A DNA stretch of 64,000 bases from contig NC_067200.1 in the NCBI RefSeq assembly GCF_000699445.3, forward strand, positions 8,740,450 to 8,804,449, in the 5' to 3' direction. The notes beneath the pieces were generated by a model. It was given only the letters and a program-made list of their open reading frames with translations, made no database searches and was not told the DNA's origin. The position numbers were made by a program, and so were the translations under genes. This document shows positions 1 to 64,000 of this stretch, piece after piece (the stretch's first letter is position 1; each line of letters begins with the position of its first letter). Source of the stretch: Schistosoma haematobium. Lineage: Eukaryota; Platyhelminthes; Trematoda; Strigeidida; Schistosomatidae.

Positions 1-46
1 ATAGAAATGTTTAATAAATTAGGCAAACTAAACCATTTTTCATAGT

Positions 47-226
47 AAGCAAAGATGGGTGATGGCTAGTAGTGGAATCCAAGACATGTGTTTCTTCTTA
101 TTTGGAACTCATTAGCTGTATGTACTTGAATTTCAAAGTTGATTTTCACTCCGCAAATGGAACCTAGTACTGTTCGCTTAGAACTCTGTCACGTTATCCA
201 TTTAGCTACTGAGTCCTGATAACTCG
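47..226 (-). mobile_element. HH-A (Sm-alpha-like) copy, left half of foldback
   Basis: Diverged minus-strand copy of the tRNA-derived hammerhead element, running from its 3' part (47) to its A-box region (near 205-220). The hammerhead core is degenerate. It is joined head-to-head to the copy at 228. Confidence 0.75.
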
Positions 227-227
227 A

Positions 228-416
228 TGATGTTCGAAGCGAACGGTACGGTGTTTGAGTCTCGGAGTGAACACAAATTCTTGGTTGCAGGTACATCCAG
301 TTGACGAGTTCTAAATAGGACGAAACGCGTGTCCTAAATTCCACTGCTAGGTATTATCCATATCTGCCTATGCTTGTGAATTAAGAAAATATCAAGGCAA
401 TACGCACAGGATGCAT
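228..416 (+). mobile_element. HH-A (Sm-alpha-like) copy, right half of foldback
   Basis: Plus-strand copy that starts before the B box and keeps the hammerhead at 295-340. GAAA and GTC are present, but the first core base is mutated (TTGACGA for CTGACGA) and stem I is weakened. The tail ends near 416. Confidence 0.78.
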
Positions 417-481
417 GTTAGGTCCCGATAAACATCATGAATGCTAACTTTGGGATCCTTTAATGGACCAATACTAAACGT

Positions 482-894
482 GTATTTTTATCGTATAATC
501 ATTAAATAATTAAACTATTCATATTCATGTTCCTGTTATTATAAGCATTATTTTGACCTATTAACCAATATTATACGTGTTATTATTCTTGAATTATGCC
601 CTGTCTATTAGTCACTGCCCCCCTCATTCACAGCCACATCTGGCTAATTCTTGTACAAATGCTGTTTCACATTTTATTGGTACGTTGTGGTCTGTTTGGT
701 TGGTATATAAACTCAGTATGTTTGAAATATAAGGATTCATATCGCACAGACTGAAACTTGTGTTCTGGACTTATCTGGCTGGGCTAGGCGGGTGGCAGGG
801 CCAGTCAAAACTCTAGACTTCTCGCACGTGTTTACGCGTCTTTGATCCGATCGATAAGTCACTGCTCTCTAATCGGCGGTCACAAGTTATAACA
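482..894 (+). mobile_element. LTR-2 solo LTR-like element
   Basis: LTR-like repeat with a TATATAAAC promoter-type box near 703-711 and a canonical ...TAACA end at 894. It shares its core with 2883-3275 (opposite strand) and 25286-25659. No internal gag/pol sequence is adjacent, so it is read as a solo LTR. The 5' boundary near 482 is set by similarity to the second copy and is approximate. Confidence 0.5.
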
Positions 895-2879
895 ATGTAT
901 ATATACCAATAAGAGACTGATCAATTGCAGTCGTATACATCAATGCGAGGATTTAATCAAACAATACCAAATGAATTCACACTTCATAATATTACAAGAA
1001 TAGTTTATCCAACATCCAATTATGCTACAATATTTAATAAAATAAGGTAAATCGTTTAAATCTATTCCATGTATTCATTAATTTGAAAAGCCTAATGTCT
1101 GAATAAGACTAGCGTATTAATTATTCATAAAATAGGGTAAATTAAGAGAAAAAACACCAATTCATTTATTGTAGTCATTTGCAATATTCCTATCATCACT
1201 AATTAAATTTTGTTTATGTTCATTATATTACTGATAATAATGACCAAGAGTATTATAGGCAGGTTATTGAGTAGATATGTAACTATGGTAATGTGGAAAT
1301 GAAAAAAAAAACCTTAATATATAAAGTATGTAGTGACAAATGAATACTATAGTCAATGTATAAAAAAATGAGCACTTTTGGATGTAAGTTGACAGCGGGC
1401 ATAATGACAAGGAATGTATAACTTAGATCTAAGATAATTGAAACTGATAAATCGGAGTAAATGATTAGGAACATTGATTAAGTATGTTAATTCAAAGTAG
1501 ACCAATTCTTGTTATAACTTCCTGGTACCGAAAAATAAAAACATAAATACACCAGCCAAACACTTTATTCAGGTTATCTTCAATAAGAATAGTCAGTTTT
1601 ATTCAAAAATATTGTCATAAGTAATGGGGTTCAACTATGACTCGTTTAAGATGACTATCTGTAGTGTCTGAATGAACTAATGATTCCTTTGTATATGTTG
1701 AATGCTTGGTTTCGAATTCCAAATACAGTACATTCGTTCATTCTTGTCTAGTACCTCTTGATCCGATTACGTTATTTCTGGGATTCTTAGTTCGTACTAT
1801 AATTCAAATACTCCTAATCATCATACTATCATCAACGGAAGTGAATGGTATTTAGGTAATGTCACTTAAACCTTATTGGTAGAATTCAATAAATAGACAA
1901 ATGATCAACCAAGTTCGAAATAGCTCAAACTCTGAATCTGGATAAAATAGGTTTGAATCCCACATGAAATATCATTTCCCCACAAGACGTCAAGTATAGC
2001 TCTCTGTTGAGTTCTAATTAGCTCGAAACTTGTTTCCGGGTTTTTTAAAAATCTACTTTCAGTTGTCCGTAACCGTTTGGCATATGATAAGTCGATTGAA
2101 TTTGGAAACGTGAAAAGCTGAATTCTTGATAACTAGTTTCTTCTTCTCGTACTCATTGATAAATTAGACAGTTATTAAATCGATTGCGAACATCCGAATT
2201 AGAAATCATAGATAGGTCACGCGCTATCATTTTACTAATGATTGCATTTCTCGACAATTTTATCTTCCTCCTAAAAGAACCTAACCATGCAGATAAGGAG
2301 AAGTTAGTTTAGTCGTTAGCATTCTGTAAATGTTGATAATTACAAGGAATCAGATTATCTTTGATAAGTGAATATATCCTGCCTCGACAAACCGTTCTAA
2401 TATGAACTATGTTAATTACAATTCTAATTGTTTTTGTCCTCCTTCTCGTCTAAAGGAATGTTAGCATAGGGAAGCTCTATCTCCATTTCAAAGAAGTATT
2501 TAGTCGTAGCCATCTTATTTTATCCAACCTAACACAACATATTTTAATTGTATGAATTATAACAAACTGGTGTTTTGAAGTTGTATTTTCGTAATCTAAC
2601 CTATGATGGTTCACTGACTAGATCCACTCTATAACCCAATATAGAGTCCCAAACTGCTTGATCTAAGGTAGTTCAAAGTGATTACCCACTACTTTCATAA
2701 GCTTTCTACTTATCATGAAAATATAATTGCTATGAATAAAATACTAGTTAACAATTCGTTCAAATCTATAATGAACATCTCTCTGAATAGTGTTATCATT
2801 TGCTGTAAATTATTTCATTGACTCTGCATTAACACATCTCATTGCATTTATTAAAACTTGTAGTTTTGTGCCTTATCAA
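895..2879. other. AT-rich non-coding stretch
   Basis: No coding frame with convincing codon structure and no clear repeat seen on either strand. The open frame at 1283-1474 (-) is low-complexity and taken as chance. Confidence 0.5.
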
Positions 2880-2882
2880 TAT

Positions 2883-3275
2883 ATAACGTAATGATACCGC
2901 CAATTACAGAACAGTGGATTATTGACCGGACCGATGACGCATAAAACCCGTACGAGCAGTCGAGAGTCCTTATCGGTCCTGCCTGTTAAGTCCAGAACAC
3001 CAATCTCAGCCTCCACTGCATGAATCATGTATTTCAAACATACTGGGTTTATATACCAACCAAACAGACCACATCGTACCATAAAATGGAAAATAACATT
3101 TGTACAAGATCTAACCAAAAGTAGCTGTGAATGTGAGAGATAATAATTGATAGACTGGGTATAACTCATGAATGGTAAATCGTATAATAATAGTTCATAA
3201 GTCAACATAAAACTTATAATAAGAGGAACACGAATATGAATAGTTTAGTTAAGTAACAATAATACAATAAAAAAT
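2883..3275 (-). mobile_element. LTR-2 solo LTR-like element, inverted copy
   Basis: Same subfamily as 482-894 but on the minus strand, with the same TATATAAAC box and the same 5' half. The inverted orientation excludes the pair as the two LTRs of one provirus. The open frame at 2876-3208 is a by-product of this repeat. Confidence 0.5.
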
Positions 3276-4225
3276 ATATGTATAGTACTAGTCCAGACAT
3301 AGATTCCAACAATTACCATTCATTAATCTCATCGGGTTATAACACTATTGGTTATATGAATGAAGTTTTGTTTCCTGTTTTGAAACAAACTTAGGAAAAT
3401 ATATTTACATACCAAGCATTTATTAATTGCATTATTAATTTGCATCAGAACAAAGTCAGGTTGACACAATAAAATGAAATAGAAAACAAAAAAGTTAACT
3501 TTGTCATTTGAATATGTTATCGCTAATGATAGTTTTAGTTTCGATCGAATGATCTACAATAGGATAGAATCGGAATATGGTAAGACTATAATTTATGAAT
3601 GAACCAATCTAATTTATGATAGAAGATCTCAAATTTTGGCGCATAATTCACTCATTCATTTGGCTAAATACCATTTTAGCATCATAGTTGATGTCAGTTC
3701 GTGATGAATATCCTAAATGTAATTACTAACCTTAACTATTAACTGTATGTCATAATTCTGATTCCTCATCAATTCCTAGTTAGTAGATGGACATTTTCAA
3801 GGTCATTCTAGCGTTACTCAAATGTCGTCCATAAATTAGTAAAAATTAATTACGAAAAGAAAGAAAAGTTACAATCAAACAGATCGTTGTATGATTGAAG
3901 TATTCAATGAACAAACAACGTGATTAATGATTGAAGTTTTATAGGTTATTGTCATAATTTATCTGATATTTCATAATGGTAATCATTATGTCAAACAATC
4001 AGTAATTCCATCAAATCGTTAATAAAAACGTTTAACTTTCAAAGAATGATCTAACCAGTATTCAGTTCATATCAGTTTGCGTGTATAGATATATATGGAA
4101 TATAGAAAATAATTATTGAATGTTACAACATATGGAACTGATTCTAAGTATTTTAAATTCATCCCTGTTAGTCATGACATGAATCTGATAACTCTTTTTA
4201 AAATAAGAGAAAGTCATGTGAATAA
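3276..4225. other. AT-rich non-coding stretch
   Basis: I see no gene, RNA gene or recognisable repeat here. Confidence 0.45.
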
Positions 4226-4227
4226 TG

Positions 4228-4355
4228 CAAATAACCTGTAACTAAGGGTTCGAATTCCATGTGCGCACTGATGAGGGGTCCTATATTAGGACGAAACAAC
4301 CGTCCAGTGCTTCCAGGTTTTCGACGGTTTAACATCGATCGATTCGTTCACTATA
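4228..4355 (+). mobile_element. HH-B fragment
   Basis: Contains the B-box-like ggttcgaattcc and the hammerhead region with GAAAC and GTCCAGTGC. The CUGANGA box is mutated, so the ribozyme is judged inactive. The 5' part is missing. Confidence 0.7.
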
Positions 4356-4735
4356 CCCTAGCAGACTTTGACAATTTTTTAAGAACTCCGAAACTTCTTT
4401 CTTCAATACAGGCAACGTTTCATGTTTTACATCACTGACTGTCTTTGGGTGGATAACCACTAAAAAGGGTGTATTAAACATCTACTCCATTCTAGTTTGT
4501 CACTTTCAGTCAGTGCTAATCCACGACGATCTGTCTCAGGGATTATAGTCTCCATTACGGGAGACTAGCCATCAGACTACTAAGTAGGTTTACAACTGTT
4601 TACTTTTTTAACTGAGATCGCATTCATTGATTTTAAACACAAAGTATTCAGATAATACAATGAAAAGGTTACCTTCAGATCATCACTTTAGTTTCGGAAT
4701 CCGATAATCTAACTTTTCTCGGTTTAATCAGGTTT

Positions 4736-5045
4736 TTAGGGGTTGTGGAGATTGTCAAGTTTTCTGATTGAAATCATGAGTCAATTGAAGTTAGACCACC
4801 ATGGAAAACCTGGAAGCACTGGACGTTCGTTTCATCCTAGTATGAGACTCCTCGACAGTACGCCTCCACGATCCCGCACCCCGTGAGATTCGGACCCAGG
4901 ACTTACCATTCTTGCGTTGAGCGCTGAACCAACTAGACCACTGAGCCGGCATCCAACAGTGTTAATGTCTAACCTCAACTAATCCAAGAAGTTGCGCGAC
5001 CATCTTCCATTGTATTGAAGTAGACACCTGTTTCTACCCGACACG
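4736..5045 (-). mobile_element. HH-B copy
   Basis: Minus-strand copy from its 3' end (ggggttgtgg, 4739) through the hammerhead, B and A boxes and part of the upstream domain. The core box reads TCGAGGA instead of CTGAGGA on the element strand. Confidence 0.75.
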
Positions 5046-5850
5046 GATTTTGTCATTTCATCATTTTTTTTTCTCTAAAACTTAAGTCTTTCACATCCTA
5101 TCATATACAACGAATATATCTTCAAGTGTAAAATACAATTTTTTCTTACATTGACAGTATACAGACAACTGTCAAATGAAAAATAACTAATGTTATGTTT
5201 TTCAGAATATTTTAACCTCTATTATTCATTTTTAGTAGAGTGACAAGTCAAATTATTAGTTTTTGATTCAGTTATCTGTAACTGAAGCAACTAATCATTC
5301 TATGCTCGCATATGTCCACCATGAATGAATTTCTTCCACCTAAACGTTGAGTTATAAGCTTTAACATATTTTGTTTATAGTTTAAAATATACCTTAATAC
5401 TTGTTACACAAGTCATAAGCTATATTGATTCAACAGTTAAATGGAAAACAGATAGGCATGTTAATCAAAATACAATAACATTGAATGTTATAGTCAATAT
5501 CAATACTTGAATTCAGGTGTAATCAGTGATGGATGAGTTCCAAGTAGAAAGAAGCCTGTATTCTCGACTCTACTGTTAGCCAACATTCATTATAATTAAA
5601 ATACAAATTTATAAAGCTCATTTCCTTTTTAGTATGAATTTGATAGTTTCATTCAAAATGAAGTTGTTTAATTGGAAATTAAATTGAGCCATAAATTGTC
5701 TAAATCCTTTGATGAAGTCCTAACAACTAAACTCCCTTAAAGCAATATTTTATTTTTATATAGTGATAAACTCTTACATTTGGTAGCTAATAGGTGATGT
5801 AAACAATATATCATTAGTTCATTGTTTCTGGTTAGGAATAACACCAATTC
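5046..5850. other. AT-rich non-coding stretch
   Basis: No gene seen. A short stretch near 5500-5590 faintly resembles the HH-A tail but is too diverged to call. Confidence 0.4.
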
Positions 5851-5854
5851 AATG

Positions 5855-6165
5855 GTGAAATGGGTGATGAGATATTAACTCACTAAAGACAATGGTGGAT
5901 GTGTCGCTCAATTTCGTGGATTAGTTGAAGTTATACATTAACACTGTCGGATGCTGACCGGCACAATAGTCTAGAGGTTAGGTGGCCGAGCGTGAGACCG
6001 ATAGGTCCAGGGTTCGAATCTCATGAGATGAGACCTTTGGTGTGCACTTCTGAGGAGTTCCACAATAGGACGAAACGGCTGTCTAGTGCTTTCTGGTTTC
6101 CCATGATGATCTAGCTTCAACTGACTCATAATCTCAACTATTAAAATGATTATTAACTTTGTCAG
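5855..6165 (+). mobile_element. HH-B copy with near-intact ribozyme
   Basis: Plus-strand copy with upstream domain, A box (tagtctagaggttagg), B box (ggttcgaatc) and hammerhead. It ends in the usual tail (gactcataatctcaac). Confidence 0.78.
6044..6089 (+). ncRNA. Type I hammerhead ribozyme of HH-B
   Basis: Core CTGAGGA (6050-6056), a stem II hairpin closed by GTTCC/GGAC, GAAA (6072-6075), a minimal stem III and GTC (6081-6083). Stem I pairs gcact with agtgc, with one T-T mismatch next to the core. Activity is inferred, not shown. Confidence 0.6.
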
Positions 6166-6271
6166 TTAATCAAGCCTATCAAAAATTGATAAGTAGGGAA
6201 ATAAACATCAATATAATAACGTCGTTCTCTCTCTTTTTAAAAAAATGCAGGTATAATGTAAAAGTATTTTG

Positions 6272-6676
6272 TAATATGACCAAAAACAGTGATTGAATAT
6301 GTTAAATGGTATGGCTTAGAGTGAATTATAGTGTAGTGTGTGCTACTGATGTCGATAGATATAAGTAATATGTATCGTCAATCGAAAGTGTAATGTCTGG
6401 CGATACAAGGTTAAGAAGATCAATGAGAAGACAAACGAGAACAGTGATTGATTGGTGTGGACAAGAAGAATCAGTCAAGTTTGATACAATTGATTGGCAT
6501 TTTGCAAAAAGAAGAATTTGTTGTATGGTTCTCAGATTTTACTAAGATATTCTGTAATTTTCTGTTGAAATACATTTGATTGTCCACATTTGTGTTCTGG
6601 TTCACTACAATAGTGGTAATATGACCACAATCAGTGGCTGAATATGTTAGATGTCATAGCTTGGAGTCGGTTATAG
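6272..6676 (+). repeat. 60-bp direct repeat flanking LTR-1
   Basis: A sequence of about 60 bp starting taatatgacc occurs at 6272-6331 and again at 6617-6676, on both sides of the LTR-1 copy, at a period of 345 bp. Confidence 0.65.
6332..6609 (+). mobile_element. LTR-1 element (TG...CA, about 278 bp)
   Basis: Repeat starting TGTAGTG and ending CACTACA, flanked on both sides by ATAG (6328-6331 and 6610-6613). Further copies lie at 7142, 10047 (-), 22123 (-) and 51013. TG...CA ends, near 280-bp length and 4-bp flanking repeats suit a solo LTR; a MITE is the alternative. Confidence 0.5.
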
Positions 6677-6938
6677 TGATACAGTTTCATTCACTTTTTA
6701 TTTTATATTTTTCCTGTGCAAATACCTTTTCATTATGTCTTCACAGTGTGTGATATCATTGTTTAGTTTTTTTTTAACTATCACTGCCACTACAATGTTT
6801 CGTTTCTTTTGCTATTCAGTCTGTTAATTTTATCTTGTTATGGTAATCTAATCCGATGATTTTTGAACTAACCTACATTTGTAATAGACTTTGTGTTGAT
6901 TATAATTGAATGACTAATTTCTTTCTAACATCTTTAAG

Positions 6939-7060
6939 CATCAAAAACTATTGCTCGAACTGCTGCTTCGTTTGTACCAATGTTACATCCAAATCAAATT
7001 AAAGAATTAGAAAATAGTCCAAATATTACAAGACGAGCAAGTGCACATGTTATCTGTCCA
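6939..7060 (+). CDS. Gene 1, internal exon (Arg-Arg-X-Ser protein)
   Basis: Internal exon of a spliced gene of unrecognised family. It follows a T-rich acceptor (tctttaag) and ends at a strong donor (gtaagt at 7061). The exon is 122 nt: two bases completing a split codon, then 40 full codons, so the preceding intron is phase 1 and the following one phase 0. The translation starts near SKTIARTAASF and ends near RRASAHVICP. It includes one RRAS motif, a consensus for a cAMP- or cGMP-dependent kinase. The frame is open throughout, codon third positions are A/T-rich, and it joins in frame to the exon at 12102. Upstream exons and the start codon were not found; they may lie left of the window or be too short to see. 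Intracellular location is likely because no signal or membrane segment is visible, but that is inference. Confidence 0.62.
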
Positions 7061-7141
7061 GTAAGTTAAACTATAATTTCAAAATTACTTTTAAAAAAAA
7101 AGAAGTATGCACAACTTGTATGATATTGCTGAGCACCTATG

Positions 7142-7362
7142 TGATGTGTGCTACGGATGTGAACAGATATAAGTAGTATGTCCCACTAATCAAAAATGAA
7201 ATGTCCTGGTGACAGAAGGTTGAGAAAATTGAAGTGAAGAGAACGAGAACAGAAAGTGATTGGAATGGAAACGAAGGAATAACAAAGTTTGAAACAATTT
7301 GATGTTTATTTTGCAAATGAATTATTTACTGTATAGGTTTCAGATTTTACTTAGGGATTCTG
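7142..7362 (+). mobile_element. LTR-1 copy, 3' truncated
   Basis: Same family as 6332-6609 from its TG start, losing similarity after the gattctgta motif near 7355. It lies in the first visible intron of gene 1. Confidence 0.5.
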
Positions 7363-8597
7363 TAGTGATCAGTCATCCTAACTGGTTGTAGTGTCGGTTA
7401 CTATGTTAAGCCCATATAACTTATTTTAGCTTCTGGACAAGTCAATTTATCTACTCTTCTTGAGTCACGTTTTGATCTTGTTAATTATTCACTTATCAAC
7501 CCAGATTGTTTTCATATGAGCGTTTGTGTATGTATTTCTTACATATGTGTGTGACTAAATATCGGTTAACGCTTGATTAAATGAAGTTGGCTCACATGCT
7601 TTCTCCAATGTGCATCCTTTCGTTTCGCTTCGCTCTCTCTTCTTCGCTTCATTTGCTGCGATTCTCTGATTGTCTGTTCTGATCAACGAATGTACAAAAT
7701 ATACATCATCCTAATCTATTCTCCTATTTGACATATTTGATTCTGTTATTCACTAACTCGAGTTAAGTCAAGAATTATATACGAAGATTGGTGACATGTA
7801 TATTTCGACAGTAATCATTTCAATACCAATCATACACACGATCTAACTGGAGTCAGATCCCAGGTCACCAAAGTGGTGAGCCAGCTAATAACATCGATAA
7901 CATCTAATTGAAGTCAAAATGAAGGACTCCATTAAATGGTGTTCTCCTTCATCACACTTTAACGTCATAAAAATCTATACAGTTAAATTCAATTTTCACA
8001 TACTTGGTACCATTTATTGTTACCCCTACCCAAATGATACTATACTAATAAATGTAAATCAAAGTTGATTATAATATCAATCGTCAATATACAATAGGAT
8101 CTAGGATCTTCCATCCAATTTCAGATGGCATCAATTCATTCACAGATCATTGATCAGTTTAAGTAATCTTTAACTTCAATAAAGGAAACTATTTCCATTA
8201 AATCAAGATCATATTTATCATACTTCATAAATACTGGTTATTTTAAATATTCATTCATAGATTCTATCCTTCTATCCTTCAAAATGATTGACCTTAATCA
8301 TCTTTACTTTAAAATGAAACTAACATTACTAAACAATGAATTGATTCAGTTCATGTGAAAATAAAAATTATTTCATCATTATTGTTTCAATAGAAATAAT
8401 GATTAAGGTTAAACGAATGAAATAGATAGAATCCATTTGTTGCATTTTAAAACAATCGAATGTTGACAACAACAGCAACACGATCAAGAACAAGAAAAGC
8501 AACTAACTTTCCCCTCCCCCCCAGTTCATCAATGATTACTTCTTTTAAAGTACAAATAAAGCGTGTTAAGATCTTAGTCTCTTTTTTAAAGAGAATT
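7363..8597. other. Intron sequence without recognised features
   Basis: AT-rich intron sequence of gene 1. No exon or known repeat seen. Confidence 0.4.

Positions 8598-8599
<2 letters not shown>

Positions 8600-8650
<51 letters not shown>
8600..8650. repeat. (TA)n microsatellite
   Basis: About 25 uninterrupted TA units. They create a spurious Ile-Tyr open frame. Confidence 0.97.
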
Positions 8651-8652
<2 letters not shown>

Positions 8653-9726
8653 AAATAGGTTTAGTAAAGATATGAAGTTGCTGACCGAAATATTGATGTA
8701 AGAAATAGTTAACATTAAAATTCTATTTCAATGGAAAAATATTTAAAAAATTCTTTTTTTCAGGACAGATACTAAAAGTAGCCATTTAGAAATATACTAT
8801 GCTACTAAATTGACTTTTCCACTTAAGTATAAACGATCAAACCACACATTCTAATGAATTCATTATTTCATATGTCTATGTGGGGATACATGGGTAGTAA
8901 GGAGTATTTAACTGATGTGATCAAATGATGATTATGAAACAATTGTGTATATGGATTCAAAATTAGTTAATATCGAATTCCTCAGTTGATTTAGAAAATA
9001 AAAATGTTACATTCTTGATCTGCCTACTCACTTTTGGTGCTGAGGATAACTTGTCTAATCTAGATTAAGACCTTGATGCGATAGGCTGACTGACTTAACC
9101 TTAAGGCTAGTATGCGTTAGTTCAAAATGAAAGCGTCGAAAACTATTCTATCAGCTGATTGGCTGACAAGCATGCGAGTGAGAAAAGACAAGTCAACTGG
9201 AACACCACACGATTTATTCTCAATTCTGATCTGGTTCCTGATTTCCAGATCAGTGTAAACAGATACATGAATAAATAGATGACTAACCAGATCATAACGC
9301 ACAATAATTGAGAAAATACAGTTATATCCAAAACTGGAGATTAGCATAGAAATTAGAGTACAAAATATCAGATGGGTTTTGTGCATATTATAGTAATTTC
9401 ACTGATTAAGATCATGAGTCAGTTGAAGCTTAAGTACAAAATATACCATAGCTTTGGAACAAAAAAAGCTATGACAGTGAATCATACACCAAACGAAAGC
9501 TGATGTTCTGTAGAGTAGACTAGGGACAAAAATAAATGTTATTGTTTCACAAGCTTTGAATCAAATGAAATAACTTCCCAAAAAATAGCTTCCTTAGTTT
9601 GTCAAGGTTTCTTGTATCTCTGTTCACATCAAGAAGACCACGTTCAACTAAAGTAGAAATAATGATTGAAACTCTCGAAGAACTGGCCTTAAAATCGCTT
9701 TCAAAAGGTTTAATAGAAACTGTTAA
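8651..9726. other. Intron sequence without recognised features
   Basis: No convincing exon. The overlapping minus-strand frames at 9117-9386 show no family signature. Confidence 0.4.
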
Positions 9727-9727
9727 G

Positions 9728-10880
9728 GACTTACTTACGATTGTTACTCCTAATGGAGCATAGGCCGCCGACCAGCTTTCTTCAACCCACTCTGTCCTGG
9801 GCCTTCTTTTCTAGTTCCATCCAATTCTTGTTCATTTTTCTCATGTCTATTTCCATTTCTGGGCGTAATGTGTTCTTTGGTCTTCTCCTTTTCCATTGGC
9901 CTTCAGGATTCCATGTGAGGGCTTGTCTTGTGACACAGTTTAGTGCTTTCCTCAATGTGCGTCCTAACTAAATCCAGCGCTTCTTCCTGATTTCTTCCTC
10001 CTCCGGATCTGATTTGTCCTCTCCCACAATGGGCTGTTTCTGATAGTGAAGTGAACAGAACACGTGTGAGGACAATCGAATGTATTTAACACAAATTACA
10101 GGACTTATTAATAAACTTTAACAATCATAAACTAAATGCATAATTTGCAAAATGTCCGCTAATTGTCTCAAAATGGCTCAGACTTCATTGTTTTTGCATT
10201 TTCATACAAATTGAATTCTGTTCCCATTCTTTACTGTTCGATCCTCTTGTCTCTTTGCTTCCAGACCTTCTGTTCACGACTAACATCATATACTTTTTAT
10301 GTCAATATAAGTAACACACACCACAATAGTGTCTGGCCAGTGGATGTGAATTATTTCGCGTAGACAGCTGTTAATGAACACTTGTATCTTCTCGATGAAG
10401 ACTTTTGTTGTTCTCCAAGTTTCCGCCCCATACATCAAAACTGTCTTAACATTTGTATTGAAACGTCTTACTGAGGTATTGGCAGTTGACAGTTGTTTTG
10501 ATTTCCAGATGTTATTCAGTTGTAAATATGCTGCTCTCACTTTGCCGATCCGCGCCTTCACGTCTGCATCAGATCCACCGTGTTCATCAATGATACTGCC
10601 CAAATATATAAAGATTTTTACATCTTCCAAATCTCCTCCGTCAATTGGGATTCGATTGTTGGATGCTGTGTTGTATCGGAGAATCCTGCTTTTCCCTGTG
10701 TTTATATTGAGACCTACTGCAGTTGAGGCTGCTGCTACACTGGTCGTCTTCTCCTGCATTTGTTGTTGCGTGTGCAATAGAAGAGCCAGACCACCTGCGA
10801 GGTCTAGATCGTCCAGCTGCATCCTAGATGTCCACTGTATCCCGTGCTTCCCTTTAGATGTTGACGTCTTCATGATCCAG
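9728..10880 (-). mobile_element. SR2/RTE-like non-LTR retrotransposon 3' end, split by LTR-1
   Basis: Minus-strand pseudogene of the C-terminal part of an RTE-clade reverse transcriptase. Recognisable blocks are GIQWTSRMQLDDLD, LNINTGKSRILRYN, YLGSIIDEHGGSDADVKARI and [12 protein letters not shown], followed by the 3' end near 9728. The catalytic FADD motif is replaced by LAGG, so this copy is dead. The body is interrupted by the LTR-1 insertion at 10047-10325. Confidence 0.88.
10047..10325 (-). mobile_element. LTR-1 insertion inside SR2
   Basis: A 279-bp LTR-1 copy splits the SR2 coding remnant. Host sequence resumes cleanly on each side, with ATAG duplicated at 10043-10046 and 10326-10329. 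This fixes the element's ends as TG...CA. Confidence 0.7.
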
Positions 10881-10939
10881 TTGATATATATATGGATATA
10901 TATATAATGAAGACAGTCACTTTAGTGACAACCTCTGAT

Positions 10940-11610
10940 GCAGTAAGCGCCAACATTCATTAAGGTAAAGTGAGATCATGAGATACAACATAGAGAGTGC
11001 AAATTAGGCCACTCTTCGTGGAGAAGCTCGTACCTGGACAGGATTACCAATAAACAAGCGGTACCTGATACAGATGTGGAAGGACGGATTGGTAAATTAA
11101 GGGCAACATTCCTAAAATCAGGGAACATCTTAAACTGAAAAAAAATATCAGTCAACATCAAAGTCAGAATTTCCAATACAAGCGTGGATAAAGTTTTATT
11201 GTAAGAGGCTGAAACTTGGAGAACTAATAAACCATTATCAAGACGTTCCAAGTATATATAAACACCTGTTTGTAGAACATACTTCAGGCCGGTTGATTAG
11301 ACATTATCATCCACACTTCATTGTGTCCGTGGAGAAAGCAGCTTCCAGATGAATAGGAGTTAAGAAAACTACATTGGAGGTGTATGGGACATAGATCGTG
11401 AAAATCATCAAAATGTATCACGAGGCAAGCCCTAACTTGAAATTACCAAAGTGAAAGTAAAAGAGATAGACCAAAGAATACATTGGTCAGAGAACTAGAG
11501 ACATACATCAAGAGAATGAATGGCACACTTGTCAACATCTGTAAACGAGAGCTCAGGACATCGTATGTTGGATATCGCTGGTTGGTGACTTATGGTTCAC
11601 GAGAGTGATA
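10940..11610 (+). mobile_element. Diverged SR2/RTE-like pseudogene
   Basis: Plus-strand decayed copy covering the last third of the ORF (remnants of GSIIDE, AETWRT and RPKNTL). It ends in the gagtaagtaag type tail and has many frameshifts and stops. It lies head-to-head with the copy ending at 10880. Confidence 0.7.
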
Positions 11611-11639
11611 ATCGTAAGTGAGTAAGTAAGTAAGCAAGT

Positions 11640-11890
11640 ATTTCTCGGGTTATTGAAAGCTTTGAGAACTTCAAAATCTAAACTCGCTTCATGTGTACAC
11701 AAACGATTTGTAGTGGCCTGAAATCTCTCCTGATAATGTGTATCAATGCCAAGGTTGGACTTGATAGTTTCAAATAAATTGAGCATTGATTAGAAGGTTA
11801 ATAATAAATTTATGATTTTCATATCCTAATAAGCAGAAAAATTATATTTCTAACGTTTCGTAACTCCATGTAAGCCACTTCTTCAGATTA
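11640..11890 (-). mobile_element. Penelope-like element fragment
   Basis: On the minus strand this carries CTGAAGA, a 7-bp hairpin (GTGGCTT paired with GAGTTAC through G-U pairs) and GAAACGTT, as in the hammerhead-bearing ends of Penelope-like elements. A short coding-like tail follows. Assignment rests on motif style only. Confidence 0.35.
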
Positions 11891-12101
11891 TTTTATTACC
11901 ATGATTATCTTTAAACCATTTTAAATTATTGGGTAGTATGATAAATTTTTGCCTTGCCTACATTATTTAAATCATCAACTATTGTTGACTCCACCTTTTG
12001 TTCAATCAATCTTTATTAGTCTCCTTAAGTTACTACCTTGACTATTTCAAATACTAATACCCAATTTAGATCCGTATGTTTTGTCTGTTTTTTTTCTTTA
12101 G

Positions 12102-12515
12102 CTTCCCCCACAGAACAGTGACTTACGCTTTGATAAACCAACAAGTGATATAAATCTATCGGATAAAAAAAATTGTACATCATTTCTAGGTTTACAATTA
12201 CCAAGTGTATCTAAACTACGTAGACATAGTTGTGATGCACAACGTCAAGAGAAAAACACTACATCACATATACCAACAAATAAAATAAATGATAATTTAT
12301 CTAGACGAAGTAGTGACCAATCATTACAAGATACTGATAGAACAAATTGGTATACAATTCCAAAATCTCGTGGTTTGTTAAATTCTGAAGAGAAAAATTT
12401 ACTTACTGCTCAAGTATGTGAAGGACCATTTATTCGTACATCAAATATACAAACAAAATTGAATTGGAATTCATCACAAGTCAATGAACCTGTGAAACAA
12501 ATCACATCAAATAAT
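12102..12515 (+). CDS. Gene 1, large internal exon
   Basis: Exon of 414 nt (138 codons), phase 0 at both ends, after a long T-rich tract ending in tttag and before a gtgagt donor at 12516. The product is hydrophilic and rich in Ser, Asn, Lys and Gln, with no membrane segment or globular domain I recognise. It contains LRRHSCDA and SRRSSDQS, two more Arg-Arg-X-Ser sites. A second in-frame acceptor (cccccacag, ending at 12113) lies 12 nt downstream of the first, so LPPQ may be optional. The following intron is 642 bp. The product resembles a disordered regulatory or scaffold segment; family unknown. Confidence 0.68.
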
Positions 12516-12635
12516 GTGAGTTATTTCATAGATGTATCCATAGTATACACTTTAAAGCGATATTTTCAAGATGTCATAAAGCTGTTTTTATTTCACAGCC
12601 TCTTATGAAATATATACATTCCAGGAATTATCAGT

Positions 12636-12866
12636 ATAGGGTTGTGGAGACTGTTACGTTTTTCATTGAGATCATGAATTGATTAATGTTAAACAACCAT
12701 TGAAGACCTGGAAGCACCAGATGACCGTCTTGTCCTAGTATGGAGCTCCTCGGCAGTGCGCATCCACGATCCTATACGTGTGATTCAAAACCAGAACCTC
12801 CATACCACTAAGCCGGTCGGCATCCAATGGTGCTAATGTCTAACCAACCAATTCAAGAAACTAATA
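12636..12866 (-). mobile_element. HH-B copy
   Basis: Diverged minus-strand copy in the 642-bp intron of gene 1, with tail, decayed hammerhead, B box and A box. Core boxes are mutated (CCGAGGA and AAGA). Confidence 0.7.
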
Positions 12867-13157
12867 TTGTGATTGCTTTTCTCCCCCGATTGACATATAT
12901 TAAAGGCTATTGTCAATAACGGCGAACATTTCAACCAGCATATAGTTGTCTGCTCACTAGTATATAAATAAGTTTACAGTAGAATTTCGAAATTCTTATT
13001 GTGACTACTTTACGGTTCGGTAAAATTGAAATGATGAACTGTTGGTGATAGGTATAATATTTATCTGATTACTGTAACAGCATATTTCACATTGTATAAA
13101 TGATTATTTCTATTGTATGAAAGTTATTCTCCTCTTCTTTTTATATTCTTGAAATAG

Positions 13158-13232
13158 AAATTGGGCAATGAACTAAATGTTGAACCTCGTACATCAAGAC
13201 GATCAAGTTTGATAGCAATTGGTGATTCTGTG
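13158..13232 (+). CDS. Gene 1, short internal exon
   Basis: Exon of 75 nt (25 codons), phase 0 at both ends, bounded by an acceptor (gaaatag) and a perfect donor (gtaagtaa at 13233). It encodes KLGNELNVEPRTSRRSSLIA followed by IGDSV. SRRSSL is the fourth Arg-Arg-X-Ser site of the gene. It continues the frame from the exon ending at 12515. The next candidate exon is at 18699, across an intron of about 5.5 kb that contains HH-A, HH-B, a GATA array and an SR2 fragment. Confidence 0.6.
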
Positions 13233-13354
13233 GTAAGTAATATTACTTCAGGTTTTAATTAGTCATATACATTCAGTAATGATATAGATATTTTATGAAA
13301 CTTCCAATTTATAGACAAATTCAAAATTAAAATGACACGTGGTAAATCATATTT

Positions 13355-13480
13355 GTAAGTATCTCTATTTTTATTTTGATAGAGTTTTGTTCTCTGAGAT
13401 GAATGGTTTGGTCGTGGAGCTTTCATCGTTTTTCTGAACGACATCATCAGCACAAACTTCAAGTTGAAGTCTATCTTTCT
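13355..13480 (-). repeat. Dispersed repeat with hammerhead-like core
   Basis: On the minus strand a perfect CTGATGA (13444-13450) is followed by a 6-bp hairpin and GAAA (13421-13424). No NUH cleavage site or paired stem I/III is evident. A related copy is at 54060-54150 (+). Confidence 0.35.
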
Positions 13481-14286
13481 GGTTAATGAGCTTAAGAACT
13501 AAAATCAATTATTATACTATGTAAACATATTGATATCCTGAGCAAGATCATCTAAATGACGCCATTTAATTGTTTAATGGATAACATATTGAAATTTGAA
13601 GTGAAATGTACTGTGTTTCATACTTTGGATTCAACAATACATCGCTTAGCTACATAGTCTGAAACGTTAAGAATAAACTTTTCAGATAAAAACTGATATT
13701 TAGTTTAATGTTATTATTTATAGTGCAATTCCTATGTGATACAAATCACTTTGAATGGCATTTCATAATCTAATAACTAATTTGTTAAACAAACCCATTA
13801 CATTCATGTCTTAGTAGAAATGAAGAAAGATGATTTTATTGAATTCCAAGTGATTTGAATATCCTTACTTGTAACTGACAGAAAACGTTATTTTTCGTCT
13901 GTCTTTTTCCATCAAGTTGTAGTAGTTGAAGTCATATATGAAAGAGGTGTTTTTTGACTGAGTAGGAACCCAGATGATTTGAATCTACGTGAAAGTATGT
14001 TTATCGACTAAAGTGACTAGGACATGAATTACGTAATTCAAACCACAGTCAATCTAGACACTCTATGATGGTTGGTTTAGAAGTAGGCTAAAAGAAAACT
14101 GAAATTGGCCGATTAAAACCATATCAGTGAGTGAGGACATTAACCGTTGAGCTCTGCATTGTAGGAAGAGCTAGACTACTTGGTTAGTTAGACACACTGT
14201 GACACTATTCATAACCTGTCATAGTGGCTTAGACATAGATCACTATTTGTGTTACTCTAAATCCTGAGTTTTAAAATAACCTTTTT

Positions 14287-14640
14287 AATTCACTTGGTAT
14301 TGTTTGGCTTGTATCTTCCTATTGAGGTTAAAGACTGCAATTGATCAGTCTGTTATTGGCATATGTGCATACTGTGCGTATGCCTTGATATTATCTTAAT
14401 CTAAGCCAAACAAGCCAAACAATACCAAGTGAATTTAAATTCACCCCATTGCACAAGCAAGTGCTTATCAGAACTCAGTAGCTGAGTGGATAACGCGATG
14501 GGTTTGGGGTGAATGGTACTGGGTTCGAGTCCCAGAGTGAACGTCAACTCTGAGATGCAGGTACATCCAGCTGACAAGTCCCAACTAGGACGAAACGCGC
14601 ATTCTGGATTCCACTGTCAGCAACTATCCATTATCTAAGA
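14287..14640 (+). mobile_element. HH-A foldback: inverted tail plus full copy
   Basis: Bases 14287-14400 are an HH-A tail on the minus strand. It is followed by a plus-strand tail end (14405-14440) that runs in tandem into a full plus copy with A box (tagctgagtggataacg), B box (ggttcgagtcc) and hammerhead region near 14565-14608. The core reads CTGACAA and the cleavage triplet is lost, so the ribozyme is judged inactive. Confidence 0.82.
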
Positions 14641-14882
14641 TTTGATTTAAAAATTTCATTTTACAGTTTTGAAAAGGTATAACAACTTGAACCGTGCAAA
14701 TTTTATATCCGTTTCTATGGTGGATACAATTGCCTGGTTGTTTTTTTTTAATTTTTCAAAACAAAAACTTCATAAACATTTTAATGATTCGTTCTCTGAA
14801 TAAATTTATTCTTTATTATTGTCCGCTAATTCTTGAGTTTAATCAGCTGATGTTAGTCAAGATTCAACTTCGTTAAATACAC

Positions 14883-14972
<90 letters not shown>
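14883..14972. repeat. (TA)n microsatellite
   Basis: About 45 uninterrupted TA units. Confidence 0.97.
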
Positions 14973-14975
<3 letters not shown>

Positions 14976-15102
14976 CATAAGGGAATTACTGATCTATTGG
15001 GAAGTATATATATTCCAATAATCTGATCAAAGTCCTATGATTGTAATTAATTGAAACAAGAAACAAAATCTTGATTTTATAATATTAATTAACTGGTACT
15101 CT

Positions 15103-15104
15103 AT

Positions 15105-15138
<34 letters not shown>

Positions 15139-15170
15139 GTTATTATTATTATTACTGCTACTACTACCCT
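15103..15170. repeat. (ACT)n/(ATT)n microsatellite
   Basis: Trinucleotide array of CTA units passing into TTA units. Confidence 0.95.
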
Positions 15171-15671
15171 TACTAGAGATGCTTATCGATATAAATATTA
15201 TAGACCACTGTTTGAAAAAATAGAAAAGGCAATCAAGCTGAATGATTTAGTTATTGATTCAAAGAACACAAACGATATTGTTTACCAGTTTTAAATGAGA
15301 TTTGCCTCAGGTATTAATAAACACAATATTATTGGTTATTATTATTTGAATTCAGTTATAAACTATTTGTTAGATAGTTAGTTGTATAGCTGGATACAAA
15401 CATTTTCTTGTGACATAAAAAACTTGACATGTAGTATATCAAGTAACTTGTGTTTAATTGGAAGAATTAGAATAATAATAATAATTTAAGTAGTATGATG
15501 TAAATGAAGTATTCACTTCATGGATTGTTCTAATAGCTTATAATGGGTATCATACTGTTGAAGATAACATTATAATACCAAATAATAGATAGTATCGTTT
15601 TAGAAGAATTAAAGTGATTACGATTTATAAAATCGCAAAGTTTATATGTATATGTGGAAACTTGTCTTGGT

Positions 15672-15875
15672 GATAGATAGATAGATAGATGTGTGGATAG
15701 ATAGATAGATAGATAGATGGATGTGTGGATAGATAGATAGATAGATGGATGTGTGGATAGATAGATAGATAGATAGATGGATGTGTGGATAGATAGATAG
15801 ATAGATAGATGGATGTGTGGATAGATAGATAGATAGATGTGTGGATAGATAGATAGATAGATAGATAGATGTGTG

Positions 15876-15926
<51 letters not shown>

Positions 15927-15983
15927 GTGTGGATAGATAGATAGATAGATAGATGTGTGGATAGATAGATAGATAGATGTGTG

Positions 15984-16026
<43 letters not shown>

Positions 16027-16119
16027 GTGTGGATAGATAGATAGATAGATGGATGTGTGGATAGATAGATAGATAGATGGATGTGTGGATAGATAGATAG
16101 ATAGATAGATGGATGTGTG

Positions 16120-16162
<43 letters not shown>

Positions 16163-16167
16163 GTGTG

Positions 16168-16198
<31 letters not shown>

Positions 16199-16207
16199 GG
16201 ATGTGTG

Positions 16208-16246
<39 letters not shown>

Positions 16247-16315
16247 GTGTGGATAGATAGATAGATAGATAGATAGATGTGTGGATAGATAGATAGATAG
16301 ATAGATGGATGTGTG

Positions 16316-16358
<43 letters not shown>

Positions 16359-16363
16359 GTGTG

Positions 16364-16394
<31 letters not shown>

Positions 16395-16421
16395 GTGTGG
16401 ATAGATAGATAGATAGATAGA
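15672..16421. repeat. Interrupted (GATA)n array of about 750 bp
   Basis: Runs of 4-12 GATA units are separated at short, irregular intervals by GTGTG (GATGTGTG or GGATGTGTG). The result is a higher-order pattern of about 24-48 bp. The 305-residue Ser-Ile-Tyr-Leu frame across it is an artefact of the repeat. Confidence 0.97.
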
Positions 16422-17009
16422 TTAATATATAGATAGGTAACCTGCAAGATCTTAGATTTTACTATTCATTCAACGGGAGGGTGGATGGTGCATATAATTC
16501 TTACTGACGATTGCATGTTGGGTACCTCAAGTTATCCAAATCTATCTTCTATAGATGAGCCACTGTAGCATATCTCAATGGGCTTTACAAAAACACAAAT
16601 TCATCCATATATTCAGTTGAATGATTCACTCCATTCGATTAAATTTATAGGATCAACTGCCCAAAAGAATTATCCCAGTAACAGTGTAGGAAGGTATTCG
16701 AAAATTGAGAATTCTGTATATTGATTTAAGTGTAAGTTGTGAGTCGAAACTACACAGGTGAATGTAGATTGCAGTAAAGTGAAAAGAGATATTTTGATAT
16801 GCATCATAAACATACCAGTATGAATAATAAAATAATATACTAAAACAGAGTTCAATACGTGAAAATATACTAAGTCGTGCACAAATATACACAGGAATAT
16901 CAATGTACTCACTTCGATGGTACATATACTAGAATTGGAACGATACAAAGAAGATTAGCATTGCCTTTGAATAAGGATGACGCTCAAAACCGTGAGGCGT
17001 TCCATAATT

Positions 17010-17205
17010 TTACTCAATAGTCTAGATGTTAAGCGTTCACGCATGAAACTGAAGGTCATGGCTTCAGTTCCCGCGTGCGGGATCATGGATGAGCACTGCT
17101 GAGGAGTCCCATACTAGAACGAAACGGCCAGCCAGTGCCTCCAGGTTTTTGTTGCTGGTCCAGCTTTAATCGACTCATAAATTCAACCACTGAATTAAGA
17201 AGCTT
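17010..17205 (+). mobile_element. HH-B copy
   Basis: Plus copy with A box, decayed B box and hammerhead. CTGAGGA and GAAA are intact, but the cleavage triplet is AGC and stem II is weakened. It lies in the candidate last intron of gene 1. Confidence 0.72.
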
Positions 17206-17574
17206 TCTAACAGAAATGAAGCATTACGATTATCGTACAAGAAATCCTTAATAGCTATTTCTATCGAGGTCTAGCTGTTGGTGACCGTCATACTGTGATA
17301 GTTCACATGTCTTGTTAATTTGACCTGATATCTGACCTTTTAATTAGATCCATTCTGTTCACCATATCAACATCTTCTTAGTTGAACATGTGTCTATCTG
17401 TACAGATATAAAGGAATATATATATACATATATATATATATTAATGTATTAAAAGTAATTGATATCCCATGGAATACTCAACACAACTATAAAGTAAGTT
17501 ATAACAGTAAGTAATCCTATTTAGGATTGGTAAGTTGGAAGCTATTTTATAGAGTTATTGTTGGTAGTTACTTA

Positions 17575-18295
17575 CTCTTACTCACTTCTGTTACTACCAA
17601 AAGACTATGTCCTATGCATCCTATATAGTTCTGTCCAATCATTGTTCATTCTTCTCATGTCTGTTTACATTTCCCGGCGTAATGTCTTCCTCTTCTCCTT
17701 CGGCCTTGAGGATTCATTGTGAGGACTTGCCTTGTGACTTAGTTCGGTGCTTTCCTCAATGTGTGTCCTATCCACATCCAGCGCTTCATCCTGATTTCTT
17801 CCTCCTCTGGCATCTGGTTTGTCTTCTCCCACAGTGGGTTGTTGCTAATGGTGTCTGTTCAACGGATGTGAAGTATTTTGCGTAGACAACTGTTATTGAA
17901 CACTTGTATCTTCTGGATGATGGCTTTCGTAGTTCTCTAGATTTCCACCCCATACAGTAGAACTGTCTTGACATTTGTATTGAAAATCCTGACCTTAGTG
18001 TTGGTTGACAGTTGTTTTGATTTCCAGATGTTATTCAGTTATAAAAATGCTGCTCTCACTTTGCCGATCCGCGCCTTCACATCTGCATCAGATCCACCCT
18101 GTTCATCAATGATACTGCCCAAATACGTACAGGTTTTCACATCTTCGAAATCTTGTCCTTTAGGTGTGATTGAATTGTTACATACTTTGTTGTATCGGAG
18201 AATCTTGCTTTTCCCTTTGTGTATATTGAGACCTACTGCAGTTGAGGCTGCTGCTACACTGATTGTCTTCTCCTGCATCTCTTCAATTGTTGGTG
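17575..18295 (-). mobile_element. SR2/RTE-like 3' end pseudogene
   Basis: Minus-strand C-terminal fragment with blocks VGLNIHKGKSKILRYN, TYLGSIIDEQGGSDADVKAR and the 3' end. It is very close to 43505-44122: the stretch from about 17890 to 18055 appears identical to 43870-44035. It is broken by frameshifts. Confidence 0.85.
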
Positions 18296-18698
18296 GAGTA
18301 ACATCTATTGTGAGATCGTGGATGCTGATTCGATGTTGGGTGGATTCAGTGAGGCTTCCATAGAAAACGGACTCGTTAAAGAAATGCTAGCCAGAAAAAC
18401 AATTAATATTGATAATTGGGTTTCGTTTTGAAGTCATTAATCTGAATGATTTCTAATAAAATAATAAAACATTCACAAATAAACTACCCAATTTAAAGTA
18501 AGCAATTTCACAACAAAAAAATCATTCCCCCTTAACAACAAATCATCATAACTCTTTCAATACTGAACCAAATGTTGTAAATAATTTCAGCATTTTATTT
18601 TTTAAAAAAGAAAAAGAAAGAAAAAAGAAAAAAAACTATTTGTCCATATTTTAAAGTTCGTTTATTGTTTCTCTCTTTTGTTGTTTGTTTTTCCTTAG

Positions 18699-18719
18699 AT
18701 AAATCTATTAACTAAATAG
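18699..18719 (+). CDS. Gene 1, candidate terminal exon
   Basis: A very strong acceptor (a pyrimidine-rich tract of about 30 nt ending ttccttag at 18698) is followed by INLLTK and a TAG stop. Joined in phase 0 to the exon ending at 13232, it would close gene 1 as ...IAIGDSV-INLLTK. About 10 nt further on is a GA microsatellite that would lie in the 3' UTR. I see no AATAAA close by. The acceptor is convincing as sequence; that it belongs to this gene is inference. Confidence 0.33.
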   Translation: MNLLTK

Positions 18720-18727
18720 ATAGAGCA

Positions 18728-18747
18728 AGAGAGAGAGAGAGAGAGGG
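18728..18747. repeat. (GA)n microsatellite
   Basis: Short GA run just after the candidate terminal codon of gene 1. Confidence 0.9.
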
Positions 18748-18749
18748 TT

Positions 18750-19322
18750 TGTGGAAGAGAAATAACTCCTGTGACGTGTCAACCCACTATCAATGAATTA
18801 AAAACAAAGAAAAAATCCCACAAAACTGGTCATACACACCAATCGGTCACTGTCCAATTGAACACATTTCTTTTTTCATGATGATGTAATCATAATCATA
18901 ATCATTATATGTTCATATGTTACTTGATAATTCCATGTAAATTGCATCATATATATTACAATAATATATATGTATTATGTAATTTCTTATTCAATACATC
19001 ATTACATTTAAATTTCTCTTCCTTTTTCTTTTCTTTTTTATTCCTTTTTTTGAATGTAATTTCTTTCATGTTTTTATTTTTTCCCGCCTGTTTTTTTTAA
19101 AAATTGAGTTAGATCAATATAATTATTTTTCATTCAGTAAAACAAAAAAGATGATTATATATTCAACTGTGTATTTATTTTATTTGGATGTGAATAATAA
19201 TAGAATATATAAAGGGAATTTGTTTAGAATGGAACTTGTTACAATGTATGTTTTCATCTATTTCAGTGTTTCTCTGACAAGTGAGATCAGGTTGATATTC
19301 ACTGTGTTTAATTTGACGAGTT
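18750..19322. other. AT-rich stretch
   Basis: Possible 3' UTR or flank of gene 1. Nothing else recognised; the Phe-rich frame at 18909-19100 is low complexity. Confidence 0.35.
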
Positions 19323-19324
19323 TT

Positions 19325-20640
19325 CTTTTTTTCGCTTGTATATGTTGAGGATCACTGTTTCAGAGGCTGCTGATAAACTAGTTGTTTTTATCTGCATTTG
19401 TTCGTGTGTATGGGAAAGAAGAGCCAGACCATCTGTAAAGTTCAAATCGTCTAGTTGCAATCAAAATGTGCATTGTATTCCGTGCTTCCTGACAGATGTA
19501 GAGGTTTTCATAATACAGTCAATCACTAGAAGAAAGAAAAAGGGAGAGAGTAAGCAGCCTTGTCTGACTCCTGTCTTTACTTCAAATGCATCTGTCAGCT
19601 GTTCCTCACGCACGAATTTGCACAGTGATCCGTCGAAAGAGTTCCGGATTAAGTTGACAATCTTTTCAGGAACTACATAGTGTCAAAGAAGTTTCCATAA
19701 TGTTCTCCTGTCCACACTGTCAAACGACTTCGCATAGTCAATGAAATGGATGTATAGTGACGAGTTCCATTCAACTGATTGTTCAACGATGATCCGTAGT
19801 GTTGCGATTTAGCCTGCTCACGACATATCCTTACAAAATCCGACCTGTTGATCTCGAAATTGGGCGTCTACTGAGTCTATCATTCGGTTCAGCAACACTG
19901 CGGAAAACGTTTCCTGTTACTGACAGTAACGTGATGCTTGTGTAGTCCTCACATATACTCAGATCTCGTTTCTTTGGTATCTTGATGAGGTATCCTTCTT
20001 TCCAGTCCGTCAGCCCTTGTTTTTCCACACAAATCTTCTTCCTGAAAAGACTGTGGAGTATCTTTGTAGTTACTTCTATAACTGACTTCAGTGTTTCAGT
20101 GTGTATATTGTGCGGTCCTACTGCTTACCCACTCTTGATTTGTCTGATGACCGACCATTCTGATTTGTTGGATCGTTGGTCGATTGACATGTATAAGAAT
20201 GTGTGTTTTCTGCTTCGATGTCCGATGGATTGAGTAGAACTGGTCTATTTAAGAATTCCTCGACGTGTTCCACCCATTTCTTCCTCTGTCCTTGAATTTC
20301 AGTGATTGTCTTTCATTCTTTGTCCTCGAACGGACGCTCGGGCATACTATATATCCCTAGCACATTTTTCGTTTTGGCATACGGTTGTCTCCCATTTCAT
20401 TCTCTTGCAGATTGTTCCCTGTCGTTGATAGGTCTCCAACGTATCTTTGCTTGTCTGCGCTTATGTTCGTCTTTACTTGCTTATTTGCTTCTATGTATTA
20501 AGCTTGTGCCTTGATTTTCTCTCTCCTTGTTCGTCTGTTATTAACTGCTGTCTTTCTGTCTTGAATCTTGTCCAGGCTTTTCAAAGAGATCCACTCTTGC
20601 GGCCCAGCACCCTGTGGCGTATTCCAGGAAATCTATACAA
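19325..20640 (-). mobile_element. SR2/RTE-like reverse transcriptase pseudogene
   Basis: Minus-strand remnant covering N-terminal and palm parts. Visible blocks, in order on the element, are RRTRREKIKAQA, DLSTTGNN, TDWKEGYLIKIPKKRDLS, a decayed QAGF region, the F-I-D-Y palm A motif, TGVRQGC (intact) and LDDLNFTDGLAL. The catalytic FADD reads FTDG. Stops are present. Its 5' part (from 20394) forms the left arm of the large inverted repeat, and 19779-20250 is identical to 34709-35180. Confidence 0.87.
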
Positions 20641-20836
20641 GAGATAATGTTCACTCCGTGACTCCAACCCACTACCATTCGATTCATACATTTAAAGCTA
20701 TTGAATAACTTTCTAATGTCACCTTCATTCCTGTTCAGCCTGTAATACAAACCACAAATTATAAGATTTTATTATATACTTCAATCTAGATTAACTAAAA
20801 TAAATAGTTAAGTAACATTCAATTACAATCAGTTTC

Positions 20837-20890
<54 letters not shown>

Positions 20891-21427
20891 CGTGAAACTA
20901 TAAAACTCAATCCAAGTTACAAAATGATCTCACAGAATGGTACTTCATTCATGAAGTAGATCTTCACTTCACATTATCAGAATAACACAAACAAAACAGA
21001 ACAGATAGATATACTAAACATTCAATTCAATCTTCACTCTGTTCAATTGATTCATTAAAGTATCCCATATTATCTCCATTATTATTATTATTATAATCAT
21101 TATGATTATTCTATGTCTATAACATGTCTCATCTACTGGATTGAATCTCATATTGAAACAGACATCATTAATTCAGCATAATAAATTAATCATAACATTC
21201 TTGCATTGAATTATATATCCATATACAACAAATGAGATTGAATTCATTACTATTCAATTGCGTGTTCATATCAAGTGTTGAACAGAAATTGACTTCATTG
21301 AATACATTTCTATTGAATAGAATATAAATAAAATAAATGAATCATGTTTTATTGAAGAAAAAGTATCTTTGAACAAAGAATTGTGTTTTTTTTTGTGTTT
21401 TTTGCAATGTAAAAACGATTAGATTTT
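20394..21427. repeat. Left arm of near-perfect inverted repeat (about 1.03 kb)
   Basis: Reverse complement of 23588-24600. The arms match apart from an (AAT)n tract, 54 nt here and 33 nt in the right arm. The outer 250 bp is SR2 sequence; the inner part is a non-coding AT-rich unit. Similarity drops abruptly outside 20394, although both flanks remain SR2-related. Confidence 0.92.
20837..20890. repeat. (AAT)n microsatellite
   Basis: 54-nt trinucleotide run within the inverted repeat. The mirror copy is at 24125-24157 with seven fewer units. Confidence 0.97.
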
Positions 21428-21495
21428 TGTAATAGAAACGACACTGAATGCGTGTTCTGGATCCAATTGATAGTCATAATCCAACAATATTGAAT

Positions 21496-21735
21496 GAAAA
21501 CCTGGAAGCACTGTATGGCTGTTTCGTCCTCTTGTGAGACTTCTCAGAATTGCACATGCACGAACCCGCCTAGAGAGAGATTCGAACCCAGAACTGTTGA
21601 AGAGTTTCACAATAAGCAGGTAAGGGCCATCCAGTGCTTTCATATTTTGCATGGTGGTCTAGCTTCATTTGACTCATGACCGTAGCCATTGAAATTACTA
21701 TAATATCCACGAAAACCCTTCTAATATTTAATGGA
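21496..21735. mobile_element. HH-B foldback
   Basis: Minus-strand HH-B fragment (21496-21595, hammerhead to B box) joined head-to-head to a plus-strand fragment (21596-21735, hammerhead to tail). It sits in the spacer of the inverted repeat. Confidence 0.75.
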
Positions 21736-22122
21736 AACACGGTATTAATCCATTTTCTCATATTTTACGTATATAAACACGAATGGGACGTTCATTCACC
21801 TTAGGTGAATATCTACGCTAGATACCCTTCCAGTGTCCATTCTACAGGACTTCAACACAAATAATATCAAAAACACGTGACTAGCTTGACTTGAACGTAA
21901 CTATATTTCCACATCAAAAGCAGACAACACTCCTAACACTAATAATAATCGTAGGAGAACATATAATAAATCTAAAACCTGTTACATTATCTACACATCT
22001 GACTAAGCAAACAATGAAGCATTATCTTCCTTGCCCACACATCAATCTTATACATTTTTTATACATTTTCATTTTAAGAAAATTATAAACAAGTATGTCA
22101 TAACGTTCTGTGATGGTACCAA

Positions 22123-22398
22123 TGTAGTGAGCTACAACACAAGTGGGGACAATCATATGTATTAGAATACAAAATTACAAAACATCTTATTAAAATCTGA
22201 GAACTATACAGTAAATACTTCGTTTGCAAAATATCAATCAATCGTCTCAGATTTCATTGTTCCTTTGTTTCCTTACCAATCATTTTCTGTTCTCGTTCTC
22301 TTTTCTCCGATCTTCTTAACCTTCTGCCGCTAGGCATTTCAATTTCGATTGATCATACATACTACTGATATCTGTCGATATCAGTAGCACACACCACA
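22123..22398 (-). mobile_element. LTR-1 copy
   Basis: About 276 bp, from TGTAGTGAGC to CACACCACA, on the minus strand. No flanking duplication seen. Confidence 0.5.
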
Positions 22399-22559
22399 CC
22401 ACATCAATATCCATGGTATTTTCGATATCTTTCATTAATTTTTGAGTAAGTAGTTTCTTCAAATTCATATCTACATTAGACAGAAACATCTATCAATCCA
22501 TTAAAGTGCATGGCTAAGTATAAGTGGTTACAATAAAACCAGGATCACGAAATCAACGA

Positions 22560-22910
22560 ACAGATACTGGGATAATACAAAACGGTGATTCATTCATTTA
22601 TTAGATCCTTACTTTACATTATCAGAAGAACAAAACAAAAGAGACAGATAGATTATACATTCAATTCAATCTTGACTTTGTAGAAGAATAATAATAATAA
22701 ACACTAAGATGAAATTGAAAACAGATTCCTTCAATTATTCTATATATTCAATTCTATTTACTTGCGTGTTCACATCTAGTGTTCAACAGAAATTTACTCA
22801 ATTGAGTATATTTCTATTGAACAGAATAAAAAAAGTAAATCGAGTCATGTTTTTCTTTCTTTTTCTGAGAAGTTCAGTCAAATAGTTTCTTTGAATAAAG
22901 AAATTCTTTA
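22560..22910. repeat. Diverged third copy of the inverted-repeat unit
   Basis: Matches 20940-21390 in the same orientation but is clearly diverged and partly deleted. Shared blocks include cattcaattcaatcttgac and atttctattgaa. It shows the arms contain an older dispersed repeat. Confidence 0.65.
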
Positions 22911-23089
22911 TAAACAGTGAAGTTATGCAATAGTTTCTTAACATTTAATATTACACTATTCTCATTATTGAAGATCGTAAATTGTTAGTTACTGTTTATA
23001 TACGTAAAATATAAGTAAATGTATTATTACTGTATTTTAATGAAATGTTGTTGGGTTATGACAATCAATTGGATCCAAAACACGCATTC

Positions 23090-23577
23090 ATTATGTGTTT
23101 TGGTACGGCCGAGAGTGTGCATAGTCAGCTCTCTCTCTCGGAATGTTCTCAAATGGCCACGTGTATACAACCAGAAAAATCCTACTCACTGCCGTTCTCA
23201 TGACGCGGTTATCGTTTATGAAATTAAGAGGACGAAAAGCGAATGTCCGGTGCTTTAACCGGGTTAGTACATACGGAGAATCAACCTAGGGGAGTTGGAA
23301 AACCTTGATTCCAAACCAATGGCATACATGGGCTCCATGATCCAAAAGTAGTTAATGGCATATGAGCCTGCTGTTGGTCACCTGCTACCAATGCACTGCA
23401 TCATTTTATGCTGCTCCATATCTTGTGGATTAGACCTTTAGGTCGAAGGCTCAGGATGTGGCCCTTTAAGAAAGCCAACTGTTTCGGTTTGGGCACACAG
23501 GCAGTATCCTAGCTCATATCTGTTTGGTGCTTCCTTGTACCAATGTTTATGTGTTTAAATAAATAAATAGAGTGTTG
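23090..23577 (+). mobile_element. RT-D retroposon with (AAAT)n tail
   Basis: A repeat of about 0.5 kb beginning near the cggccgagag motif and ending in ttaaataaataaat. Three other copies: 25166-25955 (+), 28357-28880 (-) and 38345-38850 (-). The A-rich tail implies retroposition. No A/B boxes recognised, so it may be the 3' end of a non-LTR element. Confidence 0.6.
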
Positions 23578-23587
23578 TTATTAACTC

Positions 23588-24124
23588 AAAATCTAATCGT
23601 TTTTACATTGCAAAAAACACAAAAAAAAACACAATTCTTTGTTCAAAGATACTTTTTCTTCAATAAAACATGATTCATTTATTTTATTTATATTCTATTC
23701 AATAGAAATGTATTCAATGAAGTCAATTTCTGTTCAACACTTGATATGAACACGCAATTGAATAGTAATGAATTCAATCTCATTTGTTGTATATGGATAT
23801 ATAATTCAATGCAAGAATGTTATGATTAATTTATTATGCTGAATTAATGATGTCTGTTTCAATATGAGATTCAATCCAGTAGATGAGACATGTTATAGAC
23901 ATAGAATAATCATAATGATTATAATAATAATAATAATGGAGATAATATGGGATACTTTAATGAATCAATTGAACAGAGTGAAGATTGAATTGAATGTTTA
24001 GTATATCTATCTGTTCTGTTTTGTTTGTGTTATTCTGATAATGTGAAGTGAAGATCTACTTCATGAATGAAGTACCATTCTGTGAGATCATTTTGTAACT
24101 TGGATTGAGTTTTATAGTTTCACG

Positions 24125-24157
<33 letters not shown>

Positions 24158-24600
24158 GAAACTGATTGTAATTGAATGTTACTTAACTATTTATTTTAGT
24201 TAATCTAGATTGAAGTATATAATAAAATCTTATAATTTGTGGTTTGTATTACAGGCTGAACAGGAATGAAGGTGACATTAGAAAGTTATTCAATAGCTTT
24301 AAATGTATGAATCGAATGGTAGTGGGTTGGAGTCACGGAGTGAACATTATCTCTTGTATAGATTTCCTGGAATACGCCACAGGGTGCTGGGCCGCAAGAG
24401 TGGATCTCTTTGAAAAGCCTGGACAAGATTCAAGACAGAAAGACAGCAGTTAATAACAGACGAACAAGGAGAGAGAAAATCAAGGCACAAGCTTAATACA
24501 TAGAAGCAAATAAGCAAGTAAAGACGAACATAAGCGCAGACAAGCAAAGATACGTTGGAGACCTATCAACGACAGGGAACAATCTGCAAGAGAATGAAAT
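23588..24600. repeat. Right arm of near-perfect inverted repeat
   Basis: Reverse complement of 20394-21427, separated from it by a 2.16-kb spacer. The 69-codon frame at 24244-24453 is identical to the one at 20750-20541. Confidence 0.92.
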
Positions 24601-24630
24601 ATGAGACAACCATATGACACAATGAAAAGG
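24370..24630 (+). mobile_element. SR2/RTE-like fragment
   Basis: Plus-strand piece of the SR2 ORF, mostly the outer part of the right arm. It runs about 20-30 bp past the arm with diverged sequence before meeting HH-A. Confidence 0.7.
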
Positions 24631-24639
24631 GGGCAGGAG

Positions 24640-24745
24640 TGAACATCATCTCTAATAGATGCAGGTACATCTGGCGGACGAGTCACAAATAGGATGAAAT
24701 GCACGTCCTGGATTCCATTATTAGCAACTAACCATCTTTGCTTAT
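24640..24745 (+). mobile_element. HH-A 3' fragment
   Basis: Hammerhead region and 3' flank only. The core box reads CGGACGA, so it is judged inactive. Confidence 0.75.
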
Positions 24746-25089
24746 ATGTTATATTTTATTAATGAAAACATAATCGTAAAATGTGTCTACCGTATTTACC
24801 CACTATTAATAATGTCTTCATTCGTAGAGATAAATATTGATAAAACTCAACTTGGCTAAGTGCTTGAGAATTGATTTATTAATTATTGTTTAAAGATTAA
24901 TAGATAGGAACAAGAATACTTTCATGAACCGTTTGTTATAAGAGAGTACAGCTTGTTTGATATAATTTCCTGTTAAAATTTTACATTTCAAGGGCTTAGA
25001 TACATAAGTTTTTGAAACGAAGCCCTAGAGACTGAATTATTAAACTTATGTACGTCCACAGGAATCTACCAATTTTGAACACTAGTTGG

Positions 25090-25165
25090 AGAAAAGAACT
25101 TACTTTTTTACTTACACCTGTCAAATCTCGTGGAAGATCATAGGCCACCAACCAACATTCCCCTA
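25090..25165 (-). mobile_element. SR2 3' terminal fragment
   Basis: Short piece of the SR2 3' end (cttacacctgtcaaatctcg), truncated where RT-D begins. Confidence 0.55.
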
Positions 25166-25955
25166 CTCACTGCCTTCTCGCGCAAAAAAGGTGTTGTTTA
25201 CGAAATTAAGAGGACGAAAAGTGAATGTCCGGTGCTTCAACCCAGTTGGTGGACATGGAGAGTCCACCTAGGGGAGTTGGAAAACTATTATAACTGGTGA
25301 CCGCCGATTAGAGAGCAGTGACGTATCGATCGGAACAATGACGTGTAAAACACGTGCGAGCAGCCCAGAGTTCTAATTGGCCCTGCTTTCCGCCTAGTTC
25401 AGCCAGTTAAGTTCAGAACACAAGTCTCAGCCTCTGCGATATGAATCATGTATTTCAAACATACTGAGTTTATATACCAATCAAGCAGACCACATCGTAC
25501 CATAAAATAGAAAATAAAATTTCTACAATATTTGGCCAACAGGAAAATGACATGTGAAATACATATTAAACAATAGGAAAGCGATACCGTTTCAAGTCCA
25601 AGGATAGAATTAGACTTAACAGGATAACTTTTTGGGATATTTTTCTGAATATCCCAACAAAAACTCTGATTCCAAACCAATGGTGTACATGGTCTCCAGT
25701 ATCCTGAAGGAACAAATGGCGTATAAACCAATCGTTGGTCTACCGTGGGACTGCATCCCCTTACGATGCTACACTGTCTTGTGGATCAAACCTTTAGGTC
25801 GAAGGTTCCGGGTGTGGCCCCCTAAGAAAACCACCTGCTTCGATTTCGGCACCCGGGCAGTATCACAGCCCTCACATATATCAAATGAGACATGTGTGGC
25901 GCATATGTATTTGGTGCCTCCTTGTACCAATATCTATGTGTTAAAATAAATAAAT
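25166..25955 (+). mobile_element. RT-D copy split by an LTR-2
   Basis: RT-D sequence runs to 25285, is interrupted by LTR-2, resumes at 25660 and ends in the aaataaataaataat tail near 25955. Confidence 0.7.
25286..25659 (-). mobile_element. LTR-2 solo LTR insertion with target duplication
   Basis: 374 bp. On the minus strand it starts TGTTGGGATATTC, carries the TATATAAAC box and ends TTATAATA (TAACA in the copy at 482-894). AAAAC is duplicated at 25281-25285 and 25660-25664. The open frame at 25399-25731 is incidental. Confidence 0.68.
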
Positions 25956-25999
25956 AAATAATAAATTTAACTTTGTCCTGGATAATCCTTTCCAGTTGT

Positions 26000-26950
26000 T
26001 TCTGGAGAAAAGAAGGAGAATGTTTTAGAAAAAACTTCAATTTAGAAGCTAAAACGTAGACGTGAATATATTCTTCTCCAAAACAACAAATACTCTGAGC
26101 ATCAATTTTCTATATTACAAAATCATGTTTATACACATACAGAAAGAACTCCATTCACATAGATTAACTATCAACTGTTTGATGGTAAAACATAATTGAT
26201 AGCAAAGCCTGAACATAAAACTTTTAGCTACTCGGAACTCATCAGTAAGACATGTTAGAAATCTTATGGGTACTGATGACCCCAATGAGATATGAGCTTG
26301 TTTTAACAAGTTTCACTGTTTGAATTGTTACTATTTAGTTGTCTGAGTTAAAATAGACCACATATAGGACTAAAATATTTATACCGAATGATTACTATAT
26401 AATAACTTGGTATTTTTTAATTGTAATTTCTGGTTCAAAAGTGTTGTGAACCTTGTTAATGAACCTTAGTTACTATCATCGATTACTAAAAGTAACTTTA
26501 ACCGCCAAATTAATGTCAAAAATATTTAATTTGAACTCTATATTGTTCATTGTTCCTTATTTTAGTTAACTATATGTATAAATGATATATTGGTGATAAC
26601 TCTCATCAAATTCCATAAAACTGGTTTAATTTAGACACTATCATAGTTCACTAATGTAAGGTTTTTTTCTAGATAATAGTAACTATCATATGAAGTTAAC
26701 GACTGATATGTCTTGTCGATTGAATGCTACTTGTTATATCTGGCCGTCGTTGATTGTTGTGTTGGAAACGCTTATCATTTATACTCAAAACGAAAGACCA
26801 TTGCAATTCCTACGACGCGAAAGTAAGAATACAAAAACTGGTATAAGTAAAGATTTATTAACTCCCAAAGCACAACGACAACGACCCTAATTGATAATAC
26901 ACTCATTTATATATTGATTGTACACACACTTTGATTAATAGTCAGGATGA
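26000..26950. other. AT-rich non-coding stretch
   Basis: No exon or repeat recognised. The frame at 26690-26890 has no family signature. Confidence 0.4.
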
Positions 26951-26951
26951 A

Positions 26952-26956
<5 letters not shown>

Positions 26957-27014
<58 letters not shown>
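26957..27014. repeat. (TA)n microsatellite
   Basis: About 29 TA units. Confidence 0.97.
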
Positions 27015-27018
<4 letters not shown>

Positions 27019-27214
27019 CATGTCCATTGAATACAAGAATGTTATATGTTATACAGAATACGATTTCATACGAGAAAGCAGAACAACTACTACACTGAAT
27101 AATTAGTACACTGAATTAAAATGGAAGTAATATTCAACCGAAACTCATAATGAGTAAATCAGTCTAATTTTGACTTTTCTTCTCGTCATATCAACGACAA
27201 ATGACTTAGAAACT

Positions 27215-27430
27215 GTTAACTGATTGTCCAGTAGGTTAAGCGTTCGCACGCGAGACTGAAGGCCCTGGGTTCGAACCCCGTGAGCGGGATCCTGGATGTG
27301 CACTGTTGAAGAGTCCCACAATAGGACGAAAACGGCCTTTTAGTGCTTCCAGGTTTTCAATGATGGTCAAACATCAATCGGTTCATGATCTCAATCAAAA
27401 CTTTAACAATCTCCACAACCCCTAAACTGA
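27215..27430 (+). mobile_element. HH-B copy
   Basis: A box, B box (ggttcgaacccc), hammerhead and tail (aacccctaaactgat). The core box is TTGAAGA and the cleavage triplet is lost. Confidence 0.76.
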
Positions 27431-27964
27431 TGTTAATTAAATGTTATAAACCATAAAACAATAATATGTTGCAACATTATGTCAATCCTTAAAAATATAT
27501 AGGACTGATCATTAGTCAATTAACAAGAGGTAAGATAATGTCTAAATACTTTAATAGTAACATACATGACTGTCATACTTGAGAATGTATATTTAAACTT
27601 CATACACAGGGTAATAGCTCAAATATAAGTGTTCATTAATGTTCTATCAATGATCCATGATTTGTTTTTGACTCATGTATATATTCTATTCATCTTCTTA
27701 TTTCTTTCATATTTGATTAATACAAGAGCTGATTAATTTTGATTATTACATCTATACAAGATAATACAAATCATCTGATATATAAACATATGGTATTAGA
27801 ATTATTACTGATGTTTTGTTTATTTATATATTTCTCATGTTTTCCAATGAAATATCATATGATCTTCTCAATTAATACAATCTTAATTGTGAAATGTTTA
27901 CTCTTCAATCAATCAGTAATTTGAGTATATTCTATTCAATAAAATGCTGATAAGTAGTTAAGCT
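27431..27964. other. AT-rich non-coding stretch
   Basis: Nothing recognised. The hydrophobic frame at 27739-27924 is low complexity. Confidence 0.4.
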
Positions 27965-28352
27965 AAGATGGATAGTGGGTAGCAGTGGAATCTAGGATGC
28001 GCGTCTCGTCCTATTTAGGACTTGTCAGCTGAATGTACCTTCATCTCAGAGTTGATGTTCATTCTGGGACTCGAAACCAGTACTGTCCGCTTCAAACGCA
28101 ATCACGTTATCCACTTAGCTAATGAGTCCTGATAGCCACCTGCTTGTGCAATGAGGTGGAGTTTATATTCACTTGGTGTTGTTTCACTTGAATCTTACCA
28201 CTGAAGTATAGGACTGCAATTGATCAGCTTTTGGCTTAAGGCTATATCGAGGTAATCCGCACAGCATGTACATATGCCAACATGAAACTGATCAATTGCA
28301 GTCCTAAACATCAATGGGAAGATTCAAGTGAACAAAACCAAGTGAATATCTT
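27965..28352 (-). mobile_element. HH-A foldback
   Basis: Minus copy (27965-28165) followed in tandem by a second minus tail (28166-28230), then a plus-strand tail (28237-28352). The two tails form a near-perfect palindrome around 28235. Hammerhead core mutated (CTGACAA, GAGA). Confidence 0.8.
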
Positions 28353-28356
28353 TATG

Positions 28357-28880
28357 ATTTATTTATTTGAACGAATAATCATAGGTACAAAGAGGCACGA
28401 AATACATATCCACCATATAATAACAATCAGACGGGTAGCAGTTATCATTGATATGTTTGAGGCCTATGATGCTGCCTAGATTCCCAAACCGAAACAGGCG
28501 GATTTCTTAGGGAATCATGAACGAATCTTTCGACTTAATGGTCTATACCACAAGAGAGTGGAGCAACATAAGGCGATGTAGTCTCATGGTAACCGGTGAC
28601 CAATAATTGGTTCATAAGCCATTTGCTTCCTCGGAATCTTGGAGCCCATGTTCACAATTGGTTTTGAATTAGGGTTTTCCAACTCCCCTAGGTGGACTCT
28701 CCATGTCCACCAACTGGGTTAAAGCACCGGACATTCACTTTTCGTCCTCTCAATTTCTTAAACAACACCTTTTGCGCGAGAAGGCAGTGAGTAGAACAAT
28801 CGTTGTATACGTGTGGCCATATGAGAGCATTCGAGGAGGGAGAGAGAACTCTCCCCACCCCCAGCCGTACAGCTTATTCG
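28357..28880 (-). mobile_element. RT-D copy
   Basis: Minus-strand copy starting from the atttatttattt tail complement and running to the ccagccgtac end. It abuts the HH-A foldback. Confidence 0.6.
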
Positions 28881-29117
28881 TGACTTATCTTACACAGATT
28901 GTTTTCTTTGTGGTATGAGCTAAAAATTCTGTATAAGTTTTGTTTGTATGTTAAAACACAAAGATTTATTGAAGCATTTCATGAAGATATTTTTTATATA
29001 ATGAGCTAACTTTCATCATATATAAATATCTATGTTATTGACGTGAGAAACAATACCAAATGTGAGTTATTAGTTTGTAATTTCAGTTTTTTAAAAGTGC
29101 TGAAAGATTTAAACAAT

Positions 29118-29330
29118 CCAGATTCAATGGTTAAGATCATGAGTCAGTTGAAGCTAGTCCACCATGGGAAACCCGGAAGCACTGGACGGCCGTTTCGTTC
29201 TATTGTGGGGCTCTTCAACAGTGCTTCCAGGTTTCCCATGGTGGTCTAACTTCAACTGACTCGTGATCTTAACCATTGAAATTACTACAGTCTCCACAAA
29301 ACCCATCTGATATTAATCCAGATTCAGTTA
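29118..29330. mobile_element. HH-B foldback centred on the hammerhead
   Basis: Minus HH-B 3' half (29118-29218) joined to plus 3' half (29219-29330). Arms of about 90 bp match closely, and the loop is the hammerhead core (mutated to TTGAAGA). The plus half begins with CAGTGC, the first base after the predicted ribozyme cleavage site. Confidence 0.82.
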
Positions 29331-29334
29331 AATG

Positions 29335-30370
29335 AAAGTTTAGTGAGACTACAATTAATGAACGACCTTTGTACAGCTCTAAAATGACTATGGAATGTTC
29401 ACCTAATTACTAGGGTTAAACGAATATTATAGATTAGTGTTAGGAATTAGGATTAGTATTCACAGCTGCATATTAGAGTTAGGAATTCGATTTAATGTTT
29501 TCATCACGAACTGATATCAGCTATAGTGCTAAAATGATATTTAACTAAATGAGTGAATAAATTTTGCGCCAAAATTCAAGACCAGCTATCTTAAATCTGA
29601 TTGGTTTGTTCATAAGTTAAAGTCTTTCCGAAGCTTCATTAAAATGAATTATTAACGATGCTTAAATTAGGTTTGTGGTCTAAAATTAAAAACAAAATTA
29701 ATGCATATTCTAATCTAGATTGAATCGAATGGAAACTAATCTTACTGATCTCAGTCAATTTTTAGGATCATTACTGATAAAAATTATATCCAAATTCATA
29801 GATGAACTTACATATCTGTTTACGAGCATATATACACGAAATGCTAGTGATGGGGTTCTTAAGATTATAATGATTTAAAGCATAACTAATGGGTAGAATT
29901 TGATCAGCTCTGAGGATATGACAAACATGAGATTAATCGAGTTAAATAAATTTGCCATAGACAAGGTATGTCTCAATTGGAATAGTTCAGTAGTAAAGCT
30001 TCGGACTGTGAAATGGTGTTACGTAGGTTTAGACACAAGAAGAATAAACAATTCTCCTAACAGTTCAGGTATGCCTTTCTGATAATTGGAGAATAGCATG
30101 AAGCATAAATTCAAGGTTTCACGTCACGATCGGTAAAAAATAGATGAATAACATCTGTTAAATGATGAAGACAGAGTCATGTCAAGTTTACTTGTTACTC
30201 TTATGCAACCACATACTTTCGTTTTAATAGACTACTTAATACTGAGTAATGTCATGTTTATACAGAACTTAGTGATGAATGGTTCCTGTCAACCATTTTG
30301 CAATACAGGAACTGACTTGAGTGGCTCATCCGTGCACGCTCTATATTTTGATTTAAAGCATTTGAAGGCA
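29335..30370. other. AT-rich non-coding stretch
   Basis: No convincing exon. Part of 29450-29600 resembles the inverse of 3600-3760, an undefined old repeat. Confidence 0.35.
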
Positions 30371-30374
30371 GTCC

Positions 30375-30465
30375 TGAAGAAACCTTAGACCCAGGTTTTA
30401 TTATCGTTATAAATCATCAGCAAAGTGTACGTGTAATCGTCTTGGAATTGATGTTCCCTTCTAAG
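30375..30465 (-). mobile_element. HH-C fragment, strongly decayed
   Basis: Hammerhead region of HH-C on the minus strand, recognised by alignment to 32335-32510. Confidence 0.45.
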
Positions 30466-30627
30466 CATTTCTATTAAATATTTTCTATATATACTGATGT
30501 GTTTTGAGTTCTTCCTCTAGTATGAAGCATGAAACTGCAACACTAAACGTTCTCACAGTGAAGGGGGTTGTAAAAATTGTTCTACAGATGTAAATTTTAC
30601 TATAGTGAATTCATAATCAATGGGATG

Positions 30628-30800
30628 GATGGTGGAGGTAGTCGACAGAAAACTCTAGGCCTAGGTTTCGTGTTGTTTAGTACTCATCAGCAAGGTGTAC
30701 CAGTAATCTTGAGGGAACTGATGCCAATTAACGAATTAAATCCCATGTCACCCAGCTTCGTAGTCGGAGGCGTTACCACGGATTTATCCGAACCGTAACT
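30628..30800 (-). mobile_element. HH-C copy
   Basis: Minus-strand copy with decayed tRNA-like part and hammerhead region; the core box reads CTGATGA with a weakened stem II. Confidence 0.62.
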
Positions 30801-31372
30801 AGATCAGTGGCTACATTGCGACTTGGTCGATAGGATTTGACCTGCATCGAGAAGAACATAACACACTTGACATTAGTTACAATCCAATAATCAATTACCT
30901 AAAAACAAATCAAGGTGTCAACAATGAGAACAAATTAAGTTCAAAGTGTGAACAAATCTAGGTTATATTTAGTTTTACTACATCATTAGAGTCTTATTTC
31001 ATAGATTGTACAACATTCGTCAAAAAAGCATACCTCTTATTATCCGAGAAGTGATGTGACTGTAAACTCCATAATCACAGTCTGAAACACTTTTGTATAA
31101 CATTCATGAGTTACTATGTTAATTTCATTCATGCATTTGAGTTAGGCTTAGCTTTCATCAATGAGTTTTTTCAATTACGAAATAGCATAGAATAGTCTCC
31201 CCTGCAGATCTCAAGAAATAATAAGGAAGAATACTTAATGAGTGACGTAATAAATATATATGAACCTTAGTGATTGTTGATCAACCCCTTTCTGTTCAAC
31301 TAAAATATTCTCTTATAGATATTTCAGAAGGTACTATACAAAATACAGTATTGATACTATATTATTGTATTG

Positions 31373-31515
31373 TTAGAGGTAGTCGACAGGAAACCCTGGA
31401 CCCGTGTTTCCTGTTACTTGGCACTCTTCAGAAAGGTGTACCTGTAATCTTGAGAGAACTGGTGCTCCCTGGTGGACTCGACCCCGTGTTACGCAGCTTC
31501 ACAGTCAGAGATCTT
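31373..31515 (-). mobile_element. HH-C copy
   Basis: Minus-strand copy; the hammerhead core is damaged (CTGAAGA retained, GAAA altered to GGAA). Confidence 0.62.
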
Positions 31516-32334
31516 ACCACTGATTCCTTTCCACAAAACCAATTCCTAGGATGTTTTTCTGACTATTTCTATAGTACTTTCAATAAAATAAGTAGTATAA
31601 GTCCAAACTTTAAGAACAAATATTTAGATGAACGACATAGTGACACGTTTTAAAAGATTTATACAATGGAAATGAAACATTTTCCTATTAGAATTAGTAA
31701 GCTTAAAAATAACTAACAATTTCAATCAAGCAGCTTTAGTAAAGTAATGAAACTTGGATTAATGAATGTTGAAATTTGACAATCGTTCATCTATTCTCTA
31801 TTTACTTCATAGAATGTACGGGTACTTTATTATCTTTCAAAAAATCGATTGAACATAAAGCTTGATCGAAGACATTCAAAATGTGTTGTGAGAAAGATAC
31901 CATTAGGTCAATAAAGTTAATGAACAATATCCATAAATCGTTTTTAATCATGACAGTTATATACACACTAGTACTGAATATAAACAGATAGTTCCAGCAG
32001 TTCTAATAACTAAGGTATCATCAGTGGGGTACATCTATATCGAATATGAAACAATTATCTTTGAATAACATCTAGAAAAGTAGTTGTGTGTTATTGTAAA
32101 TTGATTGAGTTCTAATGTGTAAACGATTGTCAACTCATTCTAAATGTGTTTGACATATAAACTACAATGAACCATAAGTACAGTATATTCATCACAATTG
32201 ATTGATCACTGGGTGGTGATCAATGTCATGCTTGTCTAGTCCTTATTAGTGTAGATCGAATGCTATCGATCATGTTGCAATGTGGCCACCAGTCTAGGTG
32301 ACTCGACACTGCGGGCACTATGTATTGAGATTTA

Positions 32335-32575
32335 GATGGTGGTTTGAGGTAGTCGACAGGAAACCCTGGACCTGGGTTTCGTGCTACTTGGCACTCGTCA
32401 GCAAGGTGTACCTGTAATCTTGAGGGAACTGGTGCTCCCTGGCGGATTCGATCTCGTGTTACCCAGCTTCACAGTCAGAGACGTTACCACTGAGCTATCC
32501 GAGACGTGACTAACCTCACAAAGCCGCACGAAACCCGGGTCCAGGGTTTCTTGTTGACTACCTCCAACCACCATC
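32335..32575 (-). mobile_element. HH-C copy, foldback
   Basis: Best HH-C copy. On the minus strand: A-box-like TAGCTCAGTGG (32498-32488), B-box-like ATCGAATCC (32452-32444), then the hammerhead. After the A-box end, a plus-strand copy of the hammerhead 3' half follows (32522-32575), so the locus is a head-to-head foldback. Confidence 0.78.
32364..32406 (-). ncRNA. Intact type I hammerhead ribozyme of HH-C
   Basis: On the minus strand: stem I strand CCTTG, core CTGACGA (32401-32395), stem II GTGC/GCAC with a 6-nt loop, GAAA (32380-32377), a short stem III, GTC (32371-32369) and CAGGG closing stem I with one G-U pair. All conserved core bases are present. Self-cleavage is predicted, not shown. 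Confidence 0.75.
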
Positions 32576-32579
32576 TAAA

Positions 32580-33580
32580 TCACAGTATATTCATATTTAG
32601 TCATTGAATTCATTTTAAAAAAATGTGTATTCTTGTTAACAGTTGACTGATTTATAAGTTATATTTGGTTGTATTGTATATTCTTTTATCCATATTCTTT
32701 TATCAATTACCATTTGGCTTTTCTTTAAAAGAAAAGGAGATTCATTATATATCATTTCAATTCATGCACGCAATATTCTTCATTACATCGCTTATTTAAT
32801 ATATTCATGCGTATAAATGGGTGTAATGTTTTGTTTAACTTTTATTATAAGAGTGATCTATCAGGTATTGAATGATGGTTCATATCATTTATTCAATGAT
32901 TTTGACTTTTTAGTGGCTTGGATTTGCAATATTGATGTAAAAACTGTTCAATTATATGGATGAAAATCATTCATCTTTTGGCATCATTGTCCCTCAGTTT
33001 ACTTTCAATAGAGCCTTAGGCATTCATTTCAGTAACAGTCGTCAGTGATCTGTATATATGAACACATGAACTGATTGAAAATCTCTATCATATTAATGTA
33101 CCAGTGTATAAATGAAGAACATTCTTTTCATGAACATGAAAATGTAAATGCCAGAACTTCGACTAATATAATTTGCTTCACAAGAGAAGTTGAATTGATA
33201 CATACAAAACGAGGTAACGATTCTAGATAGTTTATTCTTTAGCTTAAGTCTCATCAGTAGACACGTAAAAAACACTATTCATGGTTTTTCTGTATTAAAT
33301 ATACTTTGGATTAGTATTCTACTGGTTGCATCAGCTCTAAATTATAACCGAATGAACAGGAATTCGTTATTCATTGTTCACCTATTCTAACCTTTGGGAT
33401 TACATATATACTTGTTTTCTCTAAAAATTATTAAGCAAGGCAGTTAGTTTTTCTTTTATTATATCAATGGAACATTTGGTACATATTCAATAACTATGTA
33501 TATGAATCCATATTACAGGGTATATTTAAAGAAGGAACATACCAACATCACATCATTCATGATCTACTTATTACTTGTTT
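32580..33580. other. AT-rich non-coding stretch
   Basis: No gene or recognised repeat. Confidence 0.4.
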
Positions 33581-33582
33581 AC

Positions 33583-35285
33583 TTCCTTACGCCTGTTACT
33601 CCTCGTGGAGAAGCATGGGCCGCCCACCAGCACTATCCACCCAACCCTGTCCTGGGTAATCTTTTCCAGTTGTCCCCAGTTGCTAATCATCCTTTTCATA
33701 TCTGCTTACATTTGTCGACTCAGTGTGTTCTTCGGCCTTCCTCTTTTCCTGTTCCTTTCAGGATTCCAAGTTAGGGCGTACCTCGTGATGCAGTTTGGTG
33801 ATTTCCGTAATGTATGTCTTATCCACATCCAATGTCTTTTCCTAATTTCCTGTTCATTTGTAAGCTGGTTTGTTTTATTGCAAGGTAGTTTATTGCTGAC
33901 GGTATGCGGTCAACGTACATTCAATATCTTGCATAGACAATCGTTTATAAATACTTGTACATTTCTGATGATGGTTGTATGAGTTCTTCAAGTTCTAGCT
34001 CCGATAGAACTGTCTTGACGTTCGTATTGAAGATTGTGACTTCGATATTGGTTGACAGTTGTTTTGATTTCTATATGTTGTTCAATTGTAGGAATGTGGC
34101 CCTTGATTTGCCAATCCTTTCTGTTTCGTCTGCATCAGATCGTCTTTGTTCGTCGATGATGCTTCCCAGGTACGTGAAAGATTCCACCTCTTCTAGGGTT
34201 TCTCCATCAAGTGTGATGGGGTCAGTGTTCTGCGTGTTGTATTTGAGGATCTTGCGTTTTTCACTGTGTATGCTGAGGCCTACCGCTACAGAGATCGCTG
34301 TTACATTAGTTGTCTTCATCTGCATTTGTTGGTGTGTATGGAATCGAATGGTCATTCCATCTGCATGGTCCAAACCTTCTAAATGATTCCGAGCTGTCGA
34401 TTGTATTCGGTGATTTCCTCTCAGTTGTCAAGGTCTTCATAATCCAGTCGACAACCGGAAGAAGGACGAAGGGAGAGAATCGACAGCCTTATCTAACTCC
34501 GGTCCTTACTTTAAAATGCATCTGTCAGCTGTCCTCCATGCACGAATTCGCATTGTAGTCCGTCGTATGAGTTCTGGACAATGTTGACAATCTTCTCAGG
34601 AACTAAATAGTGTCGAAGAAGTTTCCATAATGTTCTGCTGTTCACACTGTCAAACGACCTCGCATAGTCAATGAAGTTGATGTATAGTGACAAGTTCCAC
34701 TCAACAGTTTGTTCAACGATGATCCGTAGTGTTGCGATTTAGCCTGCTCACGACATATCCTTACAAAATCCGACCTGTTGATCTCGAAATTGGGCGTCTA
34801 CTGAGTCTATCATTCGGTTCAGCAACACTGCGGAAAACGTTTCCTGTTACTGACAGTAACGTGATGCTTGTGTAGTCCTCACATATACTCAGATCTCGTT
34901 TCTTTGGTATCTTGATGAGGTATCCTTCTTTCCAGTCCGTCAGCCCTTGTTTTTCCACACAAATCTTCTTCCTGAAAAGACTGTGGAGTATCTTTGTAGT
35001 TACTTCTATAACTGACTTCAGTGTTTCAGTGTGTATATTGTGCGGTCCTACTGCTTACCCACTCTTGATTTGTCTGATGACCGACCATTCTGATTTGTTG
35101 GATCGTTGGTCGATTGACATGTATAAGAATGTGTGTTTTCTGCTTCGATGTCCGATGGATTGAGTAGAACTGGTCTATTTTAGAGTTCCTCGACGTGTTC
35201 CACCCATCTGTTTCTTTGTTTTTGAATTTCAGTGGTTGTCTTTCATTCTTTGTCCTTGATCGGTCTCCCTAGTTTACTTATATTC
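33583..35285 (-). mobile_element. SR2/RTE-like pseudogene, longest copy
   Basis: Minus-strand copy of about 1.7 kb from the middle of the RT domain to the 3' end. Blocks: TDWKEGYLIKIPKKRDLS, NFIDYARSFDSVNSRTLW (palm A), TGVR-stop-GC (the Gln codon of GVRQGC is TAA), LDHADGMT for LDFADDLA, YLGSIIDEQ. It is inactive. Bases 34709-35180 are identical to 19779-20250 although both flanks differ. Confidence 0.88.
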
Positions 35286-35289
35286 CTTT

Positions 35290-35680
35290 TTCAAAAAATA
35301 TATTTTACCCCAGAATCACGCATGGAAAAACAAGATTTTGAATAATAAAATTTACAGGTGAATTAATAATATTTTATCCTTCTGATTAGAAGATAAACAA
35401 CAACAACAACAATAACAATAAACTGTATTCATTTCTATTAATAAGATTAAACTTATAGTTACAATTAAGTCTTAATATTGTAAACAAATAATGCTTAATG
35501 AAGTAGAAATAGTCAAAATAAAATGCTTCATTGAAAGAAAATAAGCGTTAACAGTTATGTTATTTAGATGTAATAAGCGTTAACAATATTCATGATTCAT
35601 TTTTATGTTTACTGTTAACTAAACTTCCATTATTGAACACGAAAAAACAAAGTGAATCAATGTGAAATAAACAAAATAAT
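35290..35680. other. AT-rich non-coding stretch
   Basis: Contains a short CAA run near 35398; otherwise nothing recognised. Confidence 0.4.
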
Positions 35681-35682
35681 TC

Positions 35683-36145
35683 ACTTGGTATTGTTTGTTT
35701 AAATCTTTCTATTGACGTGTTGGGACTGCGTTTCATCAATTTCTTATTGGCATATGTGCATACTGTGTGTATTGACTCAATATAGCTTTAATTCACAAGC
35801 ATTCTGAGCAAAGATAGATAGTGGTTAGCAGTGGAGTTCAGAACGCGCCTGTTGTTATATTCGAAACTTATCAGACTGATCAATTGTAGTCCTTAAACGT
35901 CAGTGGGAAAATTCAAGGGAAACAACACCAAGTGAGTATAAACTTCACCCCATTGCACAAGCAGGTGGCTATCAGGATACAGTAACTAAGTGGATAACGT
36001 GATGGCGTTTGAAGCGACGGTACTGGTTTCGAGTCCTAGAATGAACATCAACTCTGAGATGCAGGTGCATTCAGCTGACGAGTCCCAAATAGGATGAAAC
36101 GCGTCCTTTGTTTCACTGCTACTCACTATCCGTCTTTGCACATAA
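35683..36145 (+). mobile_element. HH-A foldback with tandem
   Basis: Minus copy tail to hammerhead (35683-35875), then a plus tail (35876-35935) running in tandem into a plus copy with A box, B box and hammerhead (36074-36117). The core CTGACGA and GAAA are intact, but stem I and the base before GAAA are altered. Confidence 0.82.
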
Positions 36146-36271
36146 ACTAAATAATTGTTATACTAAGACTATGTTGTCGTTTCTAATCCTAAATGTTTGT
36201 CGATAATTTTATTTATCATTATAGGGTAGTGCAATACCTTGTATTAGATTTAAATGTATCTTTTGGATCCT

Positions 36272-36440
36272 GGCTTGGTGATCTAGAGGTTCTCACGACA
36301 CCGAAGGTTCCAAGTTTAAGTCTCGCGTTCAGTTTTGTGGATACGCGCTGCTGAGAAGCCCAATAGTTGGATGAAACAGCCGTTCAGTACTTTCAGGTTT
36401 TTACTGGTGATCTAAATTTCATGGGTTTTCGATATTGGTA
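36272..36440 (+). mobile_element. HH-B copy, diverged
   Basis: A-box-like gatctagaggtt, decayed B box and hammerhead region with CTGAGAA and GAAAC. Confidence 0.62.
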
Positions 36441-36627
36441 ATAATTACATCGTTTACATTGTTAAGTTGGCTAGAAAAAGTACTAGATGAAAATCATCCT
36501 TATATTATTAAACGAGGTCATAATTCAAGATTTTATATTTTGTTCGATTCTCTACATCAAACATTCATGAAAATTATTAAATTTGCAGTTAATATTTTGA
36601 TGATAACGTGATTACAATATTAGAGTT

Positions 36628-36700
36628 TGGCGCAAATGCTCGTGGGCAGCTTATGCTCCTTCACAAGGAGTAACAGGCGTAAGTAATGTAAGTAAATAAG
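36628..36700 (+). mobile_element. SR2 3' tail fragment
   Basis: Short 3' end with the gagtaacaggcgtaagtaa motif shared by all SR2 copies here. Confidence 0.7.
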
Positions 36701-37204
36701 TCAATGATAACATTAAAAACTATGTTAATCACAAAGCTGTTTCTTTTTAATTTAGGAATCCCGTACATTATGCTTAGAAGCCTTGATGTTGAATCACGAT
36801 AAAATCCTATGTGTTTTGTAAAGTGTGAGGACCGCCCACAAGTGAACTCAAGGAAACTCTAAGAAGCTCCAATAATCTTTTGGAAAAATAATCCACAATT
36901 TCCACATATAACTTCCCTATTGAACAAATACTAAAAACCTCTGTATGCAGAATGGATTACTATAATGAGTTCGTTTTTACCAAAAAACTATAAATGCTTG
37001 AGAATTTTAGACCATATTTCAAACTATATAAAATAGAATTCTTTTAACTTGTCTTCTGTCTTGTCAATTGCGTCTTGAAGGGTTCTAGCATTCGAGTGCT
37101 CAAGTTGTACCCGATATAACACAAATCTAAGCTCTAGATACAACAAAAAAATGGTTGGGAAAACATAAGGTTTTAATAAAGGTTGTTCATATATTTAATG
37201 TCAA

Positions 37205-37320
37205 CAACTGTGGAATTCTGGATGCGTGTTTCGTCCTATTTGAAACTCTTCAGTTAGTTTGTTGTACCTAGTGTCGACATTTCACAAGGAGACTCGAATC
37301 CACTACTTTACTATTCAATT
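37205..37320 (-). mobile_element. HH-A fragment, diverged
   Basis: Minus-strand hammerhead region and B box (gactcgaatcc) still recognisable. Confidence 0.5.
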
Positions 37321-37734
37321 GTCAAACGAATTAATTACTGAAATACTAATTCCAGGTAGTCATTAACCTGTTCAATAAATATGAAAATATTAGTGAAACT
37401 TGTACTTTTCTATAATAACACTTTCATACACTTAAGACAATTCAATGGCTAGCTGGATTCACTAACTCACTTCACTTGACTAAGTTTAATCTCCAAAATG
37501 AATTCAAGAATGTAAAACCTTGTTCATTATATCTTAAATGTAATAATTTCAATTATATTGCACAAACTTTACATATAAACAATTTGAAATAATGAACTAA
37601 AATAATACAAACTGATCTTTACCTAACAATGAATAATTAGACTATTGAAGATTATAAGTTAATATACATAAAGAACCATTTGAACAGATGAAGCGTAATT
37701 TAATTTCTGAAGTTGGATATTAATATCATTGGAT

Positions 37735-38200
37735 GCCGGTTCAGTGGTTTAGAGGTTAGGCATTTATCCATGAGATCGAAGGTCCTGGGTCCGATTCCCA
37801 TGTGCTAAAAAACCCACCCAGTACTCTCAGATTGCTGATAACTGCATAACTGTAATCAAGTTATCAGTTGGAGGAAATACAAAAATGTAACAAATTTTCA
37901 GAGAGTTACAAACTTTAATAGTTGAATTCATGAGAAACCCTGACCAGTGGAGTCCGATCCGAGTCGGGTAGAGACAGGTATCTACCTTAGACAATGGAAT
38001 AATGGTTGTGCAGTCATTCGTGGATCGGTGGAAGTTAGACGTTAACACTGTCAGATACCAGCTCAGCGGTTTAGGGGCTAGGCGTTCGCCTGCAAAACCG
38101 AAGGACGTGGATTCGAGTCATGGATGCACACTGCTGAGTATTCACATACTAGGATGAAACGGCCGTCCATTACTCTCTAGTGTGAATATGATTTTGGATT
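37735..38200 (+). mobile_element. Two HH-B copies in the same orientation
   Basis: Truncated copy at 37735-37845 (A and B boxes, broken hammerhead), then an upstream domain at 37925 leading to a second copy ending near 38200. The second ribozyme core is broken after CTGAG. The spacing suggests a decayed tandem. Confidence 0.65.
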
Positions 38201-38344
38201 AAATCAACTATTTTCGCAATTGATCCTTAAGTTAATGTTAAGATTTAGATTTCATGTTTGTTGATCTTTGTCATTAAGATGCATCTGTAATGTTTATGCG
38301 AAAATGGAATTATTGTTCCTTGTCAGGCTTACATAATATGTTTA

Positions 38345-38850
38345 AATACTATTTATTTATTTAAACTCTTAAATATTGGTACAAAAGGGCATCAAATACA
38401 TATGCGCCACATAAGTCACTTGATTTGTGCGTGAGTTGGGATTCTGCTCGGGTGCTCAGATCAAAACAGGTGGTTTTCTTAAAGGATCACGCCTAGAACC
38501 TTCGACTTAAAGGTCTGATCCACAAGGCAGTGGAGCAACATAAGGAGATGCAGTCCCATGGTAGCAGTTGACCAATAATTGGTTCATACGCCATTTGTAT
38601 CCTCAGAATCTTGGATCCCACGTGCACCAATGTTTGGAATCAAGGTTTTCCAACTCCAGTAGGTGGATCCATCAACCTGGTTAAAGCGCCAAACATTCGC
38701 TTTTTGTTCTCTCAATTTCGTAAACAACACCTTTTGTGCAAGAAGGTAGTGAGTAGAACCCTCTTTGACAATCGCTGTATACGTGTGGCCATGTGAGAGC
38801 ATTCGGGGAGGGAGGGCGAACTCTCACCACCCTCTGTCGTACCAGGGCCT
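38345..38850 (-). mobile_element. RT-D copy
   Basis: Minus-strand copy ending at the (AAAT)n complement near 38350. The overlapping frames at 38584-38911 belong to this repeat. Confidence 0.6.
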
Positions 38851-39422
38851 TACCATTTAGCCTAGTAATAAAGTCTATATTAAAAAGAAAATATTTGCTA
38901 TGAGTTGACATGCTTCTATAAATATATTACTTTGTTTCTTTCATAATTATGAGCGGGCAAAGGAGACATTTTAGAACACTTGTTTACACATCTTCGTTAG
39001 ATTAATGAGCTAATAAGACTAATACGTAGCTAATTTCAAATGTTACCTTATTTCAATAGACATATTTCTTGAAACAAATTCGTTACGCTGTAGTGTCTCA
39101 GCTTCATTGATCAGTCACCGTGATAACCGTTATTATATTGATCCCAACGCTGGTTGAATTGAGAAGGCAATAAGAAGCAGTGGCTACAGTTTATTAGTGA
39201 TTAACACAGATAACAAAGTTACAAACACATTGAGTGAAGTTGAAGCAGAGTGGTCAGTCCGTGTGTGAATGCATAGGTGAATTTATAGTCACATCGAACT
39301 AAGGAGCAGGGAGGGAAGGCAACGATTATTAAAAGAATTCGAGTATATACATACATGGGAAAATATTGGGTTAATTTTTTCTCACTTATTCATTATTGCA
39401 GATAAATTTACAATTATTTAGA

Positions 39423-39661
39423 TTACTACTATTGCTACTACTATTACTACTACTACTACTACTAATACTAATATTATTACTATTATTACTACTATTACCA
39501 CTACTACTACTACTAATGCTAATACTATTACTACTACTACTACTACTACTATTACTACTACTACTAATATTAATACTATTACTACTATTACTACTACTAC
39601 TACTACTATTACTACTATTACTACTATTGCTACTATTACTACTACTAATACTAATACTATA
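39423..39661. repeat. (ACT)n/(ATT)n array
   Basis: About 240 bp of mixed ACT, ATT and AAT units. It makes a poly-Leu open frame (39396-39668) that is not a gene. Confidence 0.97.
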
Positions 39662-39859
39662 TGATTAATGTTGCATTTATTTTCAGCTGTGCAACTTAGT
39701 ATTGTATAGTACCGTACTATGATGATGACTACTTACTTTAATCAAATCGAATTTGATTAAAAGAAATTCAACCGTCCAATATGTCGAATCAAAAAGATAT
39801 TTTGTAAATTCCTATTTTGTTTCAATGATTCTATCATCCATAAAATCACAAAATTGGGT

Positions 39860-40005
39860 TTTTTGTGGAGACCATAGTAATTTAATTAGTTGAATTCATA
39901 AGTCGATTAAAGCTCAACCACCATGGAGAACCTAGAATCACTAGACTAGCTTCAAGAGATATTTCCTAGAGTTCTAGTGAAAAGCCGTAACCAGAAGCGT
40001 TCAAC
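39860..40005. mobile_element. HH-B foldback fragment
   Basis: Minus tail (39860-39942) joined to a plus-strand upstream-domain piece (agttctagtgaaaagccg, 39943-40005). Confidence 0.6.
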
Positions 40006-40354
40006 TTTTCAGTGTATTTAGTATTAAAAAATTATGTAATACGTTTTACACACTAATTATTTATCTTATGAAAGGGGGATTTTGTTCAGACAGTCAATAT
40101 ACATTGATTTTGTTACATCATTTAAAGATATTATAATCATCAATCTTCCTTAAATATATACATACATATATGTACTCAATGCTTGTATTGTTTCAAGTCT
40201 AATTATAAACAAACAGATTGAAATTGTCATTGATACTTGATAAAATCCCACATGTAGGCGAATATATGTATCATTTTGTATTATTATTCATAGAATGATA
40301 GCATTCATTTCACAAGAAATTTGGAAACTTTCTAAGGGAATAAATGAATTATAG

Positions 40355-40670
40355 ACAAGCGGCTATCAAAACTCCATACCTAAGTTGATAACATGATGTC
40401 GTTTGAAACGAATGGTACTGAGTTCGAGTCCCAGAATAAACATCAACTCTGAGATGCAGGTACAATCAGTTGACGAGCCTCAAATAGGACGAAACGCGCG
40501 TCCTGGATTCCACTGCTAGCCACTATCCATCTTTGTTTAAAAAGCTTGTGACTTAAGGCTATATCAAGGTAATCCGCACAGGATGCACATATGTCAACAT
40601 GAGACTGAACAATTGCAGTCGTAAATATCAACGGGAAAATACAAATAAACAATTCCAAGTGAATTTATAG
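40355..40670 (+). mobile_element. HH-A full-length copy
   Basis: Near-complete plus copy ending ccaagtgaatt. Hammerhead near 40464-40508 has GAAA and GTC but TTGACGA in the core box. Confidence 0.82.
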
Positions 40671-40964
40671 TCAACGTAGTTTAATCAATTTAATTTGTAC
40701 ATTTTATTATGTTTCTAGAGAGTATTTTCTACACATCTTATTATGATAAATAGATTGGTTACATTCTTAATTATCTACAGTAGATCAATTTAGTAAAACG
40801 TGCTCAATTACTGTACTTTTTAAAGATTGATATACTTGAAAGAATTTTATTTATACTTTGCTCACTTTTTCCTTCATGATCTGATCTCTTTTGTTAAAAC
40901 CTTAATTAGTTGATAAGCTGATATATATCACTGTAGTGTTGTTTATGTCTGTAACTTATAAAGG

Positions 40965-41115
40965 GTCTGGGTCTGGGTTCGAATCTCGCGAGGCGGAATC
41001 GGGGATACTCACTGCTGAGGAGTACCACAATAGGATGAGTTGGCCGTCAAATGCTCTCAGGTTTTCTATGGTAGCCTAGCTTTAATTAACTCATGATCTC
41101 AACTATTAAATTATA
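40965..41115 (+). mobile_element. HH-B fragment
   Basis: B box (gggttcgaatctc), CTGAGGA box and tail. The GAAA box reads GAGT. Confidence 0.7.
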
Positions 41116-41499
41116 AAAATGCGTTAACACTTTATTAACATCGAATGGTAAATTGTTGAATTAAAGTCTTAGATAAAGGTATTTGAAATCGTATTAGTGA
41201 TACATTATTTTTGTAATATTAAAAACGTCTTCATCGTAACCGCATTAATGAATGTTTATCTATTTAATGTTCTGCCTTTTTTTCACCTCGACCTTCGAAT
41301 GTTTCTCTATAGTCAAAACATGCTTTTCTCTTGACATAATACATAACTAGAACACACAGTTTTTTCATTACCTTATATTCACAATGATAATTGATATTAC
41401 CTATTCCTCATAATTGTTTTCACTTCTTCTTTCTGTAATTCTCAAGAATCAGCTATGTGGTATTGTATAGGATCTTGTTGAATGTCGTCATCAATAAAT

Positions 41500-41625
41500 A
41501 TGTTTATGTTTTTGAGATCACAAATCAGCCATATTTAGAAAATCATTCAAATCAAAGAAGTATTGGACATTTATTTCGTCCTCCTCATCAGTGTTCATCG
41601 AAGACCTTAACGTAAGCGGTAAAAC
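41500..41625 (-). mobile_element. HH-B fragment with deleted stem II
   Basis: Minus-strand remnant. CTGATGA and GAAA remain, but the hairpin between them has lost its loop. Confidence 0.5.
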
Positions 41626-41739
41626 TAGATGAGATACTTGGAAAGTAGTAAGAAACTGTAGGGACCTACTTTTATGAAGAGAACGCGATTGGTATAATCG
41701 AAAAAAGTTATTATTATTATAACCAACTATTCCAGTGAT

Positions 41740-42022
41740 TGTTTTACTGTACCTGCTTGTTTATGTATACCAAAAAACACACATCCTTCTGTTCTCTGTC
41801 CCCTTGCACGAACTCTCGTACGCTTAGTAGTCCCGCTTGTAAACTTTGGCACGACCTCGGTATTACTTCGATACCACGAGACCGCCAACAAATACATCTT
41901 ACTACAACTTTTAACTGCCTTATAATATTTGCCCTACTTAGGAATCTAACCTGGTAACTGGCACGTAGTCTTTCTGTACTGGTGATCATAGTCAACCGTG
42001 ACTCAACACCTACTACAAACAT
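41740..42022 (-). repeat. Unclassified GC-richer segment
   Basis: About 280 bp with higher GC than its surroundings and open frames on both strands (72 and 92 codons). It starts TGTAGTAGGTG on the minus strand. It could be an LTR or other repeat of which only one copy is present here; no protein family recognised. Confidence 0.3.
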
Positions 42023-42704
42023 AATAGATGATTATTCATAAAGGTTTATATCTTCACACTAATAATATTCTATATCCGTACACAAGAGATAAAAAATGAT
42101 AACGCATTTAATACACAAGACTACCTAATTGAAATGATTGTTCTTAAGATTGAAATTCACAGGTAACGTATTCGAACAGCTTTGAAAATGAATTCCTGGA
42201 TTGGATTGATCACTTAATAATCAGTAGATTGGTTGTGTAGACCGTCGAATGTTGTTGAGATCACACACTGATTTAAGTTTATTAAACATCGAAGAAAAAG
42301 TACTAAATAGTCGATTTGTTCCTCAGTAAGGGGGTAATCAAAATCACCAAATCAGGGATCGAACTGGGAACCGTAGATCTCATTTAAGAACGCTTGAACT
42401 CTAGGTTTCGATAGTGTACATGCTTAACTTCAGTCAATCCGTGTTATAACGTGGCAAATCCTTTTATCGTTGGTGAGTGCCTTCCTCACGCCTGATATGG
42501 TAAAGCTCCACTAGCCACTGCTTGAACAGTTATTAAAATAAAGTATACAGCTTAATCATGAAACATATAAACTAGGGATATATATTTATATACTGGTCAA
42601 GGAGTATTCTGTATATTTTTAAATATCCATTTCATTTGATAGCTGAAATTAAATACTGAATTTCGATCAATCTGAATTAAGGAATATGAAAGACAGAATG
42701 CTGG

Positions 42705-42895
42705 GAAAATCATTGGTTTAAGAATTCAGGATACACGTTTCGTCCTATTGGTGACTCGTCAGCTGGGCTCGCCTGCATCCTATAGTTGATGTTCCCTCAG
42801 GGACTGGAACCCAGTACCATTCGTCTCAAACGTCATCACGTTATCCACCTAGCTACCGAGTCCTGATAGCCACTCTCTTGTACAATGGGGAAGAT
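42705..42895 (-). mobile_element. HH-A copy with intact core
   Basis: Minus copy. The hammerhead near 42725-42770 keeps CTGACGA, GAAA and an ATC cleavage triplet. Stem I is reduced to about 3 bp. Confidence 0.78.
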
Positions 42896-43168
42896 ACAAG
42901 CAAACAATATTAAAATGGTTGCAGAAACAAATAGATTCGAATGACCAAATAAGAGCAGAGGATAAACATCCATTATTCTTTATTGCTAGACATGTGATCG
43001 AAACAGACCATAAGATTGATCTTAACTCGGCTTTTGTGGTGTTGTATAAAAGTGTAAAAGGGCTTATACTAAGGTTTATCAAAACCTTAGCCATACGAAA
43101 ATTCAGATCCTCTTTGTGTGTTCAAAAACAGTTTGTTCTCACCTTAAACTTACCTTGGAGATATTGAT
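42896..43168 (+). pseudogene. Penelope-like GIY-YIG-type C-terminal fragment
   Basis: Open plus-strand frame with the pattern ARHVIETDHKIDLNSAF ... LRFIKTLAIRKF ... SLCVQKQFVLTLNLPW. This matches my memory of the C-terminal part of the GIY-YIG-type endonuclease region in Penelope-like elements (His-x-x-x-Thr-x-His-Lys-Ile-Asp, then Glu/Lys-x-Ile-x-Ile). The catalytic GIY-YIG start is absent, so this is a truncated copy. Confidence 0.5.
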
Positions 43169-43504
43169 ATATTATCCATTGTGATTAGGTTTCAAATTGT
43201 GTTCATATTATTATCATTATTACTCTTATTACCATCGTTGTCTCCTCTTACCCCATTTCCAGTCTAGTCGACCTTTTATTTTCATATATAAATATTCTTA
43301 ACAAGTACATTATGCGTGTGATCAGATTGTTCGAAATACTTTACGCTAATATATCATCACATGGTTCTGATAATCTTCGTCTTCTTATTATATTATCGAA
43401 ATTTATCAAAGGGATTAATTGATTTAAACACCAAAGGAATTTACAATTAACTAAGTATAGTTATAGTGACCGCATAAACGTTAATCATCATTAGCTAACT
43501 AATA

Positions 43505-44122
43505 TGAACTTACTTACTTACTAACGCCTGTTACCCCCAATAGAGCATAGGCCGCCGACCAGTAATCTCCAACCCACTCTGTCCTGTGCCTTCTTTTCTA
43601 ATTCCATCCAATTCCTGTCCATTTTTCTCATGTCTATTTCCATTTCCCGGCGTAATGTGTTCTTTGGTCTTCCTCGCCTCCTTTGGCCTTCGGGATTTTA
43701 TATGAGGGCTTGCCTTGTGACGCAGTTCGGCGCTTTCCTCAATGTGTGTCCTATCCACATCCAGCGCTTCTTCCTGATTTCTTTCTCCTCTGACATCTGG
43801 TTTGTTCTCTCCCACAGTGGGTTGTTGCTAAAAGTGTCTGGTCAACGGATCCGAAGTATTTTACGTAGACAACTGTTAATGAACACCTGTATCTTCTGGA
43901 TGATGGCTTTCGTAGTTCTCTAGATTTCCACCCCATACAGTAGAACTGTCTTGACATTTGTATTGAAAATCCTGACCTTAGTGTTGGTTGACAGTTGTTT
44001 TGATTTCCAGATGTTATTCAGTTATAAAAATGCTGCTCTTGCTTTGCCGATCCGCGCCTTCACGTCTGCATGAGATCCACCGTGTTCATCAATGATACTG
44101 CCCAAATATGTAAAGGTTTTTA
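43505..44122 (-). mobile_element. SR2/RTE-like 3' end pseudogene
   Basis: Close relative of 17575-18295, with C-terminal blocks and 3' tail, truncated at 44122 in the SIIDE region. Open frames at 43531-43957 are pieces of it. Confidence 0.85.
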
Positions 44123-44124
44123 TG

Positions 44125-44700
44125 AAACGACACCTATATTATTTCTTTACAAATTTTACATTAGTTTCATAATCGAACTAACTTCATAAGGTCGAATAAA
44201 AAATGAATAACATAATCATCTAATCATTTTGTTCATCACACAGCTGACGTTACCATAGTGACGTGTAGTTCTCTCATTCTATTGACAATATTTTCTCCAC
44301 AGTAACTAATACAAATAGTATTTAATGGAACTACACGAAAATTATTTCTTTTTTCACCTAATGTAATATGAATAACATGTTGTATATAGAAGAAACAATG
44401 TTAACCATTGTATTGTTATAATCTGAGAATCATTAAAGTTTCTATAAAGTATGTTGGTACAATATTTATATACATCTACATACAGGGTTATTGTTAGCTA
44501 TGAGTAGTGTGCATCCATCTTATGTTTTCTTAATAAGAACAGTTAAAAACAACTGAAATATGATGTACTAATTTAATGTATTTATACTGGTCTATCAAAG
44601 TGTAAGTATTCCTCTTCTCAATAAAAACAAACTACAATGTCCATCAAAGCTAATTCATATGTTTTATTTGGTATGCTCGTAAGTTACATGCATTTGACCA
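44125..44700. other. AT-rich non-coding stretch
   Basis: No gene or repeat recognised. Confidence 0.4.
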
Positions 44701-44705
44701 CAAAT

Positions 44706-45321
44706 GTCTTAGAAATATTGCTCGCATCTGCTGGAATCACCAAGTAAGTAAGAGTGAGGTTAGACGCCGGGTATTAAGGAATGATGGTAAATCAGCTGAT
44801 GAGGTTGTGAATCTTCATCGACTGAGATGGTTGGGCCACGTGTTGCGTATGCCTGTACTCCGATTACCACGACGTGCAATGCTAACCGGTGTTTAGGATG
44901 GATGGAAGAAAGTTGAGGGCGACCAAAACAAAATGTGACATCAGCGCTTGAAGTCACTAACTTCTAGTCTGAGCCATGTTGGTAGATGCAGACTACTTGG
45001 TTGGGGTCCGCGTGACTATCGTAACCAATGGCTGGAGACTCTTGGTGACATGTCTCAGAATCGATCACAATGGCGTTGGTGTATACACTCTTTGTGTTCC
45101 CTTAAACTAAGAGATTAAAATCGCTTCATATCTTTCTTTCTACAAACTAATTCTTTCTTCCTGTACTATGTCCTTATATGCTATCTTTCTTTTATATATT
45201 ACCACCATTGACTTGACTACTTTTATGAATCCGGTGTTCATCGTGTTGTGCTGATGCGGTATGGCAACTTGGATCAATGCATATATGTGCCTGGTCTTAA
45301 GTTGTAGCTGACTGACTGACA
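44706..45321 (+). mobile_element. CR1-like non-LTR retrotransposon 3' end
   Basis: C-terminal RT remnant: NIARICWNHQVSKSEVRRRV, then HRLRWLGHVLRMP and LGWGPRDYRNQWL, then 3' UTR ending in actgactgac repeats. Internal stops are present. Family name uncertain (CR1- or RTE-type C-terminus). Copies at 57940, 58931 and 52355 (-). Confidence 0.68.
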
Positions 45322-45499
45322 GTTTATTTGTTTATAGAAACCAATGTGATAAGTTTTTCTGTGTAATAAAATGGGAAAATCGGAATATGATGAATGTTTG
45401 ATGTTATTTCTGAAAAGGATCTAGATGTGAATATCAACACTGATTGAAGTGATCTAAGTAAGATTTCACTGTTCATTAGAATTGATCAGTTCTACATGA

Positions 45500-45810
45500 A
45501 TAGAGTTCTAGTGAGAAGCCATGACCAGTGGAGTCCATCCCGTATCATGTAGAGACACGTATCTACCCCAGACAATGGATGAATGGATCGATGGAAGTTA
45601 GACACTAATACCGTCGATCGTCGACTCAGCGGCCTAAAGACTAGGCGTTCGTCCACAAGAACGAAGGTCGTGGTTTCGAATCCTTTGTGCGGTATCATGG
45701 ATGCACACTGGAGAGGAGTAGTATACTAGGACGAAACAGCCGTCCATTGTTTCCAGGTTTTCCATGATGATCTAGCTTTAATCGACTCATGAATTCAACC
45801 CCATTCTGAT
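45500..45810 (+). mobile_element. HH-B copy
   Basis: Upstream domain, A box, B box (gtttcgaatcc), decayed hammerhead (GGAGAGGA) and tail. Confidence 0.74.
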
Positions 45811-46189
45811 CATCAATGAGATTCACCTTATTTAATTAGTTGATAACATTTAGATCCTAATCAACAATAAATCAATGTAATATATTGATATTTCTTGTAT
45901 ACCAAATGCTTGAAGCATTAATCTCATAATTACTTTCTCGATGTCATATATTATTTGACTTTTAAACTCGAAATACCGCCTAATTTTAAGAAGATTTTCT
46001 CAGGATGTAGATGAATTGTTAAGCAAATAAATATGTTGTTTAGTTTTAATTATATAGATTCAGTGGAATTCTTGACTTTTAAGAATTTCCAATGGTAACT
46101 ATGCTAAATAATAAAACGAGTATCAACAGAATATCTTAATTAAAGAGCAAGAAAGTATTTGTAAAATCTCAGCGAATGAATTTGAAGTA

Positions 46190-46245
46190 AATTCGACGTT
46201 TCGCTTGACAATCTGGTCCAATCTTTTTCAAGGAAATGTAATCAA
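46190..46245 (-). repeat. Penelope-end-like motif
   Basis: On the minus strand CTTGAAAAAG, a hairpin-like stretch and GAAACGTC occur in the order seen at Penelope-like element ends. Short and weak. Confidence 0.3.
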
Positions 46246-46579
46246 ACATCAAAATTATCGAATATAAATAGGTATATGGTTCTCCAGTTAACTGTATACT
46301 GAATAGGTCATCCAACCAATGTTAGCAATGTTTATAGTAGGTATTCACATTTTTGTGTACACGCTGAGATTCTACAAATACATTCTTCCTCTTTAATGTC
46401 ACACATCAACTCGGCGCCCAAATACTGTAAAACTATTCAGTCAAATTTAGACGAAAGTTCTTATTTGGAATAGCTTAATGTTCATTTCACTACGTTGAAT
46501 GAAAATAAATCCCATTTTAAAACCCTGAATACATATCTATATATATGCATATTAGGCCTAACTACTATGTTTGACATTA

Positions 46580-47035
46580 ATTATCGTAATTTCAATGATT
46601 GAGATCGCAAATCGATTGAAGCTAGACCACAATGGTAAACCTAAAAGCACTGGACGGCCGATTCATCCCATTGTGGGACTCCTCAGCAGTGCACATCCAC
46701 GATCCCGCCCGAGGGATTCGAACCCACGATCTATCAGTCTCACGCGCGAGAGCTTAACCTCTAGACAACTGAGCTGACCTTCGTCCAACGGTGTTAATGT
46801 CTAACTTCAACTAATTCACCATTGTCATCAATGAGTTCCTATCTCACAACTAAACCCGTTGAACTCCACTTGTCACTGCTTCTCACTAGAACTCCAAGGT
46901 ATACATCTTGGAGTCAGTCATTAGTGAACATATATTGATTAGGATCAAAAGGGGTTTTGTGAAGATTGTAATAATTTAAATAGTTGAGGTCATGGTGATC
47001 TAGCTTCAATTGAAATTACTACAATCTTCACAAAA
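46580..47035 (-). mobile_element. HH-B full unit, tandem tail and foldback
   Basis: Minus copy covering the whole unit (46580-46955) followed by the tail of a second minus unit (46955-46995) and an inverted plus tail (46996-47035). The hammerhead has CTGAGGA and GTC, but GAAA reads GAAT. Confidence 0.8.
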
Positions 47036-48029
47036 TCCCTTCTTATATTAATTTTCATACTCAATCTTATTGTCTGCAACTTTCTTTCCCTTTTTCTAAC
47101 CCCTATTCATATCATATTACTTGATCACCCATCTCTGGACATTCTATATAATGAAAATGGAATTAATACAAATCTATTTTCATAAATGAACAAACTATCA
47201 AAGATTTATAAAAGATTTCAGAAACAATACACAAAGGCCTTAATGAATCTAATTTCTTACCATACAACAACAAACAATACAAACTGTGCACAATTATAAA
47301 AAAAAAAGAAAAATGATTAACTTTCTTTTATTGCTATCATCAATATACAAAGCTTAACATTTGACATTCTTATTGAAGTATATCAAGCTATGAATCTCTG
47401 CGTGTGTATGTTTATGCGTGTATGTATGTATGTATGTATGTATGTATGTATGTATGTGTGTGTGTGTATAATCGAAATATTGACCATCAACAAAATTTAT
47501 CAATAATAGATTTCTTATTGATTTTAGTGTAACTCAATTAGAACTGATGAATAGTCTCAGTGTAAACAATCGTTTGTCTGTATAGATAATTAAATATATA
47601 AATATATATGTTGTTCCCAATTGAAGGAAAATATGAAATCAATCTAATCAGGATTCATTCAATTATTGATTAATGAAATTCTGGAATAATATTGATTTTA
47701 AATATAATTCATTGTTAATAAGGATGATGATGATAATGATGACAATATAATCACTGATTATAGTAATAATAATAATAATAATATACCTGAAAGCCATATT
47801 AGTTACTTAAAAGAACATGTTGCTTTTGTTTAGATCCAGGAATAATTGTCCATTTGTATAATATAAATACAAATTAGAGATGATTAATTTTCTGTTACAT
47901 TGTCATCAGTTTTATTATATTCTTCAGGTTGCTAAAATGATTGAAATGATTGAAATAGAAAATATGGAATTGAATGAATATACACATTGAAACACTATAC
48001 ATGTTAATTAACAAACATAGATGAATCAG
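47036..48029. other. AT-rich stretch with microsatellites
   Basis: Contains (GTAT)n at 47418-47467 and short AAT and TGA runs near 47725-47785. No exon identified. Confidence 0.4.
47418..47467. repeat. (GTAT)n/(GT)n microsatellite
   Basis: Tetranucleotide run passing into GT. Confidence 0.95.
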
Positions 48030-48450
48030 AGATGAATGTTGAGTAACAGTGGAATGTAAGATATGAAGTCGTTTCAGGTGAGTCCCAAAGTGGACATCAA
48101 TTCTGAGATGCAGTTATGCCCGGTTGGTGAGTCTCAAATAGAATGAAATATGTATGTCATCGGTTACACTGTTAGCCATCATTCATTTCTACTTAGAATG
48201 GTTATGAGTTAAGACAATATCCTGGTAATCTTCATTAAATGTTCTTAAGCAAATCAGAGACTAATCAATTATAGTCTTAAACTCCGCCTGGAGTCCCTCC
48301 CGGGGCTACTGCCGGTCTCAAGCCCGGATGAAGGAGGAGGGTTGGGCATGGGGTTAACGAACCCATCCCGTAGAAAACTAACTCGCTAAAAAAACGTTAA
48401 CCAGGAAGATTTTAACAACCAGTACAAATGAATTCAACTGTCTTAATGTT
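48030..48450 (+). mobile_element. HH-A copy, diverged, with nested insertion
   Basis: Plus copy from box B region to its tail. It is interrupted at 48283 by the GC-rich element and resumes at about 48403 (gaagattttaacaa ... aaatgaatt). Confidence 0.65.
48283..48402 (+). mobile_element. Short GC-rich element (about 120 bp)
   Basis: GC-rich block starting actccgcctgg, with ctcaagcccggatgaagga in the middle and ending cgctaaaaaaacgttaacc, embedded in HH-A sequence. Both ends match the ends of the 545-bp element at 61222-61766 (-). Its middle resembles 5' leader sequence of RTE-type elements. Confidence 0.55.
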
Positions 48451-48539
48451 AAACAATATTGAACGATAATTGAAATTAGGAAAAATTGGTTAAACAATTG
48501 TAAACTGTTTTAAATTAATGAATAATAAATATTTTAATA

Positions 48540-48755
48540 GTTCAGTTTATGAGTCGATTAAAGCTAGATCATCATGGAAAATCTGTAAACAATGAACGGT
48601 TAATTCGTCCTAGTACAGGACTCCTTAGCAGTGCGCATCTACGATCCTGTTCTCAGGAATCCATTGCTTCCAGGTTTTCCATAGTGGTCTAGCTTTAATC
48701 AACTCATCAATTCAACTATTAAAATGACTACAATCTTCAAAAAACCTCCCAAATA
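48540..48755. mobile_element. HH-B foldback
   Basis: Minus 3' half (48540-48655) joined to plus 3' half (48662-48755). The plus half again starts at the predicted cleavage position (CATTGCTTCC for CAGTGCTTCC). Confidence 0.78.
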
Positions 48756-48759
48756 TGTT

Positions 48760-49608
48760 TACATCAGTTTGAAATTACATTTTCAGTCATAATGAATATA
48801 CATTTCGCTAATACATTTATAAACGATAGCAACTGAATGACAATCCCCGAAAATTGGTTCACATTTGTTATCTCAAAAGCACAATTGTTTTAGAAGCACA
48901 GAATAGTGAACTGGTACTTTTCCTTCATTTGTATACCAATCGAACTAGACAAGAAGATATCAAATACAAATTGAATTCATACATAAGAAAGTGGTTGGAT
49001 AGGATGAGAACCAAATGTTATACATATATATATATATATGTGTTTAAATAGATACATAATTAGTTTTATTCAAGCACAACATCTATACATTCAATCATAG
49101 CAATAGCTATAACAAAGTGATCATTCAACAACATTTAAGTGTATAATATAAACTAACTTATCACTGAACTAACTAACTAAGTAGTAGACTAATACGTATT
49201 TTGACTATCTACTAACATATATACTCACTTGTTTATAACAATGAGTCAAACTGTTCATTAGTAACTATATATACTTTCAATATTATTGTTAGAATACAAT
49301 GGTTGACATGGTGTACAAAATTTTATTAAATGTTTATGATTTATTGAAATATTCACCTGAATTGATCAATGTTTCATTTATTTGTTTTAATTAATGACCA
49401 AATAAGAGAAGAAAAAATAAATGATGAACGATTACAGATGGATGATATAATCAAATTTGGAAACGAAAACAAAAAAAGAAAAAACGAAGGAATAGACTAA
49501 CCATTATGGAAATAGTATTACACTGGCATAAATGAATAATCAAACTATTATTCACGACTTTATATTGTATATTACATAATACAGGTGGGATTTTCTGGCA
49601 AATAAAGT
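48760..49608. other. AT-rich non-coding stretch
   Basis: No gene or recognised repeat; the frame at 48854-49051 ends in a TA run. Confidence 0.4.
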
Positions 49609-49611
49609 GTA

Positions 49612-49985
49612 TCAGAGGGGGTTTTGTGGAGATTTAGGAAATTTCACTGATTGAAATCATGAGTCAATTGAAGCTAGACCACCATGGGAAACCTGGGAGC
49701 ATTGGACGGCCGTTTCGTCCTAATATGGGACTTCTCAGCACGATCTTGCACCCCGCTAGATTCGAACCCAGGACCTATCAGTCTCGCGGCAAGCGCCTAA
49801 CCAAGTAGACCACTGTGCCGGCCGGTATCCAGCGGTGTTAATGTCTAACTTCAAACAATCCACGAAGTTGCACCACCGTACACCATTGTCTTCAGTGAGT
49901 TGATATCTCACAACAGACCTGATCGAACTCCACTGGTAACGGCTTCTGACTAGAACTCCAGGAGTATCTCTTGACGTCAGTCTGG
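49612..49985 (-). mobile_element. HH-B near-full copy
   Basis: Minus copy from tail (ggggttttgtgg) to upstream domain. GAAA and GTC intact; the core box is CTGAGAA and stem I is shortened by a deletion. Confidence 0.8.
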
Positions 49986-50263
49986 CACACGAATTGCCCT
50001 AAATTACACCGTTCATAAATCAACAGGCTGTCCATTTAAGAAATATTAAAAATTCCCGGCTGATGCATTGGATCGCTGTAATATATGTACTACTTAAACA
50101 ACTACTGAACTAGTATACTTAAAACTTTCTTTTGTCACATGTTTGTTCTGCACGTCTAACGTTATTATTTATATCAAATTGATCATGCCTGTAAACTGGC
50201 GTGAATTCTGTAATTATTATTATTTTTCAGAATATAAAATTATTACTAGTGAGCAGATGATTA

Positions 50264-50582
50264 TTATCAGAAGGGGTTTTGTGGAGATTTTAGAAATTTC
50301 ACTGATTGAAATCATGAGTCAATTGAAGCTAGACGAAGACAAAATTATAATGGAACAACTTGACTTCTGGACATTAACACAGTTGGATGATGGCCGGCTC
50401 GGTGGTCTAGTTGGTTAAGCGTCTGGCGTGAGACTGATAGTCCTGGGTTCGAATCTCGCAAGGCAGGTTTCTGGATGCGCACTGCTGAGGAGTTCCATAC
50501 TAGGAGAAAACGGGGTCCAGTGTTCCCAGGTTTTCCATGGTGGTCTAGCTTCAATTGACTCATGATTTCAATCGGTGAAATA
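50264..50582. mobile_element. HH-B foldback
   Basis: Minus tail (50264-50333), a short spacer, then a plus copy with A box, B box (gggttcgaatctc) and hammerhead (CTGAGGA and GTCCAGTG kept, stem II to GAAA damaged) through to the tail. Confidence 0.78.
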
Positions 50583-50694
50583 AAGTGTAATTAAACTATA
50601 ATCACTGTGTATTCAATAACCATTTGGATACCAAGATCTTAAATTAGTAGTACCAAAAGATATCCTAATTTATAATTGAAACATTCTTTCTATT

Positions 50695-50885
50695 TCCACT
50701 GATCTTACATGTTGAATGTTTTTGGAGACATGTGTTAGGGTGATATTGATTAATGTAGAAGCAGATTGCAAGAAAACCTATGATGGTCAAAACAAGAAGT
50801 GGTATCAGTTTATGAAGTTATTGATTGCTTCCTAGTTAGATCCATGAGATAACTATGGTCATTGACTAGAAACTTTAAGTAATAT
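50695..50885 (+). mobile_element. CR1-like fragment, strongly decayed
   Basis: Retains the ggtcaaaacaag ... tatgaagt block seen at 58035-58070. Confidence 0.4.
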
Positions 50886-51012
50886 CGTCTAAATATCACT
50901 CATGCTAGTGAAGATACGTTCACTATTTATTTGTTCTTAAACCATGAGTTTCAGAATTTGTTCATTTACAACTTTTCATTCTGTTACTTATAATCATCAT
51001 CTCTACTGATAC

Positions 51013-51281
51013 TGTGGTGAATGCTACTGATTTCGACAGGTATAAGTAGTATGTATCATCAATCGAAAGTAAAATGTATAGTAACAGAAGGTTATGAAGA
51101 AAAAAGAATGAGAATAGAGAATGATTGGTATAGAAATGAAGGAACAATAATATTTGATACGAGTAATTAACATTTTGCAAATGAAGGATTTGTTGTATGG
51201 TTCTCAGATTTTACTAAGAGATTCTGTAATTTTGTGTTCAAATGCATTTGGTTGTCCCCACTACTGTTCTCGTTCACTACA
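51013..51281 (+). mobile_element. LTR-1 copy
   Basis: TGTGGTG to CACTACA, 269 bp, no target duplication seen. Confidence 0.5.
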
Positions 51282-51294
51282 CTATGAATAGGGA

Positions 51295-51450
51295 TGGTTG
51301 TGAAAATTGTTCACCTTGAAACTTTATTTCACGGACCGATGTTAGTTAAACAACCTGTGAAAGCTAGGAAAAACGAGACGGTTGTTTCTTCCTCATACAG
51401 GACTCTTCATTAGCGTTGATCAAATCGAGGACTTTCATGACACTCTATGA
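51295..51450 (-). mobile_element. HH-B-like remnant
   Basis: Tail and hammerhead area only faintly recognisable (aggactcttcat). Confidence 0.3.
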
Positions 51451-51454
51451 GTGC

Positions 51455-52350
51455 TAAAACTATAGAACATTAAATTGATATCCAATACTTTATATATTTA
51501 ACTTCAATTAATTCACGTCAATTCTCAAAGATCTTTAATGTCATGGGTAGATTTTTATGAATTGACTAACTAATGTCTGTTCATGTAGTAAACTATAAAG
51601 TATTTTTGATGGGAAATCATAAGTCATTCTAGAAAATGTTTCTCTTAACATATTTATGAATCAAATGATTACAATCTACCGTCTATATACTATGTTCTGT
51701 ATGTAAGAGGGTCAAGATTCTCATTAATAGTAAGGTTCAATTTAAATTTCTTTATGGCAATTAGGAATTATTTAATGAAATACTAGATTACAATAGGTGC
51801 TATATCCTAAACTGAATAATAAGAGTAATATAATATGATCCAGCTATGGTATAATGACCCGATCAAATCAAGTGAAAAATGACTCTTAGATCATACATAA
51901 TAAGCATTATTGAATGTCATTCAAAGTATAACTTTATGAGTTATTAAGGTATCCATTTATAAAATTTATTCATTGATGGTAACAAAACAACTGAGATTAG
52001 TAAATTAGTAGCGTTGTCTCTTGTTTATTATATGAAGGATTAGTGACAGTAATCACTAAACTTGGGATGGTTTTCACACGACATTATAACTTGACTGAAG
52101 CTAGAGATTAAAACTACTGAATATTGGGCTTAATTTTTTAAATGTTGAATGCTCATTATTAGCCTAAACGTTTATGGGTTCAATTTATACTGGGGTCGTG
52201 TAGAGACACTTCCAAGAAGTCCTATAATAGAACAAAATAATCATTCATTAATCGCCGTTTTTCAATATTTTTTCTGATTGAATTCAGTCCGTAATGTAAA
52301 CTGTAATTATATCACTGATAAAACATTCTTTGAATTGATAAACTATATTA
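51455..52350. other. AT-rich stretch
   Basis: A faint plus-strand HH-B-like remnant near 52160-52310; no exon found. Confidence 0.35.
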
Positions 52351-52354
52351 GTCA

Positions 52355-52650
52355 ATCAGTCAGCAATAACGTAGAACTTTGTACATACGTAAATCAGTTC
52401 GAGCTGCTGTACCACATCAAAACAGAGATACAATTGTCGCTTCAAATCTCATAATGGTAAAGATAGTAAAAGTATAAGCATTAATCGGAAAGATCATGGT
52501 ATGAAGAAATTTGGAAAGAGAAAGAAAATAGGACATGAAGAATTTGGAAGGTTAGATTTTGGGAGAACACAAAGTGTGGGATGCACCTGCGCGATTGCAA
52601 ACGATTTTGAGTCATGTCATTCAAGGTCTCTAACCATCGGTTGCTATATA
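52355..52650 (-). mobile_element. CR1-like 3' end fragment
   Basis: Minus-strand copy of the 3' region, best matching 58140-58445, immediately downstream of gene 2 exon 2. Confidence 0.58.
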
Positions 52651-52795
52651 GTCTAAAATAACAAATATGATACCTAATTGATTAACCTATTCATATCTAA
52701 TATTAACAATAAATCGGAGATATATGGTGTAAATTAATTTCTTTTGTGTGCTAAAATTCAAGTGTTCTTTATTTTCTAAAAAACAGTATGCTTAC

Positions 52796-53034
52796 ATTCA
52801 CATCATTTGTTAAATCTAAATCCGGTTGTTGTTCAGTAATCGCTGAAACGTTTGGCGTTTCTTGATTGTATGGAATTTCTTCTTTGGGTTCATCATGTTG
52901 ACTATTATTTGATGGAAGATCCAATTGTTCACTTGATAATACAGGAACTATATGACTAGTGTTTGTTTCTTTGTGTTCTTCAGTTTCTATTTTTGTATTA
53001 TCAGCATGATCATCATTTGTCGATTCGGCTACTT
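52796..53034 (-). CDS. Gene 2, acidic second exon
   Basis: Minus-strand exon of 239 nt: two bases plus 79 codons, after a ttgaatag acceptor. It reads EVAESTNDDHADNTKIETEE and runs on to ...EQQPDLDLTNDVN. The product is strongly acidic, with many Glu, Asp, Asn, Thr and Ser, PEST-like and probably disordered. The exon most likely ends at a gtaagc donor (52795). If that donor is skipped the frame runs on for eight residues (VSILFFRK) to a TAA, giving a protein of about 101 residues. Further exons to the left were not identified. Confidence 0.62.
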
Positions 53035-53109
53035 CTATTCAATAATAAAGAGAAATGATATCACAGATAAAGAAATTTAATTCTTATGTTAATGCATTAA
53101 TAAATCTCT

Positions 53110-53575
53110 AGAAGATATTGATTGGATTTATACTGTACGGAGCTGAAACGTGGAGAACTACTACAACCATCATCAAGAAGGTACAAGTATTTATAAATAG
53201 TTGTCTACGCAAGATACTCAACAGTCATTGGCCGGATACTATCAACAATAGCCTACTGTGGGAGAGAGCAAATCAGCTTCCAGCTGAATAAGAAATCAAG
53301 AAAAGACGTTGGAAGTGGATAGGTTATACATTACGGAAAGCAACAAACTGCATCACGATACAAGCCCTAACTTGGAATCGTGAAGGGAAGCGGAAAGGCG
53401 GAAGGCCAAAGAACACATTACGTCAGGAAATAGAAAAGTATGAAAAGTATGAGTAACAACTGGAAAGAGATGGAAAGAATTGTTCAGGACAAGGTTGGAT
53501 GGAAAGTGCTGGTGGGCGGCCTATGCTCCCCCACGAGGAGTAACAGGCTTAAGCAAGTAAGTAACAGTTTAATTT
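53110..53575 (+). mobile_element. SR2/RTE-like 3' end pseudogene
   Basis: Plus copy of the C-terminus ([45 protein letters not shown]) and 3' tail. It lies in the gene 2 intron, antisense to the gene. Confidence 0.85.
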
Positions 53576-53579
53576 TGTA

Positions 53580-54570
53580 GTTGGGATCTATTCATGAAGG
53601 TCACATGTGAAAATGTTAATTACTATATTCAGTAGCATAGTTCAAACTCCTGTTTGAACATCAATATAGATCTAGGCACACACAATTGTCAAGTCCTGGA
53701 TTAGACAAAAAGTACTAGTTCTGTATTGTTCTTCTATTTAAGGTGGGAATTTTTCCACATATGACTGTCATAATCAACAGTTCATTTGATGTATATAGAT
53801 TAGCCTAATAGCTGAATACATCCTTACTATTAGTTTCAAATTAATCTTTCCAGCTATTTCATTACCCTTAAAATATAAGTCTTAAGAAGACAGGCTTCTT
53901 CTCAACCATAGTATATTCTATTACCTTCATTTTAGTCTTCTCATAGAGTTCAACTTTGATTAATTGATTATAATTTTATGACACGACTGAAAAAAACATT
54001 TAAACCAAGGTTCTTTAGTAGTTTATTGGATAGAAGCTATTGAAATCAACTTAATATATTTATGTTCTGAAGTTTGTGCTGATAATGTCCTTCAGAAGAC
54101 CAATGAAAGCTTCATGACTAAACCATCTAACTCAAAAAAACAAAACTTCATCAAAATGTTATGTTCTGTTTCTATTCTAGGATATTCTTATATTTAACCT
54201 ATAAATATCCACATTGATTAGCATACAAATATCTTCTATAGTTCTTACAATTCTATTGCTTTGTTCATGAATCTTCATTGATTAGAACATTTCAATGTTG
54301 TCATATAAAGGATGTAAGCTGATTTCTAATGTTTAGGGGTTATAAGCAGTTGATGAGAAACCGCAAAATATAATGAATTCATATATTGAAAGTTTACATT
54401 TATTGTTTTTGCTTTAGCTAGATTCGACTTTCAATTATCAAGCCATTTTAACAATGTACTTACTACTTATTTCTTTATAAGGCATATGTAACATTCTATT
54501 ATACTCATTCAGTCTTTTAAAAAAAGACTGGACACTTTACTCTTACAACAATCAGTAAGTTATTCAGAAA
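53580..54570. other. AT-rich intron sequence
   Basis: Gene 2 intron. Contains the repeat at 54060-54150; nothing else recognised. Confidence 0.4.
54060..54150 (+). repeat. Dispersed repeat related to 13355-13480
   Basis: Carries CTGATAA and GAAA (54105-54108) in the same order as the minus-strand copy at 13.4 kb, but the hairpin between them no longer pairs. Confidence 0.35.
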
Positions 54571-54676
54571 ACAATTAGAGTCCCAAAATGAACATCAACT
54601 CAACTGACGAGTTCAATATAGGACGAAACACGCTTCCTAGATTCCACTACTACCCACTATCCATCTTTGCTTAAAC
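54571..54676 (+). mobile_element. HH-A 3' fragment
   Basis: Hammerhead box CTGACGA and GAAA kept; stem I lost by a deletion just upstream. Confidence 0.7.
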
Positions 54677-55017
54677 AATTAGTTAGTTTTTAACTGATAT
54701 TCTTATAATCGAATACATGAAATCATTTGAATAGTTTCCTACTAAAATTTAACTTCACAATCCCTTTAACTGAAAAACAAACAAACATCAACATTCACAA
54801 TACATTAATCAATCATATAACCTAAATGTTCTCTTTCGGACATTTTCATAAAAGTCACCATAATCAATGTACGAATTCTATTTTAAATGATTTTTAAGCC
54901 AAATAATAATAATCGATTTTTTGTCAGTTTGTGAAATCCGGCCAACTTGTATGAAAAAAATAAAATAAAATTTATTCAACTGAGGATAAAGTATGAAGAA
55001 AGAACAGAAGAAAATTT

Positions 55018-55250
55018 TCGGTTCCACGATCTCGCATGAGAGGTTTGAAACCAGTAGCTTTGGTCTCACGCGCAAATGCTTAACCTAGGTTCGAATTCTG
55101 TGAGCCGGATCATGGATGCTCACTACTGAGGAGTTTCATACTAGAACGTAACAGCCGTCCAGTGCTTCCAGGTTTTCAATGATGGTCTAACATCAATCTT
55201 TTCATGATCTCAATCAAAAACTTAACGACCTCCACAACCCCTATACTAAT
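55018..55250. mobile_element. HH-B foldback
   Basis: Minus tRNA-like piece (55018-55084) joined to a plus copy from its B box to tail (55085-55250). GAAA reads GTAA. Confidence 0.74.
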
Positions 55251-55649
55251 AATTACCATGTGCTCACTAGTGAGTAGCTCCGTGAGAAAATTCTCGAAGT
55301 TCTGGTGAGAAGCGGTGACCAGCGGAGCTAGTCCGTGTTGGGTAGAAACAGGTGTCTACCTCAGTACAATGGAAGATGGTCGTGCAATTTCGCGGATTGG
55401 TTGAGGTCAGACTTTAATACTATTCCATGTCGGCTCAGTGGTCCAGTAGGTTAAGCGTTTGCGCACGAGATAGAAGGCCCTGGGTTCGAATCCTACAAGC
55501 GGGATCGTGGACGCACACTACTGAGGAGTCCCACAATAGGACGAAACGGCCGTCCGGTGTTTCCAGGTTTTCAATGGTGGTCTAACATCAATCGGTCCAT
55601 GATCTCAATCGAAAACTTAACAATCTCCACAACCCCTAAACTGATAATT
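55251..55649 (+). mobile_element. HH-B full unit, tandem to the previous copy
   Basis: Complete unit in the same orientation as, and directly abutting, the copy ending at 55250. The tail motif aacccctanactnataatt recurs at 55237 and 55631, a period of 394 bp. Confidence 0.82.
55515..55560 (+). ncRNA. Type I hammerhead ribozyme of HH-B
   Basis: CTGAGGA (55521-55527), stem II GTCC/GGAC, GAAA (55543-55546), GTC (55552-55554). Stem I pairs over five positions with one mismatch next to the core. Core intact; activity untested. Confidence 0.65.
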
Positions 55650-55654
55650 CAAAA

Positions 55655-56680
55655 TTCATTTTACATTGTCTCCAATTATAATTATTCAGTTTAAAATACA
55701 TATTTGAAATAGGATTAACGAGATTAGTAAACAACAATTGATAGTTTGAAAGTAAATGATGGAATACGAGAAAGTACACCATCATTTTAAAGATACGTTT
55801 TAGATACAGTTGATGTGTTAATCAGTCAATCATAAGTAACAGAAAACCAAATACATGTGTCGATTCAAATTATCATACTACACCAGCACAACAAGATGAA
55901 ATCATCAAAGTGAATGCAACTTTAGTACAAGTCGTAATAGTATCAGTAGTATTATAAAACATAGAAAATATGATTTGGAAAAAGAGAATCCGTGAAATGG
56001 GATGTATAAACTAATTTCAAAACACAGGTTCTAAGGGATAACAAGAAGTGAATTAGCTTATACTATTGGCACTAACTATCATCTATATCAACAAATGTCT
56101 CCAGTCAGTGGTGACGATAACTGGAACGACTTTGACCACGTTGTATGCATCTGCGTACGCGTTCCAATTCACTAGACAGTGACGTCATGTACTAAAGCCA
56201 TGTCTTTATTTGGCCATCTTAAGCTAATTTCATATCAGAAAATATTACATGCCGAAGTAGACGGTAGCTCAGGATGCATCGCACACACTTCAACTACTTT
56301 AGTCTATGAAGATTCACTACCTGACTAAATGATGTGCTTTTTTTACTAAGCGCTCTTAGTTGAACATTTACATAGGTCAGGTTCTAGGTGCTTTATGGAG
56401 ATGGCTCCTATAAACCAACTTGATAGTTAACTTGCTTATAAACTATTCAAGTATAAAATTATTTCCTAGTTTTGTCTATAGTAAATTTCTTCTTGTTGAA
56501 GAAGATGGAGATAGTTTAGTAAACAAAGTAATTCCATGTTTGACAATATCTATGACCTGGACTTTAAGGTTTACTTGATAGTTATTTATAATAGATATGA
56601 TTGTTAACTAGGCAAAATAGGGTATGATTGCTTTACTATTTTAAACTGTTTGAAAATTTCACTTATCGAAATATTACGAT
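55655..56680. other. AT-rich intron sequence
   Basis: Gene 2 intron. No exon or clear repeat. Confidence 0.4.
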
Positions 56681-56684
56681 ACCT

Positions 56685-56830
56685 AAAGGTCCTGGATTCG
56701 ATCCTTAATGATGACGTGGACGTGCTATTCTGTTAAGTCACATACTTGAACAGAACAGCTGTCCAGCCCTTCCTGTTCTTCACCCATTGTTTAACCAAAG
56801 TTAACCCGTGATAAGAAACTTCAAATATCG
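56685..56830 (+). mobile_element. HH-B remnant
   Basis: B-box-like ggattcgatcc and the tail region; the hammerhead is lost. Confidence 0.45.
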
Positions 56831-56834
56831 AAAG

Positions 56835-57935
56835 CAGGTTATATATTGATAAAGGACGATGGTTAAAAAAATGGCAAAGGTGGTTTGGATCATGGCCGTG
56901 TTACATTCATCAGAGTTCACACTTGAATTTTTAATTTAAAATAGAATGTCAGTTTTTCAGTCATGCTCACCTCTTGTCAAGTGGTTTGAACAAGCAGATG
57001 ACTGAGGGTAATAATTGCGATTTGGCAACTTGAATCAGAATTAACGCGTTGTAGAATTTGCTCACCGATTGACCTACACTCTTCTTTTAACGACAAAATA
57101 CTAACGACTAGAAATGTGATTAGGAAGAGGCTATTTTTTCTCCAAATGTAAGTTGTCCAACAAGAGTTAGTTAGCTTTTAGGTACACGTTTATATGACTC
57201 AAAATGATGGTTTATCATGAACACATTCATCAATCGGAGGTCATCTGATTACGGTAATATGGAACTAAGCAGAATAATGTGTTTCTATCAGACGTATTAA
57301 TTATTTTGGTGAGGGAATATGAATAGTGAATCAACTTGATGTCACACAAAGATTATATTGTGTAAACCATAACAATGAAAGATTAGGTAATTTCTAAAAG
57401 ATGTGGATGAGTATGTAAATGGATTAAGATAACTAAGATCAAGAACCTGTTTTATTAATATCGTTGTTTTAATGATTATTTAATTTGAAGAAAAGACTGT
57501 TTAAAGTTGTTATATCTTAAGAATTTCAAATTTCGTTTCACCTGTCTGAATGCTGAGGTGAATTCATGCTATCCGTGTTCAGCAAAATTTACGAGCTCAC
57601 CAACACACAAATAATGAGATATATATGTAGGGTCAGTGAAATGTCAATGGGCCCTAATCAAATCATCCAGCAGTCGGGTAATAACGTTGTTTGTGTTGTA
57701 CGGTCATCAAAGCAGAAATAGTACACCTGGATACAACGAAAGGGTAATCCATGTTAGGTACTAACTGCGAGGTGTAAGTTCGACATTAACTTATCGGTCA
57801 CACAATTCCCGTCTAATTTGAGTAGGACCTTAATCATTCGATTCAGATCATCTACTTTAGTGATCCATTATATATGCACATATGGAACATTATGAAAGCG
57901 TTGTATAACATCTTATTTCAGAATGAACTAATTCT
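56835..57935. other. AT-rich intron sequence
   Basis: Nothing recognised. Confidence 0.4.
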
Positions 57936-57939
57936 AGTT

Positions 57940-58448
57940 CCATGATGAACGTGTTACATATGCCCGACCACCGACTGCCTCGACGTGCTATGTTTTACGG
58001 TGTAGGAGTAGGTTGGAAGACAGCTAGAGGCGGCCAGACCAAAACATGGCACAAGTCTATGAAGTCACTGACAAGTGGAATGAGCCATGTTGGTAGGTGA
58101 AGACTACCTGGTTGGGGACCGCGAGATGGTAGCAACCGATGATAAGAGACCCTGAATGACATGGTTCAAAATCGTTTGCAATGGCGCAAGTGCATCTACT
58201 CTTTGTGCTCTCCCAAATTCTAATTATCTGGATTCTTCATGTCCCTTATTTTCTTTCCAAATTTATTTTACTATAATATACTCCTTGAATAACATCTTCA
58301 AACCCTGATCTTTCCGATTACTGCTTATACTCTTACTACCTTTACCACTACGGAATTCGAGTCAACAACTGCATCTCTGTGCTAATGTGGTGTGGCAACT
58401 CGAAATGATGTACGTACGTACGAAGTTCTACGTTGTTACTGACTGACG
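57940..58448 (+). mobile_element. CR1-like 3' end
   Basis: C-terminal RT remnant and 3' UTR ending actgactgac, a different subfamily from 58931-59521. Confidence 0.62.
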
Positions 58449-58930
58449 GATGAACGTAGTCTGATCGAGAAGATATTAACTCAGTTCAATAAAACTTCAG
58501 TTTATAAATTTAACAGTACATTAAAACTATCACCTTTAAAATATTTCTCATTTATGATAATGGACTTGTTCAATTCCTTTATGACTGTTTAGTTATTTTT
58601 ACAAGTCCTGTTATATTAAGTTTCTTAGCTGCTTTATAGTTTTATACATTTAGAATACAAAGGATAATGTAACACGGTGATCAAATTGATCTCAAAAAAC
58701 TCGTAGAAAATTATCACTGAATATAAATGTATATTTTCGTAATTCAATAATCATTTCTTACTCTCACAAGCTACTTGTTAAGCATCTGAAAGACCTCAAA
58801 TAAAAGACAAAGTTCACTGTATATTCTTTCAGAATATATTCATTTTGGGTACACAATAGATATCATTTATTTAATGATTAGACTATGTATATATGCACAA
58901 GGTTTGTTCAAACAATTATATCTACACTAG

Positions 58931-59521
58931 AGTTTTAGAAATATTGCTCGCATCTGCTGGGATCACTGGGTAAGTAAGAGTGAGGTTAGACGCAGAGTAT
59001 TACGGAATGATGGTAAATCAGTTGATGAGGTTGTGATTTTCCATCGACTGAGATGGTTGGGCCACGTGTTACGTATGCTTGAAATGCAATTACCACGACG
59101 CACAATGCTGACTAGTGTTGGAGATGGTTGGAAGAAAGTTAAGGGCGGCCAAACCAAGACGTGGCATCCAGTCTAAGCCATGTTGGGAGATATGGACTAC
59201 TCGGTTGGGGTCGGCACGACTGTCTTAACCAATGGTTGGAGACTGGGGGTGACATGTCTCACAGTCAACCACAATGGCATCGGTGTATACACTCTTTGTG
59301 TTCCCTTAAACTAAGAGATTAAAATTGCTTTACAACTTTCTTTCTACGAATTAATTCTTTCTTCCTGTACTATATCCTTATACACAATCTTTCTTTTATA
59401 TCTTACCACCATTGAAGTAACTACTTCTATGAATTCATTGTTCATCTTCTTGTGCTAATGAAGTATGACAAATTGGACTAATGCATATATGTGCCTGATC
59501 CTACACTGTAGCTAACTAATA
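58931..59521 (+). mobile_element. CR1-like 3' end
   Basis: Block SKSEVRRRVLRNDGKSVDEV followed by HRLRWLGHVLRM, then 3' UTR. It is close to 44706-45321 and shares the same truncation start (gttttagaaatattgctcgc region). Confidence 0.68.
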
Positions 59522-59791
59522 ACTATCAAAAAGTATCGTCAATCGTATTCAGAGTTAATAAAAAGCAATTTAATTATAGTAATTTAATAATTGAATTCAT
59601 GAGTCCATTGAAGCTAGACTATCATGTAAAACCTAGAAGCACTGGACCGCCGTTTCATCCTAATATAGGACTCCTCAACAGTACACATCCACGAAGCCGC
59701 TTCGCAAGACTCGAACCCAAAACCTATCAGTCTCATGAGTAAACGCTTAACCTTTAAACGACTGAGCTAGCTGTCATCCAACTATGTTAAT

Positions 59792-60050
59792 TCACTTGAT
59801 ATTGTTTTACTTGAATCTTCCCATTGATGTTTTAGGACTGAAATTGATCAGTCTCTTATTGGCTTATGTGCATACTGTGCGTATGCCTCGATGTTGCCTT
59901 AATTTACAAGCATTATAAGCAACGATGGATTGTGGCTAGCAGTGGAATCCAGGACACGCGTTTCGTCCTGTTTGGGACTCGTCAGCTGGATGTACCTGCA
60001 TCTCAGAGTTGATGTTCACTCTGGGACTCGAACTCAGTACCGTTCGCTAA
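59792..60050 (-). mobile_element. Young HH-A insertion with target duplication
   Basis: 259-bp HH-A copy on the minus strand, 5' truncated near its B box, its 3' end (ccaagtga) at 59792. GTTAAT is duplicated at 59786-59791 and 60051-60056, and the HH-B host continues on each side. It is the best-preserved HH-A in the window. Confidence 0.86.
59947..59991 (-). ncRNA. Intact type I hammerhead ribozyme of HH-A
   Basis: On the minus strand: stem I ATCCAG/CTGGAT (six perfect pairs), CTGACGA, stem II GTCC/GGAC, GAAA, a minimal stem III and GTC cleavage triplet. Matches the ribozyme known from schistosome Sm-alpha repeats. Confidence 0.88.
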
Positions 60051-60221
60051 GTTAATGTCTAACTTCAACCAATTATAGTTAAACTTCATTAATTTCATAT
60101 TAAGTAAATAGAATACAGTCAATGTAAAATCTAAGTAAATGTACTTTTGAAAAAAATCCAAGACAAAAAAACAAAAAAAACAAACAAACAATAATGATCA
60201 TTAAATATAATTAAAATTTAC

Positions 60222-60261
60222 CTGATTTACAATCTTTCAATCCACTTGCACCACATCCCAT
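60222..60261 (-). CDS. Gene 2, first exon with acylated N-terminus
   Basis: First coding exon on the minus strand. The ATG is in good context (aaaATGGG). It encodes MGCGASGLKDCKS plus one base of a split codon, then a gtaaat donor. Gly2 followed by Cys3 is the classic arrangement for N-myristoylation plus palmitoylation, which would place the product on the inner face of a membrane. The phase-1 junction joins exactly to the exon starting at 53034 to give ...DCKS-EVAES. The intron is about 7.2 kb and holds HH-A, HH-B, CR1-like and SR2 sequence. The MGC start recalls small dually acylated adaptor or tegument proteins, but I cannot name the family. Confidence 0.65.
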
Positions 60262-60518
60262 TTTCTTTATTTAATAATGAAGAACAATTAACTTATGTAT
60301 GTCTATCTATGTGTATGTGTTTGTGTATGTATGTATGTGTATGGCTATGGGTAATATGAGGGTTCAATGTTCAGAAAAAAAAAGTGAATGAATATCTCAG
60401 GAGATCAATATGGAATGTACAATTTGATCTTAATTACACTTTGTGTATTATATCTTGTTACTAATTAATTGTTGTAGTACTTTTACAGAAATCTTTAATT
60501 AGGCAATCATTATCATAG

Positions 60519-60522
<4 letters not shown>

Positions 60523-60565
<43 letters not shown>
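60523..60565. repeat. (TA)n microsatellite
   Basis: About 21 TA units upstream of gene 2. Confidence 0.95.
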
Positions 60566-60566
<1 letters not shown>

Positions 60567-60954
60567 CGTTAAACGAATTAGAAAACTTTCCTCTATTCAT
60601 ATATATATGTTTCTATTGTTTGTTTTGTGTTTGTTTAAAGTAATAAATAATAATGTGTCATGAATAAACAAGGTCATTTGTTAAGGTCATTTGAATAGGT
60701 TCATGTAACCTTGACAATAGTCCCTAAATAAAAATAGATTGATAAATTCAAATGACATAAGTTTATTGAATATTGTTATTGTTTGTTTGTTTGTTAGTGT
60801 TATACTGTAGTGAATGTCTAAATCATTTGAATATTAAGATTAACATTTCTGTTAGTAATTTCTAAGTGAATCGTTAGGTTACTTGTTTCCTTAGAAATTT
60901 ATTACATTTCATGTTAATTATTCAAATACATAGTTGAAAGGGTAAATGCATATT

Positions 60955-61005
60955 TTGTATGTATGTCTGTATCTATGTATGTATGTGTGTGTATGTATGT
61001 ATGTG
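60955..61005. repeat. (GTAT)n microsatellite
   Basis: Imperfect tetranucleotide run; a similar one at 60298-60345. Confidence 0.9.
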
Positions 61006-61221
61006 TACATTGATTGCTGGTTGCTCCTGGTAACAAAGGTATATCAATGTTTAACTTTTTTGTTGTTGTTGTTATTGAATAATTATAAAATAATTGAATA
61101 AAAATTGAATCGAATATATTTCTAAAAGGGTAGTAGTAAACATGGAGATTATTATTTTTATTTATTTAAGATAATGTAGAATGAATTACACTATTTACAT
61201 TAACAAATGAATTATTTTTCT

Positions 61222-61766
61222 GGTTAGCGTTATCTTTTTTCGGCGAGTTAATTATCTACGGGATGAGATCGTTAGCTCCATTTCCAAATGCTAGATTTGA
61301 AGCTATCACGAGTTTACTTAATCGGCGAACGAGAAACAAGACTCGGTGACCGAAGACTAGTAAGCTAGCTATTGATGCGTCCCAGCCCATCTAACTAGAG
61401 GAAGAAGTCCAAGCTTGGAATGGGAAGTATACTCTGCAAAACAGCCAGAAACGAGCGATAACAACAAACACAATTCAAAACGTATATATACAGTGCAAGA
61501 CAGTTCTTGGGGAGTTACCAAATAGCATACTAAAAGACGCAACGGACCAATAGCATCTAAGATATTTCCCAGTGGGAAATATGACATGAAGGTGATAAGA
61601 GCGCCTTCGGCGCAAAAACAAAGATATTCAAATATTCTAAATAAATTAAAAAATTAAGTCCTTTCCCAAGTGAGTTCTGGGGGGTCTAACGTCCCCAACA
61701 CCGAACCCCTCCCTTTATCCGGGCTTGAGACTGACAGTAACCTCAGAGAGGCTCGAGGTGGAGTTA
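61222..61766 (-). mobile_element. Long GC-rich element (about 545 bp)
   Basis: On the minus strand it starts taactccacctcgag, contains ctcaagcccggataaaggga, a gcgcc-ttc-ggcgc hairpin (about 61600), a 72-codon frame (61587-61369) and ends aactcgccgaaaaaagataa. Both ends match the 120-bp element at 48283-48402; the middle of about 400 bp is absent there. The encoded frame has no recognised family. Confidence 0.5.
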
Positions 61767-61769
61767 AAA

Positions 61770-62520
61770 TAACAAATAAACTTGGTTAATCTGTTATAAT
61801 TTGTAGGTTAAGTTGTTTCTAATCTGATCTTAAATAACATTTTTAAAATGTGAAACTGTTTAATAGTGAAAGTATGTAAATTATTTATCATCAAAAATTC
61901 TACTAGAGCTATAGGGTGAAGAGATAATGGAAGTAAACTATTTAGAACTTCTTGAAACTTGAATCTAAATATATTTCCCAGATAGGAGGATTATTCACAA
62001 TTCGTTTAGAAGTAAGGTGGAGCTGTAAATCAAATGTTAGAATATTAAATATCAATTTATGAATAGGTCATTAATATATTCAAGATGCTTTCAACTGTAG
62101 AGCATGTTTGACTAGATACTGTTGTTATATGAACATTTGGTGACGTCACGCATTAAGTGAATGTCAAAAGAAAACATTTGACAAGATAATATGAACCATA
62201 TACAACCTAGAGAGCAATTATCGATTAAAAATCTGTTAAAGTATAACCTTTCATTGGTTATTTTATCAATACAATTAATCATGAGCAACCAATTTATAGC
62301 AATAGAAGAAACAATCGTACCTTAAAGAAAACATAAAAGAAATACTGCCTACCTTAGTGTCTTCAGCCGAATCCACAAAGCCACATTTATTTTTAGGAAA
62401 TGAAACTGATACGCTATGCCAATCTGACGTGAATTGAATAATAAAGCTTCCTTTTATAAAAGATGGGATACGTATTATTGGATGAAAATTTGACTTTATT
62501 ATTATCTTTAGCTTTATTCA
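61770..62520. other. AT-rich non-coding stretch
   Basis: No gene or repeat recognised. Confidence 0.4.
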
Positions 62521-62524
62521 GTGT

Positions 62525-63000
62525 TACAATTTTGGTCTAGCTTCAACTGACTCATGATCTTAACTATTGAACTTACTATAATATCCACAAAATCTGTCTG
62601 ATATTAATCAACATATGCTCACTAGTGACTGGCTTCAAGAGGTATATCCTGGAGTTCTAGTGAGAAATAGTGACAAGTGGAGTTCGACCAGGTCAGTTGT
62701 GAGATAGAAACTCACTGGTGACAACGATGGATGTGTCGCCCAATTTCATGGATTGGTTGAAGTCAAACATTAACACCATTGGATGCCGGCCGTCTCAATG
62801 GTCTAGAGGTGAAGCGCTCACGCTCTTGGGTTCGAATCTGGCGAGACGGGATCGTTGATGTGCGCTGTTGAGAAGTCTCACAGTAAAACGAAACGGCCGT
62901 TCAGTGCTACCAGGTTTTCCATGGTGGTCTAGTTCCAATTGTCTCATGATCTTAACCATTGAAATTACTATAATATTCACAAAACCCATCTGATATTTTT
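62525..63000 (+). mobile_element. HH-B partial tandem dimer
   Basis: Tail of one unit (62525-62610) followed directly by a complete second unit (62611-63000). The ctcatgatct motif recurs at 62551 and 62943, period 392 bp. The hammerhead of the full unit is mutated (TTGAGAA). Confidence 0.8.
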
Positions 63001-63004
63001 GGTA

Positions 63005-63525
63005 CAATAAAGAATTCTCAGCACAAAGTATTTCAGCGAGTTTTCGTTTCTTATTTCTTGATCGATATTGACAATAAATATTGAATGATCGCTAGTTAGA
63101 TAGTTAGCAGTTCAGAAGTCGACATCTGAATAATATTCATTCATTTCAATGCACATTACCAACCATCACGATGTTTTCGATTGTATATTTTTGTAATGTG
63201 TACAGCAAAATGTCATAAATTCTTCACAAATATACCTGAATAAGTTATGCAAATAATTGACATAGTAATCTGTTATAACAAATAAAGAAATAGATAACTT
63301 GTTGAAATATTTAGATGGTAGGAACAGGTAGCCCAGATATATAAAGTCAGCTGAAAACCCACAGTTTTAACCAGTTTTATTCCAGTATGGGAATATTCAA
63401 GTGTGAATACTTATGACATTAAATATAAATGAATTTTGGATTACTGATAAATTGCCCAAATTACTAATTAGAATACTTGACTTATGAAATAAAGAATATT
63501 ATGAATTAGGCATCAAAACACTAAT
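63005..63525. other. AT-rich non-coding stretch
   Basis: Nothing recognised. Confidence 0.4.
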
Positions 63526-63529
63526 GCAT

Positions 63530-63945
63530 TTAGCGAAACTCAGGATGCGCGTTTATTTCTATTTAGGATTCGTCAGCCGGGTGAACCTGCATGTTAGAGT
63601 TGGTTTTCAATCTTGGACTCGAACCTAACTGAATCAGTGGCTATCAGGACTTAGGAGCTAAGTGGATAACGCAATGGCGTTTGAAGTGAACGGTATTGAG
63701 TTCGAGTCTCAGATTGAACATCAATTTTGAGATACAGGTACATCCAGCTGACGCGTCCCAAATAGGACGAAACGTGCATCCTGTATCCCACTGCTAGCCA
63801 CTATCCATCTTTGAATATAATACTTGTGAATTGAGGTAATATCGAGGTAGTCCGAACACGATGCATATATGCCAATAAGAGACTGGTCGATTGCAGTCGT
63901 AAGTATCAATGAGAAGATTCAAGCAACTGACACCAAGTGAATTAA
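63530..63945. mobile_element. HH-A foldback
   Basis: Minus fragment (63530-63629, hammerhead to B box) joined to a full plus copy (63630-63945) ending ccaagtgaatt. The plus hammerhead has CTGACGC and an ATC triplet; the minus one has lost GAAA. Confidence 0.82.
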
Positions 63946-64000
63946 ATAATACCATTAATTTATGTCTGCGTTATCTTGGAAGTTAACTGAATTTCAAAAT

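What the first reader, a model, noticed from the sequence alone, without database searches (positions are those of the whole stretch)
29118..29330. Head-to-head foldbacks are the rule in all three hammerhead families, always with 3' ends outward
At least 13 loci (HH-A: 47, 14287, 27965, 35683, 63530; HH-B: 21496, 29118, 39860, 46580, 48540, 50264, 55018; HH-C: 32335) consist of a minus-strand fragment on the left joined to a plus-strand fragment on the right. I found no directly abutting tail-to-tail pair. Random insertion would give both kinds. A shared replication step, such as twin priming on multimeric RNA or snap-back cDNA synthesis, would give this polarity.
Basis: partly seen in the sequence, partly recalled or inferred. 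Interest (0 to 1): 0.86.

Follow-up and report, generated by a model that had tools for sequence, protein, structure and literature searches.

The report
Head-to-head ribozyme SINEs, two-sided insertion
In a blood-fluke genome, short jumping elements that carry a self-cutting ribozyme often lie as mirror-image pairs, and the DNA scars suggest that such a pair enters in one event with copying started from both edges of the cut, which hints at the enzyme family that moves them.

Summary
All 13 listed loci are minus-left/plus-right pairs of one hammerhead-SINE family. With one further clear and one weak locus there are 15 head-to-head and 0 tail-to-tail pairs within 40 nt. Inner junctions differ at every locus: recurrent events, not one inherited palindrome.

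Whole foldbacks are flanked by direct repeats at five loci (12/12 at 29115/29315, 13/13, 14/15, 9/9, 10/11; permutation 10 of 50000, or 162 of 50000 without the 13/13 locus). Halves show no excess of their own. For 21496 a diverged partner arm shows the empty site. The other ten loci lack convincing repeats.

Snap-back is disfavoured: the shorter arm lies within the longer in only 4 of 15. Best reading: both nicked strands prime cDNA on SINE RNA. 3' ends cluster at two places downstream of the ribozyme; 8 of 15 foldbacks pair one of each, none pairs two alike, but the statistics are weak (p 0.03-0.10 without family C). Penelope-like elements often insert like this in print (PMC3846280, PMC11167929), so they are the candidate enzyme; that step is inferred. 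Genome-wide counting was not possible.

The parts
29115..29326 (.). foldback B2 with both copies of its 12-bp target duplication AATCCAGATTCA (29115-29126, 29315-29326)
29123..29224 (-). B2 minus arm: hammerhead plus 3' tail to +62 (short 3' end, E1); its last 4 nt (TTCA on the plus strand) also belong to the target copy
29179..29224 (-). type I hammerhead in B2 (Rfam RF00163, 39.2 bits); the stem I strand GCACTG overlaps the first 6 nt of the plus arm
29219..29314 (+). B2 plus arm: begins at the hammerhead cleavage position (+1); its end is set by eye at the start of the target copy (long 3' end, E2), as the aligner ran on into it (+105)
32180..32594 (.). foldback C1 with 13-bp target duplication ACAGTATATTCAT (32180-32192, 32582-32594); minus arm left, plus arm from 32521
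35667..36156 (.). foldback A4 with 15-bp duplication, 1 mismatch (35667-35681, 36142-36156); minus arm to E2, plus arm crossing from one unit into the next and ending at E1
21486..21733 (.). foldback B1 with 11-bp duplication, 1 mismatch (21486-21496, 21723-21733)
22993..23090 (-). empty site of B1 in the other arm of a large inverted repeat: no insert and no second target copy
46576..47053 (.). foldback B4 with short candidate duplication ATTAATT (46576-46582, 47047-47053), not significant on its own
41..415 (.). foldback A1 (minus 41-221, plus 218-415); no target duplication found
14284..14631 (.). foldback A2 (minus arm to E2, plus arm crossing into the next unit and ending at E1); no convincing target duplication
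27959..28349 (.). foldback A3 (minus arm crosses units and ends at E1; plus arm ends at E2); no target duplication found
63532..63947 (.). foldback A5 (minus 63532-63625, plus 63636-63947); no target duplication found
39861..40002 (.). foldback B3 (minus 39861-39946, plus 39938-40002); no target duplication found
48531..48747 (.). foldback B5 (minus 48531-48661, plus 48660-48747); no significant target duplication
50245..50581 (.). foldback B6 (minus 50245-50334, plus 50370-50581); no target duplication found
55023..55649 (.). foldback B7 (minus 55023-55086, plus 55084-55649 spanning two units); no significant target duplication
48004..48281 (.). weak foldback A6 (minus 48004-48062, E 9e-4; plus 48080-48281); no target duplication found

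Best explanation
Each foldback is most likely one retrotransposition event made by two-sided target-primed reverse transcription. SHOWN in this window: three hammerhead-SINE families lie repeatedly as minus-left/plus-right pairs with different inner junctions; one direct repeat surrounds the whole pair at five loci; one locus has a visible empty site; outer ends of the two arms are unequal, with two recurrent 3' ends counted from the ribozyme cleavage site (A about +28 to +42 and +163 to +172; B about +58 to +73 and +83 to +99); several arms cross from one unit into the next. INFERRED: an endonuclease cuts both target strands some 9-15 bp apart at an AT-rich site; each freed 3' end primes antisense cDNA on SINE RNA, so both RNA 3' ends must face outward; the two cDNA 3' ends are then joined. 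INFERRED, about even odds: the enzyme is that of a Penelope-like element, whose protein is reported to cut and extend both strands and to start at two adjacent internal RNA sites (PMC11167929).
For: 15 head-to-head and 0 tail-to-tail within 40 nt, 15 of 15 same family. Whole-foldback direct repeats: 10 of 50000 permutations of left and right flanks reach the observed sum, 162 of 50000 without C1; halves show no such excess. Single-copy empty site for B1. Containment needed by snap-back fails in 11 of 15. Arms of one foldback share derived bases 1.8 (A) and 2.1 (B) times as often as arms of different loci (0.111 v 0.063, 0.176 v 0.085; 12 of the 13 A/B foldbacks, B3 having too few shared positions; A4 and B7 show no excess). 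Unlike 3' ends in 8 of 15 foldbacks, like ends in 0 (classes; p 0.022 with C; 0.033 without C). Five duplications plus the B4 candidate are 84% AT against 66% in the window, p 0.001. Print: in Adineta Penelope elements inverted repeats are most often head-to-head, with 8-10-bp duplications and a 31-bp tail optional on one inverted repeat (PMC3846280 passages); the Anolis protein extends both strands from two internal starts (PMC11167929, parts 1-2 of 4 read); schistosomes carry a Penelope-like element, Perere-10 (PMC8293314, PMC4465651 passages).
Against: No convincing duplication at 10 of 15 loci (A1, A2, A3, A5, A6, B3, B6, B7; B4 and B5 weak). Without both C1 and B2 the permutation weakens to 1851 of 50000. 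Overlap at inner junctions is not above a simulated null (p 0.36), so joining by microhomology is not shown. The unlike-ends result is weak: classes were drawn after looking, the C classes come from the two C foldbacks themselves, and with aligner-only ends p is 0.10. The A start sites lie about 125 nt apart, not adjacent. 13 of 15 foldbacks have arms sharing 29-158 unit positions, whereas classical twin priming copies mostly separate parts of one RNA; two RNAs or two units of a multimer are needed. In the Anolis paper starts did not differ between strands, were not homologous to the target, and ribozyme mutants inserted normally. In the Adineta paper one family has mostly direct repeats and some inverted inserts lack a duplication. 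No Penelope coding sequence was seen, but only 10 of 17 ORFs of 110 aa or more were scanned.
Confidence: 0.75

Rival explanations
1. Snap-back: a single cDNA, primed at one target end, folds on its own 3' end (for instance through hammerhead stem I) and copies itself, making the second arm.
For: In B2 the two arms overlap by exactly the stem I hexamer GCACTG/CAGTGC. Self-priming was proposed for Penelope foldbacks, there on an antisense template (PMC3846280 passages).
Against: The second arm can only repeat what the first holds; with 10 nt tolerance this is so in 4 of 15 (A5, A6, B7, C1) and fails in 11 (A1 fails by only 23 nt, and C coordinates were set by eye). In B2 the plus arm has about 32 nt of tail missing from the minus arm, and the minus arm has ribozyme sequence missing from the plus arm. 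Junction overlap is not above null.
Confidence: 0.12
2. LINE-driven twin priming: an ordinary non-LTR enzyme makes 5' inversions on SINE RNA, as L1 does on its own RNA, with no Penelope involvement. (A sub-case of the two-cDNA reading, so its odds overlap with those of the best explanation.)
For: Same logic of two target-primed cDNAs and one flanking duplication; a fragment of a reverse-transcriptase-type protein (DUF6451; many relatives carry the RT domain PF00078) lies in the window. A2, A3 and C2 could be two segments lying side by side on one RNA (E1 end and start of the other arm about 4-37 nt apart).
Against: 5' inversion is common in human L1 (18-31%) but nearly absent in the SINE Alu (1 of 5936 in PMC12016303; 1 of 5554 in PMC2912911; passages), against 15 of about 44 loci here. 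Junction microhomology, frequent in inverted L1, is not above null here. These are human figures and need not hold in flukes.
Confidence: 0.35
3. Two independent insertions side by side, or later inversion/recombination between copies.
For: Nested insertion does occur here: an A copy sits inside a B copy at 59573-60073 with ATTAAC on both sides. Single half-repeats of 7-8 nt exist at A1, A2, A6 and B6, loci without a whole-foldback repeat.
Against: 15 of 15 pairs are same-family and same polarity; half-repeats are not above shuffled pairings; the B1 empty site lacks both halves and the second target copy.
Confidence: 0.05

Closest known systems
Penelope-like elements (inverted pseudo-LTR arrangement; Anolis PAc biochemistry)
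   Same: Frequent head-to-head polarity, small duplication around the whole insert, long/short 3' ends with the extra tail on one side, partial tandems, hammerhead, AT-rich targets (PMC3846280 passages, PMC11167929 parts 1-2).
   Different: The elements here are short and non-coding with tRNA-like 5' parts; E1-E2 spacing is roughly 20-35 nt in B but about 125 nt in A; two-sided priming is inferred from scars, not assayed.
Metazoan non-LTR retrozymes
   Same: 300-400-nt units, one type I hammerhead each, low GC, multimeric copies; the authors suggest Penelope-like elements as movers (PMC7229834 passages).
   Different: A word search of that paper's main text gave 0 for 'inverted', 'head' and 'orientation'; circular RNA could not be tested here.
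Smalpha/Sjalpha hammerhead SINEs of schistosomes
   Same: Family A has the unit length (333 nt) and hammerhead that I recall for Smalpha; Rfam type I matches. The resemblance to Smalpha is recalled, not tested.
   Different: No description of systematic head-to-head insertion was seen in the passages read; the 1998 paper on schistosome hammerheads is not held.
L1 twin priming (5' inversions)
   Same: Two cDNAs of opposite strands, one target duplication, one arm at the RNA 3' end and the other primed internally (PMC2912911, PMC12016303 passages).
   Different: Arms share 29-158 unit positions in 13 of 15, 3' ends recur at two places, junction microhomology is not above null, and such inversions are almost unknown in Alu.

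Membership tests
Penelope-like element (autonomous) | ORF with telomerase-like RT and GIY-YIG endonuclease | tested here: not met
   Units are only 333 and 394 nt; 10 of the 17 window ORFs of 110 aa or more scanned with Pfam, 1 hit, DUF6451
Penelope-type insertion structure | head-to-head inverted repeats inside one target duplication | tested here: met
   Polarity at 15 loci, duplication at 5 of them
Penelope-type insertion structure | two adjacent RT start sites giving a 30-40-nt optional tail | tested here: inconclusive
   Two recurrent 3' ends in A and B; spacing fits in B, not in A; C has too few copies
Penelope-type insertion structure | preference for AT-rich targets | tested here: met
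   Five duplications plus one candidate 84% AT v 66%, p 0.001; few loci
Metazoan retrozyme | type I hammerhead in a few-hundred-nt tandem/multimeric unit | tested here: met
   (for example two units in 55084-55649)
Metazoan retrozyme | expression as circular RNA | not testable with these tools
   no RNA data
tRNA-derived SINE | Pol III A and B boxes upstream of the ribozyme | tested here: inconclusive
   Box-like motifs read by eye (box consensus recalled); ARAGORN found no tRNA
L1-type twin priming | microhomology at the inversion junction | tested here: not met
   13 A/B junctions v 296 simulated, p 0.36; old copies, so power is limited
L1-type twin priming | two cDNAs inside one target duplication, one arm primed at the RNA 3' end | tested here: inconclusive
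   Duplication at 5 of 15; exactly one arm ends at E2 in 12 of 15, p 0.048 with C and 0.072 without

The most novel reading that the evidence does not exclude
The mobilising enzyme works as a two-headed (dimeric) Penelope-type complex: it cuts both strands, and each head starts cDNA at its own site on the SINE RNA, one at E1 and one at E2, so that the insert is by design two cDNAs joined head to head; ribozyme cleavage would set the 5' run-off point of some cDNAs. Foldbacks would then be the normal product and simple copies the reduced one. This would identify the mover of animal hammerhead retroelements. (Lowered from 0.30 to 0.25 on checking: the unlike-ends statistic weakens without family C and with aligner-only ends, and the Anolis paper saw no strand difference in starts.)
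Probability: 0.25. Interest if true: 0.82.

Novelty: new variant of a known kind. Interest (0 to 1): 0.62.

Why it matters
How hammerhead-carrying animal retroelements move is open: PMC7229834 names Penelope-like elements as candidates, without insertion-scar evidence in the passages I read, and PMC11167929 leaves the later steps of Penelope insertion to be validated. Short foldbacks in three SINE families show both cDNA ends, both recurrent ends and the join in about 150-630 bp, so snap-back, twin priming and dimer models can be told apart by counting in any chromosome-level schistosome assembly. The rate here (15 of about 44 loci) contrasts with 1 of 5936 germline Alu insertions (PMC12016303 passage).

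Tried and rejected
Family-wide inherited palindrome: rejected, because inner junctions differ at every locus. Stem I-mediated snap-back, my first model from B2: rejected after seeing that each arm holds sequence missing from the other. Microhomology joining: overlaps of up to 12 nt looked striking, but 296 simulated junctions give a similar distribution. AC-rich stem-loop at the B 3' ends: a fold is predicted but is no better than shuffles, and copies give almost no two-sided changes, so no claim is made. An E1 end of B at +54 in the BLAST table was partly an artefact of mixing two tail subfamilies; ends were re-measured with two consensuses. Arm identity alone does not separate the models. 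Searches of viral contigs for two SINE patterns gave 0. A U6-B chimera showed no clear target duplication by eye.

Full report
WHAT THE WINDOW IS. The window is from a Schistosoma genome: an ORF at 10289-10921 (-) is 99% identical over 84% of its length to a S. mattheei protein (best 120 of 1978 matches listed). The species is not settled. Rfam finds 16 type I hammerheads at gathering score and more below it. They belong to three short families, A, B and C. Unit consensuses built from window copies are 333 nt (A) and 394 nt (B); C was represented by its longest copy. Position +1 is the first base after the ribozyme cleavage site. Upstream of the ribozyme lie tRNA-like boxes, read by eye; ARAGORN reports no tRNA.

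THE OBSERVATION. Among 60 segments, kept from 77 rows (16 dropped, mostly matches of one family on copies of a related one; two merged), neighbours within 40 nt are 15 head-to-head, 0 tail-to-tail and 1 direct, and 15 of 15 pairs are same-family. With wider limits a few tail-to-tail neighbours appear (1 within 100 nt, 2 within 250, 6 within 500 against 17 head-to-head; same call). Merging neighbours within 40 nt gives about 44 loci, so about a third are foldbacks; this total includes weak segments and two made by a duplication. The reversed window gives no segments. Other repeats in the masked window (E 1e-6, low complexity filtered) form no abutting inverted arms apart from one 44-nt palindrome.

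ONE EVENT PER FOLDBACK. Flanking direct repeats are 13/13 (C1), 12/12 (B2), 14/15 (A4), 9/9 (C2) and 10/11 (B1), with a 7-bp candidate at B4. Against re-pairings of left and right flanks the summed score is reached in 10 of 50000; without C1, whose tail end is uncertain and whose left boundary I set after seeing the repeat, in 162 of 50000; without C1 and B2 in 1851 of 50000. The other ten loci show nothing convincing. Repeats between an outer flank and the inner junction reach 7-8 nt at A1, A2, A6 and B6, but as a set are not above shuffled pairings (10411 and 17166 of 50000). B1 lies in one arm of a large inverted repeat (20366-21427 and 23588-24628 are 97% identical; 56- and 57-nt blocks touching B1 match 23035-23090 and 22993-23049 at 88% and 82%). 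The partner arm aligns without a gap to the joined flanks of B1 with one target copy. Only B1 of 15 has such a partner in the window.

TWO SETS OF 3' ENDS. Re-measured ends: A at +28 to +42 in 6 of 19 segments and +163 to +172 in 7 of 19; B at +58 to +73 in 9 of 28 and +83 to +99 in 13 of 28, three of the 13 assigned by eye where the aligner ran on (29219, 46991) or stopped early (45503). Class limits were drawn after seeing the data, and the C classes rest on the two C foldbacks themselves. Of 15 foldbacks, 8 pair an E1 with an E2 arm, 4 have E2 plus another end, 2 have E1 plus another end, 1 neither, and none has two alike. Shuffling arms within families gives p 0.022 (no like pair), 0.031 (8 unlike) and 0.048 (exactly one E2 in 12); without C 0.033, 0.047 and 0.072; with aligner-only ends for A and B 0.097, 0.25 and 0.27. 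The pattern is suggestive, not established. Three A segments end at +8 to +12 and are unexplained.

WHY NOT SNAP-BACK. A self-copied second arm must be contained in the first. Allowing 10 nt and any unit shift, this is so in 4 of 15 (A5, A6, B7, C1; C coordinates were set by eye). In B2 the minus arm holds ribozyme sequence absent from the plus arm, and the plus arm holds tail absent from the minus arm. Two primed cDNAs are the simplest answer. Arms of one foldback share derived bases 1.8 and 2.1 times as often as arms of different loci in A and B (12 foldbacks; A4 and B7 show none of this), so the templates were often the same or sister RNAs. Several arms cross from tail into the next unit (A2, A3, A4, B4) or span two ribozyme units (B7), so multimeric RNA is used.

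RIBOZYME LINK. 4 of 47 A/B segments begin within 3 nt of the cleavage site (B2, B3, B5, A6), uniform p 0.008; with limits -4 to +6 also 4, p 0.04. All four are at foldback junctions, where in three of the four some bases can belong to either arm, so this is suggestive only. Against it, the Anolis paper saw normal insertion with ribozyme mutants and no reads ending at the cleavage site.

MECHANISM AND RELATIVES. Two-sided target-primed reverse transcription explains polarity, single duplication, unequal ends and divergent junctions. Human L1 does this in 18-31% of insertions but Alu almost never (passages). Adineta Penelope elements often show it: most inverted arrangements are head-to-head, with 8-10-bp duplications and a 31-bp tail optional on one inverted repeat, and self-priming was proposed; one family there has mostly direct repeats, and some inverted inserts have no duplication (passages). 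The Anolis element protein cuts and extends both strands, starting at two internal sites that define the tail (parts 1-2 of 4 read). PMC7229834 already names Penelope-like elements as likely movers of animal retrozymes (passages). The A start sites are too far apart for the 'adjacent' description, no Penelope gene was seen in the ORFs scanned, and no biochemistry was done, so the enzyme stays an inference.

PRINT CHECK. Searches listed, by title and start of abstract, no paper that reports head-to-head insertion as the rule for hammerhead SINEs or retrozymes; most subscription papers, and the 1998 schistosome hammerhead paper, are not held.

LIMITS. One 64-kb window; families and classes were defined on the same data that are tested; the genome could not be searched.

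Noticed in passing
16905-17194: A full-length U6 snRNA match is followed after 1 nt by a B SINE starting inside its tRNA-like part: a U6-SINE chimera like those made by template switching.
   Followed up: partly
20366-24628: Large inverted repeat, arms 97% identical over 1062 nt with about 2.2 kb between them; it carries inverted A fragments (20640, 24305) and the empty site of B1.
   Followed up: partly
48275-48345 (+) and 61703-61770 (-): Twister-P1-like ribozyme matches below Rfam's gathering score (61.0 and 31.3 bits); the first abuts the right arm of A6.
   Followed up: no
59573-60073: An A copy sits inside a B copy with ATTAAC on both sides: a nested insertion.
   Followed up: partly
37210, 42722, 63532: Three A segments end at +8 to +12, just after ribozyme stem I: a possible third 3' end.
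   Followed up: no
29179-29224 (-) and 27300-27346 (+): Both hammerheads have TTGA in place of the CTGA of the catalytic core (core recalled) and may be poorly active.
   Followed up: no
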